From: Tenrec ecaudatus
Lineage: Eukaryota > Chordata > Mammalia > Afrosoricida > Tenrecidae
Direction of reading: 5' to 3'
Assembly (NCBI RefSeq): GCF_050624435.1
Contig: NC_134546.1
Location: 40,999,501-41,063,500 of the forward strand
DNA: 64,000 nt
Below the pieces are notes generated by a model. The model was not told where the DNA came from. It searched no databases and was given only the letters and a program-made list of their open reading frames with translations. Shown piece by piece: positions 1 to 64,000 of this stretch. The stretch's first letter is position 1; each line of letters opens with the position of its first letter. The position numbers were made by a program, and so were the translations under genes.

Positions 1-390
1 GATCATAAAGTTGATTGCTGGTTTAGATTTTCTAGGTTTTCTCAATTACTATTAGCAATTTCTCACCCCTTTGAAACTAAGGAAATATAAACCAGAATGT
101 CAGATGATGAATACTTTTGACAGAGCTTTATTTGACTCGGTTCTAGAATTAATAGCATGCTTTAAGTCTAATAACAATTGTGGGGGATAAAAAGGGAAAT
201 TATATGAACTGAGTGTTTAATCATGGTGTAGAATATCTGTCCTGGCTCCATTGATAAGTGACTTTCAGCACACAGTGAATAGTGTTAGGAAACATTACAA
301 AAGACTCTAAAAAACAAGTTTTGTTTTCTTATGAGCTGGATCTATTAGGAAATGTAGCTGGGAGTGTTGTTTGGTTTGGGTGTTGTTTTT

Positions 391-571
391 GGAGCCCTAG
401 TGGCACAGTGGTTAAGCAAGCACTTGGCTGCATCCAGAAGCTTGGTGGTTGAAACCTAGCAGACAGTCTACTGAAGAGAGAAGTGGAAATCTATTTCTGT
501 ACCTATTACGGCTTTGGAAATGCTGTGGGGCAGGGTCCCTATGAGTTCGGAAAAAACTAGCAGGTAATGGG
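391..571 (+). repeat. AfroSINE copy
   Basis: Starts with ggagccctagtggcacagtg and a tRNA-like box (gtggttaagcaagcacttgg), then runs through ctgtggggcagggtccctatg. The layout is that of afrotherian tRNA-derived SINEs. It is diverged and lacks a clear tail. Confidence 0.8.
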
Positions 572-840
572 TATATAGTGGTGTTTGTTTTGTTTGTTTT
601 AGATCCAAAGTTTAAAATAGCTAAAGGACTTTATCAATGGTGAGCACATTCTTAAGTCTTTAAATGTGGCAATAAACAAATGAATCATCTTCAGTTTGTT
701 TTAACACCAAAGAGATTGAACACCACAAATAAAAAATTGTTTTAAATGTTTTCTATAGACTTGTTACTTTTGTTCCAAGAATATAAAAGTTGTACATTGG
801 ACAAAGCATTGATAATCAGGTGTTTTCCAGAATAGTGACT

Positions 841-1086
841 GGTGGGTTTCAACCTTGGACCTTGTGGTTAGCGTTCCAGTGCTTACCCAACAACGATGCC
901 ACCCAAATCAAAACTTGTTATCAAGTTAATTCCAACTCATAGCAACCTTATGTGTTGAAACACTGTATATACAGGGTTTCTGAGGCTGTCTTTACTGAAG
1001 CAGATAGCCTTGAACTACTGACTTACTGATTAGCAGTTCAATGCTTATCTAACATTGCCATTAGGGCTCCAGACACCAGGGCTCCC
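841..1086 (-). repeat. two nested antisense AfroSINEs
   Basis: The outer copy is seen as 841-903 (internal promoter region in reverse) and 1071-1086 (accagggctccc, the reverse of the SINE head). A second antisense copy lies at 904-1070 and ends with its own agggctcc head. The order suggests one SINE inserted into another. Confidence 0.65.
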
Positions 1087-1182
1087 TAATTTCACAGAGA
1101 AGAGAATTCAGATGAATTTGTCTGTAATAAATTCTATACAACAAATGCCTACTTAAGGAATACTTCTTTTCTGTCCAGTAGT

Positions 1183-1317
1183 AACACTGGTGGTGTTGTG
1201 GGCTTTGGGTTGCTAACTACATGGGTAATAGGACAAACCCACCATCTAAGCTGAGGAACAAAGGTGAAGCTGTCTGTTCCCATACAAAATGTATAGTCTT
1301 GGAATCAATTCAGCAGG
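1183..1317 (+). repeat. AfroSINE, partial
   Basis: ctggtggtgttgtgggctttgggttgct followed by a diverged middle (gaacaaaggtgaagctgtctg). Sense orientation, 3' end lost. Confidence 0.5.
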
Positions 1318-1605
1318 AATGAGCTGGGTTTGGTTTTCTTTTCTCTTGTTTACTGTTATAAAAACTTAAAAAATGGAAACTTAGAAATGTATTCACACAG
1401 CTTTCTCATGTTATCAGAATAAACCTCTTACCATTTTAAGGGTTTTGTTTGTTTTTCAGTTTTAGTAATATATTTCAGAAGTATGATTCTTTGGCCTATA
1501 ACTGAGAGTTTGCTATAAGAAGTTACTTGGATAGACATATACACTGAAGAGCTGTGGGAGAGACGTGAGAGCATACATGCATATATATGTTTGACTAGAT
1601 GTTTG

Positions 1606-1705
1606 TAAAAAAATACTTTCATTGGGGGTACTTCATCTCTTATCACAATCCATACATTCCTCCTATGTGTCAAGCACATTTGCACATATGCCGCCATTTT
1701 CTTTC
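1606..1705 (-). mobile_element. 2-kb retroposon, short 3'-end fragment
   Basis: The reverse complement carries the tail end of the recurrent element (ttgtgataagagatgaagtaccccca type). It is only the last ~100 bases, directly abutting a longer copy in the same orientation at 1716. Confidence 0.7.
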
Positions 1706-1715
1706 TCTTTTTTTT

Positions 1716-2635
1716 AAAATAAATCATTTTATTGGGGGCTCATACAGCTCTTATCACAATCCATACATACATTTGCTGTGTCAAGCACACTCCTACATAT
1801 GTTGCCATCATCATTTTCAAAATATTTTCTTTCTACTTGAGCCCTTGGTATCAGCTCCTCATTTTTCCCCTCCCTCCTCCGTCATGAACCCTTGACAATT
1901 TATAAATTATTATTTTTTTCATGTCTTACACTGACCGATGTCTCCTTTCACCTACTTTTCTGTTGTCCATTCCCCCAGGGAGGAGGTTATATGTAGATCC
2001 TTATAATCGGTTCCCCCTTTTTACCCCACCCCCACCCCGCCTTCCCTCCCGGTATAACCACTCTCACCACTGGTCCTAAGGGGTTCATCTGTCCTGGATT
2101 CCCTGTGTTTCCAGTTCCCATCTGCACCGCTGTGCATCCTCTGGTCTAACCAGGTTATATATAGATCATTGTGATCAGTTCCCCCTTTCTATTCCCACCC
2201 TTCCCTTACCCTCCTGGTATCACTGCTCATTATTGGTCCTGAGGGGTTCATCTGTCCTGGATTCCCTGTATTTCCAGCTCTTATCTGTACCCATGTACAT
2301 GCTCTGGTCTAACCAGATTTGTAAGGTAGAATTGGGATCATGATAGTTGGGGGGGAGAGCATTAAAAAACTAGAGAAAAGTTGCATGTTTCATAGGTGCT
2401 ACACTGTACCCTGACTGGCTCGTCTCTTCCTTGTGACTCTTCTGTAAGGGGGTGTCCAATTGTCTACAGATGGGCTTTGGGTCTCCACTCTGCACTTCCC
2501 CTCATTCACATTGATATGATTTTTTTGTTCTGGGTCTTTGATGCCTGGTACCTGATCCCATCGACACCTCATGATCACATAGGCTGGTGTGCTTCTTCCA
2601 TGTGGGCTTTGTTGCTTCTTAGCTAGATAACTGCT
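1716..2635 (-). mobile_element. 2-kb retroposon, 5'-truncated copy with internal duplication
   Basis: Antisense copy whose 3' end (aataaatcattttattggg in reverse) is at 1716. Segments 1980-2147 and 2149-2320 are two versions of the same ~170-bp block, each with ggttatat-tagatc, the gtcctgaggggttcatctg-type motif and ctggattccctg. It stops at 2632 where another copy begins. Confidence 0.8.
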
Positions 2636-2654
2636 TTTTATTTTTATTTTTTAA

Positions 2655-4260
2655 TCATGTTATTGGGACACATACAACTCTCATCACAATCCACACACAT
2701 CAGTTGTGTAAAGCACACTTATACATTCGTTGCTCCCATCATTCTCAAAACTCTTGCTTTCCGCTTGGGCTCCTGGAATCAGCTCCTCGTTTCCCTTGCC
2801 CCCCCTCCTTCCCCGCTCCCCTCATCCCCATGAACTGTTGATGATTTATAAATTATTATTTTACCATATCTTACACTGCCCAGCGTCTCCCTTCACCCAC
2901 TTTTCTGTTGCCCATCCCCCAAGGAGTTGGTTATATGTAGATCCTTGTAATCGGTTCCCCCTTTCTACACTCCCCCGCCTTCCCTCCTGGTATTGCCACT
3001 CTCACCACTGGTCCTAAGGGGTTCATCTGTCCTGGATTCCCTGTGTTTCCAGTTGCCATCTGCACCACTGTGCATCCTTTAACCAAATCTAACCAGGTTT
3101 GCAAGGTAGTGGGGGGGGGGAGGTTGTGAGTTTCAATAATGCTACCCTGCACCCTGAGTGACTCATCTTCCCATTACCCCTCTGCAAGGGATGTCCAGTT
3201 GTCTACAGATGGGCATTGGGTCCCCATCACATGCTCCCCTCATTCACGGTGATATGATTTCCCCCCCCCTTTGGTGCTTTATACCTGGCGCCCTCATGAC
3301 CCTTCATGATCACACATGCTGGTGTGCTTCTTCCATGTGGGCTTTGTTGCTTCTGGGCTAGTTGGCCACTTGTTTACTTTCAAGCCTTTAAGACCCCAGC
3401 TGCTATATCTCTCGATAGCCAGGCACCATCAGTCTTCTTCACCACACTTACTTATGCACACATTCATCTTCAGCATTTATATGGGGACGGTAATCACACA
3501 ATGATGATTTTTGTTTTTTGGTGTCTGCTACCAGATCTGTTCATCACCTCATGATCACATAGGCTTGTGTGTTTCTTTCCTGTGGGCTTTGTTGCTTCCG
3601 AGCTAGATGGCCGCTTGTTTACTTTCAAGCCTCTAAGATCCTAGACACTATATCTTTTGATAGCCAGGCACCATCAGCTCTTTTCACCACGTTTGCTTGT
3701 ACACACGTTTGTCTTTAACTATCATGTTGGGAAGGTGGGTATCATGGAATGACCATTTAGCTGAGCAAAGTGCTCTTGTAGTAAGGGAATGCGCGCGAGG
3801 AGGCCCAGTGTCCACCTGCTACCCTTCCATTAAATCTATAAATATATGCACATAAATCTATTTCCCCCATAATCATAAATATATTTATATATGTACATGT
3901 CTGTATTTAGGCTTCTGTGTATGCACTTTGCCTCCGACTCCTTTCCTATATTTACTCATACTTTCCTCCTGACCCACTACCATGTTCAGCCTTCATTCTG
4001 GTTTCAGTAATTCCTCTCAGTTGCATTGCCCTTGGTCACTCCCTACAGTGCTCCCATCCCCTCCCTGCCACTGGTTTTGAACAACTCATTCCCTTGTCCC
4101 TGGGTTGACCAACACCTCCTCCCTTCCCCCACCTCCCACTCTCCCATGTCCCCCCGGGACCATTGGTCCTGTTGTTTTCTTCTCACATTGCTTATCCAGT
4201 CTATCTTATCTAGATATACCTGCTGTCTATGCTTTTTATACAAATATACACTGCCATGAA
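2655..4260 (-). mobile_element. 2-kb retroposon, near full-length copy with internal duplication
   Basis: Antisense copy covering most of the element. A ~200-bp block (gtgggctttgttgcttc ... gatagccaggcaccatcag) occurs twice, at about 3290-3500 and 3510-3740. No open frame looks protein-like; the short frames are artefacts of T/C-rich DNA. Confidence 0.8.
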
Positions 4261-4499
4261 TCTGGTAGAGCCTGTTCAGTGGGCAAAGCTCTGAAAACTT
4301 ATTAGGTACAACCAAATCCTCGAAGGGAATGAGACACTGGGCCTCGGGGATCAGGACCATAGGCTTGATGACCAAGTCAGTTGGCATATTATTCATAAAG
4401 GCAGTACCAACATTTAACTTTTATGTGAGTAGCAATTGGTGCTAAAAGCTCATGAGCAGCTATCTAGGGTGGAAACACTGATTCCCTCAGCATCTAGAG

Positions 4500-4589
4500 C
4501 AGCGGTTCTCAATCTGTGGATCACGACCCCTTTGAGGGTCCAACGACCATTTCATAGGTCTGTTACATTGTGAAAGTTGTGAACCACTG
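4500..4589 (-). mobile_element. SPIN-type hAT element, 90-bp deletion derivative
   Basis: Ends are CAGCGGTTCTC and GTGAACCACTG, imperfect inverted repeats of the SPIN type. Perfect 8-bp target duplications (atctagag) lie at 4492-4499 and 4590-4597. Internally only the block with cacgacccctttgagg and little else remains. Noncoding; it needs a transposase in trans. Confidence 0.85.
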
Positions 4590-5624
4590 ATCTAGAGGAA
4601 AGAAGCATGATAAAAATTGGAGGACACGTGGAAACAATTTGAGTCAGGCACACGTCAGTTTGTACAGCCTTACGAGCAGTTGCTCTAAATGGTGCACAGC
4701 CACCAGTACCAACTGTTCTGAAAGGTTCGAGATAGAGTCGGAGAAAAATGTGGGACACACCTCCAAACCATAAAAAATATGAGACTGATTGGTCAAATAA
4801 AGACTAATGGGATGCTTCTTCCATCACCCTTCACCCCCATCTGTGACCCTTAGTCACCCTTCAAGTCTAGAACTGAACTCACTTCCATGTTAGAATAAGC
4901 TTGTTAACATCAGAGGGTTGGGAAAGGAGCAGTGGAAACCCGAAGAAAGTGAGATCATTTGAAGGGATTAGAATAGATGAGTGGAAACAAAACTGATGGT
5001 GTGCTGTGTAAACCTTCACTTAAATCATAGCACAACATTCTTTTAAAGAAAAGTCACTGTGCTAACTTTTAAAAAATCATGAGTCTACCTGTTGGGGCCT
5101 TTGCTTTAAAGCAGGGGTGCAGTATGGACATCCAACCAAGGGCTGTAAACTCATCAATACCAGGTAACATCACACACTCACCAGAGAAGCAGTTCCAGCC
5201 ATCACATTAAGAGTGAGTGGATGACAATTTAAATTGTTAATTTGGCAGGAAAAAAGGCTCCCCACACCTGCCTGAATGCCTTGCAAGTGGTGCCTGGCAC
5301 AAGGACACTGGCTGAGGTGCTGAGTTGGGTCTAAAACCAGCCCACATGCCCTTCTCCAAAGCGTGTGCCCCGGTAGGAAGCGGTGGCCTTTTACCCACAT
5401 CGTGCAGAGATACCATATGGGCTGCCTACTGTACCTTTTTTCTTCAAGGACATGCTAGAAGTCTGAACGATGTAAAATTGCAAGCAAGTTTCATGCAAAA
5501 TGACAGGAGCTGAAAAGGCCTTTGTTTTGTTGGAGATCATCGATTCAAATCTTTGAACTTGCTGTTCTTTTCTTTTGGAAAAACTCCTCTCCGCATATCT
5601 AAGTGGCTTCACTCTTAGGTCTTT

Positions 5625-5882
5625 GTACAAAGATCATCTCCTGCACAAGGCCTTCCCTGATGTCTGTACTTAAAATTGCAGCCACCTCCCTAGCACGCTC
5701 TCCCTTCTGTGGTTACTTTTTTTGCCCAGTGCTTATCATTATCTGACATGCTGTGTTTTAATTACATCTTTGTGTTCTGAGACACTAGGGATTTTCCTGT
5801 TTGGTTTGTGTTACATTCCCACAGCTGGGGACAATGGCAGGCTCATAACAGGAGGCTATATTTATTGAACGAATAAAAATGT
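5625..5882 (+). repeat. L2 LINE 3' end
   Basis: Contains caaggccttccctgatgtct, a middle with cagtgcttatcattatctgac, and a 3' end near tatttattgaacgaat, the usual order in ancient LINE-2 3' ends. Confidence 0.75.
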
Positions 5883-5934
5883 ATAGAATTTGCGATGTGT
5901 GCTGTACTTTTGGCACTTGGGAATGGCAGAAAAT

Positions 5935-6070
5935 TATTTAAAAACCTGGGTTCTGGCAGTTCAAATCCCACTTTACCAATCTTAGATATATTTCCTTGTT
6001 TCCTCATTAAAATAGAAATATTAATAGTATCAACATCATAACGTTTCAAGGATTTGATGAATTAATGAAG
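5935..6070 (+). repeat. MIR SINE
   Basis: cctgggttctggcagttcaaatccca followed by ttccttgtttcctcattaaaatag and aaggatttgatgaattaatg is the MIR core and 3' region. Confidence 0.75.
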
Positions 6071-7850
6071 TATGTGCAGTTTAATGTCTATTTGGGCAGA
6101 TGCAAGCTGTCTCGTAAGGTGTTTTGTTCCATTTGCTTCTTTTAAAAAGGGAAAGGAGTTCTCCCTTTGCTTTAATCTCCCCGGTGGTATACAGCACCCA
6201 GACACCAGGATGCCTACCCCTCCCGCTCTCTTCTCTCGTGCGTCACTGCACCCAGCAGCAAGGCAACCTTTCATGCAGGAGCAAGCCTGCACCTGCCATG
6301 GCCCCTCCACACTTGCCATGGGTGCTAGTGATGCCAGCTGGGCCTGGAGTGCCTAAGGGTTCCAGGGGCTGACTATGTAGAATCAGGAAGTGGCCATACC
6401 AACAGGTGTAGACAGGGTCACAGCTGCCAACTGTGTCCCTGGCACCGGTACACAAAGTCTCAGTGGCCACCTCTTCATACCTGGTTAGGTGCAAAGTACC
6501 AGTCTGGCTGTTGGGGTAGCCCAAACCCAGACCAGCCACACATCTGGCAAGACGGGCCTGTTTCCAGTGGATACAGCCATCAGGTTCTGTTAGGCTGGCT
6601 CACATAGGTTTTAATAGGCTTTATAGGAGTTTAGATTCAGATTGTAAAGGGATTGTCTGTGTAGATGTGAGATGGTATTCACACAGCTGCCAAACCAAAT
6701 AACATACTGTTTCACAGAGTGAATTGTGGCATGCAGTGACTCATACTCAGACTGTGTTCGGCTCACTGCAAGTTTTCAGTTGTTAATTTGGTGACAATCA
6801 GCTGGACTGAAGGAAAAGAAAACAAAAGATCTAAACTTACTCTTTGCACCTTTTAAAATATTACTGTTCTAGGCGTTATGGTAACAGAATATGATACAGT
6901 TCCTACCATAAAGAAAAGAATGGTCTAATTGGGAAGATATTAATATAGACACTTATGTCAGGAGGGCATATTTTATATAAATATTTACTTCTTTTTCCTT
7001 ACACCTTAGATCACAGCATTTCAGCTTTCCTAGATTACAGTTATTCAGACTTAAGAGCCACCAAGATGAGGAAGAAAATCTAGTATTAGTGTATATAAGT
7101 AGCTAAGAGAGAGAGAGCCACTTTATATCTGGAGGAGGATCGGTTCAGTTTACCAGTCCCTTACAGTCTGTTTTTCTTATGGCATATGCGATACAATGTT
7201 TGGCCTTTTGAGTTGTGGATGAATCTACAGGCCTACAGGTGTGTGTATAATTATACTGAAAACCTTAATGACAGTTTCCTACTTGCAATAATGATTTATT
7301 TTGCATTTGTAGAATCACATGACATAGCCCAACCAATTAACTTATTTTTTATCTTTAATTAGTGTGTAATTAATGTAGTACTTCATAACATATACAAGGT
7401 AAAAATGATAAAAACTAATAAAGCCCTAGTACATGTTCTTCGCTAATTTTGGCTGCTTAAGGATTTAGTGGTTAAGAAGTGACCCGACAGCAGTGAGTGG
7501 TGAGAGTAGAAGGGCAGAACGTAAATTGACATGCAGTTCAGCGTTTTACATTCACTGAACACAGTTGAAGGAGAGAGTTTTTGTTGTCTAGTACCTTTCT
7601 GTCTTTCTTTACAATACTGTTTACAACTTTACAGTACTGTTTACAATACTCCTCCATAACTTTAAGTGAACAAAAGTCGATTTAAAAATATGTAAACATC
7701 AGTTTTACTTGATATGTATATATGCTTTTATTTAAGTAGATGACTATGCGTCAAAATCTTAATATTGGTTATCTTTGGTACATGAAAATATTTTTATTAG
7801 CCTTCTCTTTTATAAAAAAGCATTAATGTTTCCATTTTTTCCCTTTTCAG

Positions 7851-7919
7851 AATCTGATATTGATGCTGCCACTGCAATGATGCTTTTAAATACTTCTATA
7901 GAACAAGGGATTTTAGAAT
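7851..7919 (+). CDS. FOXN2: FOXN2 penultimate coding exon (69 bp)
   Basis: The exon is bounded by a pyrimidine tract ending in cag (7848-7850) and a gtaag donor beginning at 7920. It starts in the second base of a codon and ends after the first base of a Cys codon. The visible peptide contains DIDAATAMMLLNTSIEQG, which I recognise as the region after the forkhead domain in FOXN2 (also called HTLF), a nuclear winged-helix transcription factor. The donor leaves a single T that joins GT at the start of the next exon, giving ...LEC-EKPLPLK in frame. That phase match is strong evidence that both exons belong to one gene. No frameshift or stop is seen. FOXN3 is the closest relative, but the C-terminal sequence of the next exon fits FOXN2 better. 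Confidence 0.93.
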
Positions 7920-8559
7920 GTAAGCAATCATCACCTTTCATTTTGAAATCATTTCTCCGCCTTTTCACATATTTAGAATTCAAGCTGTATAAGTATTGCA
8001 GAACCTAAGTTACTCAGATGAGAAAAGGCTTACCTGAATAACTAGGTGTCTATTCCACTGACGTGTACAATTGAGAAATCAAAGCGATGCTGTGACGAAC
8101 CTTCTCAGCTTAAACTAGAAGAACAGTAAAACACTTATATAGAAAATAAGATTGAAGATCTAAACATGAAAATCAAGGCTTATCTTTAGGGGGATACATT
8201 TACAGCCTTGGAAGACCTTGAAGAGCCACATCCATGAAAGAAAAGGGTGGTGAATTTATTAAACATCCAAGTTCTAGAGTTCTTTACAACAGAAGGCATC
8301 TCTAACAAATGTAATGTAAGCAGAAGGCTGAGGAAACAGACTTTCATCATACAAAGAAGTAATGTCCAGTATATATTTTAAAAGATCCTCCAAGCACAAA
8401 ATAAAACCATTCAACAGCAAAATCAGCAAAAGATGAAGAGGCACAAGTAGCAGAAAAATAAATGTACATATATGGTCAATGTACATACAATGCCCAACTT
8501 CTCTAGTAATTGGAAATGCAAAATAAAATCAGTGCTGACATTGTTTTTGTTTGCTTTAT

Positions 8560-8790
8560 GGACCTAATTCATTGATCATACAATTATGTGGTTTAAATAT
8601 ATTAAAAAGAGTTGTGCAGTCACTACAACAATAAATTTTAGAACCTTTTCTTCATTCTTTACACATTATAAGTTCTGCTTTCCCCCAGCCTCCTCTGCCA
8701 TAACCTTAAGAAATTATTAATCCGGTGCTTGCCTCTCTAGATTGACCTGTCCTGGATTTCATATTACAGAACAGCATGTACACGCACAAT
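8560..8790. repeat. old L1-associated repeat, tentative
   Basis: acaattatgtggtttaaat, gttgtgcagtcactacaac and cctgtcctggatttcatat occur in the order of a well-known eutherian interspersed repeat usually placed in L1 3' regions. Heavily diverged; the exact family is not assigned. Confidence 0.35.
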
Positions 8791-9001
8791 CCTATCCCCG
8801 CTAAGAAAAAAAAATACCAAATACAGAATCTTCAATCTAAAAGAAAGCAGAAAACTATACAAACAAACAAATTCAAAATGAGTCAAAAGAGAGAGCAAAT
8901 GATAGGTGTTAAGTTGTAACCTACCTATATCTGCCTTGGTTCACTTTGCAATGCACGCTGTCTTACAGCAAGCCTATTCCCATACCTGGAGGGTGGCTTA
9001 G

Positions 9002-9181
9002 CAGCGGTTCTCAACCTCCCAAATGCCGCGACCCTTTCACACAGCTCCTCATGTGGTGGTGACGCCCAACCATAACATTTTTGTTGCTACTTCATCACTG
9101 TAATTTTGCTACCCCTATGAAAGGGTCGTTCGACACACCCACACCCATAGGGGTCGCAACCCCCAGATTGAGAACCACTGG
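9002..9181 (+). mobile_element. SPIN-type hAT element, ~180 bp
   Basis: Inverted ends CAGCGGTTCTC and GAGAACCACTG, with the SPIN interior (aatgccgcgaccctttcac, ttgttgctacttcatcactg, gaaagggtcgttcgac). No convincing 8-bp duplication remains at the flanks. It lies in the last FOXN2 intron. Confidence 0.85.
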
Positions 9182-9334
9182 GTGTGAGGGAATTTATTGG
9201 AGCCTTAATCCACTTAGGGACTCTGCAAATGGATTTTGGGTTTTCTCTATCATTTAATAGTCTTCTGTAAACTAAGTGCTAAGAATTTAAGTTCTAATAT
9301 AATTCCCTCCTCCAGTTTTAGACTAGTCTTTAAA

Positions 9335-9580
9335 ACTCTTGGATCACATAGGCTGGTATGTGTTTTCCATGTGAGCTTATCTTACACCTCACTTAGGTGG
9401 TTGTCTGTTTTAAGATAAGCCTTTAAGAACTCAGACACTGTTTTGTCTAATGGCCAGACACCATCTGCTGTCTTCACTACACTTTGCTATCACACCTATA
9501 TCTTCAGTGATTCTATCATGAGGCCAAGTGAGATACATGCTTTGTCCATCAGATCATTAGAGATGATGTCTGGAGTATGG
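9335..9580 (-). mobile_element. 2-kb retroposon, old diverged fragment
   Basis: ggatcacataggctggtatg, aagcctttaagaactcagac and gccagacaccatctgctgtc match the middle of the element in reverse, with more substitutions than the other copies. It shows that the family has been active over a long time. Confidence 0.65.
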
Positions 9581-10204
9581 AAACAGTATTATGCACAGTA
9601 GGTTAGAAATTGGTACAGCCATTTTTTGGTTATTTGGAAGTACCAATTATAATTTATCCCAATTATAATTTTAATTGTATTTTTATAACAATTCTACTTG
9701 GTATCTTTCTAGAAAAGCATTTGCATGTATATTTAAAAAAACATCTAGAAAGACTTATTGCAGTGCAGCTCTTTACCTGTACCGGCAAAAAATTGATAAC
9801 AGTTGATAAAAATTGATATCAACAGGGAAATGGTCAGCTAAGCAGTAGTGAATTTATATTGAGGCATTGTGTGCAACAGTTCAAAAGAGTGATATTTTCC
9901 ATGGAACGGACATAAAATGTATGCACAATGCTACGTGGGTTAAGAAGATTTCCAAGTACTTAAAGAAATAATCCACAAAACATTGATCTAAAGGTACTTA
10001 CTGTTCTCGAGTAATATGAGAGTTTTACTAATATTGGGAGGGAGCATGGTTTGGTTCTTTCCTCTGTCCAACATCTAGCTTGTGTTAAAGAGTTTCTGAT
10101 GATCTCATGATATTTTCTTTGCCATTTATTTTCTCCCCTACCCCCTTCTCTCTGTTTTGCAATCAAGTGCATTTGATCTATTGTTGGAACTTTTGTTTCT
10201 ACAG

Positions 10205-10728
10205 GTGAGAAACCTCTTCCTCTTAAAGCAACCCTGCAGAAAAAGAGGAGTTACAGCAATGCATTTAACCACTCAGGGGCTGTGCGTTTACAGGAGAGTG
10301 CTTCTTTGGCCACCAGCATTGATCCCAAGGAAGACCACAATTACAGCGCAAGCAGCATAGCAGCACAGCGATGCGCATCCAGGTCTAGTGTGTCTTCCCT
10401 GTCTTCTGTGGATGAGGCCTATGAATTTATCCCAAAGAGCAGCCATGTGGGAAGTGATGGCAGTGAAGGATTTCCTAGTGAAGAGGATACAGACGTTGAT
10501 TACGAAGATGATCCTCTTGGCGACAGTGGCTATGCATCACAGGCATGTGCAGATACCTCGGGAAAACGACAGCCAGGCAAAAAAAGGCGAAAGCAGCCAT
10601 GTCCAGAAATTGATGAGGAGCTCAAAGAGGCAGCCGGCTCGCTGCTCCACCTTGCTGGAATTCGTACATGTCTGGGCTCCCTCATAAGTGCTGCTAAGAC
10701 ACAAAATCAAAAGCAGCGGAAAAAATAG
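10205..10728 (+). CDS. FOXN2: FOXN2 last coding exon and stop codon
   Basis: This exon encodes the C-terminal ~174 residues of forkhead box N2, roughly 40% of the ~430-residue mammalian protein. It opens after ctacag and completes the split Cys codon of the previous exon. The reading frame runs to TAG at 10726-10728 without interruption. In order it shows a basic patch (QKKRSY), a Ser-rich segment (SRSSVSSLSSVDEAYEF), an acidic stretch (EEDTDVDYEDDPLGDSGY), a Lys/Arg-rich nuclear-localisation-like run (GKKRRKQ) and the conserved C-terminal helix EELKEAAGSLLHLAGI. FOXN3 shares that helix, but the ending LGSLISAAKTQNQKQRKK is the FOXN2 form. The DNA-binding forkhead domain lies upstream, outside the window. 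FOXN2 is known as a factor binding a purine-rich promoter region; nothing here adds to that. The gene appears intact. Confidence 0.96.
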
Positions 10729-11734
10729 AATTTCTTGTTCGTATGAAATTATTTTAAAGTGTGGCAATACTCTCCTACCCTATTCTCTACAAGGGATGTC
10801 AAAGCCATAATGGACTTCTTTAGATTGGGGCTGGGGAGGGAATGCTAATTATTCCTTTCAAAACATTTAAGATTTTTGGTTTTTAATTGAACAATTGCTG
10901 TTAGGATCATGCCCAATCATAAATATATGACGTAAAGTCCTAAAAGGTTAATTCTTGTGATAAATGTTTCGAAAGATCTGGAAATTTTTTATAATGAAAT
11001 ACCCAACATCTGTCTTTAAATTATATTAGTGGGGGCATCTTTCCTTTGCTTAATATTTCAAATGTAAGAATTTGCAACTCTATAATACAGTTTTTTTACT
11101 TTCATTTTCTTTTTCAGTCTAATTAACTTTTAAGTACTGCTCCTGCTTAAAAAAAAAATTGTTGATGTCTTACTCATGTATTCCTCCCCTGACAAACACA
11201 ATGTCGTGGGACAAAATTTGGATGATTTATTGATTTAATTTGGGGGGGGATGATTTATTTTGTCATTGGTTTGGTTTTGGGCTTTTATTTGTTTGTTTTC
11301 ATTTTGAGGCATGAACAAAGGCGAATATAAATTGAAAAGATCCTAGATGTCTCTAAAATTCCTTTCCATTACATAGGTAGAGAACACAACAACAAAAAGT
11401 TCTAAGGGTTAGAAAATGTGGTTTTATGGAATAATTTTCATTTGAGAACACTCCAATTGTTATTACAATATTCTCTGAAAATTTTTATATCCCACATACT
11501 AATAGCATATTATTGAGCCCATTTGCTCTTTCCCAAAGTGCATTATAACTATGGTTTAAGTTTTTATCACTAGCTGGCTGTTGATTAGAAACTATCCAGT
11601 GAGAATAAACAGCCATAGAGTGTGCTATGGAGTAACACCTATTTTGACATACTTTGGAATAAGAATTTTTCATTTGGTTGTTAAATGTTTTGAATTCTGA
11701 GAATCTTGTAATGGGAATGGAGTATAATCTAAAA

Positions 11735-11921
11735 CAGTGGTTCTCAACCTTCCTAATGCCATGACCCTTTATTACAGTTCCTCATGTTGTCGTGGCCCCT
11801 CCCCTCCACACACACACACCATAAAATTATTTTTGTTGCTACTTCATAACTAATTTTGCTACTGTTATGAATCAGGCGACCATGTGAAAGGGTCGTTCAA
11901 TCCGCAAGTTGAGAACCACTA
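11735..11921 (+). mobile_element. SPIN-type hAT element, 187 bp, in the FOXN2 3' UTR
   Basis: Ends CAGTGGTTCTC and GAGAACCACTA are inverted repeats with one mismatch in the last base. Perfect 8-bp duplications (atctaaaa) lie at 11727-11734 and 11922-11929. The interior has ccttcctaatgccatgaccc and ttgttgctacttcataac, the SPIN MITE sequence. It has a small cacacaca expansion. Noncoding. Confidence 0.92.
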
Positions 11922-12126
11922 ATCTAAAACATTCAAATGTTAGGTATTTTGTCATCACTAAGGTAGCTTATTTGGGAAAAATCTTCTGTCCAAGTGTTTG
12001 AATTATAAAAGACTTAACAACGTTGCAGAGAAAACACCTTTATAGACTTTTAAAAGTCTATAAAGTTAAATCTTCTACAATATACTCTTTGGGAGAAGGC
12101 AGTGCAATACCTATGTAAGACACCAC

Positions 12127-12316
12127 CAAACCCATTGCCATAAAGTAAATCCTGACGCTTGCTTACAAACCCTGTAGGATGGAACAGAACTGCCCCCCAG
12201 GGATTTCCAAGGCTGTAAATCTTTATGGAACTAGATTGGCATCACATCTTCCTCCCTCAGATTGGACGTTGGGTTAGTGCCGCTGAGCACTTTAACCACT
12301 GCACCACTAGAGCTCC
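12127..12316 (-). repeat. AfroSINE in the FOXN2 3' UTR
   Basis: Reverse copy running from caaacccattgcc through aggatggaacagaactgccc to accactgcaccactagagctcc. Nearly full length. Confidence 0.85.
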
Positions 12317-15300
12317 TATCCTACCTGTATGTGCCATTAATCCTTGCTGAAAGGCTTTCTAATGCTGTCGCAAACGTGCATTGTGAAAGCGTTAAGTATT
12401 TGAAGAAATCTGCTTGTAATGAAACATTTTGTTCATGTATCATTCACACAGTTTATATCATTCAGAAAAAATAGGAGATGGTAGCAAATCAAAACTTACA
12501 CATTTTTTTTCTACAATGCTTGGTAAAAGTGTGTGTTCTTAATTCAGTCTTAATTCATGCTGCACATTGTTTCATAGACAGTGATTTGTTGTGTGTTTTT
12601 CTGATGGTTTCCTCCCAGTACACACGGCAGTCAGGCTCTTCGTAGGGTTAGCAGCTTTTTTGTTTCCCCTACGAGTCTTTTATTTATCACCTAAGAATTT
12701 TTCTGCTGCATATAATGCAACCTGCTTGAAGTTCTTCCCATAGTGCGTCAGTCCTCAAAACTGCAGATCTTTTGTACTTCCATCACAGTTCAAGGATGTT
12801 TTACTAAGCACAGGTCACTGCTGAAGCAAACTCAATACAGCGTGAGCCTGTCTGAAACTGTCCCCAAGCTCTAAGAGCACTGGGGTCAGCTCCATGTGTC
12901 TGTCTTTCCCTCCTCCTCACAGCCAACCAGACCAGTGTTTTCATCCGACGGGAAAGGGAACTAGAGGGTGCTTTCAGCTATTTCTAAGACTATAAAGCAT
13001 TTTCCTAAACTTGTTTTTTGGGATTTTTTTTAAGCAGCAGTTACTCCTATTTTAAGCTGAATATTATTTGGGCAAAACTGTCAAATGAGAAGCATGCATG
13101 ATTTAAAAGCAAACACATTTTTCAATGAATAAGATTTGAAGGCAGGGATAACAACACTAACAGTCTGTTGCTTTCATCGTATCCGTAATTGAAGTTGGAG
13201 AGCCATGTTAATGGGTTGATGGTATTGAAGTGTATCAGTTTTTAAATTTGTTTATAATGAAAACTGGGATGGTGCGTTTGGGCTTTTCCTTCTTCCTGTG
13301 TGTCCACTTTAGGACATAAAGTGTCGAGCCCGTGGCTGTGCCATTTACAGTGAATAGTGTAACAATCACAGTGCTTCACCACAATAGGAAGAGTAAACAT
13401 ATTTTTAAAAGATTATTTTAAAACCAATAGTTCCGCACACCTCTGTAGCTACTTACCGTGACCTCATGACGCTGGTTTTAGTGTTTCAATAATCTGGTTC
13501 TGGTTTATTTTATTCTGTTGAAATTCTGGGCCACCAGTGTTCTTCTCCTTGGTTCCTGTCTAGTGAATAATAACTCTCTCTAGGTGAAGGAAAATGATGT
13601 AAGGCACAGAGGGGAGAGACTTGTCAGTTGTAGCAAGTAGTAGAACTTTAAATTCCTTCGCTTTCTTTCCCTACAAATAAAAATATTTATAAGTTACATT
13701 TCTCACTAGCAAAGATAAACACTTGTGCTCCAAGAGCTAACAAGAAGGGATTATGAGATATTTTAAACTTACTTTCTTGTACGGAATTGAGTACATAGCT
13801 TTCCATGTGTTAATATATCAAGGTAGTTCTTTTCCAGGGGAACCATAATTACATAACCCTGTTTCCCTATTACAGCTTCACAGCCACTATGAGCCCATTC
13901 TGGTCCGTGACAGAGAAACGAGGCCCAGATCCCCTCCCCTGCCCCGTGGCACCTCGCCCCACACCCACCCCCCGTTAAGGAAAGTCACTCCCAAGTACTG
14001 TGGACTATAAATTGTATTTTCTAAAATAAGTTATTTTACTATAATTATAAAAGCAGTTTAGAAATTCTGGAGAAATTACATATGTGAGGCTCCCCAACAT
14101 ATTTTAAAACTGTGACTTAATTGGCATATACTTTGGCCTTGTATCAAAATGAAAGGGGGAGGGCATAACAATTTTAACTGTGTTGCAGCTTCTTCCAGTT
14201 CCTATGAGCCCCATGGTGAAAGTTTCAGTCCACACAATTAGTCTTCATCTTTCATATCCCAATCAGTGTTAGGGGGTTTTGGTTTTTTTGCTTGTTGGTT
14301 TTTAAAGTATATTTGAAACTTATTCGTGCATTTGAAACTTATTCGTGCAATATATTACAAAATTAGTTAATAATTTTACCTTTCAAGTTGAGAGAAAGCC
14401 AATAGATTTGGGGAAAGCTCACCGTGGGTGGATCACCTCTTTTCTACATTTGGGCCTTGCCTATCCTCATTATAGCTAGCGTGACTCTTCTTAGATTAGG
14501 TTCCAGAGTATATTGTAAAGTTGAGTATATATGATTTTTTTTCTTTTGCTACTTCTGGAGACATTGTGTAAAGGGTTCTTACTGGGTGGTCACGTAAATC
14601 GTTGGTAGCATGAATTTAAAGCGAGAGCAAGCATTATGGAAGGAATGTCCATGTCTTGGTAGACCAGGGAGCCTTTCCCAACAAATGCAAGCAACAAATG
14701 TGAATACTTCACAAAGCTGTAAAGACTATTGTCTTAAATATTACAGTACAACATTTTGTGGAGGCCATAACATTTAATTGTAAAACAGTGAGGCTTTCTG
14801 GTTTACATATATTTTATGGTTTGTCATTCTTTGAAGTGTGTAAACTTTGGTTAAAACAAAGTTTGCCTCAGTATGTTAGTGATGTAGTGGAAGTATTTAT
14901 TGAAAGACAACATAGAGTATTTTAATGTTACACCTGCCTTTTTTCCCCCCTGAAAGCACATTCTTTGCATCTGACTGCCAGTGCCATTGTCAAACTTCAT
15001 TTTAAAATGTACATTTCTTATTAAACTATGTGCTTAATTTTAAAAGTATTATTTTGCCATCATACAGTGTATAAAATGTATAATTGCCAATACATTGTAA
15101 CTATTATTTATTTTTAAATGAAAGAGTAAGAATGCTTTCTGATTCAAGAAATTTGAGATATTAAGGTGTTTCCTTTCCCTCTTTTCTGATGTAGCATAAA
15201 AAAACAATGTCTTGAGTTTGAGTTGTAACTGCCAGTAGATGACCAGGCACGAACGAGTGAGCCACTTTTCAGTTGCCAGTCTTGCTCATATTAAAAACAA

Positions 15301-15395
15301 CAAATGTTTAGTTTTTGTATTAATCTGGTTATTAAAATGTTTATAAAGTTTATTTTTACCAAAGAGATGCAATTCATTATGATAAAGTATTACAG

Positions 15396-15401
15396 AATAA
15401 A
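15396..15401 (+). promoter_or_regulatory. FOXN2: candidate distal poly(A) signal of FOXN2
   Basis: The hexamer AATAAA is followed after ~15 bases by a GT-rich stretch (ttggtgctgtttgtgg, from 15419), as expected around a cleavage site. It is the last strong signal before the sequence changes character and becomes CpG-richer. Confidence 0.55.
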
Positions 15402-15420
15402 CTTTGTTTTATAACACTTT

Positions 15421-16739
15421 GGTGCTGTTTGTGGAGTAGGTGTCGGCAGTTCATAAACACAAAATGGGCCAGTGTAGTTTCACAAAATTGCACGTTTCAA
15501 TGGCAGAATTCTTAAAATCTTTTGGAAAGTTGTTTTTCCTGGTTTTGACATGTCATCCTAATCTCTAAAAACAAACAGTGAAGCGATTCTGAAAGTTGAA
15601 AGTTTTTACTTCAGTATTTTAAAAGAAAAATAGTGACAGTTTGAAATATAACCCCCCAAAGAAGTGAGCATTAAATAGATTAAGATTTTTTAAGTGCACT
15701 AGTTTTACTTCAAAAACAGTGTCGCTTGAAAAATAAGGGTGCCCAGTAGAAAGCTGAATCATCTGCAGCTAACATTTGATGCCCTCCGCCCCGTGCGCCC
15801 GCGCTCATCATTTTAGTAGTATGTTCTGTAGAGGGGTTGTTTTTTAAGATTCTGAAAACCTATCACCTACTTTATTTCTGGAGAAGGGTATGGGGAGAAT
15901 CATTCAGATGTGAAATTCGAAGCAACTAGCAGCAATTTTAGAGCTCGAGGGTCTTCTGATCTGTAAAGGAGTGTTGAAAGCCCTTATTTGGAGAGTCAAG
16001 AATTTCATTTTTCCCAGAGCAAGACCATTTTTTGCTGGCATCAAAGAAAGAGCAACAAACTCTTAACACCAAATAGGGTTTTAAAGCAGAACGTAAAGCC
16101 AGGTTTCTCCTTTCAAATGTGAATTTTTGTAGGAAAATAGGTTTATGAATCAGTTGGTTTACCTCTTGATTTAGCCCCTCTCCCTCCCTACCCAGAAGGC
16201 CCTGGACCCCAAGAGCTGGTGCATTACTAACCAAGTACGCAATCAGCTGGCAAACGGATCTGAATGCTAAGGGACAGACCCAGCCCAGGGCAGCCACTCC
16301 CCAGGGATGGGAGGCAGGGACTATGCTCCGCCCCCCGCAGAATGGATAGTGGGTGTCAACAGTCAACCGTGTTCACTGTGAAGCTTCCAGCCACTGGATA
16401 GGAACATAGTGGATCACAAGTTTCACTCGATCAATGGTGCCACACGCATGTCTGCTCGTGTTGATAATAGGGATAAATGCCATTCCCATGACAATCGATG
16501 ATGTGGAGGGTGGTGACCTGCAGGAGACAACAGCCCTGGAGTGGGGTTGGTATGAACATCATGTTGAATAGGCTCTTTAACCTAGGGTGCTGTTTTTTGA
16601 ACTGGATGTTGAATTCCCACATTGGTTCCTGCCTCTTCCCAACAACCTTTCTGTACCAGAAAAGTAAGCGTTTGGAATTGAGTGTTGGGAATGCTTTCTG
16701 GAATGGCAGGGTTCTGGGAGGCTCGAGTTGTCAGTGGTT
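15421..16739. other. downstream flank of FOXN2, no gene seen
   Basis: The first ~500 bp are AT-rich. From about 15950 the sequence becomes GC-richer. Open frames here lack recognisable domains or consistent codon structure. No repeat recognised. Confidence 0.5.
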
Positions 16740-17440
16740 CCTACGTGTGACACAGAGATCGGATCACACGCTGGGAAGGCGGCACAGCTGCTCCATTGAT
16801 TCCGGTCGCAGGCACAACGGCCGAGGCGTGCAACACGTGCCTGGAGGCAGTAAGAGGAGCAAGTGTCAAGTAGAGGGGCGCTAGGAATCCAAAGCGAGGC
16901 TCATGCCTGGGCAGAGTAGAGGGAGGGACGCGAGGTCACCCTCCAGGGCGTGGCTCCAAACCACAAGCAGCCATGAAAGCGAGCCCTCGGAGGTCGCACC
17001 TTTCGGTACAACCCCGTCCAAAAGGCAGCAGTGCGAGTGACGGTCCAGGCAGTCTTACAAACGGGTGAATGCCGCGTCCACGGCATTGCATGGACTCCTC
17101 TCTGCGCCCCTGGCTTTTCTCTCTCCGGGAGACTGTCCTCTCCTGGACGCCCTCCTCGTGAGCACCCGTCTCATCGCTGCAGTTGACAATGTCACGGGCT
17201 CAGGAGCTTCCTCTGCAGGAACCTAGGGGCTCCCAAGCCACGCAGATTTTACTTCCTGCTGAGCGGCATTGTTGACGGCTTGCTTGAATCGTCCACACTT
17301 CATCACGGCCGGATCCGAGTTGGCATAATCCACCAGGGTCACGCCACCCGAGCGGGTGTCCTGGGTCCAAAACGTGAGTCACCTCCCTCTCTCGGGCATG
17401 GCGACCGCGGGCCCGCACGTCTGGTATGGGGTGTGTCAGT
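16740..17440. promoter_or_regulatory. CpG-island-like segment downstream of FOXN2
   Basis: A hand count gives roughly 50 CpG dinucleotides in about 700 bp at about 60% GC. That is far denser than anywhere nearby and would give an observed/expected ratio well above 0.6. Examples are cggccgaggcg, gccgcgtccacggc and gcgaccgcgggcccgcacg. No gene is recognisable on either strand. It could be a promoter of an unrecognised transcript, or a GC-rich retrocopy that I cannot identify. Confidence 0.5.
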
Positions 17441-17520
17441 TTGTGTGACAGACATTGATTATAAGCTACCACTGCCTTGTTTGATGCCCCTGTTCCTTCC
17501 ACGCAGCCCTTGAAATACAA

Positions 17521-17632
17521 CTCGCTCCACTGCCATTGAGTGGATCCCAAATCAGCAGCACTATTGGACAGGGTGGAGCTGCCCCTGTGTTTTCCAGACT
17601 AAATCTTAGAAGTTCAGAAGGTCTCATCTGCC
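17521..17632 (-). repeat. AfroSINE, partial
   Basis: ctgccattgagtggatccc, acagggtggagctgcccctgtg and gtctcatctgcc are the reverse 3' half of the SINE. It bounds the CpG-rich segment on the right. Confidence 0.6.
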
Positions 17633-17880
17633 ATGAAATACACGGTCCTCTAAAACTAGCCATTTGGGACTCACCTAATATCTTAAAAGAATTTTCATTC
17701 TCACTTTTGTCTTTTGCATTTACTGTTTTCTGGTTCATCTTAGTTCTGAAGGAAAAGTTTTTTTTCGAATAATAGAATATTATTAAATTATGGGTTAAGG
17801 ATATGTTCAGTTTTTCCTAAAAGGCTTTTCCTTAAGGATTTCAGAGCATACTAATCTAGGAGCTTTTAAAAACTGGAAAT

Positions 17881-18489
17881 CGGTTCCGGGAGCTGCACAA
17901 CCAATCCCGGAAATGGCACCGAAACGGCATAAAAAAAACCCCGTTCACAACGATACGAATCTCTTAAGGGGGTGGACCCTAAGTTCCTGAGGAACATGCG
18001 CTTCGCCAAGAAGCACAACAAGAAGGGCCTGAAGAAAATGCAGGCCAACAACGCCAAGGCTGCGGCTGCTCGCGCTGAGGCCATCAAGGATCTTGTGAAG
18101 CCCACAGAGGTCAAGGCCAAGATCCCAATGGGCGTCAACCGCAAGCTCAGCCGACTGGCCTACATTGCCCACCCCAAGCTTGGCAAGCGGGCTCGGGCAC
18201 ATATTGCCAAGGGTCTGAGGCTCTGCCGGCCCAAGGCCAAGGCACAAAGCAAGGCTGATGCTCCAGCCAAGGCCACGACTCCAGCAAAAGCTCCCAAAGG
18301 CGCCCCTGCCCCAGCTCAAGCTCCCAAAGGCCCCCAGGCTCCCACAAAGTAGAGTTCTCTGTGAGGGCGAGAGGGACTGGTGTGAGCCCTGGGCTGCTGC
18401 CTGCATGGCACTGGTGTCTTCTTGCGCTGTTTGTTGTACAAATACACCCAGGTGGTGCTGTTTTCGGTAAAAAAAAAAAAAAAAACCAA
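17881..18489 (+). pseudogene. RPL29: RPL29 processed pseudogene
   Basis: Intronless copy of ribosomal protein L29 mRNA. It lacks the first codons of the parent, so no native start is present. One extra A in the A-run at 17931-17938 (ggcataaaaaaaacc) shifts the frame. After that the frame reads [17 protein letters not shown] and continues through [14 protein letters not shown] to the Ala/Pro/Lys-rich tail, ending at TAG 18350-18352 a few residues earlier than the parent. A 3' UTR and an A-tract (about 18470-18485) follow. Perfect 13-bp duplications (aaaaactggaaat) flank it at 17868-17880 and 18490-18502, the mark of LINE-driven insertion. About 14 bases at the 5' end (cggttccgggagct) do not match the parent as I recall it. 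The uninterrupted later frame reflects a fairly recent insertion and is not evidence of function. Confidence 0.93.
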
Positions 18490-18743
18490 AAAAACTGGAA
18501 ATAAAGCTAACGAGAACATAGATTTGAAATATGTGTAGTTATTATGCTACATGAAATTTTAAAGAAATGTTTAGAGGCTGTGAAAAAGTAGGATGCTAAC
18601 TAGTGTATACAGAGAATTTAACATCAATTATGTTACAAAAGCTTGTTTACAAATCTGTTTGGAAAGTAGAAACGCTTTACTAAAGGAGGAAACAGCTGGA
18701 CAGAATAAAGGTTGCAGAATAATTTAGGGGAAATTTACCAAAA

Positions 18744-18929
18744 TCCAAAGTTGTCGATGGCAACTTACAGTCACCCTATAGCTCAGGGGGGAACTGCCCC
18801 TGTAAGTTTCCAAGACTAACTTTGATAGTAGAAAGCCCTATCTTTCTCCCTAGGAGCCGCTGGTGGTTTCAAATTACCGACCTTATGGTCAGCAGGCCAA
18901 TACATAACCGCTAAGCCACCAGGGATCCT
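18744..18929 (-). repeat. AfroSINE copy
   Basis: Reverse copy: gtcgatggcaacttacagtc, gggaactgcccctgtaag, gctggtggtttcaaattaccg, taagccaccagggatcc. Confidence 0.8.
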
Positions 18930-19162
18930 GTAGGAAAGATTTAAGCGGAAACAAAATTCCTGTGTTGCCAGTAGAAGGGAATTGAGAATTCTAAAGGGAG
19001 ACTGCCCCCAGATTCAATAGCAATGTAATTTAAATTGATATCATAGTTCTGTGTCTTGTAGTGGAGCTCAGGTGCCTAGTCCCAAGCACAAAAGTAAAAA
19101 TCCCTCTTTAAGATGTAAATAATGCAATGATGAGCTGCAGTAGTTGCCATGAAAGGAAAAAC

Positions 19163-19368
19163 TGGAGGGCTGTTGAGACCCCATAACTAAAGGTTAAGCC
19201 AGCTGCTAACCCCAACGTTGGCTGTTCAGATCCACCTCACTGATCCGTGGGAAGAAGACTTGATCTGCTCCCATGAGCTCACATTCTAGAAAACCCTCCG
19301 GGGGCCATTCTCACAGGGTCTCTTGAGGTGAGGCAAGCTTCCACTGATGGCACCTAACAGCACCATGG
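19163..19368 (+). repeat. AfroSINE copy, diverged
   Basis: ggttaagccagctgctaacc, ttcagatccacctcactgatcc and tctagaaaaccctccggggg follow the order of the sense SINE; it ends at gatggcacctaacagcacc. Confidence 0.65.
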
Positions 19369-19754
19369 AGACGTGATGAGCTGAAATGTGCAAGGAGCAG
19401 AGTTTTAGAATGGAAGCATGGGAAATTGTTATGGCCGGGGGTAATGATTGTTTCTAAGGTGCTTGTGCTAGGAGAAAATGCGAGTCCAGTGAACTGGCAC
19501 AGGATGCCTGCAAAGCCTGAGACCAGATCCGAGATCAGACCTTTCAGAGAATATGAGTCAAGTTAAAAGATGGGGTTTTAAGACCCTGGGGAAGCCTTTT
19601 GAAGGTCACACTATTTAAAAGATGACCCGGATACTACTTTGACTTGCAGTCATATGGGTGAGGAGGGTGGACTTAAGCTCCTCTGGAAGCCCACTGCTTT
19701 CAAGGGAGAAAGTTTAAGTGGCTTTTCTTTTTTTTAATGTAAGATCAGTAAGAG

Positions 19755-19955
19755 TGGCGCACACCTAAAAGATTACCAAAGTCAAGTGTGAAATGGGACA
19801 GATCCTACAGACTTTAAAGGACCATAAGATAATATCATTTGCCTCAATTTTATGCCAATTTAGCAACTTAGATGAAATGAACAATTTCCTTAAATGTCAA
19901 AGCTGAATCAAGAAAAAACAGAATGTTAAATAGTCTTACATTGTTTTTTAATTCA
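19755..19955 (+). repeat. L1 ORF2 fragment (old)
   Basis: attttatgccaatttagcaac, gatgaaatgaacaatttcc and gctgaatcaagaaaaaacag parallel a well-conserved stretch of L1 ORF2. No intact frame. Confidence 0.55.
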
Positions 19956-20029
19956 ACTATTAGTGATTAAAAGCCTTCAAAAAGCAAACTAAGAGGTCCC
20001 AGTGGAGAGAATAAAACAATTTGAAGTGG

Positions 20030-20800
20030 GGGAAAAGAATTTGATTATAATCCAAAATATAAATCTATGAGTTCATATTGATATTGATGGTAGAATACAT
20101 TAGCAAATGGTGTGGAGAGAAGAAATCTCTCATGCAGAATTCCAAATAAATTATGTGGATATTCTACCCCAGCAGTGTTCTTTCCCTCGGCCTTTTCTCC
20201 CCAAATGTAGACTCATCAGAAAGTCATCAAGTAATGGGAGATTTTACAATACATATGACCCAGACCCAGACTCCAGACTCACTGCCATCTAGGCGATTCT
20301 GACGCAGCAGGTCTGTAGGCCAGAGTGAAACTGCTCCTGTGGGCTTCTGAGAGCTTTTTTAAGGAGTGGAAAGCCTTCTATTTCTCTCTCGGGGCAGCTG
20401 GGGGTTTCAAACTGCAGACCTCTTGGGTTTTCTTGTACCTGATTAGTACTCTTACCAAAAAATTGTCAAAAACTAGGCAAGTCCGCGAAATGTTCATACC
20501 CAAGATGAGTAAGGATCGTGAAACTGATAGTAATGTGTCCCCTGGATGGGAGCCCAGAACACAAAAGACATGTAACAAACCAAGGACATCTGAATAAACT
20601 ATTGACTTTTGCTAATGCTGTATCAATATTGTCCCATCCAAGTGTAAGAAATATAACTGACTGTGTGCGTGGCAGAAAGTCTATAGGAACTATTTGCTCT
20701 ACTTTTCTGAAAATCCAAACTTCCAAAACAGTAGGAGAGAAAAATGTTGAAAACGCCAAAGAGTTTTCTTTCCTAAGAAAGAACGAATACAAAAAAAAAC
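20030..20800 (+). repeat. L1M-type 3' UTR, split by a SINE
   Basis: Two parts are seen on either side of an antisense AfroSINE (20275-20452). The second part has cctggatgggagcccagaac, ggacatctgaataaactattg and gctgtatcaatattg, a typical ordered set for old L1M 3' ends, and finishes near ctgaaaatccaaacttcc. Confidence 0.7.
20275..20452 (-). repeat. AfroSINE copy
   Basis: Reverse SINE: cactgccatctaggcgattc, gaaactgctcctgtgggc, gctgggggtttcaaactgc. Inserted in the L1M 3' region. Confidence 0.75.
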
Positions 20801-20809
20801 CAAACCAAT

Positions 20810-21385
20810 TGCGTTGGTCTGGGTGGACTAGAGAAACAAATTCATGGACACTCATATGTGTATTAGAAAGAGCTTCATATACAAGAGCAGTTGAATATTG
20901 AGAAAACATCCCAGTCCAGAATAAGTGGGTAAGTCCGATATTAGCCCATATGTCTAATACCAATCTATAAAGTCCTCTTTAGACTCTGAAACACATGCAA
21001 TGACGCCGAATGCAGGAAGATCACAGGCCAGTGGGCTGGAAGTCTTGTGGATCCAGTGGCATTGTAAACATCTCTGCACTGGGGTGGGGGGAGGGGTCGG
21101 TGTCTCCACATGGTTTCTCCAGCTCCAGAGGTCTGGCTCCATCAACCTCACTCCATGTGTCTTCTCCACAGGGATGTCTAGTAGGGAGTGAGCAGAGAGT
21201 CTCAGAGGGAGTTAGTAGAGAATGAATATCTCCCACCTCCAAGGAAGAAATACAGGAGTTCCCAGAATCCTCAGAAGGCCATATGCTCACACAGAGGCCT
21301 CCTTGGCTATATCCCAATTGATAGGCTAGACTCCACCCCTACACTCTTAATCCTCAAATTGACACCAGATTATGGTGTCACCACA
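20810..21385 (+). mobile_element. solo LTR-like element, 576 bp, copy 1
   Basis: Begins TGCGTTGGTCTGGGTGGACT and ends GTGTCACCACA, so it has TG...CA ends. Perfect 5-bp duplications (ccaat) lie at 20805-20809 and 21386-21390. The body is shared with copies at 33290 and 51541 (aaaacatcccagtcc, gaagatcacaggccagtggg, tctccacatggtttctcc). Five-base duplications suit ERVL/MaLR-type LTRs. No internal retroviral genes adjoin it, so it reads as a solo LTR. Family not assigned. Confidence 0.75.
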
Positions 21386-21390
21386 CCAAT

Positions 21391-21825
21391 CATACCCAAA
21401 CTTAAAATTTGATATAAAAAGAGGACTAAGGGAATGTTGGAAACCACATGGCTTACCCCCCAAAATTAGGAGCAATTTGAAGATGTTCCCTCTCATCATT
21501 TCTCTTCACTATTCTAGTAGGGGTCAGGTTGTGTTGTGAATTGTGGGTTGTAAATCCTAGGCTCCATGCCTCTGATTATTTAGGAATGGGTTGTCTTTCC
21601 TGGTAATGAGACAGGATCAGTGTGGGCTGATCTTGAGTCAATCTCTTTTAAAGACATCTAAAAGGTTAAACCAGTATGCAGAGCGGAATGGGGAAGACAC
21701 TAGCCAAGACACATCAAGAGACACTTGCTCAGAAGCAGAAGCTCAGAAGGGACAATGAACTTCCTCTAGAGCCTACCGAGAGAACATCTTTCCCTAGAGC
21801 TGGCGCCCTTCCAGCTATGAGCGTC
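21391..21825. other. unassigned sequence
   Basis: Unique-looking sequence between the LTR-like element and an RTE fragment. No gene or repeat recognised. Confidence 0.4.
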
Positions 21826-23400
21826 TGAAAGCAGAAAATACCAGAAAGATGTTTATTTGGGTTTCATTGACTATGCAAAAGTATCCAACCAGGCGGGCCA
21901 TAATAAACTGTGGATGAAACCATAGGAATTCCAGGATAATTCATTGTGTTCATGGAGACCCTGTGCAGGAAAGATGTTTATCCGGAATGTATCTTGTCAC
22001 CATACTTAGTCAATCTGTTTGCTGAGCAAATCATCTGACACGCTGGACTGCCTGAAGAAGAAGGAGCCATCGGGATTGGAGGAAGGCTCAATGTGCAGAT
22101 GACGCAACTTTGCTTGCTGAAGGCCAAGAAGCACTTACTGATGAAGATCCAAGACTACATTCTTCAGTATCGATTACAACTCACTGTAACGAGAACCCAA
22201 ATCCTCACCACTGGATCCCTAGAGAGCAACGTGATCTATGGATGAAGGATGGCCAAGGATTTCACGGTTCTTGGATCCACAATCAACACCCATGCAAACA
22301 ACAGTGAAGACATCAAACCACGGTTTGCGGCCACAAAAATGGGATCCCTGCCTACTGCTGAAGGGAAACCAAACCCCTCAGAGATGGGATCAGGTTTCTT
22401 CAATTTCTCCCTGACCAAATGACAGAAATGGGGTTTGGATACATTAGGCAAAGAAAAGGGGAGAGGCTTGGGAAAAGGGTGTCGACAACCTGGTATTTCC
22501 CTCATGGGGCGTTAGGCACATACATCACGTCCTCTTCTCTACACCTCGCTGCCACCACCACCCCCACACACACACCCCACCCCTGGCAGTGAGGGCACAA
22601 TGAGCCACTTCTCTTCTTCTCGACTTAAAGGAATGAGCTGTCCTCTAAACAAAAGCGTTTGTTTTTGGCTTACACAAATTACCTTTACCTGAATCCTCTG
22701 GAAACTAAAACAAATCAGAGTGAAATCATAAACTTCTTAGTAACTTTTGAACCATTTCCATATGTATTTTACTATAATCTAGTTAATGGGTTTTGTCCCT
22801 AAATCACACAAATAACAATTGCATTAATACTTCTCAGGGAAAACAGCAAACCACATTAATTAGTCACAAACTAAATTATAAAGGTGAGCAACATGCGTGG
22901 AATTTTAACAGCGCCCTTTTCAGTATTGAATTCAGTAAAGACACCGTGCTGACGGCTAAGGTGCACCTGACCCAAACCTTGCTATTTTCCTTCAACTCAT
23001 CTGCATATGAAAGCTGGCCACTGAACAAGGAACACGGGGGAATAATTGGTACATTGGAGTTCCGGAACGGCCAAGAGAGTACCGTGGGCTGACAGAGGCA
23101 CAAACAAATCTGTCTTGGAGGAAGTTCAACTAGAATAGTCCTTGGATGGGAAGAGGGGGAGACTTCATCTCCCTTACTTTGGACATGTGATTAGAAGAGT
23201 CCAAAGCCTGGAAAGGGACACCATGCTTGGTAAAGGAGGGTCAGAAGAAAAGAGGAAGCCCTTCCGGGGGATAGATGGACACAGGGCTGCAACCGTGGGC
23301 TCAAACAGAATGAAGGCTGCAGGACTGCAGGACTTCCACCCAGCAGGGCATTGGGCTACTTTGAGGCAGAGTCGACTTGACAATGCAACAGGGATAAAAG
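21826..23400 (+). mobile_element. RTE-class LINE, decayed reverse-transcriptase region
   Basis: Part of an RTE (BovB/RTE1-like) ORF. At 21830-22330: aaaatccagaaagatgtttat-type start, the region with SPYLVNLFAEQI-like residues, atgtgcagatgacgcaactt (the Y/CADD box) and gatccacaatcaacaccc. At 22880-23400 the C-terminal part resumes (gtgcacctgacccaaac, tactttggacatgtgattagaag, aaaagaggaagccc). About 540 bp (22331-22879) between the halves is not RTE. Stops and frameshifts are many; it is inactive. Confidence 0.8.
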
Positions 23401-23514
23401 GAAAGAGCATAGATATAAAAATGTAGATGAAATCAGTCTCAAAAGCATATACATTATGTGTACAAGGTTGAATAGTGACCTCCACAAATTTACATTCACC
23501 TGTGCTGTAAATTA

Positions 23515-23722
23515 GGAGCCCGGGTGGCTTAGTGGCTACATTGGGCTGGTAACTACAAGGTCCGCAGTTCAGAACCATGAGTCATCATCCCTAGAGAGAA
23601 AGACAAGCTTCCTATTCTTGTAAAGAGTTATGGTCTCAGAAACTCACTGGGGGCGGTTGGACCCCTGTCTTGTAGGGTTGCTATGAGTCAGAATCAACTT
23701 GATGGCAACGAGTTAGGTTTCG
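23515..23722 (+). repeat. AfroSINE copy
   Basis: ggagcccgggtggcttagtg to ttgctatgagtcagaatcaac and gatggcaacgagttaggttt; the complete sense layout of the family. Confidence 0.88.
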
Positions 23723-23732
23723 CCGTATTTGG

Positions 23733-24186
23733 TGTTATGGACTGAATCGTGGCCCGCCAAAGTCCCATTAAAGGCCTGGCCCTGTGCCTGTGAGTGTGAC
23801 GCGGTTGGAAATAGGACTTTTTCTTTTGTTATGCTCATGTCATACGAGTGTGGAGTGGGTCATAAACCTAATCATTTCTGAGTTCTGAAGAGTAGAATAG
23901 ACTCAGCCACACAGAGAGGGGAGCAATTTGATGCGAGGCCTTATTTAAAAGCAAGGGAGCACCAAGCATTGCCAGCAGGGAAGAACCCTGCACACGAATG
24001 GACAGCTCAGACCCTGATCCGGACGCTCAGCCCCCAGCTGTGAGAAAACACCTTTCGGTTCTTAGAAAACACTTGCTCGATGTGCTTGACATAGAGTTGT
24101 CCAATCGCTCAATCAAATGATTTTTTAAAAAACAGAAACGAAAAACCCCACTTGCTCATGTTGCAGCAGCCTGAGCAAACTGTTAC
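23733..24186 (+). repeat. MaLR/ERVL-type LTR
   Basis: tgttatggactgaatcgtgg, ttggaaataggactttttc, taaacctaatcatttctgag and gctcagcccccagctgtgag follow the order of a mammalian MLT/MST-like LTR, ending gcagcctgagcaaactg. Old copy without clear target duplications. Confidence 0.6.
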
Positions 24187-24460
24187 AATCAAGGACCTGT
24201 GTCTGTGACCTTATTTTGAAATAGGGTCTTGGCAGATGTAATCAAGATAAGATGAAGTGATCCTGGATTACAGAGGACCATAAACCAATGACTTGTGTTC
24301 TTGTCAGAGGCACACTTAAACAAGGATGCACCCAGGGGAGGAGGCCGGGTGAAAATGTTCATGGAAAATTCCATTAATGTTCAGTTCCTTTTCCCACCAA
24401 CCTTTTGAGAAGTACATGTATATTGTTTTGCTGGGTTTTCTTCTCTAGACAACCTAGCCT
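24187..24460 (+). repeat. MLT1-type LTR fragment
   Basis: gtgaccttattttgaaatag, gcagatgtaatcaagataag and ctggattacagaggaccataaacc form the middle block of MLT1 LTRs; it ends near ctagacaacctagcctaaga. Confidence 0.6.
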
Positions 24461-27400
24461 AAGACATCCAGAATGGTAGTTAGTTTAAAATGATTGCTCA
24501 GTTTAACATGGCCGGTACCCATTCATGTCCCTCTCCAATGCCAAGAACAGCTTCAATCTTCCCCTTTCAAGTTGTTTCGTAGGCAAAATCCTACTTACTG
24601 CCATTAGCAGAAAGGTCCGCCTACATGGTTTGAAGTCTATTAAAAGCATTTATTATTTTGAAGCATAACTGGAACTAATCCATTTTAGCCTTTGGGGGGG
24701 CATTAAAGAAACATAGTTTAATAATTAGCTTCTTTGACAGGTTTTGTTAAGCATTTCAAGGATTCTAAAAGTAAACATGGAAGTGAATCTTGTAGAAAAT
24801 ATTACTTATGTTTTGGGTGGAAGTTGATGCAACAATTTAGGTTCCTCTTCAGCAATTTCCGCACAGATTATTCAGGGACGGGCGTTGGTTGTGTTCTTCA
24901 CAGGGGGGCGGACATTGTCCGGATTTCTCTTCTTGCTTGTCCAGTCCCAGTCCTTTGGTTTCCCAGGCCCCTAAGATCCTCAACTTTGTTGTCCGTCAGT
25001 TGTTTGCCGTTTGGAACTACATAGGTGTTTTTGTTGTGTTTTTTAAGGAGCACGGTGCTTATAGGTGATATTCATAATCTTGTGAGCCAATTTGTTATTT
25101 AGGTAAAAGGTGACCGTGGGGGGTGATTTTGGCTCAAGCTTTGAACAATATGATCAGAGTAATCCTCTCATCCCAACCAGTTCAGTAAATCTGGTTTTTT
25201 TGGTTGAGTTTTGTTGTTGTTTGTAGGAAGTGGAGGTTCTGCCCCTCATTTTCTCCCATCTGTCAGGTCCCTTCTTTCGGGCTCTGATTCATACAGTCCT
25301 TAATAGTATCCGGGCACCATCTAGTCGTTCTGGTCTCAGAAAAGAACATTTGTCTTCTAATCTAGTGTCTGTATTGTCTTTAATTTTCCTCTTTCTCTTT
25401 GAAATTTAATCTTAATCAAAGTTTAGAACTATCAATTCTTCAGCCCCATGATTTCATTCTTCCACTTCCCAGTCCTGCAAGCAACTGACACCAGGAAACA
25501 CTTGAAGTACCCAGATCTATTTTTCTAGTAAAATGAGCAGGAACCAAATCAGCAGCGCAGTTGGCCTTCCGCGTCTACTCAGATTTCATGTCAAAGCACT
25601 CCCACCCACTTGCGCACTTTTCCTCTGAACACCCCTCGGAGCTCTTAGAGGAAATGATATTACATATACACACAACATAAAGGAGAATGCATTGTATATA
25701 AAATATCTCAATGAAAGCTTTTGACGATAATTCTAGGACTTCCTGTCTCCTTGTCACCAACACTATCTTTTCCTTTTAAAAAAATATGATTTATTTCCCC
25801 ACCACCACTAAGAAAGATTGGTGGTCAGGTTTACCTCACTTGAAGAACAATACTGAATATTCCAATTAGAAATGACAGTGTTTAAATATTTGCAGCCAGC
25901 TTTTGAGAGAGGCTAAGGTGTACTTACACATTCTAGCTGAAGCACCAATGGAAGTATAGCAGAGGATTACATAATTTATTAGTCCTCTCCACCCCCCCCC
26001 TCTAATTGCTTTGCAGTAGAATTGCAGACAGGAATTCTCACTCCCCAGTCTGTTTCCCCGAGGGGGGGGGGGCTTGTTACAGCTCAACTGCAAGCTTGAT
26101 ATGGAGTTGCCGCTTTTGAAATAGATCATTAATTGGAAGCAATTATCCAATTATACCAGCTGTGACTGTGCTGTATGCAGAATATTTACCAAGAAGAGAA
26201 AGCATTTAGCAGATGATTTAATATAGCCGCCTGCCGTCGTGGTTGCATCGATCTGTGGCCAACTCTGCCATCACAGAGCTAGTGCCGTCGGTGGCTGAAC
26301 TATCCAAGAGGACACCATAGAGTTCAAGTTAGTGCAAAAAATAAATTAAATAAAGGTATCAGGCTGGATGTTAAAGGAGTGCAAATATGCGCGATGTCAG
26401 TTTCCAAAGTCATCAAAGAGCTTCTGTTTATTATCGAAAATGAGTGTGATGCGTCCAACTGCGTGGGTTTCCAAGCGACTGCGCTTCCAGCTCTCATGAC
26501 TTGTGTTAGTCTTTTGATACCTCGCGTATATGCTCTGAAGTCTTATTATAAAGCTGTCCTTGAAATGGATGCTTTGGAACCACGTTAGGTACTTCTCAGA
26601 GAAGCACCGAGAAGTCCTGCCTTGTGTGAAATTCCACTCTGCAGCCCACCGTGTGCGAATGAGCTACAGCGGCAGTCACCTTCCGCCTGTGATCTATTCA
26701 GCTTCGCAAGTGCCCAAGTCGTGCGGGTGGAGGGGGGTGGGTGGGAAGGCTTTGGCTGGGCTGGCAGCTGATTAAATGGACATGAAGATGACCCATCTGG
26801 TGGCAAGAAATGTTTCGTGGGTAAACCTCCCGACGAACACCCACACTATTGGCTCTGAAGAACTGGAGAAATTATTGTGTCTGCCTTTTATCTATCTATC
26901 TATTTATTTACTTATTTAATGCTCTATAGAACAAAGAAACCAAAACACTTTACTACCAACTCTTGAGCCATTTTATTGGTGCTGCTTTGACAAAGAGATG
27001 CTGTTCTTTCATGCACTGTGATGTCACCTTTGTCCAATCATAACCTTCCTTATGAAAGTGGAGGATAACTCTCTGGAGACAAGGTGAGTGACAGCAGCGA
27101 GCCTCGCAGCAGTCACTAGGCAACCAGATCCGGCCTTGGGGTGGATGAGAATGTTAAAAGGCTTAGCCCTCCCACTTTCTTGGTTTCTTGGATGGAGACA
27201 GACTGATCTTCGCACAACAGGCCCACAACAAATGAGGCCGGCTGAATGTTTGCCTTTTACCCACAGCGATGTTTCTCGAGTCATTTTGGGGGCACATGCT
27301 TCATGGGCTGAGAATCTGACGTGGTTTTGAATGGGTGTGTTAAGTTAGGCCGTTAAAAAACCTTCCTGTCTTCACCAGGGTCACTGTGCATGCCACTTGG

Positions 27401-28107
27401 GCTGTTCCTTTGTTTCTCTTTAAGCAGGTGGCTGTGGGGGTGTGCCCATGTGCACCCTGGCCACAGGCAGTCTGCAGAGGGGTGATGGAGCTGGAGGCCC
27501 CCTCGGCGCCGTATGCCAATATGCACCCTCGCTGCTCTCGCCTAGGGGAAGGGTGTCTTTCTGTCACTGGTCCCTCTGGCTCTGACAGAGCATCATTTGT
27601 CTGCCTTGAGGTGGTGCCCTTTCCTAATTCGCGCAAAGTCACCCCATGAGCTAGAGGGAGGGGGAGGGAGGGGGAGGGGAGGGGCGTGGCGGTGGTCCTG
27701 CAAGTGCACCTCCTTTTCAGCAAGTTCTGCAAGGCGGTTCCTTGTGTTTTATTGGTCGCTGTGGAAGAAGGTAGCCTAGGGCTGGCTGGAACAACATCGC
27801 TCAGATTACTTTGCTTTTTCTAGAAAAACATTCCTTGAATTTCTCTCGTGAAGCTACTTCCTTGCTAATCTGAGAGAGCTAATGGTTTAATTTTTTTCTG
27901 TTCCCAAACATTTATATGGTATACTGATTATTAAAACAACAACAACAAACTTTGTTGTTTTTAAACCAGACTATAAATCAATCCGTAAAAATCATCACTT
28001 CACTAAGTAAGTTTCTTGAGGGGCAGCAGGTATCATGGCTTCTCCAACAATGCTTCAAAAATAGTAACCAAGAAGCCCTGACTCACTAGCTGCTTAGGGT
28101 CTCCCAG
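24461..28107. other. mostly unique sequence with possible regulatory clusters
   Basis: The longest stretch poor in recent repeats. A decayed old repeat may lie at 24870-25400. An AT-rich block with paired ATTA/TAAT motifs is at 26121-26156. A tattc/tcta-rich microsatellite is at 26888-26920. A CRE-like, CCAAT and X-box-like set lies at 27019-27124 and a G-rich run at 27655-27685. No exon recognised. Confidence 0.5.
27019..27124 (+). promoter_or_regulatory. candidate CRE / CCAAT / X-box cluster
   Basis: TGATGTCA at 27019-27026 resembles a CRE half-palindrome, CCAAT is at 27034-27038, and GTCACTAGGCAAC at 27112-27124 fits the RFX X-box pattern with one spacer. Together these resemble parts of promoter modules, but the spacing is not that of a classical module and no gene start is known here. 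Confidence 0.3.
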
Positions 28108-28195
28108 CCAGTAGGCAACCTCATCTTTCTCCCTCAGAGCAGTTGGTGTGTTTGAACCGCTAGCCTGGGGGTTAGAAGCTCACCACCCAACTCAC
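28108..28195 (-). repeat. AfroSINE, 5' part only
   Basis: catctttctccctcagagcag, tgtgtttgaaccgctagcc and gttagaagctcaccacccaac are the reversed head of the SINE. Confidence 0.5.
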
Positions 28196-28334
28196 TCATG
28201 TATACTTTTGCATGCACGCATGATTGAATGGACAGTAGTAGCCACTTGAGGGGGTCATCAAATTATAATAACACAACTGATGGATTCTATATGGGGTCCA
28301 GTAACAATTGTCAGAAGCCACCTGGTCTAGTACA

Positions 28335-28420
28335 GCACATGGTTTGTAATTGAGGAAGCTGAGGTCCAAATAAGTTGTCAACTTACACGTCAAATCGAAA
28401 GTGGAGCCATATTTCTCAAT
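28335..28420 (-). repeat. MIR SINE fragment
   Basis: aattgaggaagctgaggtcc and caacttacacgtcaaatcg read as the reversed MIR core. Confidence 0.5.
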
Positions 28421-28642
28421 TCTCAGGTTACTGTGGAGATTGTAGTTACTTTAATCCTGTAGAGGGCAAAGATCCTTCTTATTGACCTAGATGAACGCCT
28501 TCTCTTGTCTCACGAAAGTTCTCCTCAGCGGTGGTGCTCAAAGGTTTAATGACTGAAATGAGGTGGAGAAGATATTACTCAGATCCAGTTCTGAAGCACG
28601 CACAGGAGGCTCTGGGTCACATTTCTTCTGGAACAACAACAA

Positions 28643-28644
<2 letters not shown>

Positions 28645-28727
<83 letters not shown>

Positions 28728-28738
28728 GCACACACACA
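28645..28738. repeat. (CT)n(CA)n microsatellite
   Basis: About 32 CT units are followed by about 14 CA units with one interruption (acgcac). Long apparent reading frames of Leu/Ser or Arg/Glu across it are artefacts. Confidence 0.97.
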
Positions 28739-29892
28739 TGATAATGCTCTTTAGCTTTCCAAATGGTTTTAATTTTTAACTCTTGTCATGGAAGGCTTTA
28801 ATCATCAATTTAAGGAGATGGAACAGATTCAAGCTAAAATAGAGGGATAGCAGAGCCAAAGTCGTACCAAGTCAGGCAGGTGCTATGCATGTTATGTAAT
28901 CCTCACAAGGGGGGATCCGGGAGATGAACCCACACTGATTTGACTTTTAAATCTTATTCTAAAATCAATATTTTTCACACTTTAGTGTGAAAAAAAAAGT
29001 TTGCAATTTTTTATATTGGAGTCACCTGTACTATTTAATCTTTAAAAATTTTTTTCTTTAAGTTATCACATTGTTTAATTTTAGCATTGTTCAAAGTTAT
29101 CATACCCATGAAATTAAAAGGTGTGCTGGATACACATTTTTGTAATTATATTGGAATACATTGATTCCTAGTAAAATGGAAATATTTCTCGTGTGTCATC
29201 TAAAGTCCTGATCCTTGGGAAATGCTCTACAACAATGTAACTTTACAGGAGCCATGACATTACACACAAGCAGTATCAACCCGTGCTACAGATCATCTAA
29301 GGGCGAGAAAAAGCCAGCGCGATGAAGACAGCTGTTTGCCTTTGATCCTAACAAGACCTTCAGGGAACGATGCAAGACGTTACAGTTACCGTCTTAGGGA
29401 CAAATGTAGCTGCCCAGCCCTCCTTTGCCACTAAGTGATGTGACCTCGCAAGGCTCTGTTTCCTTTCCTATCAAAGAGCAGGTTGCAGGAGATCAACTGA
29501 AGCCCATGTTCCATGAGATAAAACCAGGGTGAGGCATTCAGCCAGTCCGCACTGGTTCCACAGAACAAAGGACTAATTTTTTCTTGAGTCCCGAGAACTG
29601 CTTGTCAAGGTGGCACGTGTACTCGGGTCCTCTCTTGGGTGGGGGGCTAGGCAGCAGCCCAGTATGGAAAGCACACATCTCCATTCCTTACTCTTTTTAA
29701 CCTTCATCTGTGCAGTAACATACTCTCGGCGCCTTCGGTACTGCTGCTTCCATCCATGAACACAAAACTAGACTAGGCTTGTAATATATATATTGATTCA
29801 TTTCATAAAACTCGTTATGATTTTTATGAAATACTACATTTTTATTCCCTTGGGTTTGTTAGTCGAGGAAACAAACAGAACATAAAGAGAAA
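28739..29892. other. unique sequence, one MIR fragment
   Basis: Mostly unassigned. A weak MIR (gccactaagtgatgtgacctc ... tctgtttcctttcctatcaaag) lies at about 29415-29495. No gene recognised. Confidence 0.4.
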
Positions 29893-29902
29893 AAGTGCCA
29901 GA

Positions 29903-31896
29903 GAACCAGTGGAGAGGTCTGGGGGGGCCAGCCCCAATCCCAAATACTAAGTGGACACCTGCCCCTCCCCCAAGAAGAATTTAATTTCAAACGACGGCAT
30001 TGAATCTACAGCTGCAGGAGAGGGACAGATCTGATCAGAGCACACGGGTGCTGATGAAGGGGGAGTAGGAGAAAGTGGAGCACATCCTGGCCCACCAGGC
30101 CTTGAGAACGATGATCCCAGTTAGAGCAGCCAGTCCACAGAGAAGACCGCATGGCCAGCCCCACTATGAGACATGACACCCCTCACTGACCCAAAGCTCT
30201 ACAAAGGACAACACTGGAGACACAGTGTGGGAATTGCACCTGATCTGATGCCACCACACCGAGGCAAAACACTAAGGGGGTGCAACAGAACAGCAAGATA
30301 ATGGAGCAGCGAGGTCCCCAGGGAATGCTGAAGGTGGACTTTGGGGCCAGGGCATGGTGCCCCAACAGACTGGACTGGAAAACACTCCTAAAAGTCAACA
30401 AACAATCCTTGAACTAACTACAAGCTTTTCTTTCTTGTTGTGTTGGGTTTTTTTTTTGTCATTGGGTTGTTGTTGTTTTGTTGTATATTGTTGCTTGGTT
30501 TTGCTCTGTCTTGTTTTTGTGCATGTTATTATCTCCACAGGTCTGTCTAAATAAGATAGGCTGGATGAACAATCTGGAGGAGAAAACAACGGACCGCCAG
30601 TTCTGGGAGGACATGGGAGGGCGGGGAGGTAGTGGTGTTAACAAACCCAGGGACAAGGGAACAACAAGTGATCCAAATTGGTGGTGAGGAGGGAGTGGGA
30701 GGCCTCGTAGAACATGATCAAGGGTAATGTAACAAAGAGGAATTGCTGAAACCCTGGTCGTGACGGAGCATGATAGTGGGACAGGAGGAAAGTCAAGGGC
30801 AATTGAGGAAAGAGCTGGGAGGCAAAGGGCATTTATAGAAGTCTAGATAAAGACATGTATATATGCAAATATATTTATATATGAGGATGGGGAAATAGAT
30901 CTATGTGCCTGTTTTTGTAGGTTTAGTATTAAGGTAGCAGAAAGACATTGGGCCTCCACTCAAGTACTCCCTCAATGCAAGAATACTTCTTCTATTAAAT
31001 TGGCATTCTAGGATGCTCACCTTCCCAACACAACCAGTGAAGACAAAGAGGGTAAATAAGCAAATGTGGTGAAGAAAGCTGATGGTGCCCAGCTATCAAA
31101 AGATATAGCATCTGAGGTCTTAAAGGCTTGAAGGTAAACAAGCGGCCATCTAGCTCAGAAGCAACAAAGCCCACATGGCAGAAGCACACCAGCCTGTGCG
31201 ATTATGAGGTGTTGAAGGGATCAGGTATCATCAGAACAAAATAATCTTACCATCGTGAATGAGGAGGGGAGTGCAGAGTGGAGACCCAAAGCCCATTTGT
31301 AGGCAACTGGAGATCCCCTTGCAGAGGGGTCTCGGGGAGGAGGCGAGACAGACAGGGTGAGATGTCGCCACGATGAAACATACAACTTTCCCCAAGTTCC
31401 TAAACGCTTCCTCCCCCGCACTATCCTGATCCCTATTCTACCTTGCAAGTCTGGCTAGCCTAGAGGATGTGCACTGGTACAGATAAGAACCAGAAACACA
31501 GGGAATCCAGGGCGGATGATCCCTTCAGGACCAGGAGTGTGAGTGGCAATACTGGGAGCGTAGAGGGAGGGTGGGCTGGAAAGGGGGAACCGATTACAAG
31601 GATCTACATGTGACCTCCTCCCTGGGGGATGGACAACAGAAAAGTGGGTGAAGGGAGATGTCGGACAGGGCAAGATATGACAAAATAATAATTTATAAAT
31701 TATCAAGGGTTTATGAGGGAGCGGGGAGCAGGGAGGGAGGGGGAAAATGAGGAGCTGATGCCAGGGGCTTAAATGGACAGCAAATGTTTTGAGAATGATG
31801 AGGGCAATGAATGAATGTACCAATGTGCTTTACACAATTCATGTATGTATGGCTTGTGATAAGAGTTGTACGAGCCCCCAATAAAATTATTTTTTT
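29903..31896 (+). mobile_element. 2-kb retroposon, best full-length candidate
   Basis: The longest copy, about 1994 bp in sense orientation. Landmarks in order: ggagcacatcctggcccacc (30076), gcaaaacactaaggggg (30264), a T/G-rich tract (30430-30530), gtgatccaaattggtggtg (30669), catgtatatatgcaaatat (30855), ggcttgaaggtaaacaagcg (31125), cctaaacgcttcctcccc (31398), gaaccagaaacacagggaatc (31487) and the end gagcccccaataaaattatt (31871). AATAAA at the end and a short A/T tail mark a retroposed RNA 3' end. A 10-bp repeat (aagtgccaga) lies on both sides, at 29893-29902 and 31897-31906. The longest frame is ~120 codons without domains, so it appears noncoding. Confidence 0.8.
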
Positions 31897-31906
31897 AAGT
31901 GCCAGA

Positions 31907-33002
31907 CAACGAGAGGATGACACGCTGGCACCCGTTCCAGCTTTGCATCGAACCTCACATTCCCACGAGATGATATGGGTGTGATGCAGCCCCTGAGAGT
32001 GCTCAAACAGCTCCAAGTCGCCTCAGAACAGTTGCTGTAAGTTCAGCCGAAGCAGAAGGGCTCTTCAAAGATGAGCATTGTATGTTCAGAGGAGAGAAGT
32101 CACCTGTTTCTATTACATCAAACACATCGACTATTGTCTAATTGGCCTACCTCAAAAGCAATGGGGTCCTACTCCTACGGTGAAGAGATGGTCAAGGATA
32201 AAGCACACAGCTGATGGTGTGCGGATAAAAGCTAAGAATATTACAAGTGAGGACACCAATCAAGAAGCATATGGAAATATCGTAAATATAAGTGTTATTG
32301 CTTTTTGTCAGGTATTATTGAATATATTTTCATTACTATTTTAAAACTCTAATCTAGTTTTGTGTAACTCTTTTATAGTTCTCGTTTAACTATTTATGAA
32401 ATAATAAACAACTTTTTGGTATACCATTTTTTACACTTGAAACGATTAGGACTGTGAGCGAGTTATTAAATGATTTTAATCCCACCACCACCAAAGTAAT
32501 GCAAATATAACCATCTGCATTAGTTGCCTGTTTCCTCAATGAGATGCTCAGTTAGACATTGGGTTTAAAGATCATCAAGCGTTGATGGAAATTCACACAC
32601 AGGAATTAAAATTTAAATGAAACCCAGTGACTATTGGAAATACAAATATATTAATTGCCTTATTACAGATTTAAAATGATATATTTGAAGAGAAAAATTA
32701 AACATGCTATTAACAAGACATACTGAAATAGAAATAAAAGCACTAAAAATAAAAGGCAGGGTAAACACACCAAACAAAGGCAAAACATAAAGCTGAGGTG
32801 CTGAAATTAATATCAGACAAAACAGAAATAGAGCCAAAAAGGTAAGAGAAGGAACTTGCCAGGAGGATGTCCTAACCATTGCAAATATTTAGGGAACTAT
32901 ATAATTGTATGATTTATGAATTATATGCCAATAACACTGTTAAATTAAAAAAAGAAGAAGAAGAAATGGGAAAAGTGAAATAATAGGCACCTGACCCCCT
33001 TG
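31907..33002. other. AT-rich unassigned sequence
   Basis: No gene recognised. 32630-32970 has wording of very decayed L1 (gaaattaatatcagacaaaac, atatgccaataacactgtta followed by an A-rich tail), but too weak to delimit. Confidence 0.35.
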
Positions 33003-33190
33003 CAATTCAGCCTGTTCAGACTCATGCTGATCCCGTGTGTTACAGAGTAGGACTGAGAGTTCTCTCTTCTGTATATGTTACTGAAACAGATCACCAGGCC
33101 TTTCTTCTGTGATGTTTTGGGATGGGTTCAAATGGTCAACTTTTCCATCAGTAGTACAGTGCAAGCTGTGCTTGCTACCCAGGGGCCTAC
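33003..33190 (-). repeat. AfroSINE, second subtype
   Basis: agactcatgctgatcccgtg, acagagtaggactgagag, gatcaccaggcctttcttc and gggttcaaatggtcaac fit a related afrotherian SINE subtype in reverse. Confidence 0.65.
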
Positions 33191-33289
33191 AATAATAGGT
33201 AAACAAATGATTAGTATCAAAATACATACAGCTGTATGCCAATAGAGCTGAACATTTAGGTAATGAATAATTACATAAAAAATTGAAAC

Positions 33290-33943
33290 TGTATTAGTCT
33301 GGGTGGACTAGAGAAACAAATTCATAGGCACTCATGTGTAACAGAGGCATTTATGTCAAAGAGTGAGTCCCTAATAAAATGTAAAAAAAGAAAAGAGGAG
33401 AAAAAAATGATTAGGGCAAAGACTGTACAGATGTGCTTTATACAATTGATGTATGTATATGTATGAACTGTGATAAGAATTGTATGAGCCCCTAATAAAT
33501 TGTTAAAATTAAAAAAAAAAAAAAAGAAAACATCCCAGCCCAGTCCAGATCAAGTCCATAAGTCTGACATTACCCCATATGTCAATACTAGTCCATAAAT
33601 TCCTCTTTAGACTCACACAGCCATGCGATGATGCTGAATGCAAGAAGATCACAGGCCAGTGGGCTGGAAGTCTTGGGGATCCAGCAGTGGTATAAGCACT
33701 TCAGCACTGCGTGGGTCTCCACATGGTTCCTCCAGCTCCAAAGTTCTGATTCTGGCTCAATCAGCATAGCTCCATGTGGCTTGTCAGCAGGAAGAAGCAA
33801 AGAGTGTGTGTCCCACCTCCAGGGAGGAAGACAGGAGTTCCCAGAATCCTCAGGAGAAGGTCACACAGAGGCCCCATTGGCTATGACCTGATTGACAGGC
33901 TAGACTCCACCCATTCTCAGGTTGACAGATTATGTAACTGCCA
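33290..33943 (+). mobile_element. solo LTR-like element, copy 2, interrupted
   Basis: Starts TGTATTAGTCTGGGTGGACT and follows copy 1 to gattatgtaactgcca. About 170 bp near its start (33362-33530) is replaced by one or two 3' tails of the 2-kb retroposon; the LTR resumes at gaaaacatcccagcc. Target duplication is imperfect (gaaac before, gaact after). Confidence 0.7.
33362..33530 (+). mobile_element. 2-kb retroposon tails inserted in the LTR
   Basis: gagtccctaataaaatgtaaa is a minimal tail. A ~130-bp end fragment follows (tgtgctttatacaattgatg ... gtatgagcccctaataaatt) with about 15 A residues. Two tails in succession suggest two insertions or a duplication. Confidence 0.7.
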
Positions 33944-33955
33944 CGAACTCTAAAT

Positions 33956-33983
33956 CAGTGGTTCTCAACCTTCCTAGTGCTCT
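33956..33983 (+). mobile_element. SPIN-type terminal fragment
   Basis: CAGTGGTTCTCAACCTTCCT followed by agtgctc, after which similarity ends. Only the left end of a SPIN element survives. Confidence 0.6.
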
Positions 33984-34194
33984 CAACAGACAAGTAACCA
34001 TAGATAAGTAGAAAAGTTTGGCAGGCAACTGATCACCTATACCTAATTGGTTGAAAGCACCAGTTCAATGATGTAGCAGGTGAGTTCTAATCTCTCAAAG
34101 GACAAATAATTTCTGTATTCTTTCAACTGTCCCATAGGATAATGAGAAAGGGGGAGTGTTTTAATTTATTTCACAAGGTTATAAACTTCAGTTA

Positions 34195-34735
34195 CCAATA
34201 ATGAAACTCACAGCCTTCCTCTAGTTCTTAAACGCTTCCTTCACCCGCCCCTACCCACCCCCCCACAACTATCATGATCCCAATTCTACCTTGCAAACCT
34301 GGTTAGACCAGAGGATGCACAGTGGTACAGTTGGGATCTGGAAACAGGGAATCTAGGACAGATGAACCCCTCAGGACCAATGGTGAGAGTGGTGATACCA
34401 GGAGGGAAGGGTGGGTAGAAAGGGTGAACCTATCTCGGGGATATACATATAACCTCCTCTCTGGTGGATGGGCAGCAAGAAAGTGGGTGAAAGGAGACGC
34501 CAGGCAGTGTAATATAGGATAAAATTATAAATTATTAAGGGTTCACGAGGGAGGGGGGAGCGGGGAGGGAGGGCGAGGGAAAAAGGGAAATGAGCTGATT
34601 CCAGGAACCCAAGCGGAAGGCAAACTTTGAGAATGATGAGGGCAACGAATATATAAGGGTGCTTTACTCGATTGGTGTATGGATGGATTGTCATAAGAGT
34701 TGTATGAGCCCCAATAAAATGATTTTAAAAAAAAA
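34195..34735 (+). mobile_element. 2-kb retroposon, 5'-truncated copy
   Basis: Covers the last ~540 bp: ttcttaaacgcttccttc, catgatcccaattctacc, aggacagatgaacccctcagg, and the end gagccccaataaaatgat with a short A tail. Confidence 0.85.
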
Positions 34736-34749
34736 CCAACTTCTGTTCC

Positions 34750-35180
34750 CAAAACTTCCAAAACAGCACAAACTCTCTAGAAGAGTTCATTTTCACCCAT
34801 AAAACTGGCAAAAATCTGCAAAGTTAATTTAACTCGATGGCAGCCTGCATGTTGGTAGACTTTGGTTCAACCATTCTGGATGGCTCCCAACATACGTACA
34901 GTGTTTGAATGTTCAATGTAAGGAATTTATCTCAAGAAAATGAGACCGTCAGCATGCAAAACTGCCCAGTATTATCCTGCATTCACCACGGCATCGTTTA
35001 CCTTAGTGAAACCACGAATGCCCATCAGTTCAGAGTGTGAAAATCTGACACAGATGGCAACGTCCAACTGCAGCTTTTAGGAGGGGTAATGTACATGTTC
35101 TGACATAAAAAAAATCCATCTACAAAAGTGCAAAAGGAGATCAGGACAGGACGTGCAGCAGGATGCTACCTTTGACTCCG
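34750..35180 (+). repeat. old L1-like fragment, tentative
   Basis: ggaatttatctcaagaaaatg, catcgtttaccttagtg and cacgaatgcccatcag follow an old L1 ORF2/3' motif order. Very diverged. Confidence 0.35.
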
Positions 35181-35184
35181 TCGC

Positions 35185-35410
35185 ATGTATGTTGGACATG
35201 TTATCAGAAGAGACCAGTCCCTGGAAAAGGCCATCATGCTCGGCAAAGGGTCAGTGAAAAGGAGGAAGGCCTTTGACGAGATGGACTGACACGTGGCTGC
35301 AGCGCTGGATTCCCACCTAATGATTGTGAGGCGGGGGCGGGGCGGGACGGTGTTTCATTCAGTTGTACATAGTGTCATGTCAGAACTGACTTGCCTGCAC
35401 CAAACAGCCA
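35185..35410 (+). mobile_element. RTE-class LINE 3' end
   Basis: tatgttggacatgttatcag, gaccagtccctggaaaag, catcatgctcggcaaag and gtgtttcattcagttgtac are the C-terminal coding and tail region of RTE1-like elements. Confidence 0.8.
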
Positions 35411-35589
35411 CAATGTATAACCTTTAACTATTTCCTTAATGTAAATATAACAAATATGCTTGCATATATGTTTCTGCCTTTGAAAATTCTAGATGGATTA
35501 AAACAAAAGTCTTAACCGAAACTGCCCACAGAATCAGGTAGCAGCCGCCAGAAGATCCAAAACAAAACAAAAAGACATTGTTGAGACTG

Positions 35590-36210
35590 AGGAGGATCAG
35601 AGCAGAGATCCAAAACCCATCTATAGACAATGGGACAGCCCCTTACAGAAGGGTCATAGGAAGAGATGAGTCAACCAGGGCAAAGTATAGCACCGATGAA
35701 ACACACACTATTCCTCTGGTTCTGTGAGGTTTCCTCTCCCCCCATGTCATGACCCCAGTCCTGCCTTTCACTACGAGCTGAACCGGAGCATGGACACGGG
35801 TACAGATAAGAACTCAGGACACACAGAATCCAGGTCAATAACCCCCTCGGGAACAGAAATGGGAGTAGGATACCAGGAGCGTAGGGGGAAGGGGAGGCAA
35901 TGAGGAGAGGAAGGGGGAACTGATCACAATGATCAACACATAACCTTCCCCTGCAACGGGGAAAAACAATGGGAGTGGGTGTGAAGGAAGACAGTGGCTG
36001 GTGTAAAATATGAAAATAATAATAACATAATTTATCAGGAGTCACGAGGGTGGGGGAGCGGGGAGAGGAACTGATACCAAGGACTCAAATAGAAAATAAA
36101 TGTTTAGAAATTCATGACGACAACATATCAAGTACAAATATGCTTGATACCAGTGGTATATGGAATGTTATAAGAGCCCCGATACAATGATTTTTTTTAA
36201 AAAGAATAAA
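35590..36210 (+). mobile_element. 2-kb retroposon, diverged 5'-truncated copy
   Basis: Last ~620 bp of the element: aacccatctatagacaatgg, gatgaaacacacactattcc, gaatccaggtcaataacccc, ending gagccccgatacaatgattt with an A-rich tail. It differs from other copies and may be a subfamily. Confidence 0.75.
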
Positions 36211-37329
36211 AGAAAAAAACTGCCTCCGGAATGTGAGATTGCTTCGCTGGAATGCAGTTGTTGGGTGCTGTCAAGTCTTTGCTAAACATTGAGACTTTAT
36301 ATTCGACAGAACAAAACGCTGCCTGACCTGAGTCAGACTCACAATCATTGCTGTGTACAGTTTCCAGTGACTAATGGCTCAGAAATGGACAGCGTTGGCT
36401 GCAAGGTGCCTCATGTCATTGTCTGTTGTTCGCGTTTTTGTGATGCGCATACCCCACACCGAGCATGCATAGATAATGAATGGAAGCCATTGGATAAAGT
36501 GCTTCTGTTTTCCTTTTGCCATCAAATGTAATTTTTCATTCTACTGATTTCCAGCAGAGCATAACCATATCCTCGGCTTTCCCTCTTCTTTTTCCTGTTT
36601 TCTCCTTTTTTTAGGGATCCAGAAGGGAAGAGAAAGTGCCTCATTTGATGACTAAGTGTTAAGCCACGGTCCTCAAAGTTCTTCCGAGAATTTCCGTTTC
36701 TTCTGTTTTTCCGGTGGTTTCTACAGCTCTGAATATTGTTGTGTGTGTCATCAAGTTGATTCTGGCTCATAGGGACCCTACAGGACAGAGTAGAAAGGCC
36801 CCAAGGGCTTCCGTAGGCTGCGATCTATTTGTTCTTTCCTCCCTCAATGTTAGCAGCAGAGCCCTCAACCTGTCTTAAATCATTTTCTTCTTAAACAAAT
36901 TTGAGAGGATCCTGTCTCTTGCAACAAAACCTTGAACCATGCAGGGAGCTAAACAACCATAACACAAATTTGATGTATTTTTGCATATGTATTATATATG
37001 GCTGCATTGTCTCCAGCAGTAATTTAAAAACAAACCTAAAAAAGAAGAAATTTTTAAATGAATTATTTTAGTCTACATGATAGTTTTCCGCAATAAAACC
37101 TAAGACTGTGAATGGGATGAAAATGATTTCTGGGATTATAAAATTCCAACAATTTCTATATATGTTGGAATTATGAAAATAATGACTAAACTCTAAGCCA
37201 AACTCACTGCCGTCGAATTGGTTCTGACTCAGCACATCTCTAGGACAGTGTAAAATTGCTCCTTTGATGCTAGAAGCCATGTCACTTGTATTTCAGATAC
37301 CAACATGAATAAGTTTCAGCAGAGTTTCT
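36211..37329. other. AT-rich sequence with two SINE pieces
   Basis: Antisense AfroSINE pieces at 36748-36866 (catcaagttgattctggctc ... aatgttagcagcagagccct) and 37196-37272 (gccaaactcactgccgtcg). The rest is unassigned. Confidence 0.55.
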
Positions 37330-39640
37330 AAGAAAAAGGAATTGCTAACCATTTCAGAAGAATTATCTCCTAAAAAACCAAACGAAATAGCAGCTAAACT
37401 GTCACATATTGAAAACCTCATGAATACGAGAACATTGTCAGAGATAGTTCCAGAGGATGAGCTGTCTCTGGCCAGAAGGCACTCAGTTTTTGGCTAAGGA
37501 AGAGCTGCCTTCTCGAAGTAAAGTCAGTCACAATGATTCAGATGAGCAAAGCTTACAGGACCTTCATTCACTGGTGGGGCAAACTCAAAATGAGAAGAAA
37601 TAGCTGCTGACAACTATTAATAATTGAAACTTGGAAATGTATGAAGTGTGAATCTAGGAAAATTGGAACTGATCAAAAATGAAATGGATCACATAAAGAT
37701 GAATACTCTAGGCACTAGATTAGAAATGAACTAATATTGGCCACCATAAATCAGATAGTCATATGGATTACAAATTCAAAAGGAATGGCAATTTCAAGAG
37801 GTATTTATCACAAAAAGGGCATTTCAAGATCTATTTTGAAATATAATGCTGTCTGTGATAGGATAATATCTATCTGCATACCAGAAATCCAATTAGTACA
37901 ACTATTATTCAAATTTATGAACCAACCACTAAAGCTAGTGATGAAAAAAAATTCAACAATTCTACCAATGTCTTCTGTCTGAAATTGATCAAACATGCAA
38001 TCCAGATGCATTGATAATTATTGGTGATTGGAATGCAAAAGTTGGAAACAAAGAGGAAAGAACAGTAGCTGGAAAATAGGGCCTTGGGGGTAAAAGCAAG
38101 GCTGGATATCACATCATAGCACTGCAAGAGCAACAGCTCCTTCATCTCAGCTACCTTTTTCAACACGGGGACTTCTCCAGATGGAAGACATAGAAATCAC
38201 ATTCCCTACGTCTATGGGAAGAGACAATGAAGAGATTCAATATCAGCAGCTAAAATGAGGCGAGGGCTGGACTGTGGATCATCAATTACTCATATCTAAG
38301 TTCAGGTTGAAGCTGAAGAAAATGAAAAGTCCATCAGAGCCAAATTGTAACCTTGCATCTCTCCCACCTTAATTTTGAGAACATCTCAAGAACAGATTTG
38401 AAGCATTGAACATTAATGACAGGAGGCCGGATGAGCTGTGGGATGGCATCAAGAATATTGTCCATGAAGAGTGCAAAAAGTCAATTACAAGACAGGAAAG
38501 AAAAGATCAGAGTGGGTGTCAGAAGAGATTCTGAAATTTATTCTTAATCACAGAGTGGCTAAAGCAAGTAAAAGAAATGATAAAGTCAAAGAATTAAATA
38601 AAAAATTTCAAAAGACCGTTCAGGAAGGCAAAGTAACATATGATAATGAAATGTGCAAGAACCTAGGGTTAGAAAACTAAAGAGGTAGAATATGCATAGC
38701 ATATCTTAAAACAAAAGAACTTAAGGAAAAAATCCAAGGCTCGAGTTGCAATATTGAAAGGTTCTATGGGAAAAACCATGAGCAATGCAGGAAGCATGAA
38801 GAGAATCTGGAAAGAGTTGACAGAGCCACTGTACTAGAAAGAACTAGTCCACAATCCAACTTTTCAAGAGCCAGAACATGGTCAAGGACCAATGGTAGTA
38901 AAGGAAGAAGTTCAACCTGTGTAGAAAGCATTGTCCCAAAACAAAATTCCATGAATCAATGGAATACCAATCAAAATGTTTCAACAAGCTGATGAAGCAC
39001 TGGAAGCACTCACTCATCTAAGCCAAGAATTTGGAAGACAGCTACTTGGCCAACTCCCTGGAAGAGATTCATATTTATACTGACCCCAGAGAATCTGGCA
39101 CCCAACAGAATGCTCAAATGATAGAACGATGCTATTGATGACACGTAATAGTGAAATGTTACTGAAGAGCATCCAACAATGTTTGCAGCACTGCAGTGAC
39201 CAAAGGTTGCTAGAAGCTCAGGGCAGATTCAGAAGAGGATGTGGAACAAGGTATAGTATTCCTGACATCAGATGGATCTTGGCTGAATGCACAGAATACC
39301 AGGAAGGTGTTTATTTGTGTTGTATTTATGCAAAGGCATTCAAATGTGTGGATCATAACAAATTATGGATAGCCTTGAAAAGAATGATAATTTCAGAACA
39401 CTTCATTGTGCTCATGTGGGACATATACATAGATCTAGAGCCGTTGTGAGAACAGAACAAGGGCACACTGCGTGGTTTAAAATCAGGAAAGGTGTGTGTC
39501 AGGCTTGTATCCTCTCACTACAATTATCCAAACTCTATGCTGAGCAAGTCATCAGAGAAGCTGGATTTTATGAAGGAGGAGGAGGCATCCGGATTGGAGC
39601 AAGTCTTATTAACAAACAACATTCAGGAGGGCAACAAATG
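37330..39640 (+). mobile_element. RTE-class LINE, long decayed copy lacking the 3' part
   Basis: The largest RTE fragment. It carries the apurinic-endonuclease-like domain (gataattattggtgattggaatgc at 38014, ggacttctccagatggaag at 38168, gactgtggatcatcaattac at 38270) and then the first part of the reverse transcriptase (ggcagattcagaagagg at 39221, gacatcagatggatcttgg at 39264, RKGVCQACIL at 39487). It ends at tcttattaacaa, just before the catalytic YADD box. Frameshifts and stops are numerous. It is an inactive relic. Confidence 0.85.
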
Positions 39641-39744
39641 GACTACATGTACCATAGGGTAAGGTTTCAACCTATGTCTTTTGTTAGTGGTGAAGATGCT
39701 AATACATAAAGGTGATTAATTGTGGAACACAGGGAAACCTTGCA

Positions 39745-40280
39745 GAGGGTCAACATGCATTAGTTTATTGATCTCCACTCTGCACTCATCTTCCGTACAT
39801 CTTCTCCATTGTAATAGATTAAATTGTGCACCAGCTTGGCTGGGTCATGATTCTCCACTGATGGCGATTGTGATGCAGTCATCCCCATGTTGAGACCTGA
39901 TATAACACGATCACCTCCACGATGGGTCTGCCATGAGCAGACAGTGAGTTGAAAGGGAATTTCCTTGGGAGCATGGTCTGCGTAACATATATATAGATGT
40001 TCTGTCAAAGCTGGCTGTGTTTTGGACTCATCTGCTTCTGACCTCTTGGGTCTTGGCTTGCCGCATTGTCTGGTGATCTTGGGATTCATTAGCCTTTGTA
40101 GCCTGTAAGCTGTAAACCGACTGATTTCCAGCCCTTGTCAGCTACGTGAGTCAGGAGAAGCCCCTTTCAGAGATATGTGAATAAAGAGAAGCCTTACTCT
40201 GATGACTAACTCACAGACTTGGGACTCGCCTGTCTTTCCAACCATGGAACTGTTTGAGATAAATCAATCTTTCTCTCTGA

Positions 40281-40285
<5 letters not shown>
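39745..40285 (+). repeat. possible LTR (MaLR-like), tentative
   Basis: caccagcttggctgggtcatgattctcc near the start and ggactcgcctgtctttccaacc ... gagataaatc near the end resemble the order of afrotherian MaLR-like LTRs. The middle is not recognised. Confidence 0.4.
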
Positions 40286-40312
<27 letters not shown>

Positions 40313-40313
40313 T
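40284..40313. repeat. (AC)n microsatellite
   Basis: About 14 AC units directly after the LTR-like sequence. Confidence 0.95.
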
Positions 40314-41084
40314 CATATGCCCCCTGCACACTTCAGAATGTTTGTGGGAAAAATCTGTTATCTTTTAATTCCATTTTCCTATGAACTTTTTGAAGCTCCT
40401 TCATCAAAAAAATTTGTGGGAAAATGTAATCAAATGAAAATGGAATTTCCCCACAAACTTTTTTCAGCGTCACTGCTTCTGGATCCTCTAGAGAACCTAC
40501 TCTAAGAAGCCAATTTTGTATATTCTGTGACACAACCAGATATTGTCCTTCAAGATCTCTTCATGTACATGCCTAAATGCCACTGTGACTTAGGTGTTAG
40601 GCATAGCAAACTTTCCTAAAGGCTTAGAGTAATGGAGGGATTGTCCTGCAGAAAATGCAAACACTGAACATTAAGTATGAGAAGTACTTATAAATGTACC
40701 TTGGAGTCTCTCAGTGGTACAAACCGTGAATGTGTTTAACTAACAGGAAAGGGCGGAGGTTCCAGTCCATCCAGATGTACCTCAGAAGAAAGGATGGAGG
40801 ATTCCGTTCCAAAGAGTCGGTCATGTCTATGCAGACACCCATGGAGTCATCAGATGGTAACGATACGTTGGCCATTCTCAAGATGGGGGGCATCTGACCA
40901 CTTCTAGCTGGGCTCCAGTTTACTCCTATGATTCTGGGTTTCCCCTTCTTTGATTACCCACTTCACTGATTTCAAGTTCCCAAGATCCCAAATTAGTGCT
41001 CATTTTATTTTCTTCTTCTTTTTCCCCCATTGGGTAATTCTGCTCCCACAAGACTTCTTTTATTTTATTTTTTTCTTGACTATA
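40314..41084. other. unassigned sequence with one AfroSINE
   Basis: A diverged sense SINE lies at 40707-40862 (tctcagtggtacaaaccg, aggttccagtccatccag, cctcagaagaaaggatgg). Nothing else recognised. Confidence 0.5.
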
Positions 41085-42990
41085 ACGTTTTTTAAAAAAT
41101 CATTTTATTGAGGGCTCATACAACTCTTATCACAATCCATCCATCCATCCATTGTGTCAAGCAAATTTGTACATTTGTTGTCATCATTATTTTCAAAACA
41201 TTTTCTTTCTACTTGAGCCCTTGATATCAGCTCATTTCCCCTCTCCCTCCCCCACCCTTCCTTCCTCATGAACCTTTGATAATTTAAAAATTATTATTAT
41301 TTTTTCATGTCTTACACTGACCGATGTCTCCCTTCACCCACTTTTCTGTTGTCCATTCCCCTGGGAGGGGGTTATATGTAGATCATTGTGATCAGTTCTC
41401 CCTTTCTCCACCAACCTTTCCCTTACCCTCCTGGTATTGCTACTCTCATTATTGGTCCTGAGGGGTTTATCTGTCCTGGGTTCCTTGTGTTTCCAGCTCT
41501 TATCTGTACCAGTGTACATCCTCTGGTCTAGTTGGATTTGTAAGGTAGAATTGGGATCATGATAATAGCGGGAGGAAGCATTCAAGAACTAGAGGAAAGT
41601 TGTAGGTTTCATCTGTGTTATACTGCACCCTGACTGGCTGGTCTCCTCCCCGAGACCCTTCTGTAAGGAGGTGTCTACAGATGGGCTTTGGGTCTTCACT
41701 CCACACTCCCGCTCATTCACAATGATATTTCATTCTTTGATGCCTGATACCTGATCCCTTAGACACCTTGTGATCACACAGGCTGGTGGGCTTTGTTACT
41801 TCTCAGCTAGATGGCTGCTTGTTTATCTTCAAGCCTTTAAGACCCCAGATGCTATATCTGATAGCCGGGCACGATCAGCTTTCTTCGCCACATTTGTTTA
41901 TGTACCCATTTGTCTTCAACAATTGTGTCAGGAAGGTGAGCATCAAGGAATACCAGGTTAATAGAACAAAGTGTTCTTGCATTGAGGGAGTACTTGAGTA
42001 GAGGCCCAATGTCCATCTGCTACCTATGTACACAGATCTATTTCCCCATCATCACATATGAATATGTTTACATATGTACATGCCTGTATTTAGACCTCTA
42101 TAAATGCTCTTTGCCTCCCAGTTCTTTCCTCTATTTTCTTTTACTTTCCTCTTGTTCCACTATCATGTTCAGCCTTCATTTTGGTTTCAGTAATTCCTCT
42201 CAGTTACATTGTCCTTGATCAAGCCCTACCAGGTCTCCTATACCCTCCTTGCCAATGATTTTAGATCATTTGTTGTTCCCTTGTCCCTGGGTTTGTTAAC
42301 ACCCACTTCCATTCCCCCATGTTCCTTTCCCCCTCTCCCATGTTCTCCCCAGAACCGTTGGTCTCATTATTTTCTACTCCAGATTGTTTATCCCACCTAT
42401 CGTATCTAGGTAGACCTGCAGAGATAATAATATGCACAAAAGACAAGACAGAGCAAATCAAAGTAGCAAAACAACAACAACAACAAAAACTCAATGACAA
42501 AATAAAAGAAAAGCCTGTAAATAGTTCAAGGTCTGTTTGTTGACTTCTAGGAGTGTTTTCCTGGCCCCAAAGTCTATTTCTGGTATTCCCTGGGGACTTT
42601 GTTGCTCTGTTCCCCTTGCTGTTCTATTGCAAACCCTTAGTGTTTTGCCTTAGGGTGGTGGGGTCATGTCGGGAGCAATTCCCACAATGTCTCCAGTGTT
42701 GTCCCCCATAGCACTATGGGTCAGTAAGGGACATGGTGTCATATAGTGGGGCTGGCCCTATGGTCATCTCTGTGCATTGGCTGTTCTGAGCAGGAATATT
42801 GTCTTCAAGGTTTGGTGGGCCAGGATGTGCTCCACTCTCTCTCCCTCCCCCTTCATTTGCTCCCATGTGTTCTGATCAGACATGTCCCTCGCCCTGAGCT
42901 GTAGCTTAATAGCCGTCTTCTGAAGTGAATTCTTCTGTGGGGAGGTAGACAGGGGGCGGGGCAGGGGACGGGGTCTGTCCATAGTGCTCA
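41085..42990 (-). mobile_element. 2-kb retroposon, near full-length copy
   Basis: Antisense copy of about 1.9 kb. It begins with the reversed tail (atcattttattgagggctc) and extends to the same 5' region as the copy at 29903 (gaattcttctgtggggagg, then ggggtctgtccatagtgc). Two independent copies reaching the same left region argue for a defined full length near 2 kb. Confidence 0.82.
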
Positions 42991-43119
42991 CTTTTCCAGG
43001 TGAGACGTTTACCTGAACCTCAATTACTTTACCTTATTTTTTTTCAAACAAAACTCGTTTTTAGGTGAGGAGAAGGATACATGATTTGAAGTCTAGTCCC
43101 ACTCTCTCTCTCTCTCTTT

Positions 43120-43665
43120 TTAATTAAATGATAATTTTATTGGGGGCACTTAGAGCTCTTATAACAATCTATACATAAATTATATCAGGCATATTTGTAC
43201 ATGCGTTGCTATCATTATTTTCTAAACATTTGCTTTCTATTTGAGCCCTTGGTATCAGCTCCTATTTTTTCCCTCCCTCCTCCTTCCCCACCCTCATGAC
43301 CCCTTGACAAATTATAAATTATTATTATTTTCATATCTTACACCTACCACTGTCTCCCTTCTCCCATGGTTTCTGTTTTTCATCCTCCAGATGGTTGGGG
43401 GGTGGTTATGTGTCGATCATTGTAATTGGTTCCCCCTTCTCCCCTCCACCCACCACCTTCACCGTATCCTCCTGGTATCGCTACTCCCATTCCTGTTCCT
43501 GGATTCCCTATGTCATGAGCTCTTATCGAGCCTACAGTGAAAGGCAGGACTGGGGTCATGATAGTGGGGGGTGAGGAAGCCTCAAATAACCAAAGGTGTT
43601 TCATCAGTGCTATACTGCACCCTGGTTGACTTATCCCTTCCTTGTGCCCCTTCTGTCGGGGGGTG
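43120..43665 (-). mobile_element. 2-kb retroposon, 5'-truncated copy
   Basis: Reversed 3' ~545 bp: gataattttattgggggcac, gcccttggtatcagctcc, catgatagtggggggtgagg, ending at ccttctgtcgggggg. Confidence 0.8.
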
Positions 43666-44689
43666 GGTGGTGGTCTTTTTTTTTTTCCTTCATCTTTTCT
43701 AGAACAAGATATAGCCATATAATGACTTATTCTACAGGCTTGTTTAACAGTATTTTACTTTGCTCCATGAACAGACTTGGCCTTAAGAACACCAAACCAA
43801 TGAACGATGAACGTACATACACAAGGCTTCCTTTATGCCTGGGCTCTCTACAGCTAGCAGGGGAAGACCTCTGAGCTTGCAGAGAATTTGTGCATTCAGA
43901 AGTCAAGGAAGAGATAGGGTAATGCAAATGAAGGCCAATTGAGGGGATTGGCATTCCAAAGAGGGCTGGTAGCTAAATGGAGGCTTCCTTCCTTCCTGCA
44001 GAATTGTACAAATGCTTCCATCAGAAACCAACTGGCTCTGCTTAGAGGACTGCAGCCTGGCTGCTCCCACAGGGCAGGTACTTGGCACGTTCCTTTCAGG
44101 ACTCCAGTGCCGTGTCTAGCACACAGTGGATTCTCAGGAAGGCTGAGAGACTCTTGAGTTCACATTTATATTCTCCTGAAACTGAGCAGTGATGAGGAGC
44201 GTGAGGGAATTGGACTTTGTTGGGGGGAAGACGTGTTAGAAATGGTAGGGAAGGAGGCAACTTGAAAGAGGCCAGTCCAGGTTGCTGACAGAGTGAGGGT
44301 GCATCGTGGCTCCAACACTTTGGAGTAAAGCAGTGAGTGAGGAGATGGGATACTGAGAGCATCATTGGAGAGTCAATGAGAGCAATGAGTTGGCTATTTT
44401 TGTTCCATGAGAGAGATTCATCTATATTTCAGTACTGAGGAGGTAGCTGAGTGCACAGCCTCATGAAGTAGCAAACAGAAGAGAGAGTGAAACCCAGGGA
44501 GCTCTATTAAACAGCACGTAGATTTTTAAAGCAGCCTCCATTGTCCAAATGGATTCCAAAGGGAGCCCAGACAACCGAAACACAATGGCAGGCGAAGACA
44601 TGGTCTAGATGGCAACTGTGGAAAACCTACAAAATTTCTCAGTTTCATTACATTGAGCCTGGCCAACAAAGCTTTTTATTTCATTTTTT
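43666..44689. other. unassigned sequence
   Basis: No gene recognised; short open frames lack domains. A few L2-like words near 44110-44140 are too weak to call. Confidence 0.4.
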
Positions 44690-44785
44690 TAAAAAAAATC
44701 ATTTTATCGGGAGCTCTTACAGCTCTTATAACAATCCATACAACAATTGTATCAAGCATATTTGTACATAAGCTTTCAAAAAATG
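44690..44785 (-). mobile_element. 2-kb retroposon, short 3' fragment
   Basis: aaatcattttatcgggagctc, ataacaatccatacaac and atcaagcatatttgtacat are the reversed last ~95 bp. Confidence 0.7.
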
Positions 44786-44907
44786 AAACTCCTACAATAG
44801 GGGCCAAGCACAGAGCGAGTGCCCAAAGCCTGCCCACCCCCTCACCCCCCTTCTTGAAACCCTTGACTCTGAGCCCTTTCCAGGCTCGTTAGTGGGGCCT
44901 GCCTACC

Positions 44908-47036
<2,129 letters not shown>

Positions 47037-47066
47037 CATGAGTAGGGCAGGAAAGCAAATGCATAA

Positions 47067-47317
47067 AACACAACATGCCAAAATTTATGGGATGCAGCTA
47101 AATCAGCACTTAGAGGAAGATTAAAAATTTAGAAAAAGACCTACATTAGAAAAGTAGTTTTTAAAAAAGCGCTTCGCATTTAGAAACTAGAATAAACAAA
47201 ACAAACTAAACTCAAAACAAAAGAAAAAAAAACGCAATAAACATGAGAGCAGCAGTAAAACTGAAAATAGAAAAACAATAAATAAAATCAACTAAACTAA
47301 GCTTTGGCTCTTTTGGG
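47067..47317 (+). repeat. L1 ORF2 fragment
   Basis: aacatgccaaaatttatggg, gcagctaaatcagcacttag, ctacattagaaaagtag and ctaagctttggctctttt are a conserved ordered set in L1 ORF2. It directly follows the RBBP4 retrocopy. No intact frame. Confidence 0.75.
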
Positions 47318-47904
47318 GGGGGGGGAGATCAAGAACATAAGACACACTTTTCATTACACTGATTAAACACAGAAATTATGAATTCAAGGATGAAAGGGAG
47401 GTCCTTGTGACCAGCCTTACAGACAGGATCTTATTTGCAACGCCCCCTGGCACATAGCCAGCCATCGATAAATAGCTGTTAAGTGAATCATTTCAAATGG
47501 ACGCACTGTGCGATTCCGTGGATTGTTGCATATCTGTGTATCAGTCTGCTTTAGGATAGAGCACATCGGAAACAATAACAGCTGTGCGGTTTCAAATTTG
47601 TTTTAAACTACACTGTAACAAGCACACTATTTTTGCATCTTTGTGTACATATTTATTTATTAGCTTAAACCCTTGGAAAAGGAATTTGTGGGTCAACGGG
47701 CATGAACAGTTTGTTAAAGCTTTGAAAAGTGCTGCAAATTGCCCTCTGGGGGAGGGAGGGAGTTGAGCTTAAGGAAGAATTAGAAGTTTCTTTCCCATAC
47801 CACCTCCCTTGGAAGAATTAGGATACATGGTATTTTCATTTTCTAAGTGCACACACTTAATTTTCTTCTTTGTTTATGTTTCTGAACTTTTCCTAGTTCC
47901 AAGG
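47318..47904. other. mixed old repeat debris
   Basis: An L2-like 3' word (cctggcacatagccagccatcgataaat) lies at 47447-47474. An unassigned old repeat with gaatttgtgggtcaacggg and gcaaattgccctctggg lies at 47585-47760. Confidence 0.4.
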
Positions 47905-48471
47905 GAATTAGGTTGAAAGTAGAGAATACCAAAAAGATGCTTACTGGTGTTTTATTGACAGCGCAAAGGCATTTGACACCATGGATCATAATGAACCGCA
48001 GAGAACACTGGGAAGAATGGGAATTCCGGAGCTCTTACTTGTACCCTCTTTCGCAGATGAGTCACTTAAAGAGGTTTAAAATCAGGAGAAGCATGTGTCA
48101 TCCTTTTCTTCAAACTCAATCAATAAGTGGGCTGAACAAATGATTTGAGAAGCTGGGTTACATGACGAAGAACGCAGCATCAAGACTGAAGGAATGCTTA
48201 TGAACAACCTGCGATATGCAGACGACACAGCTTCGCTTGCTGGGATCTAAAGAGACTTGAAGCACTTCCTGATGAAGATCAAAGACGACTTCCTCCGGTA
48301 AATCCTCAATGTAAAGAATGTAAAGAAAACAGAACTTCTCACAACGGACCCAAGAGACAACATCATGATGAATGGAGAAAGGATTAAGTTGTCAAAGGTT
48401 TCATTTTACTTGAAACCACAGTCAATGTTCATGTAGGCAACTCAAGACATTTCAACTGGGCAAATCTACAG
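47905..48471 (+). mobile_element. RTE-class LINE, reverse-transcriptase part (left piece)
   Basis: gacagcgcaaaggcatttgac (the FDxAKAFD-like region), YADDTASLAG box coded near 48216, and acagaacttctcacaacgg. Broken by stops. The same element resumes at 49785 and 50261. Confidence 0.82.
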
Positions 48472-49765
48472 GAGAAAAGAATGGGACTGACAGTTCGGGA
48501 GACAAGGGAGAGTGGGAGGTGGGGGGTAAGGTAGTGGTGTTAACAAACCGAAGGACAAGGGAACAACAAGTGATCCAAATTGGTGGTGAGGAGGGTGTAG
48601 GAGGCCTGGTTAGGCTTGATCAAGGGTAATGTAACCAAGAGGAATTACTGAAACCCAAATGAAGACTAAGCATGATAGTGGGACAAGAGGAGAGTCAAAG
48701 GAAATAGAGGAAAGAGCTAGAAGGAAAAGGACATTTATAGAGGTCTAAATAAAGACATGTACATATGCAAATATATTTATATATGAGGATGGGGAAATAG
48801 ATCTATGTGCATATATTTATAGGTTTAGTATTAAGGTAGCAGAAGGACATTGGGCCTCCACCCAAGCACTCCCTCAATGCAAGAATACTTTCTTCTATTA
48901 AATTGGCATTCTATGATGCTCACCTTCCTGACACAACTGCTGAAGACAAATGGGTACATAGCAAATGTGGTGAAGAAAGCTGATGGTACCCGGCTATCAA
49001 AAGACATAGTGTATGGGGTCTTAAAGGCTTGAAGGTAAACAAGCGGCCATCTAACTCAGAAGCAACAAAGCCCACATGGAAGAAGCACACCAGCCTGTGC
49101 GATCACGAGGTGTCGAAGGGATCAGTTATCAGGCACCATCAGGACAAAAAATCTTATCATAGTGAATGAGGTGGGGAGTGTGGAGTGGAGACCCAAAGCC
49201 CATTTGTAGGCCACTCGAGCCAGTCAGGGTGCGATGTAACAATGATGAAATATTCAATTTTCCTCTAGTTCCTAAATGCTTCCTCCTCTCCCACTATCAT
49301 GATCCCAATTCTGCTTTACAAATCTGGCTAGACCAGACGATATACACTGGAACAGATAGGAACTGGAAACACAGGGAATCCAGGGCGAATGATCCCTTCA
49401 GGACCAATGATGTGAGTGGCAATACAGGGAGGGTAAAGAGAGGGTGGGTTGGAAAGGGGGAACCGATTACAAGGATCTACATTTGACCTCCTCCCTGGGG
49501 AATGGACAACAGAAGAGTGAGTGAGGGGAGACATCGGACAGGGAAAGATATGACAAAATAATAATTTATAAATTATCAAGGGTTCATGAGGGAGTGGGGA
49601 GCGGGGCGGGAGGGGAAAAATGAGGAGCTGATGCCAAGGGCTTAGGTGGAGAGCAAATGTTTGAGAATGATGAGGCCAATGAATGTACAAATGTGCATTA
49701 CACAATTGGTGTATGTATGGATTGTGGTAAGAGTTGTATGAGCCCCTAATAGAACAATTTTTAAA
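48472..49765 (+). mobile_element. 2-kb retroposon inserted in the RTE element
   Basis: Sense copy of ~1.3 kb, 5'-truncated inside the element (first shared words: agtgggaggtggggggtaag, caaccagaggtta-free region, gtgatccaaattggtggtg at 48572). It ends gtatgagcccctaatagaac and an A-rich tail (49760-49783). Confidence 0.85.
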
Positions 49766-49784
49766 ATAAACAAATAAATAAATG

Positions 49785-50091
49785 AAGTTCGAAAGAGCAG
49801 AGATGTCACTTTGAGAATGAAGATACACCTGACCCAAGTCATCGACTTTTCTTTGCATTTTATGCACATGGAAGCCAGACAATGACTAAGGAAGATGCAG
49901 ACAAAAGGATGCATTTGAAGTACAGTGTTGACGAGGAACACTGACTTATACAAGGAACTGCCAGGAGAAGGAACAAGTCTCTTTGGGAAGAAGTACATCA
50001 GGATTGCTCCTTGGACGTGAGGATGGTGAGACTTCATCTTTCACACTTTGGACCGGTTATCAGGACCTCAGGCTTGGTACAGTGGACTGAA
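49785..50091 (+). mobile_element. RTE-class LINE, middle piece
   Basis: Continues the element after the retroposon: gagatgtcactttgagaatg, acctgacccaagtcatcg, gaaccaggagaaggaac-like and atcaggattgctccttgg. It stops at an AfroSINE. Confidence 0.82.
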
Positions 50092-50260
50092 AACCAAACC
50101 CCGTTTCATGGAGTCCATTCCAACTCATAGTGACCCTGAGTAGAGTTTCAGTCTTTACAAAGACAGTCTCCACTTTCTCTCATGGAGCAGCTGGTGGGCT
50201 TGAACCACGGACTTTGTGGTTAGCAGCCCAGCATCTAACCCACAGTGCCATCAGGACTCC
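50092..50260 (-). repeat. AfroSINE inserted in the RTE element
   Basis: Reverse SINE: gtccattccaactcatagtg, gagtagagtttcagtctttac, gagcagctggtgggcttgaac, accacagtgccatcaggact. Confidence 0.85.
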
Positions 50261-50440
50261 TCAAGTGAACTGAAGAGTCAGTGAACAAAGAGGAAGACAC
50301 CAAAGAGACAGATTGACACAGTGGCTGCAACAATGGACTCAGACACAGCATGGGGCAGGACCAGGCAGTGTTTCACTCTCTTGTACCTAGGGTCTCCGTC
50401 AGTAGTAGTCAACTCAATGGCACCTAACAACGAGGACGTG
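50261..50440 (+). mobile_element. RTE-class LINE, 3' end piece
   Basis: gacacagtggctgcaacaatg, gtgtttcactctcttgtacc and caactcaatggcacctaacaac form the characteristic RTE1-like 3' end. Confidence 0.82.
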
Positions 50441-51072
50441 GACATTGCTTCCGTCTGCGAAGGATTTATGCACATTCAGAAATAAATATATATTTTAAGA
50501 ACTTTTTCTGGGGCATGGTTCAGTTGACTAAAGAGGCAAAAAACAAAATGAGGAAAAACCACTAAACATTTAGCAACAGAAGTAATGCCCAGGCACTAAC
50601 TCCTCAGTCAAAGAAGTCTTTGCTTGGATGAGAAGAGATTCCTGCCCAAGTACCTTTGAGCAGAATGCAACTGTTCCCAGAGCACCTACTATGCATGGCT
50701 CTGTGCTGGCTGGTCTGGGCCATCCCTCTCCACGGCACTGACCATGTTAGAGTGCTGTGACCCCGCTCTTCAGCTGGCATCCACCCCCACCCCTACCCCA
50801 CTGTGCCCTGGTCCCCAGGACCATGCGCTCTCCAGCGAAGGGATGTGGTCAGGTCATCTTGTATTCCTGGAACATGGCATAAGAAACACAGTAGGTGCAA
50901 TGAATGGTTGTGAAGCCAATCAGAGTTCCCTTAGGAGAACGACAGAGAAGTTGGCACAAATTCTTTGGAACACACACACTCTCTCTCTCTTACGTGAATG
51001 GCTAATGTTAAGTATCAAATAGAAACAATGAAAGCATGGTTTCTTGATTTCTCCTACTGACGCCTCAGGGAA
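50441..51072. other. unassigned sequence
   Basis: A short MIR/L2-like word (agcacctactatgcatggct) occurs at 50680. No gene recognised. Confidence 0.4.
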
Positions 51073-51257
51073 GGAGCCCTGGTGGTGTAAAGGGTTAGGT
51101 GCTTGACTGTTAACTGAAAGGTTGCTGGTTCAAACCTATGCAAAGTCTTGAAGGTCTGCTTCCATAAGGATCACAGTTAGAAAATCCAATGGGACAGTGA
51201 TACTCTGTCCCTTGGGGCTGCTGTGAGGGAAATGAACTTGAAGACACACCATCCAAC
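51073..51257 (+). repeat. AfroSINE copy
   Basis: ggagccctggtggtgtaaag, ggttgctggttcaaacctatg, gtctgcttccataaggatcac, ctctgtcccttggggctgc. Confidence 0.87.
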
Positions 51258-51339
51258 AACAACAGAGGCCCAGGCAGTTCTGGAGTGTTCAGGCCGTTCT
51301 CAGATTGGTCTCTGTCTCCATGTGTGGTCCCCAGCTTCC

Positions 51340-51540
51340 AGTCAAGTTGTTGCTAGGTGCCATCCAGTCTGTTGTGACTTTTAGCCACCCAACTTGCAAC
51401 AATAAGTGCCACAGTCCTGTGCCAACCCCACAACTGTTCCTATGTTTGAGTCTATCGTTGCAGCCACAGTGTCAGTCCATCTTGTCTAGGGCCTTCCTCT
51501 TTTTCTCCACCCCTCTGTTTGACCATGCATGATGTACTTT
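51340..51540 (-). mobile_element. RTE-class LINE 3' end, antisense (left piece)
   Basis: Reverse of the RTE1-like tail: ttgttgctaggtgccatccag, gtcagtccatcttgtctagg, and catgcatgatgt at the break. It continues at 52043. Confidence 0.8.
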
Positions 51541-52042
51541 GTGGTGGTCGCATGATCTGTTTTCAATTTGGAACTTGGGAGTGAGGTGGTGAAGTTTGGC
51601 CTGTCAACCAAGTCTCAGCTTGATGGCCTCATTTGGAGGCACCAGGGAGATGACTGGCTCCCTGGAGGTGAGATACACACTCCCTGTGAGACATTCCTGT
51701 CGAGAAGACACATGGAGCTATGCTAGAGCCCTGAAACTGAAGGAGCCACATGTAGACCCCTGTTAGTGCTGAGATGCTTCCATCACCACTGGATCCACAA
51801 GACTTTCCACCCTCTGACCTGTGATCTTCCTGCTTTCAGTGCCATTGCATGTGTTGCGTGAGTCTGAAGAGGAATTTATAGATTGATATCAGAATTATGG
51901 GCTAATATCAGACTTAGGGACTTGATCTGCCCCAGACTGGGATCTTTTCTCAATATTCAATTGCTCTTGTATATAAAGCTCTTTCTTATACGCATATGAG
52001 TGTCACTGGATTTGTTCCTCTAGTCAACCCAGACTAATACAT
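51541..52042 (-). mobile_element. solo LTR-like element, copy 3, inserted in an RTE element
   Basis: TG at 51541 and ACTAATACA at 52034-52042 give TG...CA ends in both readings. Flanks tactt (51536-51540) and tcctt (52043-52047) are a 5-bp duplication with one change. The reverse body matches copy 1 (ctttgcctgtatcaagct-type order: cacatggagctatgc, gatcttcctgctttcag, gctcttgtatataaagctc). About 500 bp. Confidence 0.75.
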
Positions 52043-52195
52043 CCTTCTTCAGGGACTGGTCTCTCCTGATAACGTGCCCAAAGCATGGGAGACACAAGTC
52101 TCACTAGCCTTGCTTCTAAGGAGCATTCTGGCTCCACTTCTTCCAAGACAGATGTGTTTGTTCTCAGCATTCGTTGCCAGCACCATCAATTCTTC
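52043..52195 (-). mobile_element. RTE-class LINE 3' end, antisense (right piece)
   Basis: cttcttcagggactggtctc, gcttctaaggagcattctgg and cttcttccaagacagatgtg continue the same element after the LTR-like insertion. Confidence 0.8.
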
Positions 52196-52445
52196 TTTGT
52201 GATGAGGCTGGCCTCACTTTGCTTCCTTGCACGGATGGAGTAGCAGCCAAAGATGGAAGCTCACACAACTTGAGACCTGGAGTCATGCAACCTGAAAGAT
52301 TGCTTCCCTCTCCAAGGACCAGTGTGGTGAATCCGCACCCGGGGCTTGCATTTCTTTACTACAAAGTTCTGTCTTACTTAAGGCAGCAGCACACCTAACT
52401 AAACAATGACATTTTCCAACCTCCTTTGCAGATAGTCAAAGTGAA

Positions 52446-52585
52446 CCAAACTCGCTGCCATTGAGTCAATGCTGACTCACTCATAGTGACCAGCCGTGGG
52501 TTTTCGAGACTGTGACTGCTTACGGAAGTAGAAAGCCTGGTCCTGAAGAGTTGCTGTTGGTTTCAAACTGCCGACCATTTGGATC
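52446..52585 (-). repeat. AfroSINE copy, 5' end lost
   Basis: accaaactcgctgccattgag, ccgtgggttttcgagactg, gttgctgttggtttcaaactg. Confidence 0.75.
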
Positions 52586-52857
52586 AATGTATTAAGAGCA
52601 CTGTTGGATGGAACTTCCAAAAAAGTCCTTTACAGGCCCTTTTCCATTTCAGGCGGTGTGACACTTCCTTCTTCCTACCGACACAATGGAGTTTCAGCCT
52701 TCACTGGGTGACCATGAACCTGAAGATGAAAATCATGCTAGGGCTGGTACCCTGGAAAAGAGAGGCACCTGGGACCAGCCAGCCCAAGACTGACTACATC
52801 CAGACTTGATTTACTTGAGAGGCAAGCAAACCCGGATCTTGTTTATGCTACTGCTAC

Positions 52858-52975
52858 ATGGATGAAAGACAGGGCTTTCTACTCCCACAAAGATTTACCG
52901 TCTCGGAGACTCACAAGGGCTGTTCTATCCTGTCCAATAAGGTCACTGTGACTCAATGGCACCCTGTTGGTAACG
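52858..52975 (+). repeat. AfroSINE, 3' half
   Basis: agggctttctactcccacaaag, cgtctcggagactcacaagg, ggtcactgtgactcaatggc; sense 3' half only. Confidence 0.6.
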
Positions 52976-53214
52976 ACCAAAGGCCATTGTTGATGGAAGC
53001 CCTACCATGGGATGAGGGACATAACAATATCCGCCACCCCCCGCCTTTGGAAATTTGCCAGGGGGAGCAGCTTTGGTTATCCCAATGAACAGGAGTCCTG
53101 TTTATGTTTAGTAAGCAAGAGACTTGGATGTCTCCTTCCAGATCTTCCTGAAGCCTGAGTACAAGAAAGACAGCACGATTTTTGTAATTCCTGTGCCTCG
53201 AACCTAATTGTATC

Positions 53215-53250
53215 TCCACTTGATCTTAGCCAGAAAGACCAAGAAGCGAT
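53215..53250 (-). pseudogene. RNU2: U2 snRNA 5' fragment (retroposed)
   Basis: The reverse strand reads ATCGCTTCTTGGTCTTTCTG then GCTAAGATCAAGTGGA, matching the first ~35 nt of U2 snRNA with about four differences. The rest of U2 (branch-point-recognition and Sm regions) is missing, and unrelated sequence follows in the same direction (53100-53214). Truncation rules out a functional snRNA. Confidence 0.8.
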
Positions 53251-54594
53251 AAACCTGTCTCTTACACAGAAACACAATATAGTTTTACTCCTTGAGTTTT
53301 CAGAGGCACCTGATTTTTCAGGAATGCAAGTGCCACATAAAGCAAGGAAACGTTAGATTTTGTCATCGCTGTTGTTTATACCTCTCCTAGGATTTGTTTG
53401 CGATTCACAAAATCCCATCCCTGCTTGCAATCCCGTTGTGTGCAATAGAACACACCTGCATCCATCTATGTTTATAGCAGTCCCATTCACAGAGAATGAG
53501 TACTCAGGACAATGTTGGACTCCTTCACAATCCCTCCGGGTGCTGTTGGACCTAAGCCCTTCCACACGGACATGCTGGATGAGCTGGCTGTCCATTACCC
53601 CCCACTTCTCTCCCTCGGATCTTCCCTGTCAAGCCGTTAGCTGATTTTCTTTTTGAAAAGGTAAGTGAGATGTATGTAGGTTATGTTGTCTATAGATTTT
53701 GTATCAGGATCGTAATGGGGGACATAACACAATATTTGCTCTAGAAATGAAGGGGCAGCTTACTGAACTTGACAGCACCCTTTGTCCTAATGGACACAGA
53801 TGAATACACATCTACCCCTCTGTCCGTCTTCGGTGCTTTGGTGCTAAGAGACAGAAAGGACTGGCAAAAGCGAGCTGCGTGTCCAGGCTCTGCACTTGAA
53901 AACAGAACAGGTGTGATTTTTATACTCATTCCCCAAGAGCCTGGCTTTGGCCTTCAGTGCAGAAGGTGCCTGAGAGGCAAAGTCACTTGAAAGCTAATTC
54001 TCTCTGAGAGAGAAGCATCCATCGTGACCCACCGCTAACAATTCTGTGCACATTTGGGGACTGTCTGTTGACTGGGGGTGGGGGTGGAGGGAGGCAGGGA
54101 CAAGGCACAGTCCTGGGACTTCAGAAAGTCCGGGAGGAAAGGAAAGGTGGGTGGAGAAGCTGCAGTGGCCATCTGGGGGTGGGAGAGGAGTGCCAAGGGA
54201 CACAAAATGGACAGGGACACCGAGCAGTCCTGCCAATCAGCAGGGCCAACCTGACCATTCACCTGGGCCAACTCACTGGTGTGACTGAATGAGCCACATC
54301 TTGCTCTACTTAATTGGAGCAGATAATTGGCGAGCTGGCTTTGTGCACAGGAAATGTGTTCAGAGAGAGTTGGCAGAGTGGGACAGGAAGAGCAGGGCCA
54401 CCTGATTCCACCCTGTGCCAAGGAGGGCGACACAAAGCAGCAGTGTATCCACAAGCCGCGCGCCCCAAGATGCAGGGGGACGGAGGCCCTAAGCCCGTGC
54501 CACCCCTCTGAGCTGCAGCCTGCCCTCCAGAGCGGAGCCTGTGGCGGGGAGCTGAGGGCTGATGGCAGGGGGGCCCTGGGAGTTGCTGTGCCGC
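53251..54594. other. unique sequence, no gene seen
   Basis: A possible L1 relic (ctgcatccatctatgtttatagc) lies near 53457. Open frames at 54000-54600 come from GC-rich DNA and show no domain. Confidence 0.4.
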
Positions 54595-54672
54595 TAAGTG
54601 GCTTTGCCACTTTGGGCAAGGGGTTTCATCCCTGGGCATGTGTTTCCGCATCTGTAAAACAACTGAGAGCCT
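54595..54672 (+). repeat. MIR SINE
   Basis: gccactttgggcaaggggtttc and gtttccgcatctgtaaaac are the MIR core and 3' part. Confidence 0.7.
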
Positions 54673-56701
54673 CAAAAATCTCCTCCCTCCATTCCACCCA
54701 ACCTGAAATGTTGCTTAGATGCCCACTACGCGGCGGGCAGAGCCAGGCCCGCCTGAACCCGATGAGCTCCCCGTGGTGGCTTTGGGAGAAAATAAACAAG
54801 TACAAACAGTCCTGGCTGGAGGGGTTGGACTCTTCACCTTCGCCCCAGATAGGCCTCCCTGTCTCTGCTGGCTGCTGCAGCGACTATCCCGGGGGAGCCT
54901 CCTGCCCCAGCCCTTTGCCCAACTTCCCTCCGAAATCCCCACCCCCCTCCCCAGCTGTTCTGAGATGGCGTTGCCAGGACAACAGAAACCAGACACCAAC
55001 AGAGGTGTCCCTGTTTCTGAGGATGTGCTGAGTGAAGGGTTCGCCTGTTGACAGCCCTGTGACTGCCCTGCCAGGCCTTCTGGGCCAGCTACCTTTTGAA
55101 ATCTTTGTTCTTCGAAAACCGTTTGTCCTAAAATCTGCTCGGGTCCAGAGGGTCGGCCGGCAAGGCCTCCTCCCCCTGCCCCTTTTCCAGCTGGGGGGAC
55201 GGCGGCATCTCGGTGGAAAGCTTGATCTGCGTCTGCCCCTGGCCGCACTGACATGGGACGCCTGTCCTAGGGAGGCCACAAGGAACTGGCCTCCGCTTAC
55301 CCCCATGTGACGGACAGTGACATTTCATGGGGGACATTCTCTGGGCAGCAAAGGTTGTCAGGAGACCGAGTTTACGTCTGTGTGACCCTGGCCAAGTCTC
55401 TTTGCATCCTTACGTGTCAAAGGATTGATGCTGAGAATTCGGTCATGTGCATTCCTGAGGGAAAGCTTCGGACAAATGACCAAACGCACACAGAGTGCCC
55501 GTTTGTAACCTGACAGGATTCTGATTCGTTTCCCGTTCAAGATTCATTCTTCACCATCGGGCAGTGGGGGCAGTGGCTCCGGCGGGCTCTTCCTTGGAGC
55601 CACATCATTTGGCTTAGAACAGTTCATTGAGTAATACCACCACTTATTTTATTTTTAAGAAAGGTTTCGATGAGGAAATGCACCTGTCATTTCCTCAGTG
55701 AGCTCTGAGCTACAGACTCCGTGAACTCATTCGCACAGTGGAAAGAGCGGCTTCGCGGTCGGGAGGCACCCGTCCCCTCCGGCCACCAGCCTGCGGCAGA
55801 CCTATTCAGCAGTCACTGCAAAAGGATGTCTTCCTCGCTGGCCTCGTGTGAGAACTCGGTGAGAGTAGCCAGCCCTTGGAACCCCATCGACATCAAATAC
55901 GTGATCATTGCTATTCATTTGTTTACAGTCTCAAAACCAGATACACACATGCCCGTCGGGGCCGGTTACGAGGGAGCCCAACTCTAGTGGAGATTTAGAA
56001 TTGCTTCACTCTCTAGAGCCTGGGCATGCGAGCCGGCTCTTTAGAGCATGGGTCGTCTGAGCCCTTGAAACATCCCGAGGGCCTCTGCCAGGCCAGCGTG
56101 ACTCAGTTTGCCCCTGACCTCACGCAGTGCAGCCAATCTGGGGAGACAAAACTCACAAATACAGAAAACACTTCAAAAAGATTCTATATGAGTAACTGTG
56201 TTGAGCCGTACAGGTGGGCTTTGGGTTCTGTGATCCCTCTTAAGCAATCTACATATGGGTCTGTACCCCCAAATGCAGAGCCGACAGGAAGAGGAAACAC
56301 GGACAGCTGGCCGCGGAGGAGAGGAAAAGCCAGGCGTGGATGGGCAGCTAGCGGGTGACAGAGAAGAGTCTCATAATACTCTGGGTTGGATGGGCAGAGG
56401 CAACGTGGGCCCCTGAGTCGTACCAGTCACCAGCTGGCCACCTGTCCTTTCTGCCTTGCCATCACACCCCTTGTGAGGAAAAATACTGAGTATCTCTGAA
56501 GATGTGCAAGACGGGTCATCCCACCCTTGCGACACGTGAGCACCGCGGAGACCTTGCTATGCTCTGCCGCCTTTCCCGGGGGACGTCTTTGCTAGCCCAG
56601 TGCCCTCTTCCCCATGGAAGTGCGGCCATTTGTGCAGCGGAGAGAGTCAGGGCCGGCTCCCACAGTGCTGCCAGGGAGGTGCCCGCACACCTGTGGGAAC
56701 A
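54673..56701. other. GC-rich unique sequence with one MIR
   Basis: A weak MIR is at 55355-55440 (gtctgtgtgaccctggccaag). Frames of 100-230 codons occur but overlap one another on both strands and show no family resemblance, so I do not call a gene. Confidence 0.45.
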
Positions 56702-57058
56702 AGCCACCAAGCCGATTCCAACTCACAGTGACTCCTGTGTCAGAGTAGGATGGACAATGACCGTGAGCTTGCAGCTGGAGCCCGGGGGGCTGCATGGTGC
56801 TCTGTGATCCTCCAGCGTCACAGTTGGAGACCACCAGCCGCTCTGCAGGAGAAAGAAGCCCGAGGGGCCAAGTTCTACCTTGTCCTACAGGGTCTCCATG
56901 CATCCATCACAAGGCACTCGATGGCAGTGAGCTTGGTTTGGTTTGATGATCTTCCGGAAGAAGACCGCCAGGACTGACTCCAAAGTGGCCTTGATGAAGA
57001 TTTGAACTGCTAACCTTTCAGTTAATATCTGAGTACATAAATGTCTACCACACCCAGG
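56702..57058. repeat. cluster of three AfroSINE pieces
   Basis: Antisense tail piece at 56702-56748 (ccgattccaactcacagtg); sense 3' half at 56828-56945 (ccaccagccgctctgcagg ... gcagtgagcttggtttgg); antisense head piece at 56960-57058 (ttgaactgctaacctttcag). Confidence 0.6.
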
Positions 57059-57149
57059 GACTGACTCTCTCTCTCCAATTAGGTTCACAAATCTGAGGTG
57101 TGCAGCTGGCTGAGAATGTTCCCTGATACCTCAGCAAGGCACATGCGTG

Positions 57150-57256
57150 TTATCTATATATATATTTTTTCTCACACACACACAGGACAAATGAATTGAT
57201 TATCTATATATGTACATTTGTATATATGTATACTTATATATATATACATACATACA
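57150..57256. repeat. AT/AC-rich low-complexity tract
   Basis: Alternating tata and cacaca runs (tctatatatatattttttc, cacacacacacagg, tatatatatatacatacat). Confidence 0.85.
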
Positions 57257-58110
57257 ATTAATTTGTCCTCCAGAAAAGGAATATACGGTTGAGATGTACA
57301 TGGGGATGGGGGGAGATCAACTAACAGTGAACAAGTTGAGCAAGCATGCATGGGAGGTCCCATGTGCCAAGCGGTCATGTGCTAGCTGGTCCTCGTGGCT
57401 GCTGGGGCCACCTCGGACCCCCTCCATCTCTCCCTCTGCTCGCCAGCGTCCCTCGCCATGCAGAGCACACCCCCTGCCCTGGACCACATGGACTCTGACA
57501 GCAGCCACCTCACCGAGCCCAATTTGTCCAGTTAAAAAAAAAAAACTTTTTGTTATGAATTGGACGAAGGTTCACGGAGCCGATGATCAGTTTTACATTC
57601 CATCATTTATACACATTCGGATTCAACTCATCCATTTCAATCCCTTGTCACCTGTCTGACTTCCTGCATCTCCTGATTCCATGCCTCCTCTTTCCTAGCC
57701 CTGCTGAGCTCGGTCTGGGGGGAGGGGATGTCAATGCCACCCTTTGAGTCTCGGGTGTGCAGATCTCCCTAGGGTTTCCCTCACAGAGCTGTCCATTGCT
57801 TGCCTGGAGGGAGAGCCAAAGGGTAGGGGGGAGAGAACCCTGTTAATTTTGATCGTCTGGACCTACCCCATGCTTCTCTCTCAAACACTGCCCGTGGTGC
57901 TGTGCTGGCCCAGCCCTGGTCCTGGCTGCTGTCTGTGGTGCACCTGATCATGCCCCCTCCCACCAAGACCCCTCTCCACAGAACTGGTTCACCAGCCACC
58001 CCCTTTCTCCCCACCCCCACACAGAATGAGCACAGACACACATGGGGTCCCTTGTACTGCTCCCCATGTTTCTCCTTTCATTCCCCAAAAGCCTTGAATG
58101 AATCCTTAGG
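57257..58110. other. unassigned sequence
   Basis: No gene or clear repeat recognised; a 10-base A-run at 57534. Confidence 0.4.
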
Positions 58111-58268
58111 CAGTGGTTCTCAACCTTCCCAATGCCACGACCCTTTCATAAAGTTCCTCATGTGGTGGTGACCCCCCCAACCATAATATTACTTTCGTTG
58201 CTACTTCATCACTGTCATGCTGCTACTGTTCTGTGAAAGGGTCATGCGACTCCAGAGGGGTCGGGTTG
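58111..58268 (+). mobile_element. SPIN-type hAT element, right end lost
   Basis: CAGTGGTTCTCAACCTTCCC, aatgccacgaccctttcat, cgttgctacttcatcactg and gtgaaagggtcatgcgac. The right inverted end is missing, so no duplication can be tested. Confidence 0.85.
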
Positions 58269-58479
58269 CTTTGGAGTCATCATGCACTGTTGTCTTTCTC
58301 TCCAATCCCAAGTCCAAGCTGCCAAGATCGCTAGGTGGTTTCTATAGCCTTCGGAATGCATCCAGAATCTGCCTGAACTCCCTGCCGCTGCTCCTCCCTC
58401 CCTCCCTCCCAGGCCCTCCTCTCAGACTCGCATGGGGCAAGCGTTGCTGAATAGACACCATCTTCCCCGCTAGTCTCCT

Positions 58480-58640
58480 TAGACCCCAATCACTGGTCAG
58501 CGCAACACAGCAGCCAGGCGACCCTCTCCCCAACACAAGCCAGGTCAGGTCACTCCTCTGCCCCAAACCCTCCAAAGCAGTGGACGCCGGAGGGACTCGT
58601 TCCGGTGCACTTCCCTGCCCAGCTGTGCGTGCTGTGACAT
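58480..58640 (+). repeat. L2 LINE fragment
   Basis: caggtcaggtcactcctctgcc and aaaccctccaaagcagtgg are an internal L2 motif set. Related L2 words resume at 59405-59530, so one L2 copy may be split by the retroposon at 58705. Confidence 0.5.
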
Positions 58641-58704
58641 CACATTGATGGCTTCAAATGGGAGTATTGACGCCACGGAAATGGGCCCATGTGACAAATG
58701 GGGG

Positions 58705-59160
58705 CTTTTTAAATTTTCTTTTTTTAAAAAATCAATTTATTAGGGGCTCATACAACTCTTATCACAATTCATACATATACATACATCAATTGTATAAAGC
58801 ACATCCATACATTCCCTGCCCCAATCATTCTCAAAGCATTTGCTCTCCACTTAAGCCCTTTGCATCAGGTCCTCTTTTTTTTTTCTTCCCCTCCCTCATG
58901 TGCCCTTGGTAATTTATACATCGTTATTTTGTCATATCTTGCCCTATCCGGAGTCTCCCTTCCCCCCCTTCTCTGCTGTCCCTCTCCCAGGGAAGAAGTC
59001 ACATGTGGATCCTTGTAATCAGTTCCCCCTTTCCAACCCACTCACCCTCCACTCTCCCAGCATCACCCCTCACACCCTTGGTCCTGAAGGTATCATCCAC
59101 CCTGGATTCCCTGTGCCTCCCGCCCTCATATGCACCAGTGTACAGCCTCTGCCCTATCCA
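58705..59160 (-). mobile_element. 2-kb retroposon, 5'-truncated copy
   Basis: Reversed last ~455 bp: aatcaatttattaggggctc, tcttatcacaattcatac, atgtggatccttgtaatcag, ctggattccctgtgcctcc. Confidence 0.85.
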
Positions 59161-59404
59161 GCCCGCTTTTTAAATTTTCTTGAGAGCAGTTTACTTGCAC
59201 ACTCAGGCTGTAAGACCAATCCTTCTCTTTTGTCCTAGAAGCCAAAGGCTTTGTGTTTGTCACAAGGCCCTCAGCAGTGGTCTCTGTCCCCTCTCTTCCT
59301 GCCTCCCCACTCCTCCTCCACCGCAAAACTGCCTCTTTGCCCTCCCCTGAGCAATGCACTTCAGGGGGGTTACCAGGACACCGCAGATGTCCCACCCCTG
59401 CTCA

Positions 59405-59530
59405 TTCCCCTCTTCCTTTCAGTCCTGGCTCGGATGTCACCTTCGCCATGAGATCCACCTGGCTGCCTCACTGATTCCAACCCCTCACTCCCTTCTATTT
59501 CCTCCTCCAAGCCTTCTTCACATGCATCTC
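59405..59530 (+). repeat. L2 LINE fragment
   Basis: cttttcagtcctggctcgg-like start, gatgtcaccttcgccatgag and cctcactgattccaacccctc fit the L2 coding 3' region. Confidence 0.5.
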
Positions 59531-59534
59531 TCCA

Positions 59535-59712
59535 AAACCAAACTTGTTGCCGTCAATTTCCAAGCGGGACAATCTCACACGACAGAGCAGAACTGCCTCA
59601 TAGAATTTTCTTGGCTGCAATCTTTACAGACACAAGAAGACACTAGGCCTTTCTTCCTCAGCACCACTGGTGACTTCCCACCTCTAGGCTAATGGTCCAG
59701 TGCCATCCAGGA
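59535..59712 (-). repeat. AfroSINE copy
   Basis: ccaaacttgttgccgtcaat, gacagagcagaactgcctc, taggcctttcttcctcagc, gctaatggtccagtgcc. Confidence 0.7.
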
Positions 59713-59824
59713 CCTCGAATCTACTATTGAATTCATTTATTTCCTATGTTCACTGGCTCTGTTCCGGTGTCCCCGACGTTTCGGCCACCACCTTGAGGGC
59801 AGGGATTTTCTCTCACTCGACTTT

Positions 59825-59990
59825 ATGTTTTTAGAACATTTGTAGGTTTACAAAAACCTGTGCAGAAGATACACGCTCCCAGATACTCTCTATCCCTCGT
59901 GCATGTGGTCCATGCTGTGATCAACACCGTGCATTCCTCCGGTACACTCATTACCGTGGAATAGATAATATTGACGTGGGAGCGAGCCAT
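59825..59990. repeat. old L1-associated repeat, tentative
   Basis: aacatttgtaggtttacaaaaac, gtgatcaacaccgtgcattc and cggtacactcattaccgtgg resemble an old eutherian L1 3' segment. Confidence 0.35.
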
Positions 59991-60074
59991 AGCTAAAGTC
60001 GGAGCTGAGACCAGGGCTCCGTCTTTGTGTTGAACCACCCTGCAGAATGTCCTCTGGTCATCACTATGGTGTCA

Positions 60075-60200
60075 CCCAGAACAGTTGAGGGCAGGGACTG
60101 GGGACTGTTTATTCAGCGACACATCCTAGTGCCAGAACACGGCCTGCCAGGGCACAAGGCACTCAGTGAGCATTTGTGGGTGAAAGGGCTGTTTCTTCAA
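60075..60200 (+). repeat. L2 LINE 3' end
   Basis: gttgagggcagggactgggg, catcctagtgccagaacacgg and ggcactcagtgagcatttg form the usual L2 end. Confidence 0.65.
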
Positions 60201-61356
60201 AGGCACGCCTCCTCTCTAAAGAGTCCCTAACTTCACACTTCCTTCCTCTCCACAAAAGGCCCCACTGCTTTATCCTCGGTTACCATAGAGCTCTCTTTTG
60301 ACTTGTGCCTGCGGAAGCACTTACACTGTGTCATAATGATTTTCTAACTCTCTAGCCCCTGCCAGCAGCAGCCCCCCACTCCCCCTCCCCACCCGGATGG
60401 CTGTCCTGGCACACTGGTCACTCCTTTAGTATCTGCTCCATCAAATATCCATCCGAATGTGCCCATGCGGCATGATCAGCATTCACCTCTCACATCGCTG
60501 GCTTCCCTTCCCCTCTGATCATGGCTCGGCCAGAAAGGCCCCGGGCCGGGAAGGTTGGAAGGTCTCGTCAGGGAGCGGTTGTGTTGGGTGTGGAGAACAC
60601 CACGGTCTTCTGTTTTCCTGGTTCGAAGCAGGCCAGTCTTTATTTTTGCTCATATTAAGCTCCTTCACATATAATCCCAAAGAACCACTGTCCACACACC
60701 CATCCACCCACCCAAGTTACTCCGGACAAAGAAGGGGTGACTAGTCCCTTTTCCCAGCCATCAAGTAAGGAAGAGGAACCCACACCCTAGCTCTGAGCCC
60801 CACGGGAACATGGGATGTCCCAACATGTCCTGCAGAACGACTTAGTAATTTTCCAGTTACTAATTTGCCTTACCTGTTCTGTTCAAACAGGCTAATTGTT
60901 TCTCTCCAAGACTCAGGTGTAGTGGGATGAGGTCACTAGAGACGTGCCTAAACAATTACCAACACTGTTCGTGGATGCCAAACACTAGTAACCAGCTCCT
61001 CCTGGGCCTGTAGGTCTGATTTTATCTTTCCCAAAGCACCTGGAAGCAAATTCGGTGATGGCCCGCCCCCTAGTGGAGAAATGAGATATACCAGCCAGAA
61101 CTCAACTCATGATTATCCCTCAGTAAATAATTTGCGCGTTGAAATAGAAAACAATTACGGGGTTGAAATGCATGGATTTTAATTTTAAAAATGATAGACC
61201 ACGGCAGAGATGAAATAGAAAGAATCGGTCTCTGGAAAAGAGAACATAACTTGGAATTTTCCAAATACTTTCACATTGTATGTTTTACACATTGTCTCTT
61301 CTTGGTTGCCTCCCAATGAACTTTTTTTAAAAAACATGATAGTTTTCAAATATATA
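60201..61356. other. unique sequence, no gene seen
   Basis: No feature I can support. Confidence 0.4.
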
Positions 61357-61751
61357 TGTTATGGATTGAACAATATTCCCCACAACGCTTATTGAAGTCA
61401 TGACCTCTGGGTTGTATGAATGTGCCCTTGTTAGGAAATAGTGTTTTAGAAAGGTGTTCTCAGTTAACTGGAGATGATAGCAGAATAGGATGGCTCCTAA
61501 TCCCATCTGCTGAGTGTCCTTATAAACAGTAGAAGAGAGGCTGTCCGAGGGAAGACAGCCATGGGAAGATATATCCATAAGCCTTGGAGCTGCGAGAGCC
61601 TGGGAGAGAGGCAGGCATCTTCCCCGAGAGTCTTGGAGAGAATGTGGTGGCTCTCTCCCCACCTGCATTTGGACTTCCAGCCTGCAGAACTGGGAGACAC
61701 TAAGTTGGCTGCTGCTGAAAGCCGCCACCTTGTGGTCCTTGTGACACAGCC
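61357..61751 (+). repeat. MLT1/MST-type LTR
   Basis: tgttatggattgaacaatatt, tgtccttataaacagtagaag, gcatttggacttccagcctgc and gaactgggagacactaag in the order of a MaLR LTR. It is followed directly by antisense RTE sequence. Confidence 0.75.
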
Positions 61752-62340
61752 CTTGTTGCCGTTGTGATTCTGACTCTAGGGGCTCTGTGTACAACACAAG
61801 TCCCATGTGCCCCCCCCCCACGGTTGTTATGTCTGAGCCCATTGTTGCATCCACTGTGCCAATCCTTTCCCCCCCTGTTGTCCCTCTACTACACCGAGTA
61901 TGATGTTCTTCTCCAAGGACTGCTCTCGTCCAAGAGCATTTTAAATCACTTGAGACCCCACCTCCCCACCCTTGCCTCTAAGGACCATTCTAGCTGTACT
62001 TCGTCTTTTTCTTTGGCTGTCCATGGTACTTTCAGTATTCTTCACCAGCGCCATAATTCAAAGGCATCAATTCTTTTTCTGTCTTCCTTACTCATTGCTC
62101 AACTCTCACACGCACATGAGGCAGTTGAAAGCACCCTGGCGTGGGTCATGTATCTTGGTCCTCAGGGTGACCTCCTTGCTTTTCAATACTTTAAAGAGGT
62201 CTTGTGCACAGATTGACCCAACACAATGCATCCTTTTCTTGCGTGGCTGCTGCTTTCCATGAGCATCAATTGTGCATCCACCAACTTCAATCTTGTCTCT
62301 GATTGTCATGATGCTATTTATTTGTCCTGCCCCAGGAAAC
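61752..62340 (-). mobile_element. RTE-class LINE, 3' part (sense on minus strand)
   Basis: Reverse of the RTE1-like C-terminal and tail region: gagcccattgttgcatccac, tcttctccaaggactgctc, cataattcaaaggcatcaatt, aacttcaatcttgtctctg. Together with 62341-63745 it forms one inverted copy. Confidence 0.82.
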
Positions 62341-63745
62341 TATATAAATATAGAAGCACAAAGAGCAGTTGAGTTCTCGAAGAGCCAGCTTCTGGGGTGA
62401 CTGAGACTTTGCCACTCATGCTTCGTCAGCAAGGGGCAGACTGTGGAACAGACCATCAACTGCTCGTATTTAAGGTCGGCTTGAAACTGAAGAAAATTAA
62501 AACCAGTCCAAGAGAGTCAAAACATGACCTTGAGTACTAGAATTTTGAGAACGTCTCAAGAATAGATTTTATTCATTAAACACTGAAGATAGAAGACCTG
62601 ACAAGCTATGAGGTGACATCAAGAACACTATAGGTCATTAAAAAGACAGGAAAGAAAGAAAAAGATCAAAGTGGATGTCAGAAGAGACTCTGAAACTTGC
62701 TCTTGATCAAGAGTGAGTGGCTGAAGCACGTGGAAGAAATGATGAAATAAAAGCTAAATGGAAAATTTCAAAAAGAAACTCAAGAGCACAAAGTAAAATA
62801 TTACAGTGAAATGTGAAAACACCTAGAGTTAGAAACCCAAAAAGGAAAAATACGCTCAGCATAAATCAAACTGAAGGAACTGAGGAAAAATGCCAAGGCT
62901 CAGGTTTCAACATTGGAAGATTCTATGGGCAAAACACTGAATGGAGCCAGAAGCGCCAAAAGAAGATGGAAGGAAGGAATACACAGAGTCACTGAACCTA
63001 AAAGAACTAGTTGACATTCAACCATTTCAAGAGGTAGCATATGAGGAAGAATCAAAGGTACTGAACGAAAAACTCCACACAACACTGAAGACATTAGCCA
63101 TAAATAAGCTCAGGGAATCGACAGAATACCTTCCCATGGAAATGTTTCAACAAGCTGTGGAGCATTGGAAGCACTCCCACATTGATGTCAGGAAATTTGA
63201 AAGACAGCTACCTGGCCAACTGCCTGGAAGAGCTGTATATTTGTCCTCATTCTAAAGAAAAGTGACCAAACAGAATACCCAAATTATATAACAGTATTAC
63301 CAATATCAAGTAAAATGTTGCTGAAGATCATACAAGGAACTGCTAGAAATTCAGGCCAAATTCAAAATGGGACCTGGAACAAGGGATATCATTGCTGATG
63401 TCAGATGGATCTTGGATGAAAGCAGAGGACACCAGAACAATGTTTACCTCTTTGACTATCAAAGGCATTCAACCTTGGGAATCATAACAAGCTATGGACA
63501 GCCTTGACAAGAAGGAGAATTCCAGAACACTAATTGAGCTCATACAGAACCTGTATTTAGATCAGGAGGCAGTCATTCATAAAGAACAAGTGAATACTGC
63601 ATGGCTTGAAATCAAGAAAGGTGTATGTTGGGGTTGTATCTTTTCACCATACTTATTCAATCTGTATACTGAGAAAATAATCAAGGAGGTAGATGATATG
63701 AAGCAGATTTGGGCATTAGGATTGGAGAAAGACTTATTAACAACT
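62341..63745 (+). mobile_element. RTE-class LINE, endonuclease end to mid-RT (inverted 5' part)
   Basis: cagactgtggaacagaccatc (end of the endonuclease domain), caagctgtggagcattgg (63153), gatgtcagatggatcttgg (63399) and aagaaaggtgtatgttggggttgt (63614, the RKGV-type RT motif). It ends at cttattaacaac, just before the YADD box. Broken by many stops. Confidence 0.82.
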
Positions 63746-63869
63746 TTTTTTGAATAATGTATATATTTTTAATTTGAATAATATTTTATTGACATATCTT
63801 ACTCATTCCTATTAACAATTGTTGATATACTTCCTACATCGTTCAATAGTTTTTTCATAGAATCTTTCA
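63746..63869. other. AT-rich unassigned
   Basis: T/A-rich linker between the RTE copy and the last retroposon copy. Confidence 0.4.
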
Positions 63870-64000
63870 ATACATGTTAAGAATTAAGGTTGCAGATGGA
63901 TATTGGGCCTCTACTCAAGTACTCCCTCAACACAAGAACACTGTTCTAATAATCTGGCATTCTATGATGCTCATCTTCATAACACAATCACTGAAGACAA
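63870..64000 (+). mobile_element. 2-kb retroposon, cut by window end
   Basis: ggatattgggcctctactc, caagtactccctcaacac and ctatgatgctcatcttcat match the middle of the sense element; it continues beyond the window. Confidence 0.8.

What the first reader, a model, noticed from the sequence alone, without database searches (positions are those of the whole stretch)
29903..31896. A ~2-kb noncoding, AATAAA-tailed retroposon dominates the window
About 14 copies, roughly 10 kb in all, share one 3' end (gagcccccaataaaat plus a short A tail) and differ in their 5' truncation, as expected for LINE-driven retroposition. I see no protein-like frame in any copy. The two longest (29903-31896 and 41085-42990, opposite strands) both reach the same left region. 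This suggests a fixed length near 2 kb rather than random truncation of a longer LINE. It is either an unusually long LINE 3' UTR or a non-autonomous unit using LINE enzymes. I do not recognise the family.
Basis: partly seen in the sequence, partly recalled or inferred. Interest (0 to 1): 0.7.

Follow-up and report, generated by a model that had tools for sequence, protein, structure and literature searches.

The report
Abundant noncoding retroposon in an afrotherian
A roughly 2,000-letter stretch of DNA with no recognisable gene has been copied many times through RNA into this mammal's chromosome, apparently by borrowing the enzymes of the common LINE-1 jumping gene; it looks like a lineage-specific repeat family rather than a new kind of element.

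Summary
Fourteen copies (10.6 kb, 16.6% of the window) are found by BLASTN and by a profile; none on the reversed window. Twelve keep a shared polyadenylation-type 3' end, with an A-rich run in 10. They differ in 5' truncation; five have convincing target-site duplications. Eight open frames tested match no protein family.

The mobilising LINE can be narrowed. The window holds many RTE/BovB ORF2 relics, and one unit copy (48463-49785) lies directly behind one, as if it were its 3' UTR. But ORF2 resumes after that copy's tail, so it is best read as an insertion into an old RTE relic. Four of four RTE relic ends resemble the AfroSINE tail; 0 of 12 unit ends do. This argues against the known elephant RTE derivative RTE1-N1_LA and for LINE-1 mobilisation.

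Whether it is a stand-alone unit of about 2 kb or an unusually long LINE-1 3' UTR is unresolved: the genome search did not complete (13 tries) and no repeat library was available. I favour stand-alone, modestly.

The parts
29909..31904 (+). Reference copy, longest: head (about 29909-30545, with a T-rich stretch at its end), body and 3' end; TSD at both ends
29895..29908 (+). 5' target-site duplication of the reference copy (AAGTGCCAGAGAAC; 3' partner AAGTGCCAGACAAC just behind 31896; limits read by eye, the match may run on a few bases)
   Evidence: p about 0.003 in 300 shuffles
30545..31896 (+). Body shared with the shorter copies; G-rich tract at about 31707-31743
31872..31887 (+). 3' end motif GAGCCCCCAATAAAAT (polyadenylation-signal-like)
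41081..43000 (-). Second near-full-length copy (aligned from reference base ~29964 to the tail); its 5' limit is uncertain and could lie up to about 115 nt further out, where the next copy's tail begins
48463..49785 (+). 5'-truncated copy that lies inside an RTE/BovB ORF2 relic
47915..48455 (+). RTE ORF2 relic left of that copy (BovB residues 552-722 aligned)
49787..50064 (+). RTE ORF2 relic resuming right of that copy (BovB residues about 761-781 and 818-853)
2641..4229 (-). Truncated copy with an internal tandem duplication of about 196 nt; 10-nt exact TSD if taken as one insertion
1699..2644 (-). Truncated copy with an internal tandem duplication of about 168 nt
1591..1697 (-). Short 3' copy
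9342..9523 (-). Internal fragment of a copy, no 3' end
33354..33380 (+). Probable further, very short 3' piece
33405..33520 (+). Short 3' copy inside another interspersed repeat (20788-21338 family)
34193..34740 (+). Truncated copy with TSD ACTTCAGTTACCAA / ACTTCTGTTCCCAA
35533..36209 (+). Truncated copy with TSD AAACTGCCCACAGAAT / AAACTGCCTCCGGAAT; lies after an RTE C-terminal relic and its 3' end
43116..43669 (-). Truncated copy just upstream of the 41081-43000 copy
44681..44772 (-). Short 3' copy
58712..59190 (-). Truncated copy with a 16-nt exact TSD (AGAAAATTTAAAAAGC)
63873..64000 (+). Copy cut off by the window end, behind RTE relic 62433-63744

Best explanation
The unit is a non-autonomous, non-coding retroposon of about 2 kb in an afrotherian mammal. 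It is transcribed (presumably by RNA polymerase II) as a polyadenylated RNA and inserted by the LINE-1 machinery: endonuclease nick at an A-rich site, priming on the poly(A) tail, reverse transcription that usually stops early. Shown here: shared polyadenylation-type 3' end, A-rich run in 10 of 12 copies, 5' truncation, target-site duplications on five copies, no recognised coding frame, no RTE-type tail. Inferred: the polymerase, LINE-1 as donor of the enzymes, and that about 2 kb is the full length.
For: The 12 copies with a 3' end share it; the hexamer AATAAA is exact in 7 and has one or two changes in 5, and an A-rich run follows in 10. Convincing TSDs on 5 of 12 (reference p about 0.003; 58.7 kb 16 of 16, 0 of 300 shuffles; three more p 0.033-0.047), 10-18 nt; four start with A as printed, the reference one does if extended by eye. 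A four-fold G-run tract lies 177-206 nt from the slice end in 6 of the 9 copies long enough; LINE-1 3' UTRs carry such a tract and end in poly(A) (PMC5135761, passages). RTE fails: RTE ORF2 is found on both sides of copy 48463-49785, and 0 of 12 unit ends against 4 of 4 RTE relic ends match a recalled AfroSINE tail. Stand-alone length: no copy of 12 exceeds ~2 kb, and the two longest seem to end close together (chance 0.045 in simulation; with no longer copy 0.005). No LINE-1 ORF2 or ORF1 match lies in the window (one hit, E=0.005, on an RTE relic; ORF1 none at E<=1).
Against: Seven of 12 copies gave no convincing TSD. TSD starts are A-rich but do not spell a clean TTTT/AA site, and five sites are too few. 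The reference copy has almost no A tail. The 5' end of the second long copy is not established (p=0.47) and it may be longer than the reference. Such density is more typical of the 3' end of an autonomous LINE than of a parasite of one. With 12 copies, none longer than 2,050 nt is expected 31% of the time even under open-ended truncation. The length tests were framed after seeing the data and use an assumed length for one copy.
Confidence: 0.5

Rival explanations
1. It is the 3' UTR (1.3-2 kb) of an afrotherian LINE-1 subfamily; the copies are ordinary 5'-truncated LINE-1 insertions and the two 2-kb copies end there by chance.
For: 3' end, TSDs and G-rich tract are LINE-1-like. [quoted passage not shown] High density is what an autonomous LINE's 3' end would show.
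Against: None of the 14 copies in this window is joined to LINE-1 ORF2, and the window has no LINE-1 ORF2 match to a recalled human probe. A 2-kb 3' UTR would be about ten times the ~200 bp given for LINE-1 (PMC5135761; other mammals may differ). The two longest copies seem to end close together.
Confidence: 0.35
2. It is an internally deleted derivative of the RTE/BovB LINE (5' end plus 3' UTR), like RTE1-N1_LA of the elephant, moved by RTE enzymes.
For: RTE1-N1_LA is listed as an elephant element with an RTE 5' end and RTE1_LA as partner (PMC3747384, table passage). RTE relics are frequent in this window, and two unit copies stand behind RTE relics on the same strand (48463 and 63873). All five accepted TSDs start with A, as Bov-B ones do (PMC13295347, passages).
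Against: At 48463-49785 RTE ORF2 is found again behind the unit. RTE relics run on to the C-terminus and a different 3' end; 0 of 12 unit ends match that tail (best p 0.055). The unit ends in a polyadenylation-type end, whereas Bov-B LINEs end in microsatellite-like repeats (PMC13295347). The head has no BovB match beyond chance.
Confidence: 0.05
3. It is a family of retrocopies of one host long non-coding RNA or of another unrecognised element class.
For: No recognised coding frame, polyadenylation-type end, TSDs; a pyrimidine-rich stretch ending in CAG|GT at the head/body border looks like a splice acceptor (sequence; by eye).
Against: Copies lie about 7% to 28% from a crude consensus, more like a long-lived repeat lineage than a burst from one gene; density is high.
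Confidence: 0.1

Closest known systems
SVA / LAVA composite retroposons (hominoid primates)
   Same: Non-autonomous, non-coding, moved in trans by LINE-1 (PMC7353768 and PMC4432496, starts of abstracts in the listing; PMC5753468, passages). That SVA is about 2 kb, polyadenylated and often 5'-truncated is recalled.
   Different: No tandem array within the reference copy, other host group, far higher density in this window; Alu or retroviral parts were not searched for with a probe
LINE-1 3' UTR (L1 clade)
   Same: Polyadenylation-type end, A tail in most copies, short TSDs, G-rich tract near the end
   Different: 1.3-2 kb against ~200 bp (PMC5135761, passages); no ORF2 attached in the 14 copies here
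HAL1 (half-L1)
   Same: Non-autonomous LINE-1 derivative of mammals (PMC5753468, passages)
   Different: HAL1 encodes ORF1p; no ORF1 match to a recalled human probe here at E<=1
RTE1-N1_LA (elephant) with RTE1_LA
   Same: Afrotherian, non-autonomous (PMC3747384, table passage)
   Different: Paired with RTE1_LA by its tail; this unit has no such tail and one copy sits inside an RTE relic
AfroSINE
   Same: Afrotherian retroposon without coding capacity
   Different: tRNA promoter and RTE1 tail (PMC3747384); no similarity to the unit beyond chance (recalled probe, E 6.7)

Membership tests
LINE-1-mobilised non-autonomous retroposon (SVA-like in the broad sense) | Polyadenylation signal and A tail at one fixed 3' end | tested here: met
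   shared end in 12 of 12 copies that keep it; AATAAA exact in 7; A-rich run in 10
LINE-1-mobilised non-autonomous retroposon (SVA-like in the broad sense) | Target-site duplications of LINE-1 type | tested here: inconclusive
   5 of 12 copies with convincing TSDs, A-rich start, no clean TTTT/AA motif
LINE-1-mobilised non-autonomous retroposon (SVA-like in the broad sense) | No coding capacity | tested here: met
LINE-1-mobilised non-autonomous retroposon (SVA-like in the broad sense) | Defined full-length 5' end | tested here: inconclusive
   two long copies agree to ~55 nt only
LINE-1-mobilised non-autonomous retroposon (SVA-like in the broad sense) | Mobilised in trans by LINE-1 proteins | not testable with these tools
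   needs a cell assay
SVA / LAVA proper | Central VNTR array | tested here: not met
   no tandem array reported within the reference copy
LINE-1 (as its 3' UTR) | Continuity with LINE-1 ORF2 upstream | tested here: inconclusive
   none of the 14 copies in the window; no LINE-1 ORF2 match in the window. The rest of the genome could not be searched
LINE-1 (as its 3' UTR) | G-rich polypurine tract near the 3' end | tested here: met
   6 of 9 long-enough copies by a G3+ x4 pattern
RTE1-N1_LA / RTE-derived | RTE-type 3' end | tested here: not met
   0 of 12 unit ends (best p 0.055) against 4 of 4 RTE relic ends (p 0.002-0.041), recalled AfroSINE tail as probe (two relic slices were lengthened, where they had stopped short)
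RTE1-N1_LA / RTE-derived | 5' end of RTE | not testable with these tools
   no RTE1 5' sequence at hand
HAL1 | ORF1 coding region | tested here: not met
   recalled human ORF1p probe, no hit at E<=1; a diverged ORF1 could be missed
Any family in Dfam or Repbase | Sequence match to a catalogued repeat | not testable with these tools
   no repeat library was available

The most novel reading that the evidence does not exclude
A stand-alone, non-coding, RNA-polymerase-II-type retroposon of about 2 kb, unrelated to SVA, has parasitised LINE-1 in an afrotherian lineage and spread to LINE-like density: an independent and far more successful counterpart of the hominoid SVA elements.
Probability: 0.3. 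Interest if true: 0.6.

Novelty: new member of a known kind. Interest (0 to 1): 0.35.

Why it matters
The long non-coding parasites of LINE-1 best described are those of apes (SVA, LAVA). If this unit is stand-alone, the same life style arose independently and reached LINE-like density, at least in this window, and it offers an independent test of what makes an RNA a good LINE-1 substrate (G-rich tract, tail). If it is a LINE-1 3' UTR, it would be an unusually long one. Either way the copy at 48.5 kb is a warning: adjacency to an ORF2 does not prove a 3' UTR unless the ORF2 is shown to stop there.

Tried and rejected
Unit as the RTE 3' UTR: I held this, because two RTE relics stand directly upstream of unit copies; rejected after mapping the ORF2 residues on both sides.

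RTE1-N1_LA identity: suggested, rejected on the 3' end. The 5' half of that test could not be done. In one search only 2 of 4 RTE relic ends matched the AfroSINE tail; on checking, two slices had stopped short of the relic's end, and with longer slices 4 of 4 match (p 0.007, 0.041, 0.006, 0.002).

Exact co-termination of the two longest copies: not demonstrated.

Antisense open frames of 117-185 aa in four copies: no Pfam hit; dN/dS between copies 0.43-0.71; 16% of neutral simulations of one pair are as low as 0.55. Put down to composition, since the sense strand is purine-rich.

TSD search: 15 rows for 12 copies with alternative 5' ends. I dropped the row for 1.7-2.6 kb (p 0.003) because the match is unit sequence of a neighbouring copy, and do not count the 33.4 kb row because it is an A run, which the short piece found explains as that piece's tail. 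The 2641-4229 copy gives p 0.033 if taken as one insertion and p 0.083 if it starts at its second half.

Structured RNA: none in Rfam (whole window at gathering score; the reference copy at E<=1). Copies elsewhere: 0 exact tail matches in viral contigs and genome contigs, as expected for a mammal sequence. Tail letters in papers: 0 papers for three strings. Literature searches (listings, and passages of ten papers, for one also its outline and abstract) showed nothing that I could recognise as this unit. That is no proof that none is in print, since repeat libraries are not papers.

Full report
What is there. BLASTN of the reference copy (29893-31905) against the window gives 16 aligned pieces, itself included. 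A profile made from the copies finds the same 14 and no more, and nothing on the reversed window. Twelve keep the 3' end; 9342-9523 is an internal fragment and 63873-64000 is cut by the window end. A further, very short 3' piece probably lies at about 33354-33380. The 14 copies sum to 10.6 kb, 16.6% of the window (slice lengths, cluster 1591-4229 counted once). They lie on both strands.

Ends. The 12 copies with a 3' end share it: GAGCCCC(C)AATAAAAT or a variant (AATAAA exact in 7 of 12), some 10-12 nt rich in T, and then an A-rich run in 10 of 12; the reference copy has only two A's before its duplication and the 1.6 kb copy has a weak run. Target-site duplications were looked for in 15 rows covering the 12 copies. 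Five are convincing: reference (p about 0.003), 58.7 kb (16 of 16, 0 of 300 shuffles), 34.2 kb (p 0.047), 35.5 kb (p 0.040) and the whole of 2641-4229 (10 of 10, p 0.033; p 0.083 if only its second half is taken). The copies at 48.5, 42, 43, 44.7, 1.6 and 1.7 kb gave none that counts; the 33.4 kb match is an A run.

Length. Slice lengths of the 12 run from about 90 to about 1,990 nt. Only the reference and the 41081-43000 copy reach the head. They align from reference base ~29964; the first ~55 nt could not be matched (p=0.47), and the second copy could run up to about 115 nt further, to the tail of its neighbour. Under open-ended exponential truncation the two longest of 12 lie within 60 nt of each other in 4.5% of simulations, and two copies above 1,930 nt with none above 2,050 occur in 0.5%. 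The tests were framed after seeing the data and one length is assumed, so they suggest a fixed 5' end and do not prove it.

Not coding. Eight open frames of 117-185 aa from seven copies match no Pfam family at E<=1. Four copies keep an antisense frame; dN/dS between copies is 0.43-0.71, and 16% of neutral simulations of one pair are as low as 0.55. The longest frame in a majority consensus (152 aa) is not longer than in shuffles (p=0.09).

Not RTE. A recalled Bov-B ORF2 protein finds RTE relics at 21827-22323, 23055-23279, 35110-35283, 37889-39613, 47915-48388, 49957-50064, 52254-52096, 62149-62000 and 62433-63744. At first sight the 48463-49785 copy is the 3' UTR of the relic before it. But ORF2 is found again behind its tail: residues 552-722 lie before it, 758-781 (E 0.004, flank searched alone) and 818-853 (E 2e-6 alone, 0.002 window-wide) after it; the right flank also matches the RTE relics at 23.1 kb (82 nt, 74%) and 52 kb (102 nt, 72%) as DNA. 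The joined flanks align over 552-853, though most of that score comes from the left side. The simplest reading is that the unit inserted into an RTE already present; two separate RTE relics that happen to lie in order on both sides are less likely. No target-site duplication was found for this copy, with either 5' limit. All four RTE relic ends tested resemble the 3' end of a recalled AfroSINE (p 0.007, 0.041, 0.006, 0.002) and none of 12 unit ends does (best p 0.055) (in one search two relic slices had stopped short and only two of four matched). The relic at 62433-63744 also has a unit copy behind it, 130 nt away; the window ends before its other side can be read. RTE1-N1_LA, a non-autonomous elephant element listed with an RTE 5' end and RTE1_LA as partner (PMC3747384, table passage), is thus not a good fit.

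LINE-1 is the best candidate for the enzymes. A polyadenylation-type end, short duplications starting with A, and a tract with four or more G runs 177-206 nt from the slice end in 6 of 9 copies long enough fit LINE-1, whose 3' UTR is described as about 200 bp with a polypurine tract that could form a G-quadruplex, followed by poly(A) (PMC5135761, passages). TSDs starting with A are also seen in Bov-B (PMC13295347, passages), so they do not decide by themselves. No LINE-1 ORF2 or ORF1 match was found in the window with recalled human probes (one ORF2 hit of E=0.005 falls on an RTE relic; ORF1 none at E<=1).

Stand-alone or 3' UTR. [quoted passage not shown] Against it stand the lack of any LINE-1 ORF2 junction in the 14 copies and the near-common 5' end. 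I put 0.5 on a stand-alone unit and 0.35 on a LINE-1 3' UTR. The decisive genome-wide search did not complete (13 tries) and no repeat library was at hand, so whether the family is already catalogued is unknown; given its density I expect that de novo repeat libraries of the host contain it.

Host. Eighteen AfroSINE-like aligned pieces with a recalled probe, together with the RTE relics, point to an afrotherian mammal. The species was not determined.

Noticed in passing
17933-18352 (+): Processed pseudogene of ribosomal protein L29 (Pfam Ribosomal_L29e, E 3.4e-8).
   Followed up: partly
about 45766-46185 (+): Fragment of a retrocopy of histone-binding protein RBBP4 (PDB sequence match E 3.8e-18 over 53 residues near its C-terminus).
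   Followed up: partly
21827-23279, 35110-35283, 37889-39613, 47915-50064, 62433-63744 (+); 52254-52096, 62149-62000 (-): Many degraded RTE/BovB ORF2 relics, no LINE-1 ORF2 found.
   Followed up: yes
2641-4229 and 1699-2644 (-): Two neighbouring unit copies each carry an internal tandem duplication (about 196 and 168 nt, 79-80% alike) and abut tail to head.
   Followed up: partly
10177-10728 (+): Open frame of 183 aa; no Pfam match above cut-off and no significant PDB match.
   Followed up: partly
20788-21338, 33272-33912 (+), 52037-51658 (-): Another interspersed repeat, about 70-81% alike, within which the 33.4 kb unit copy lies.
   Followed up: no
8997-9134, 11735-11871, 58105-58250 (+): A further short interspersed repeat (72-82% alike).
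   Followed up: no
about 30515-30545 (+): Pyrimidine-rich stretch ending in CAG|GT at the head/body border, splice-acceptor-like by eye; the 2641-4229 copy begins close to it.
   Followed up: no
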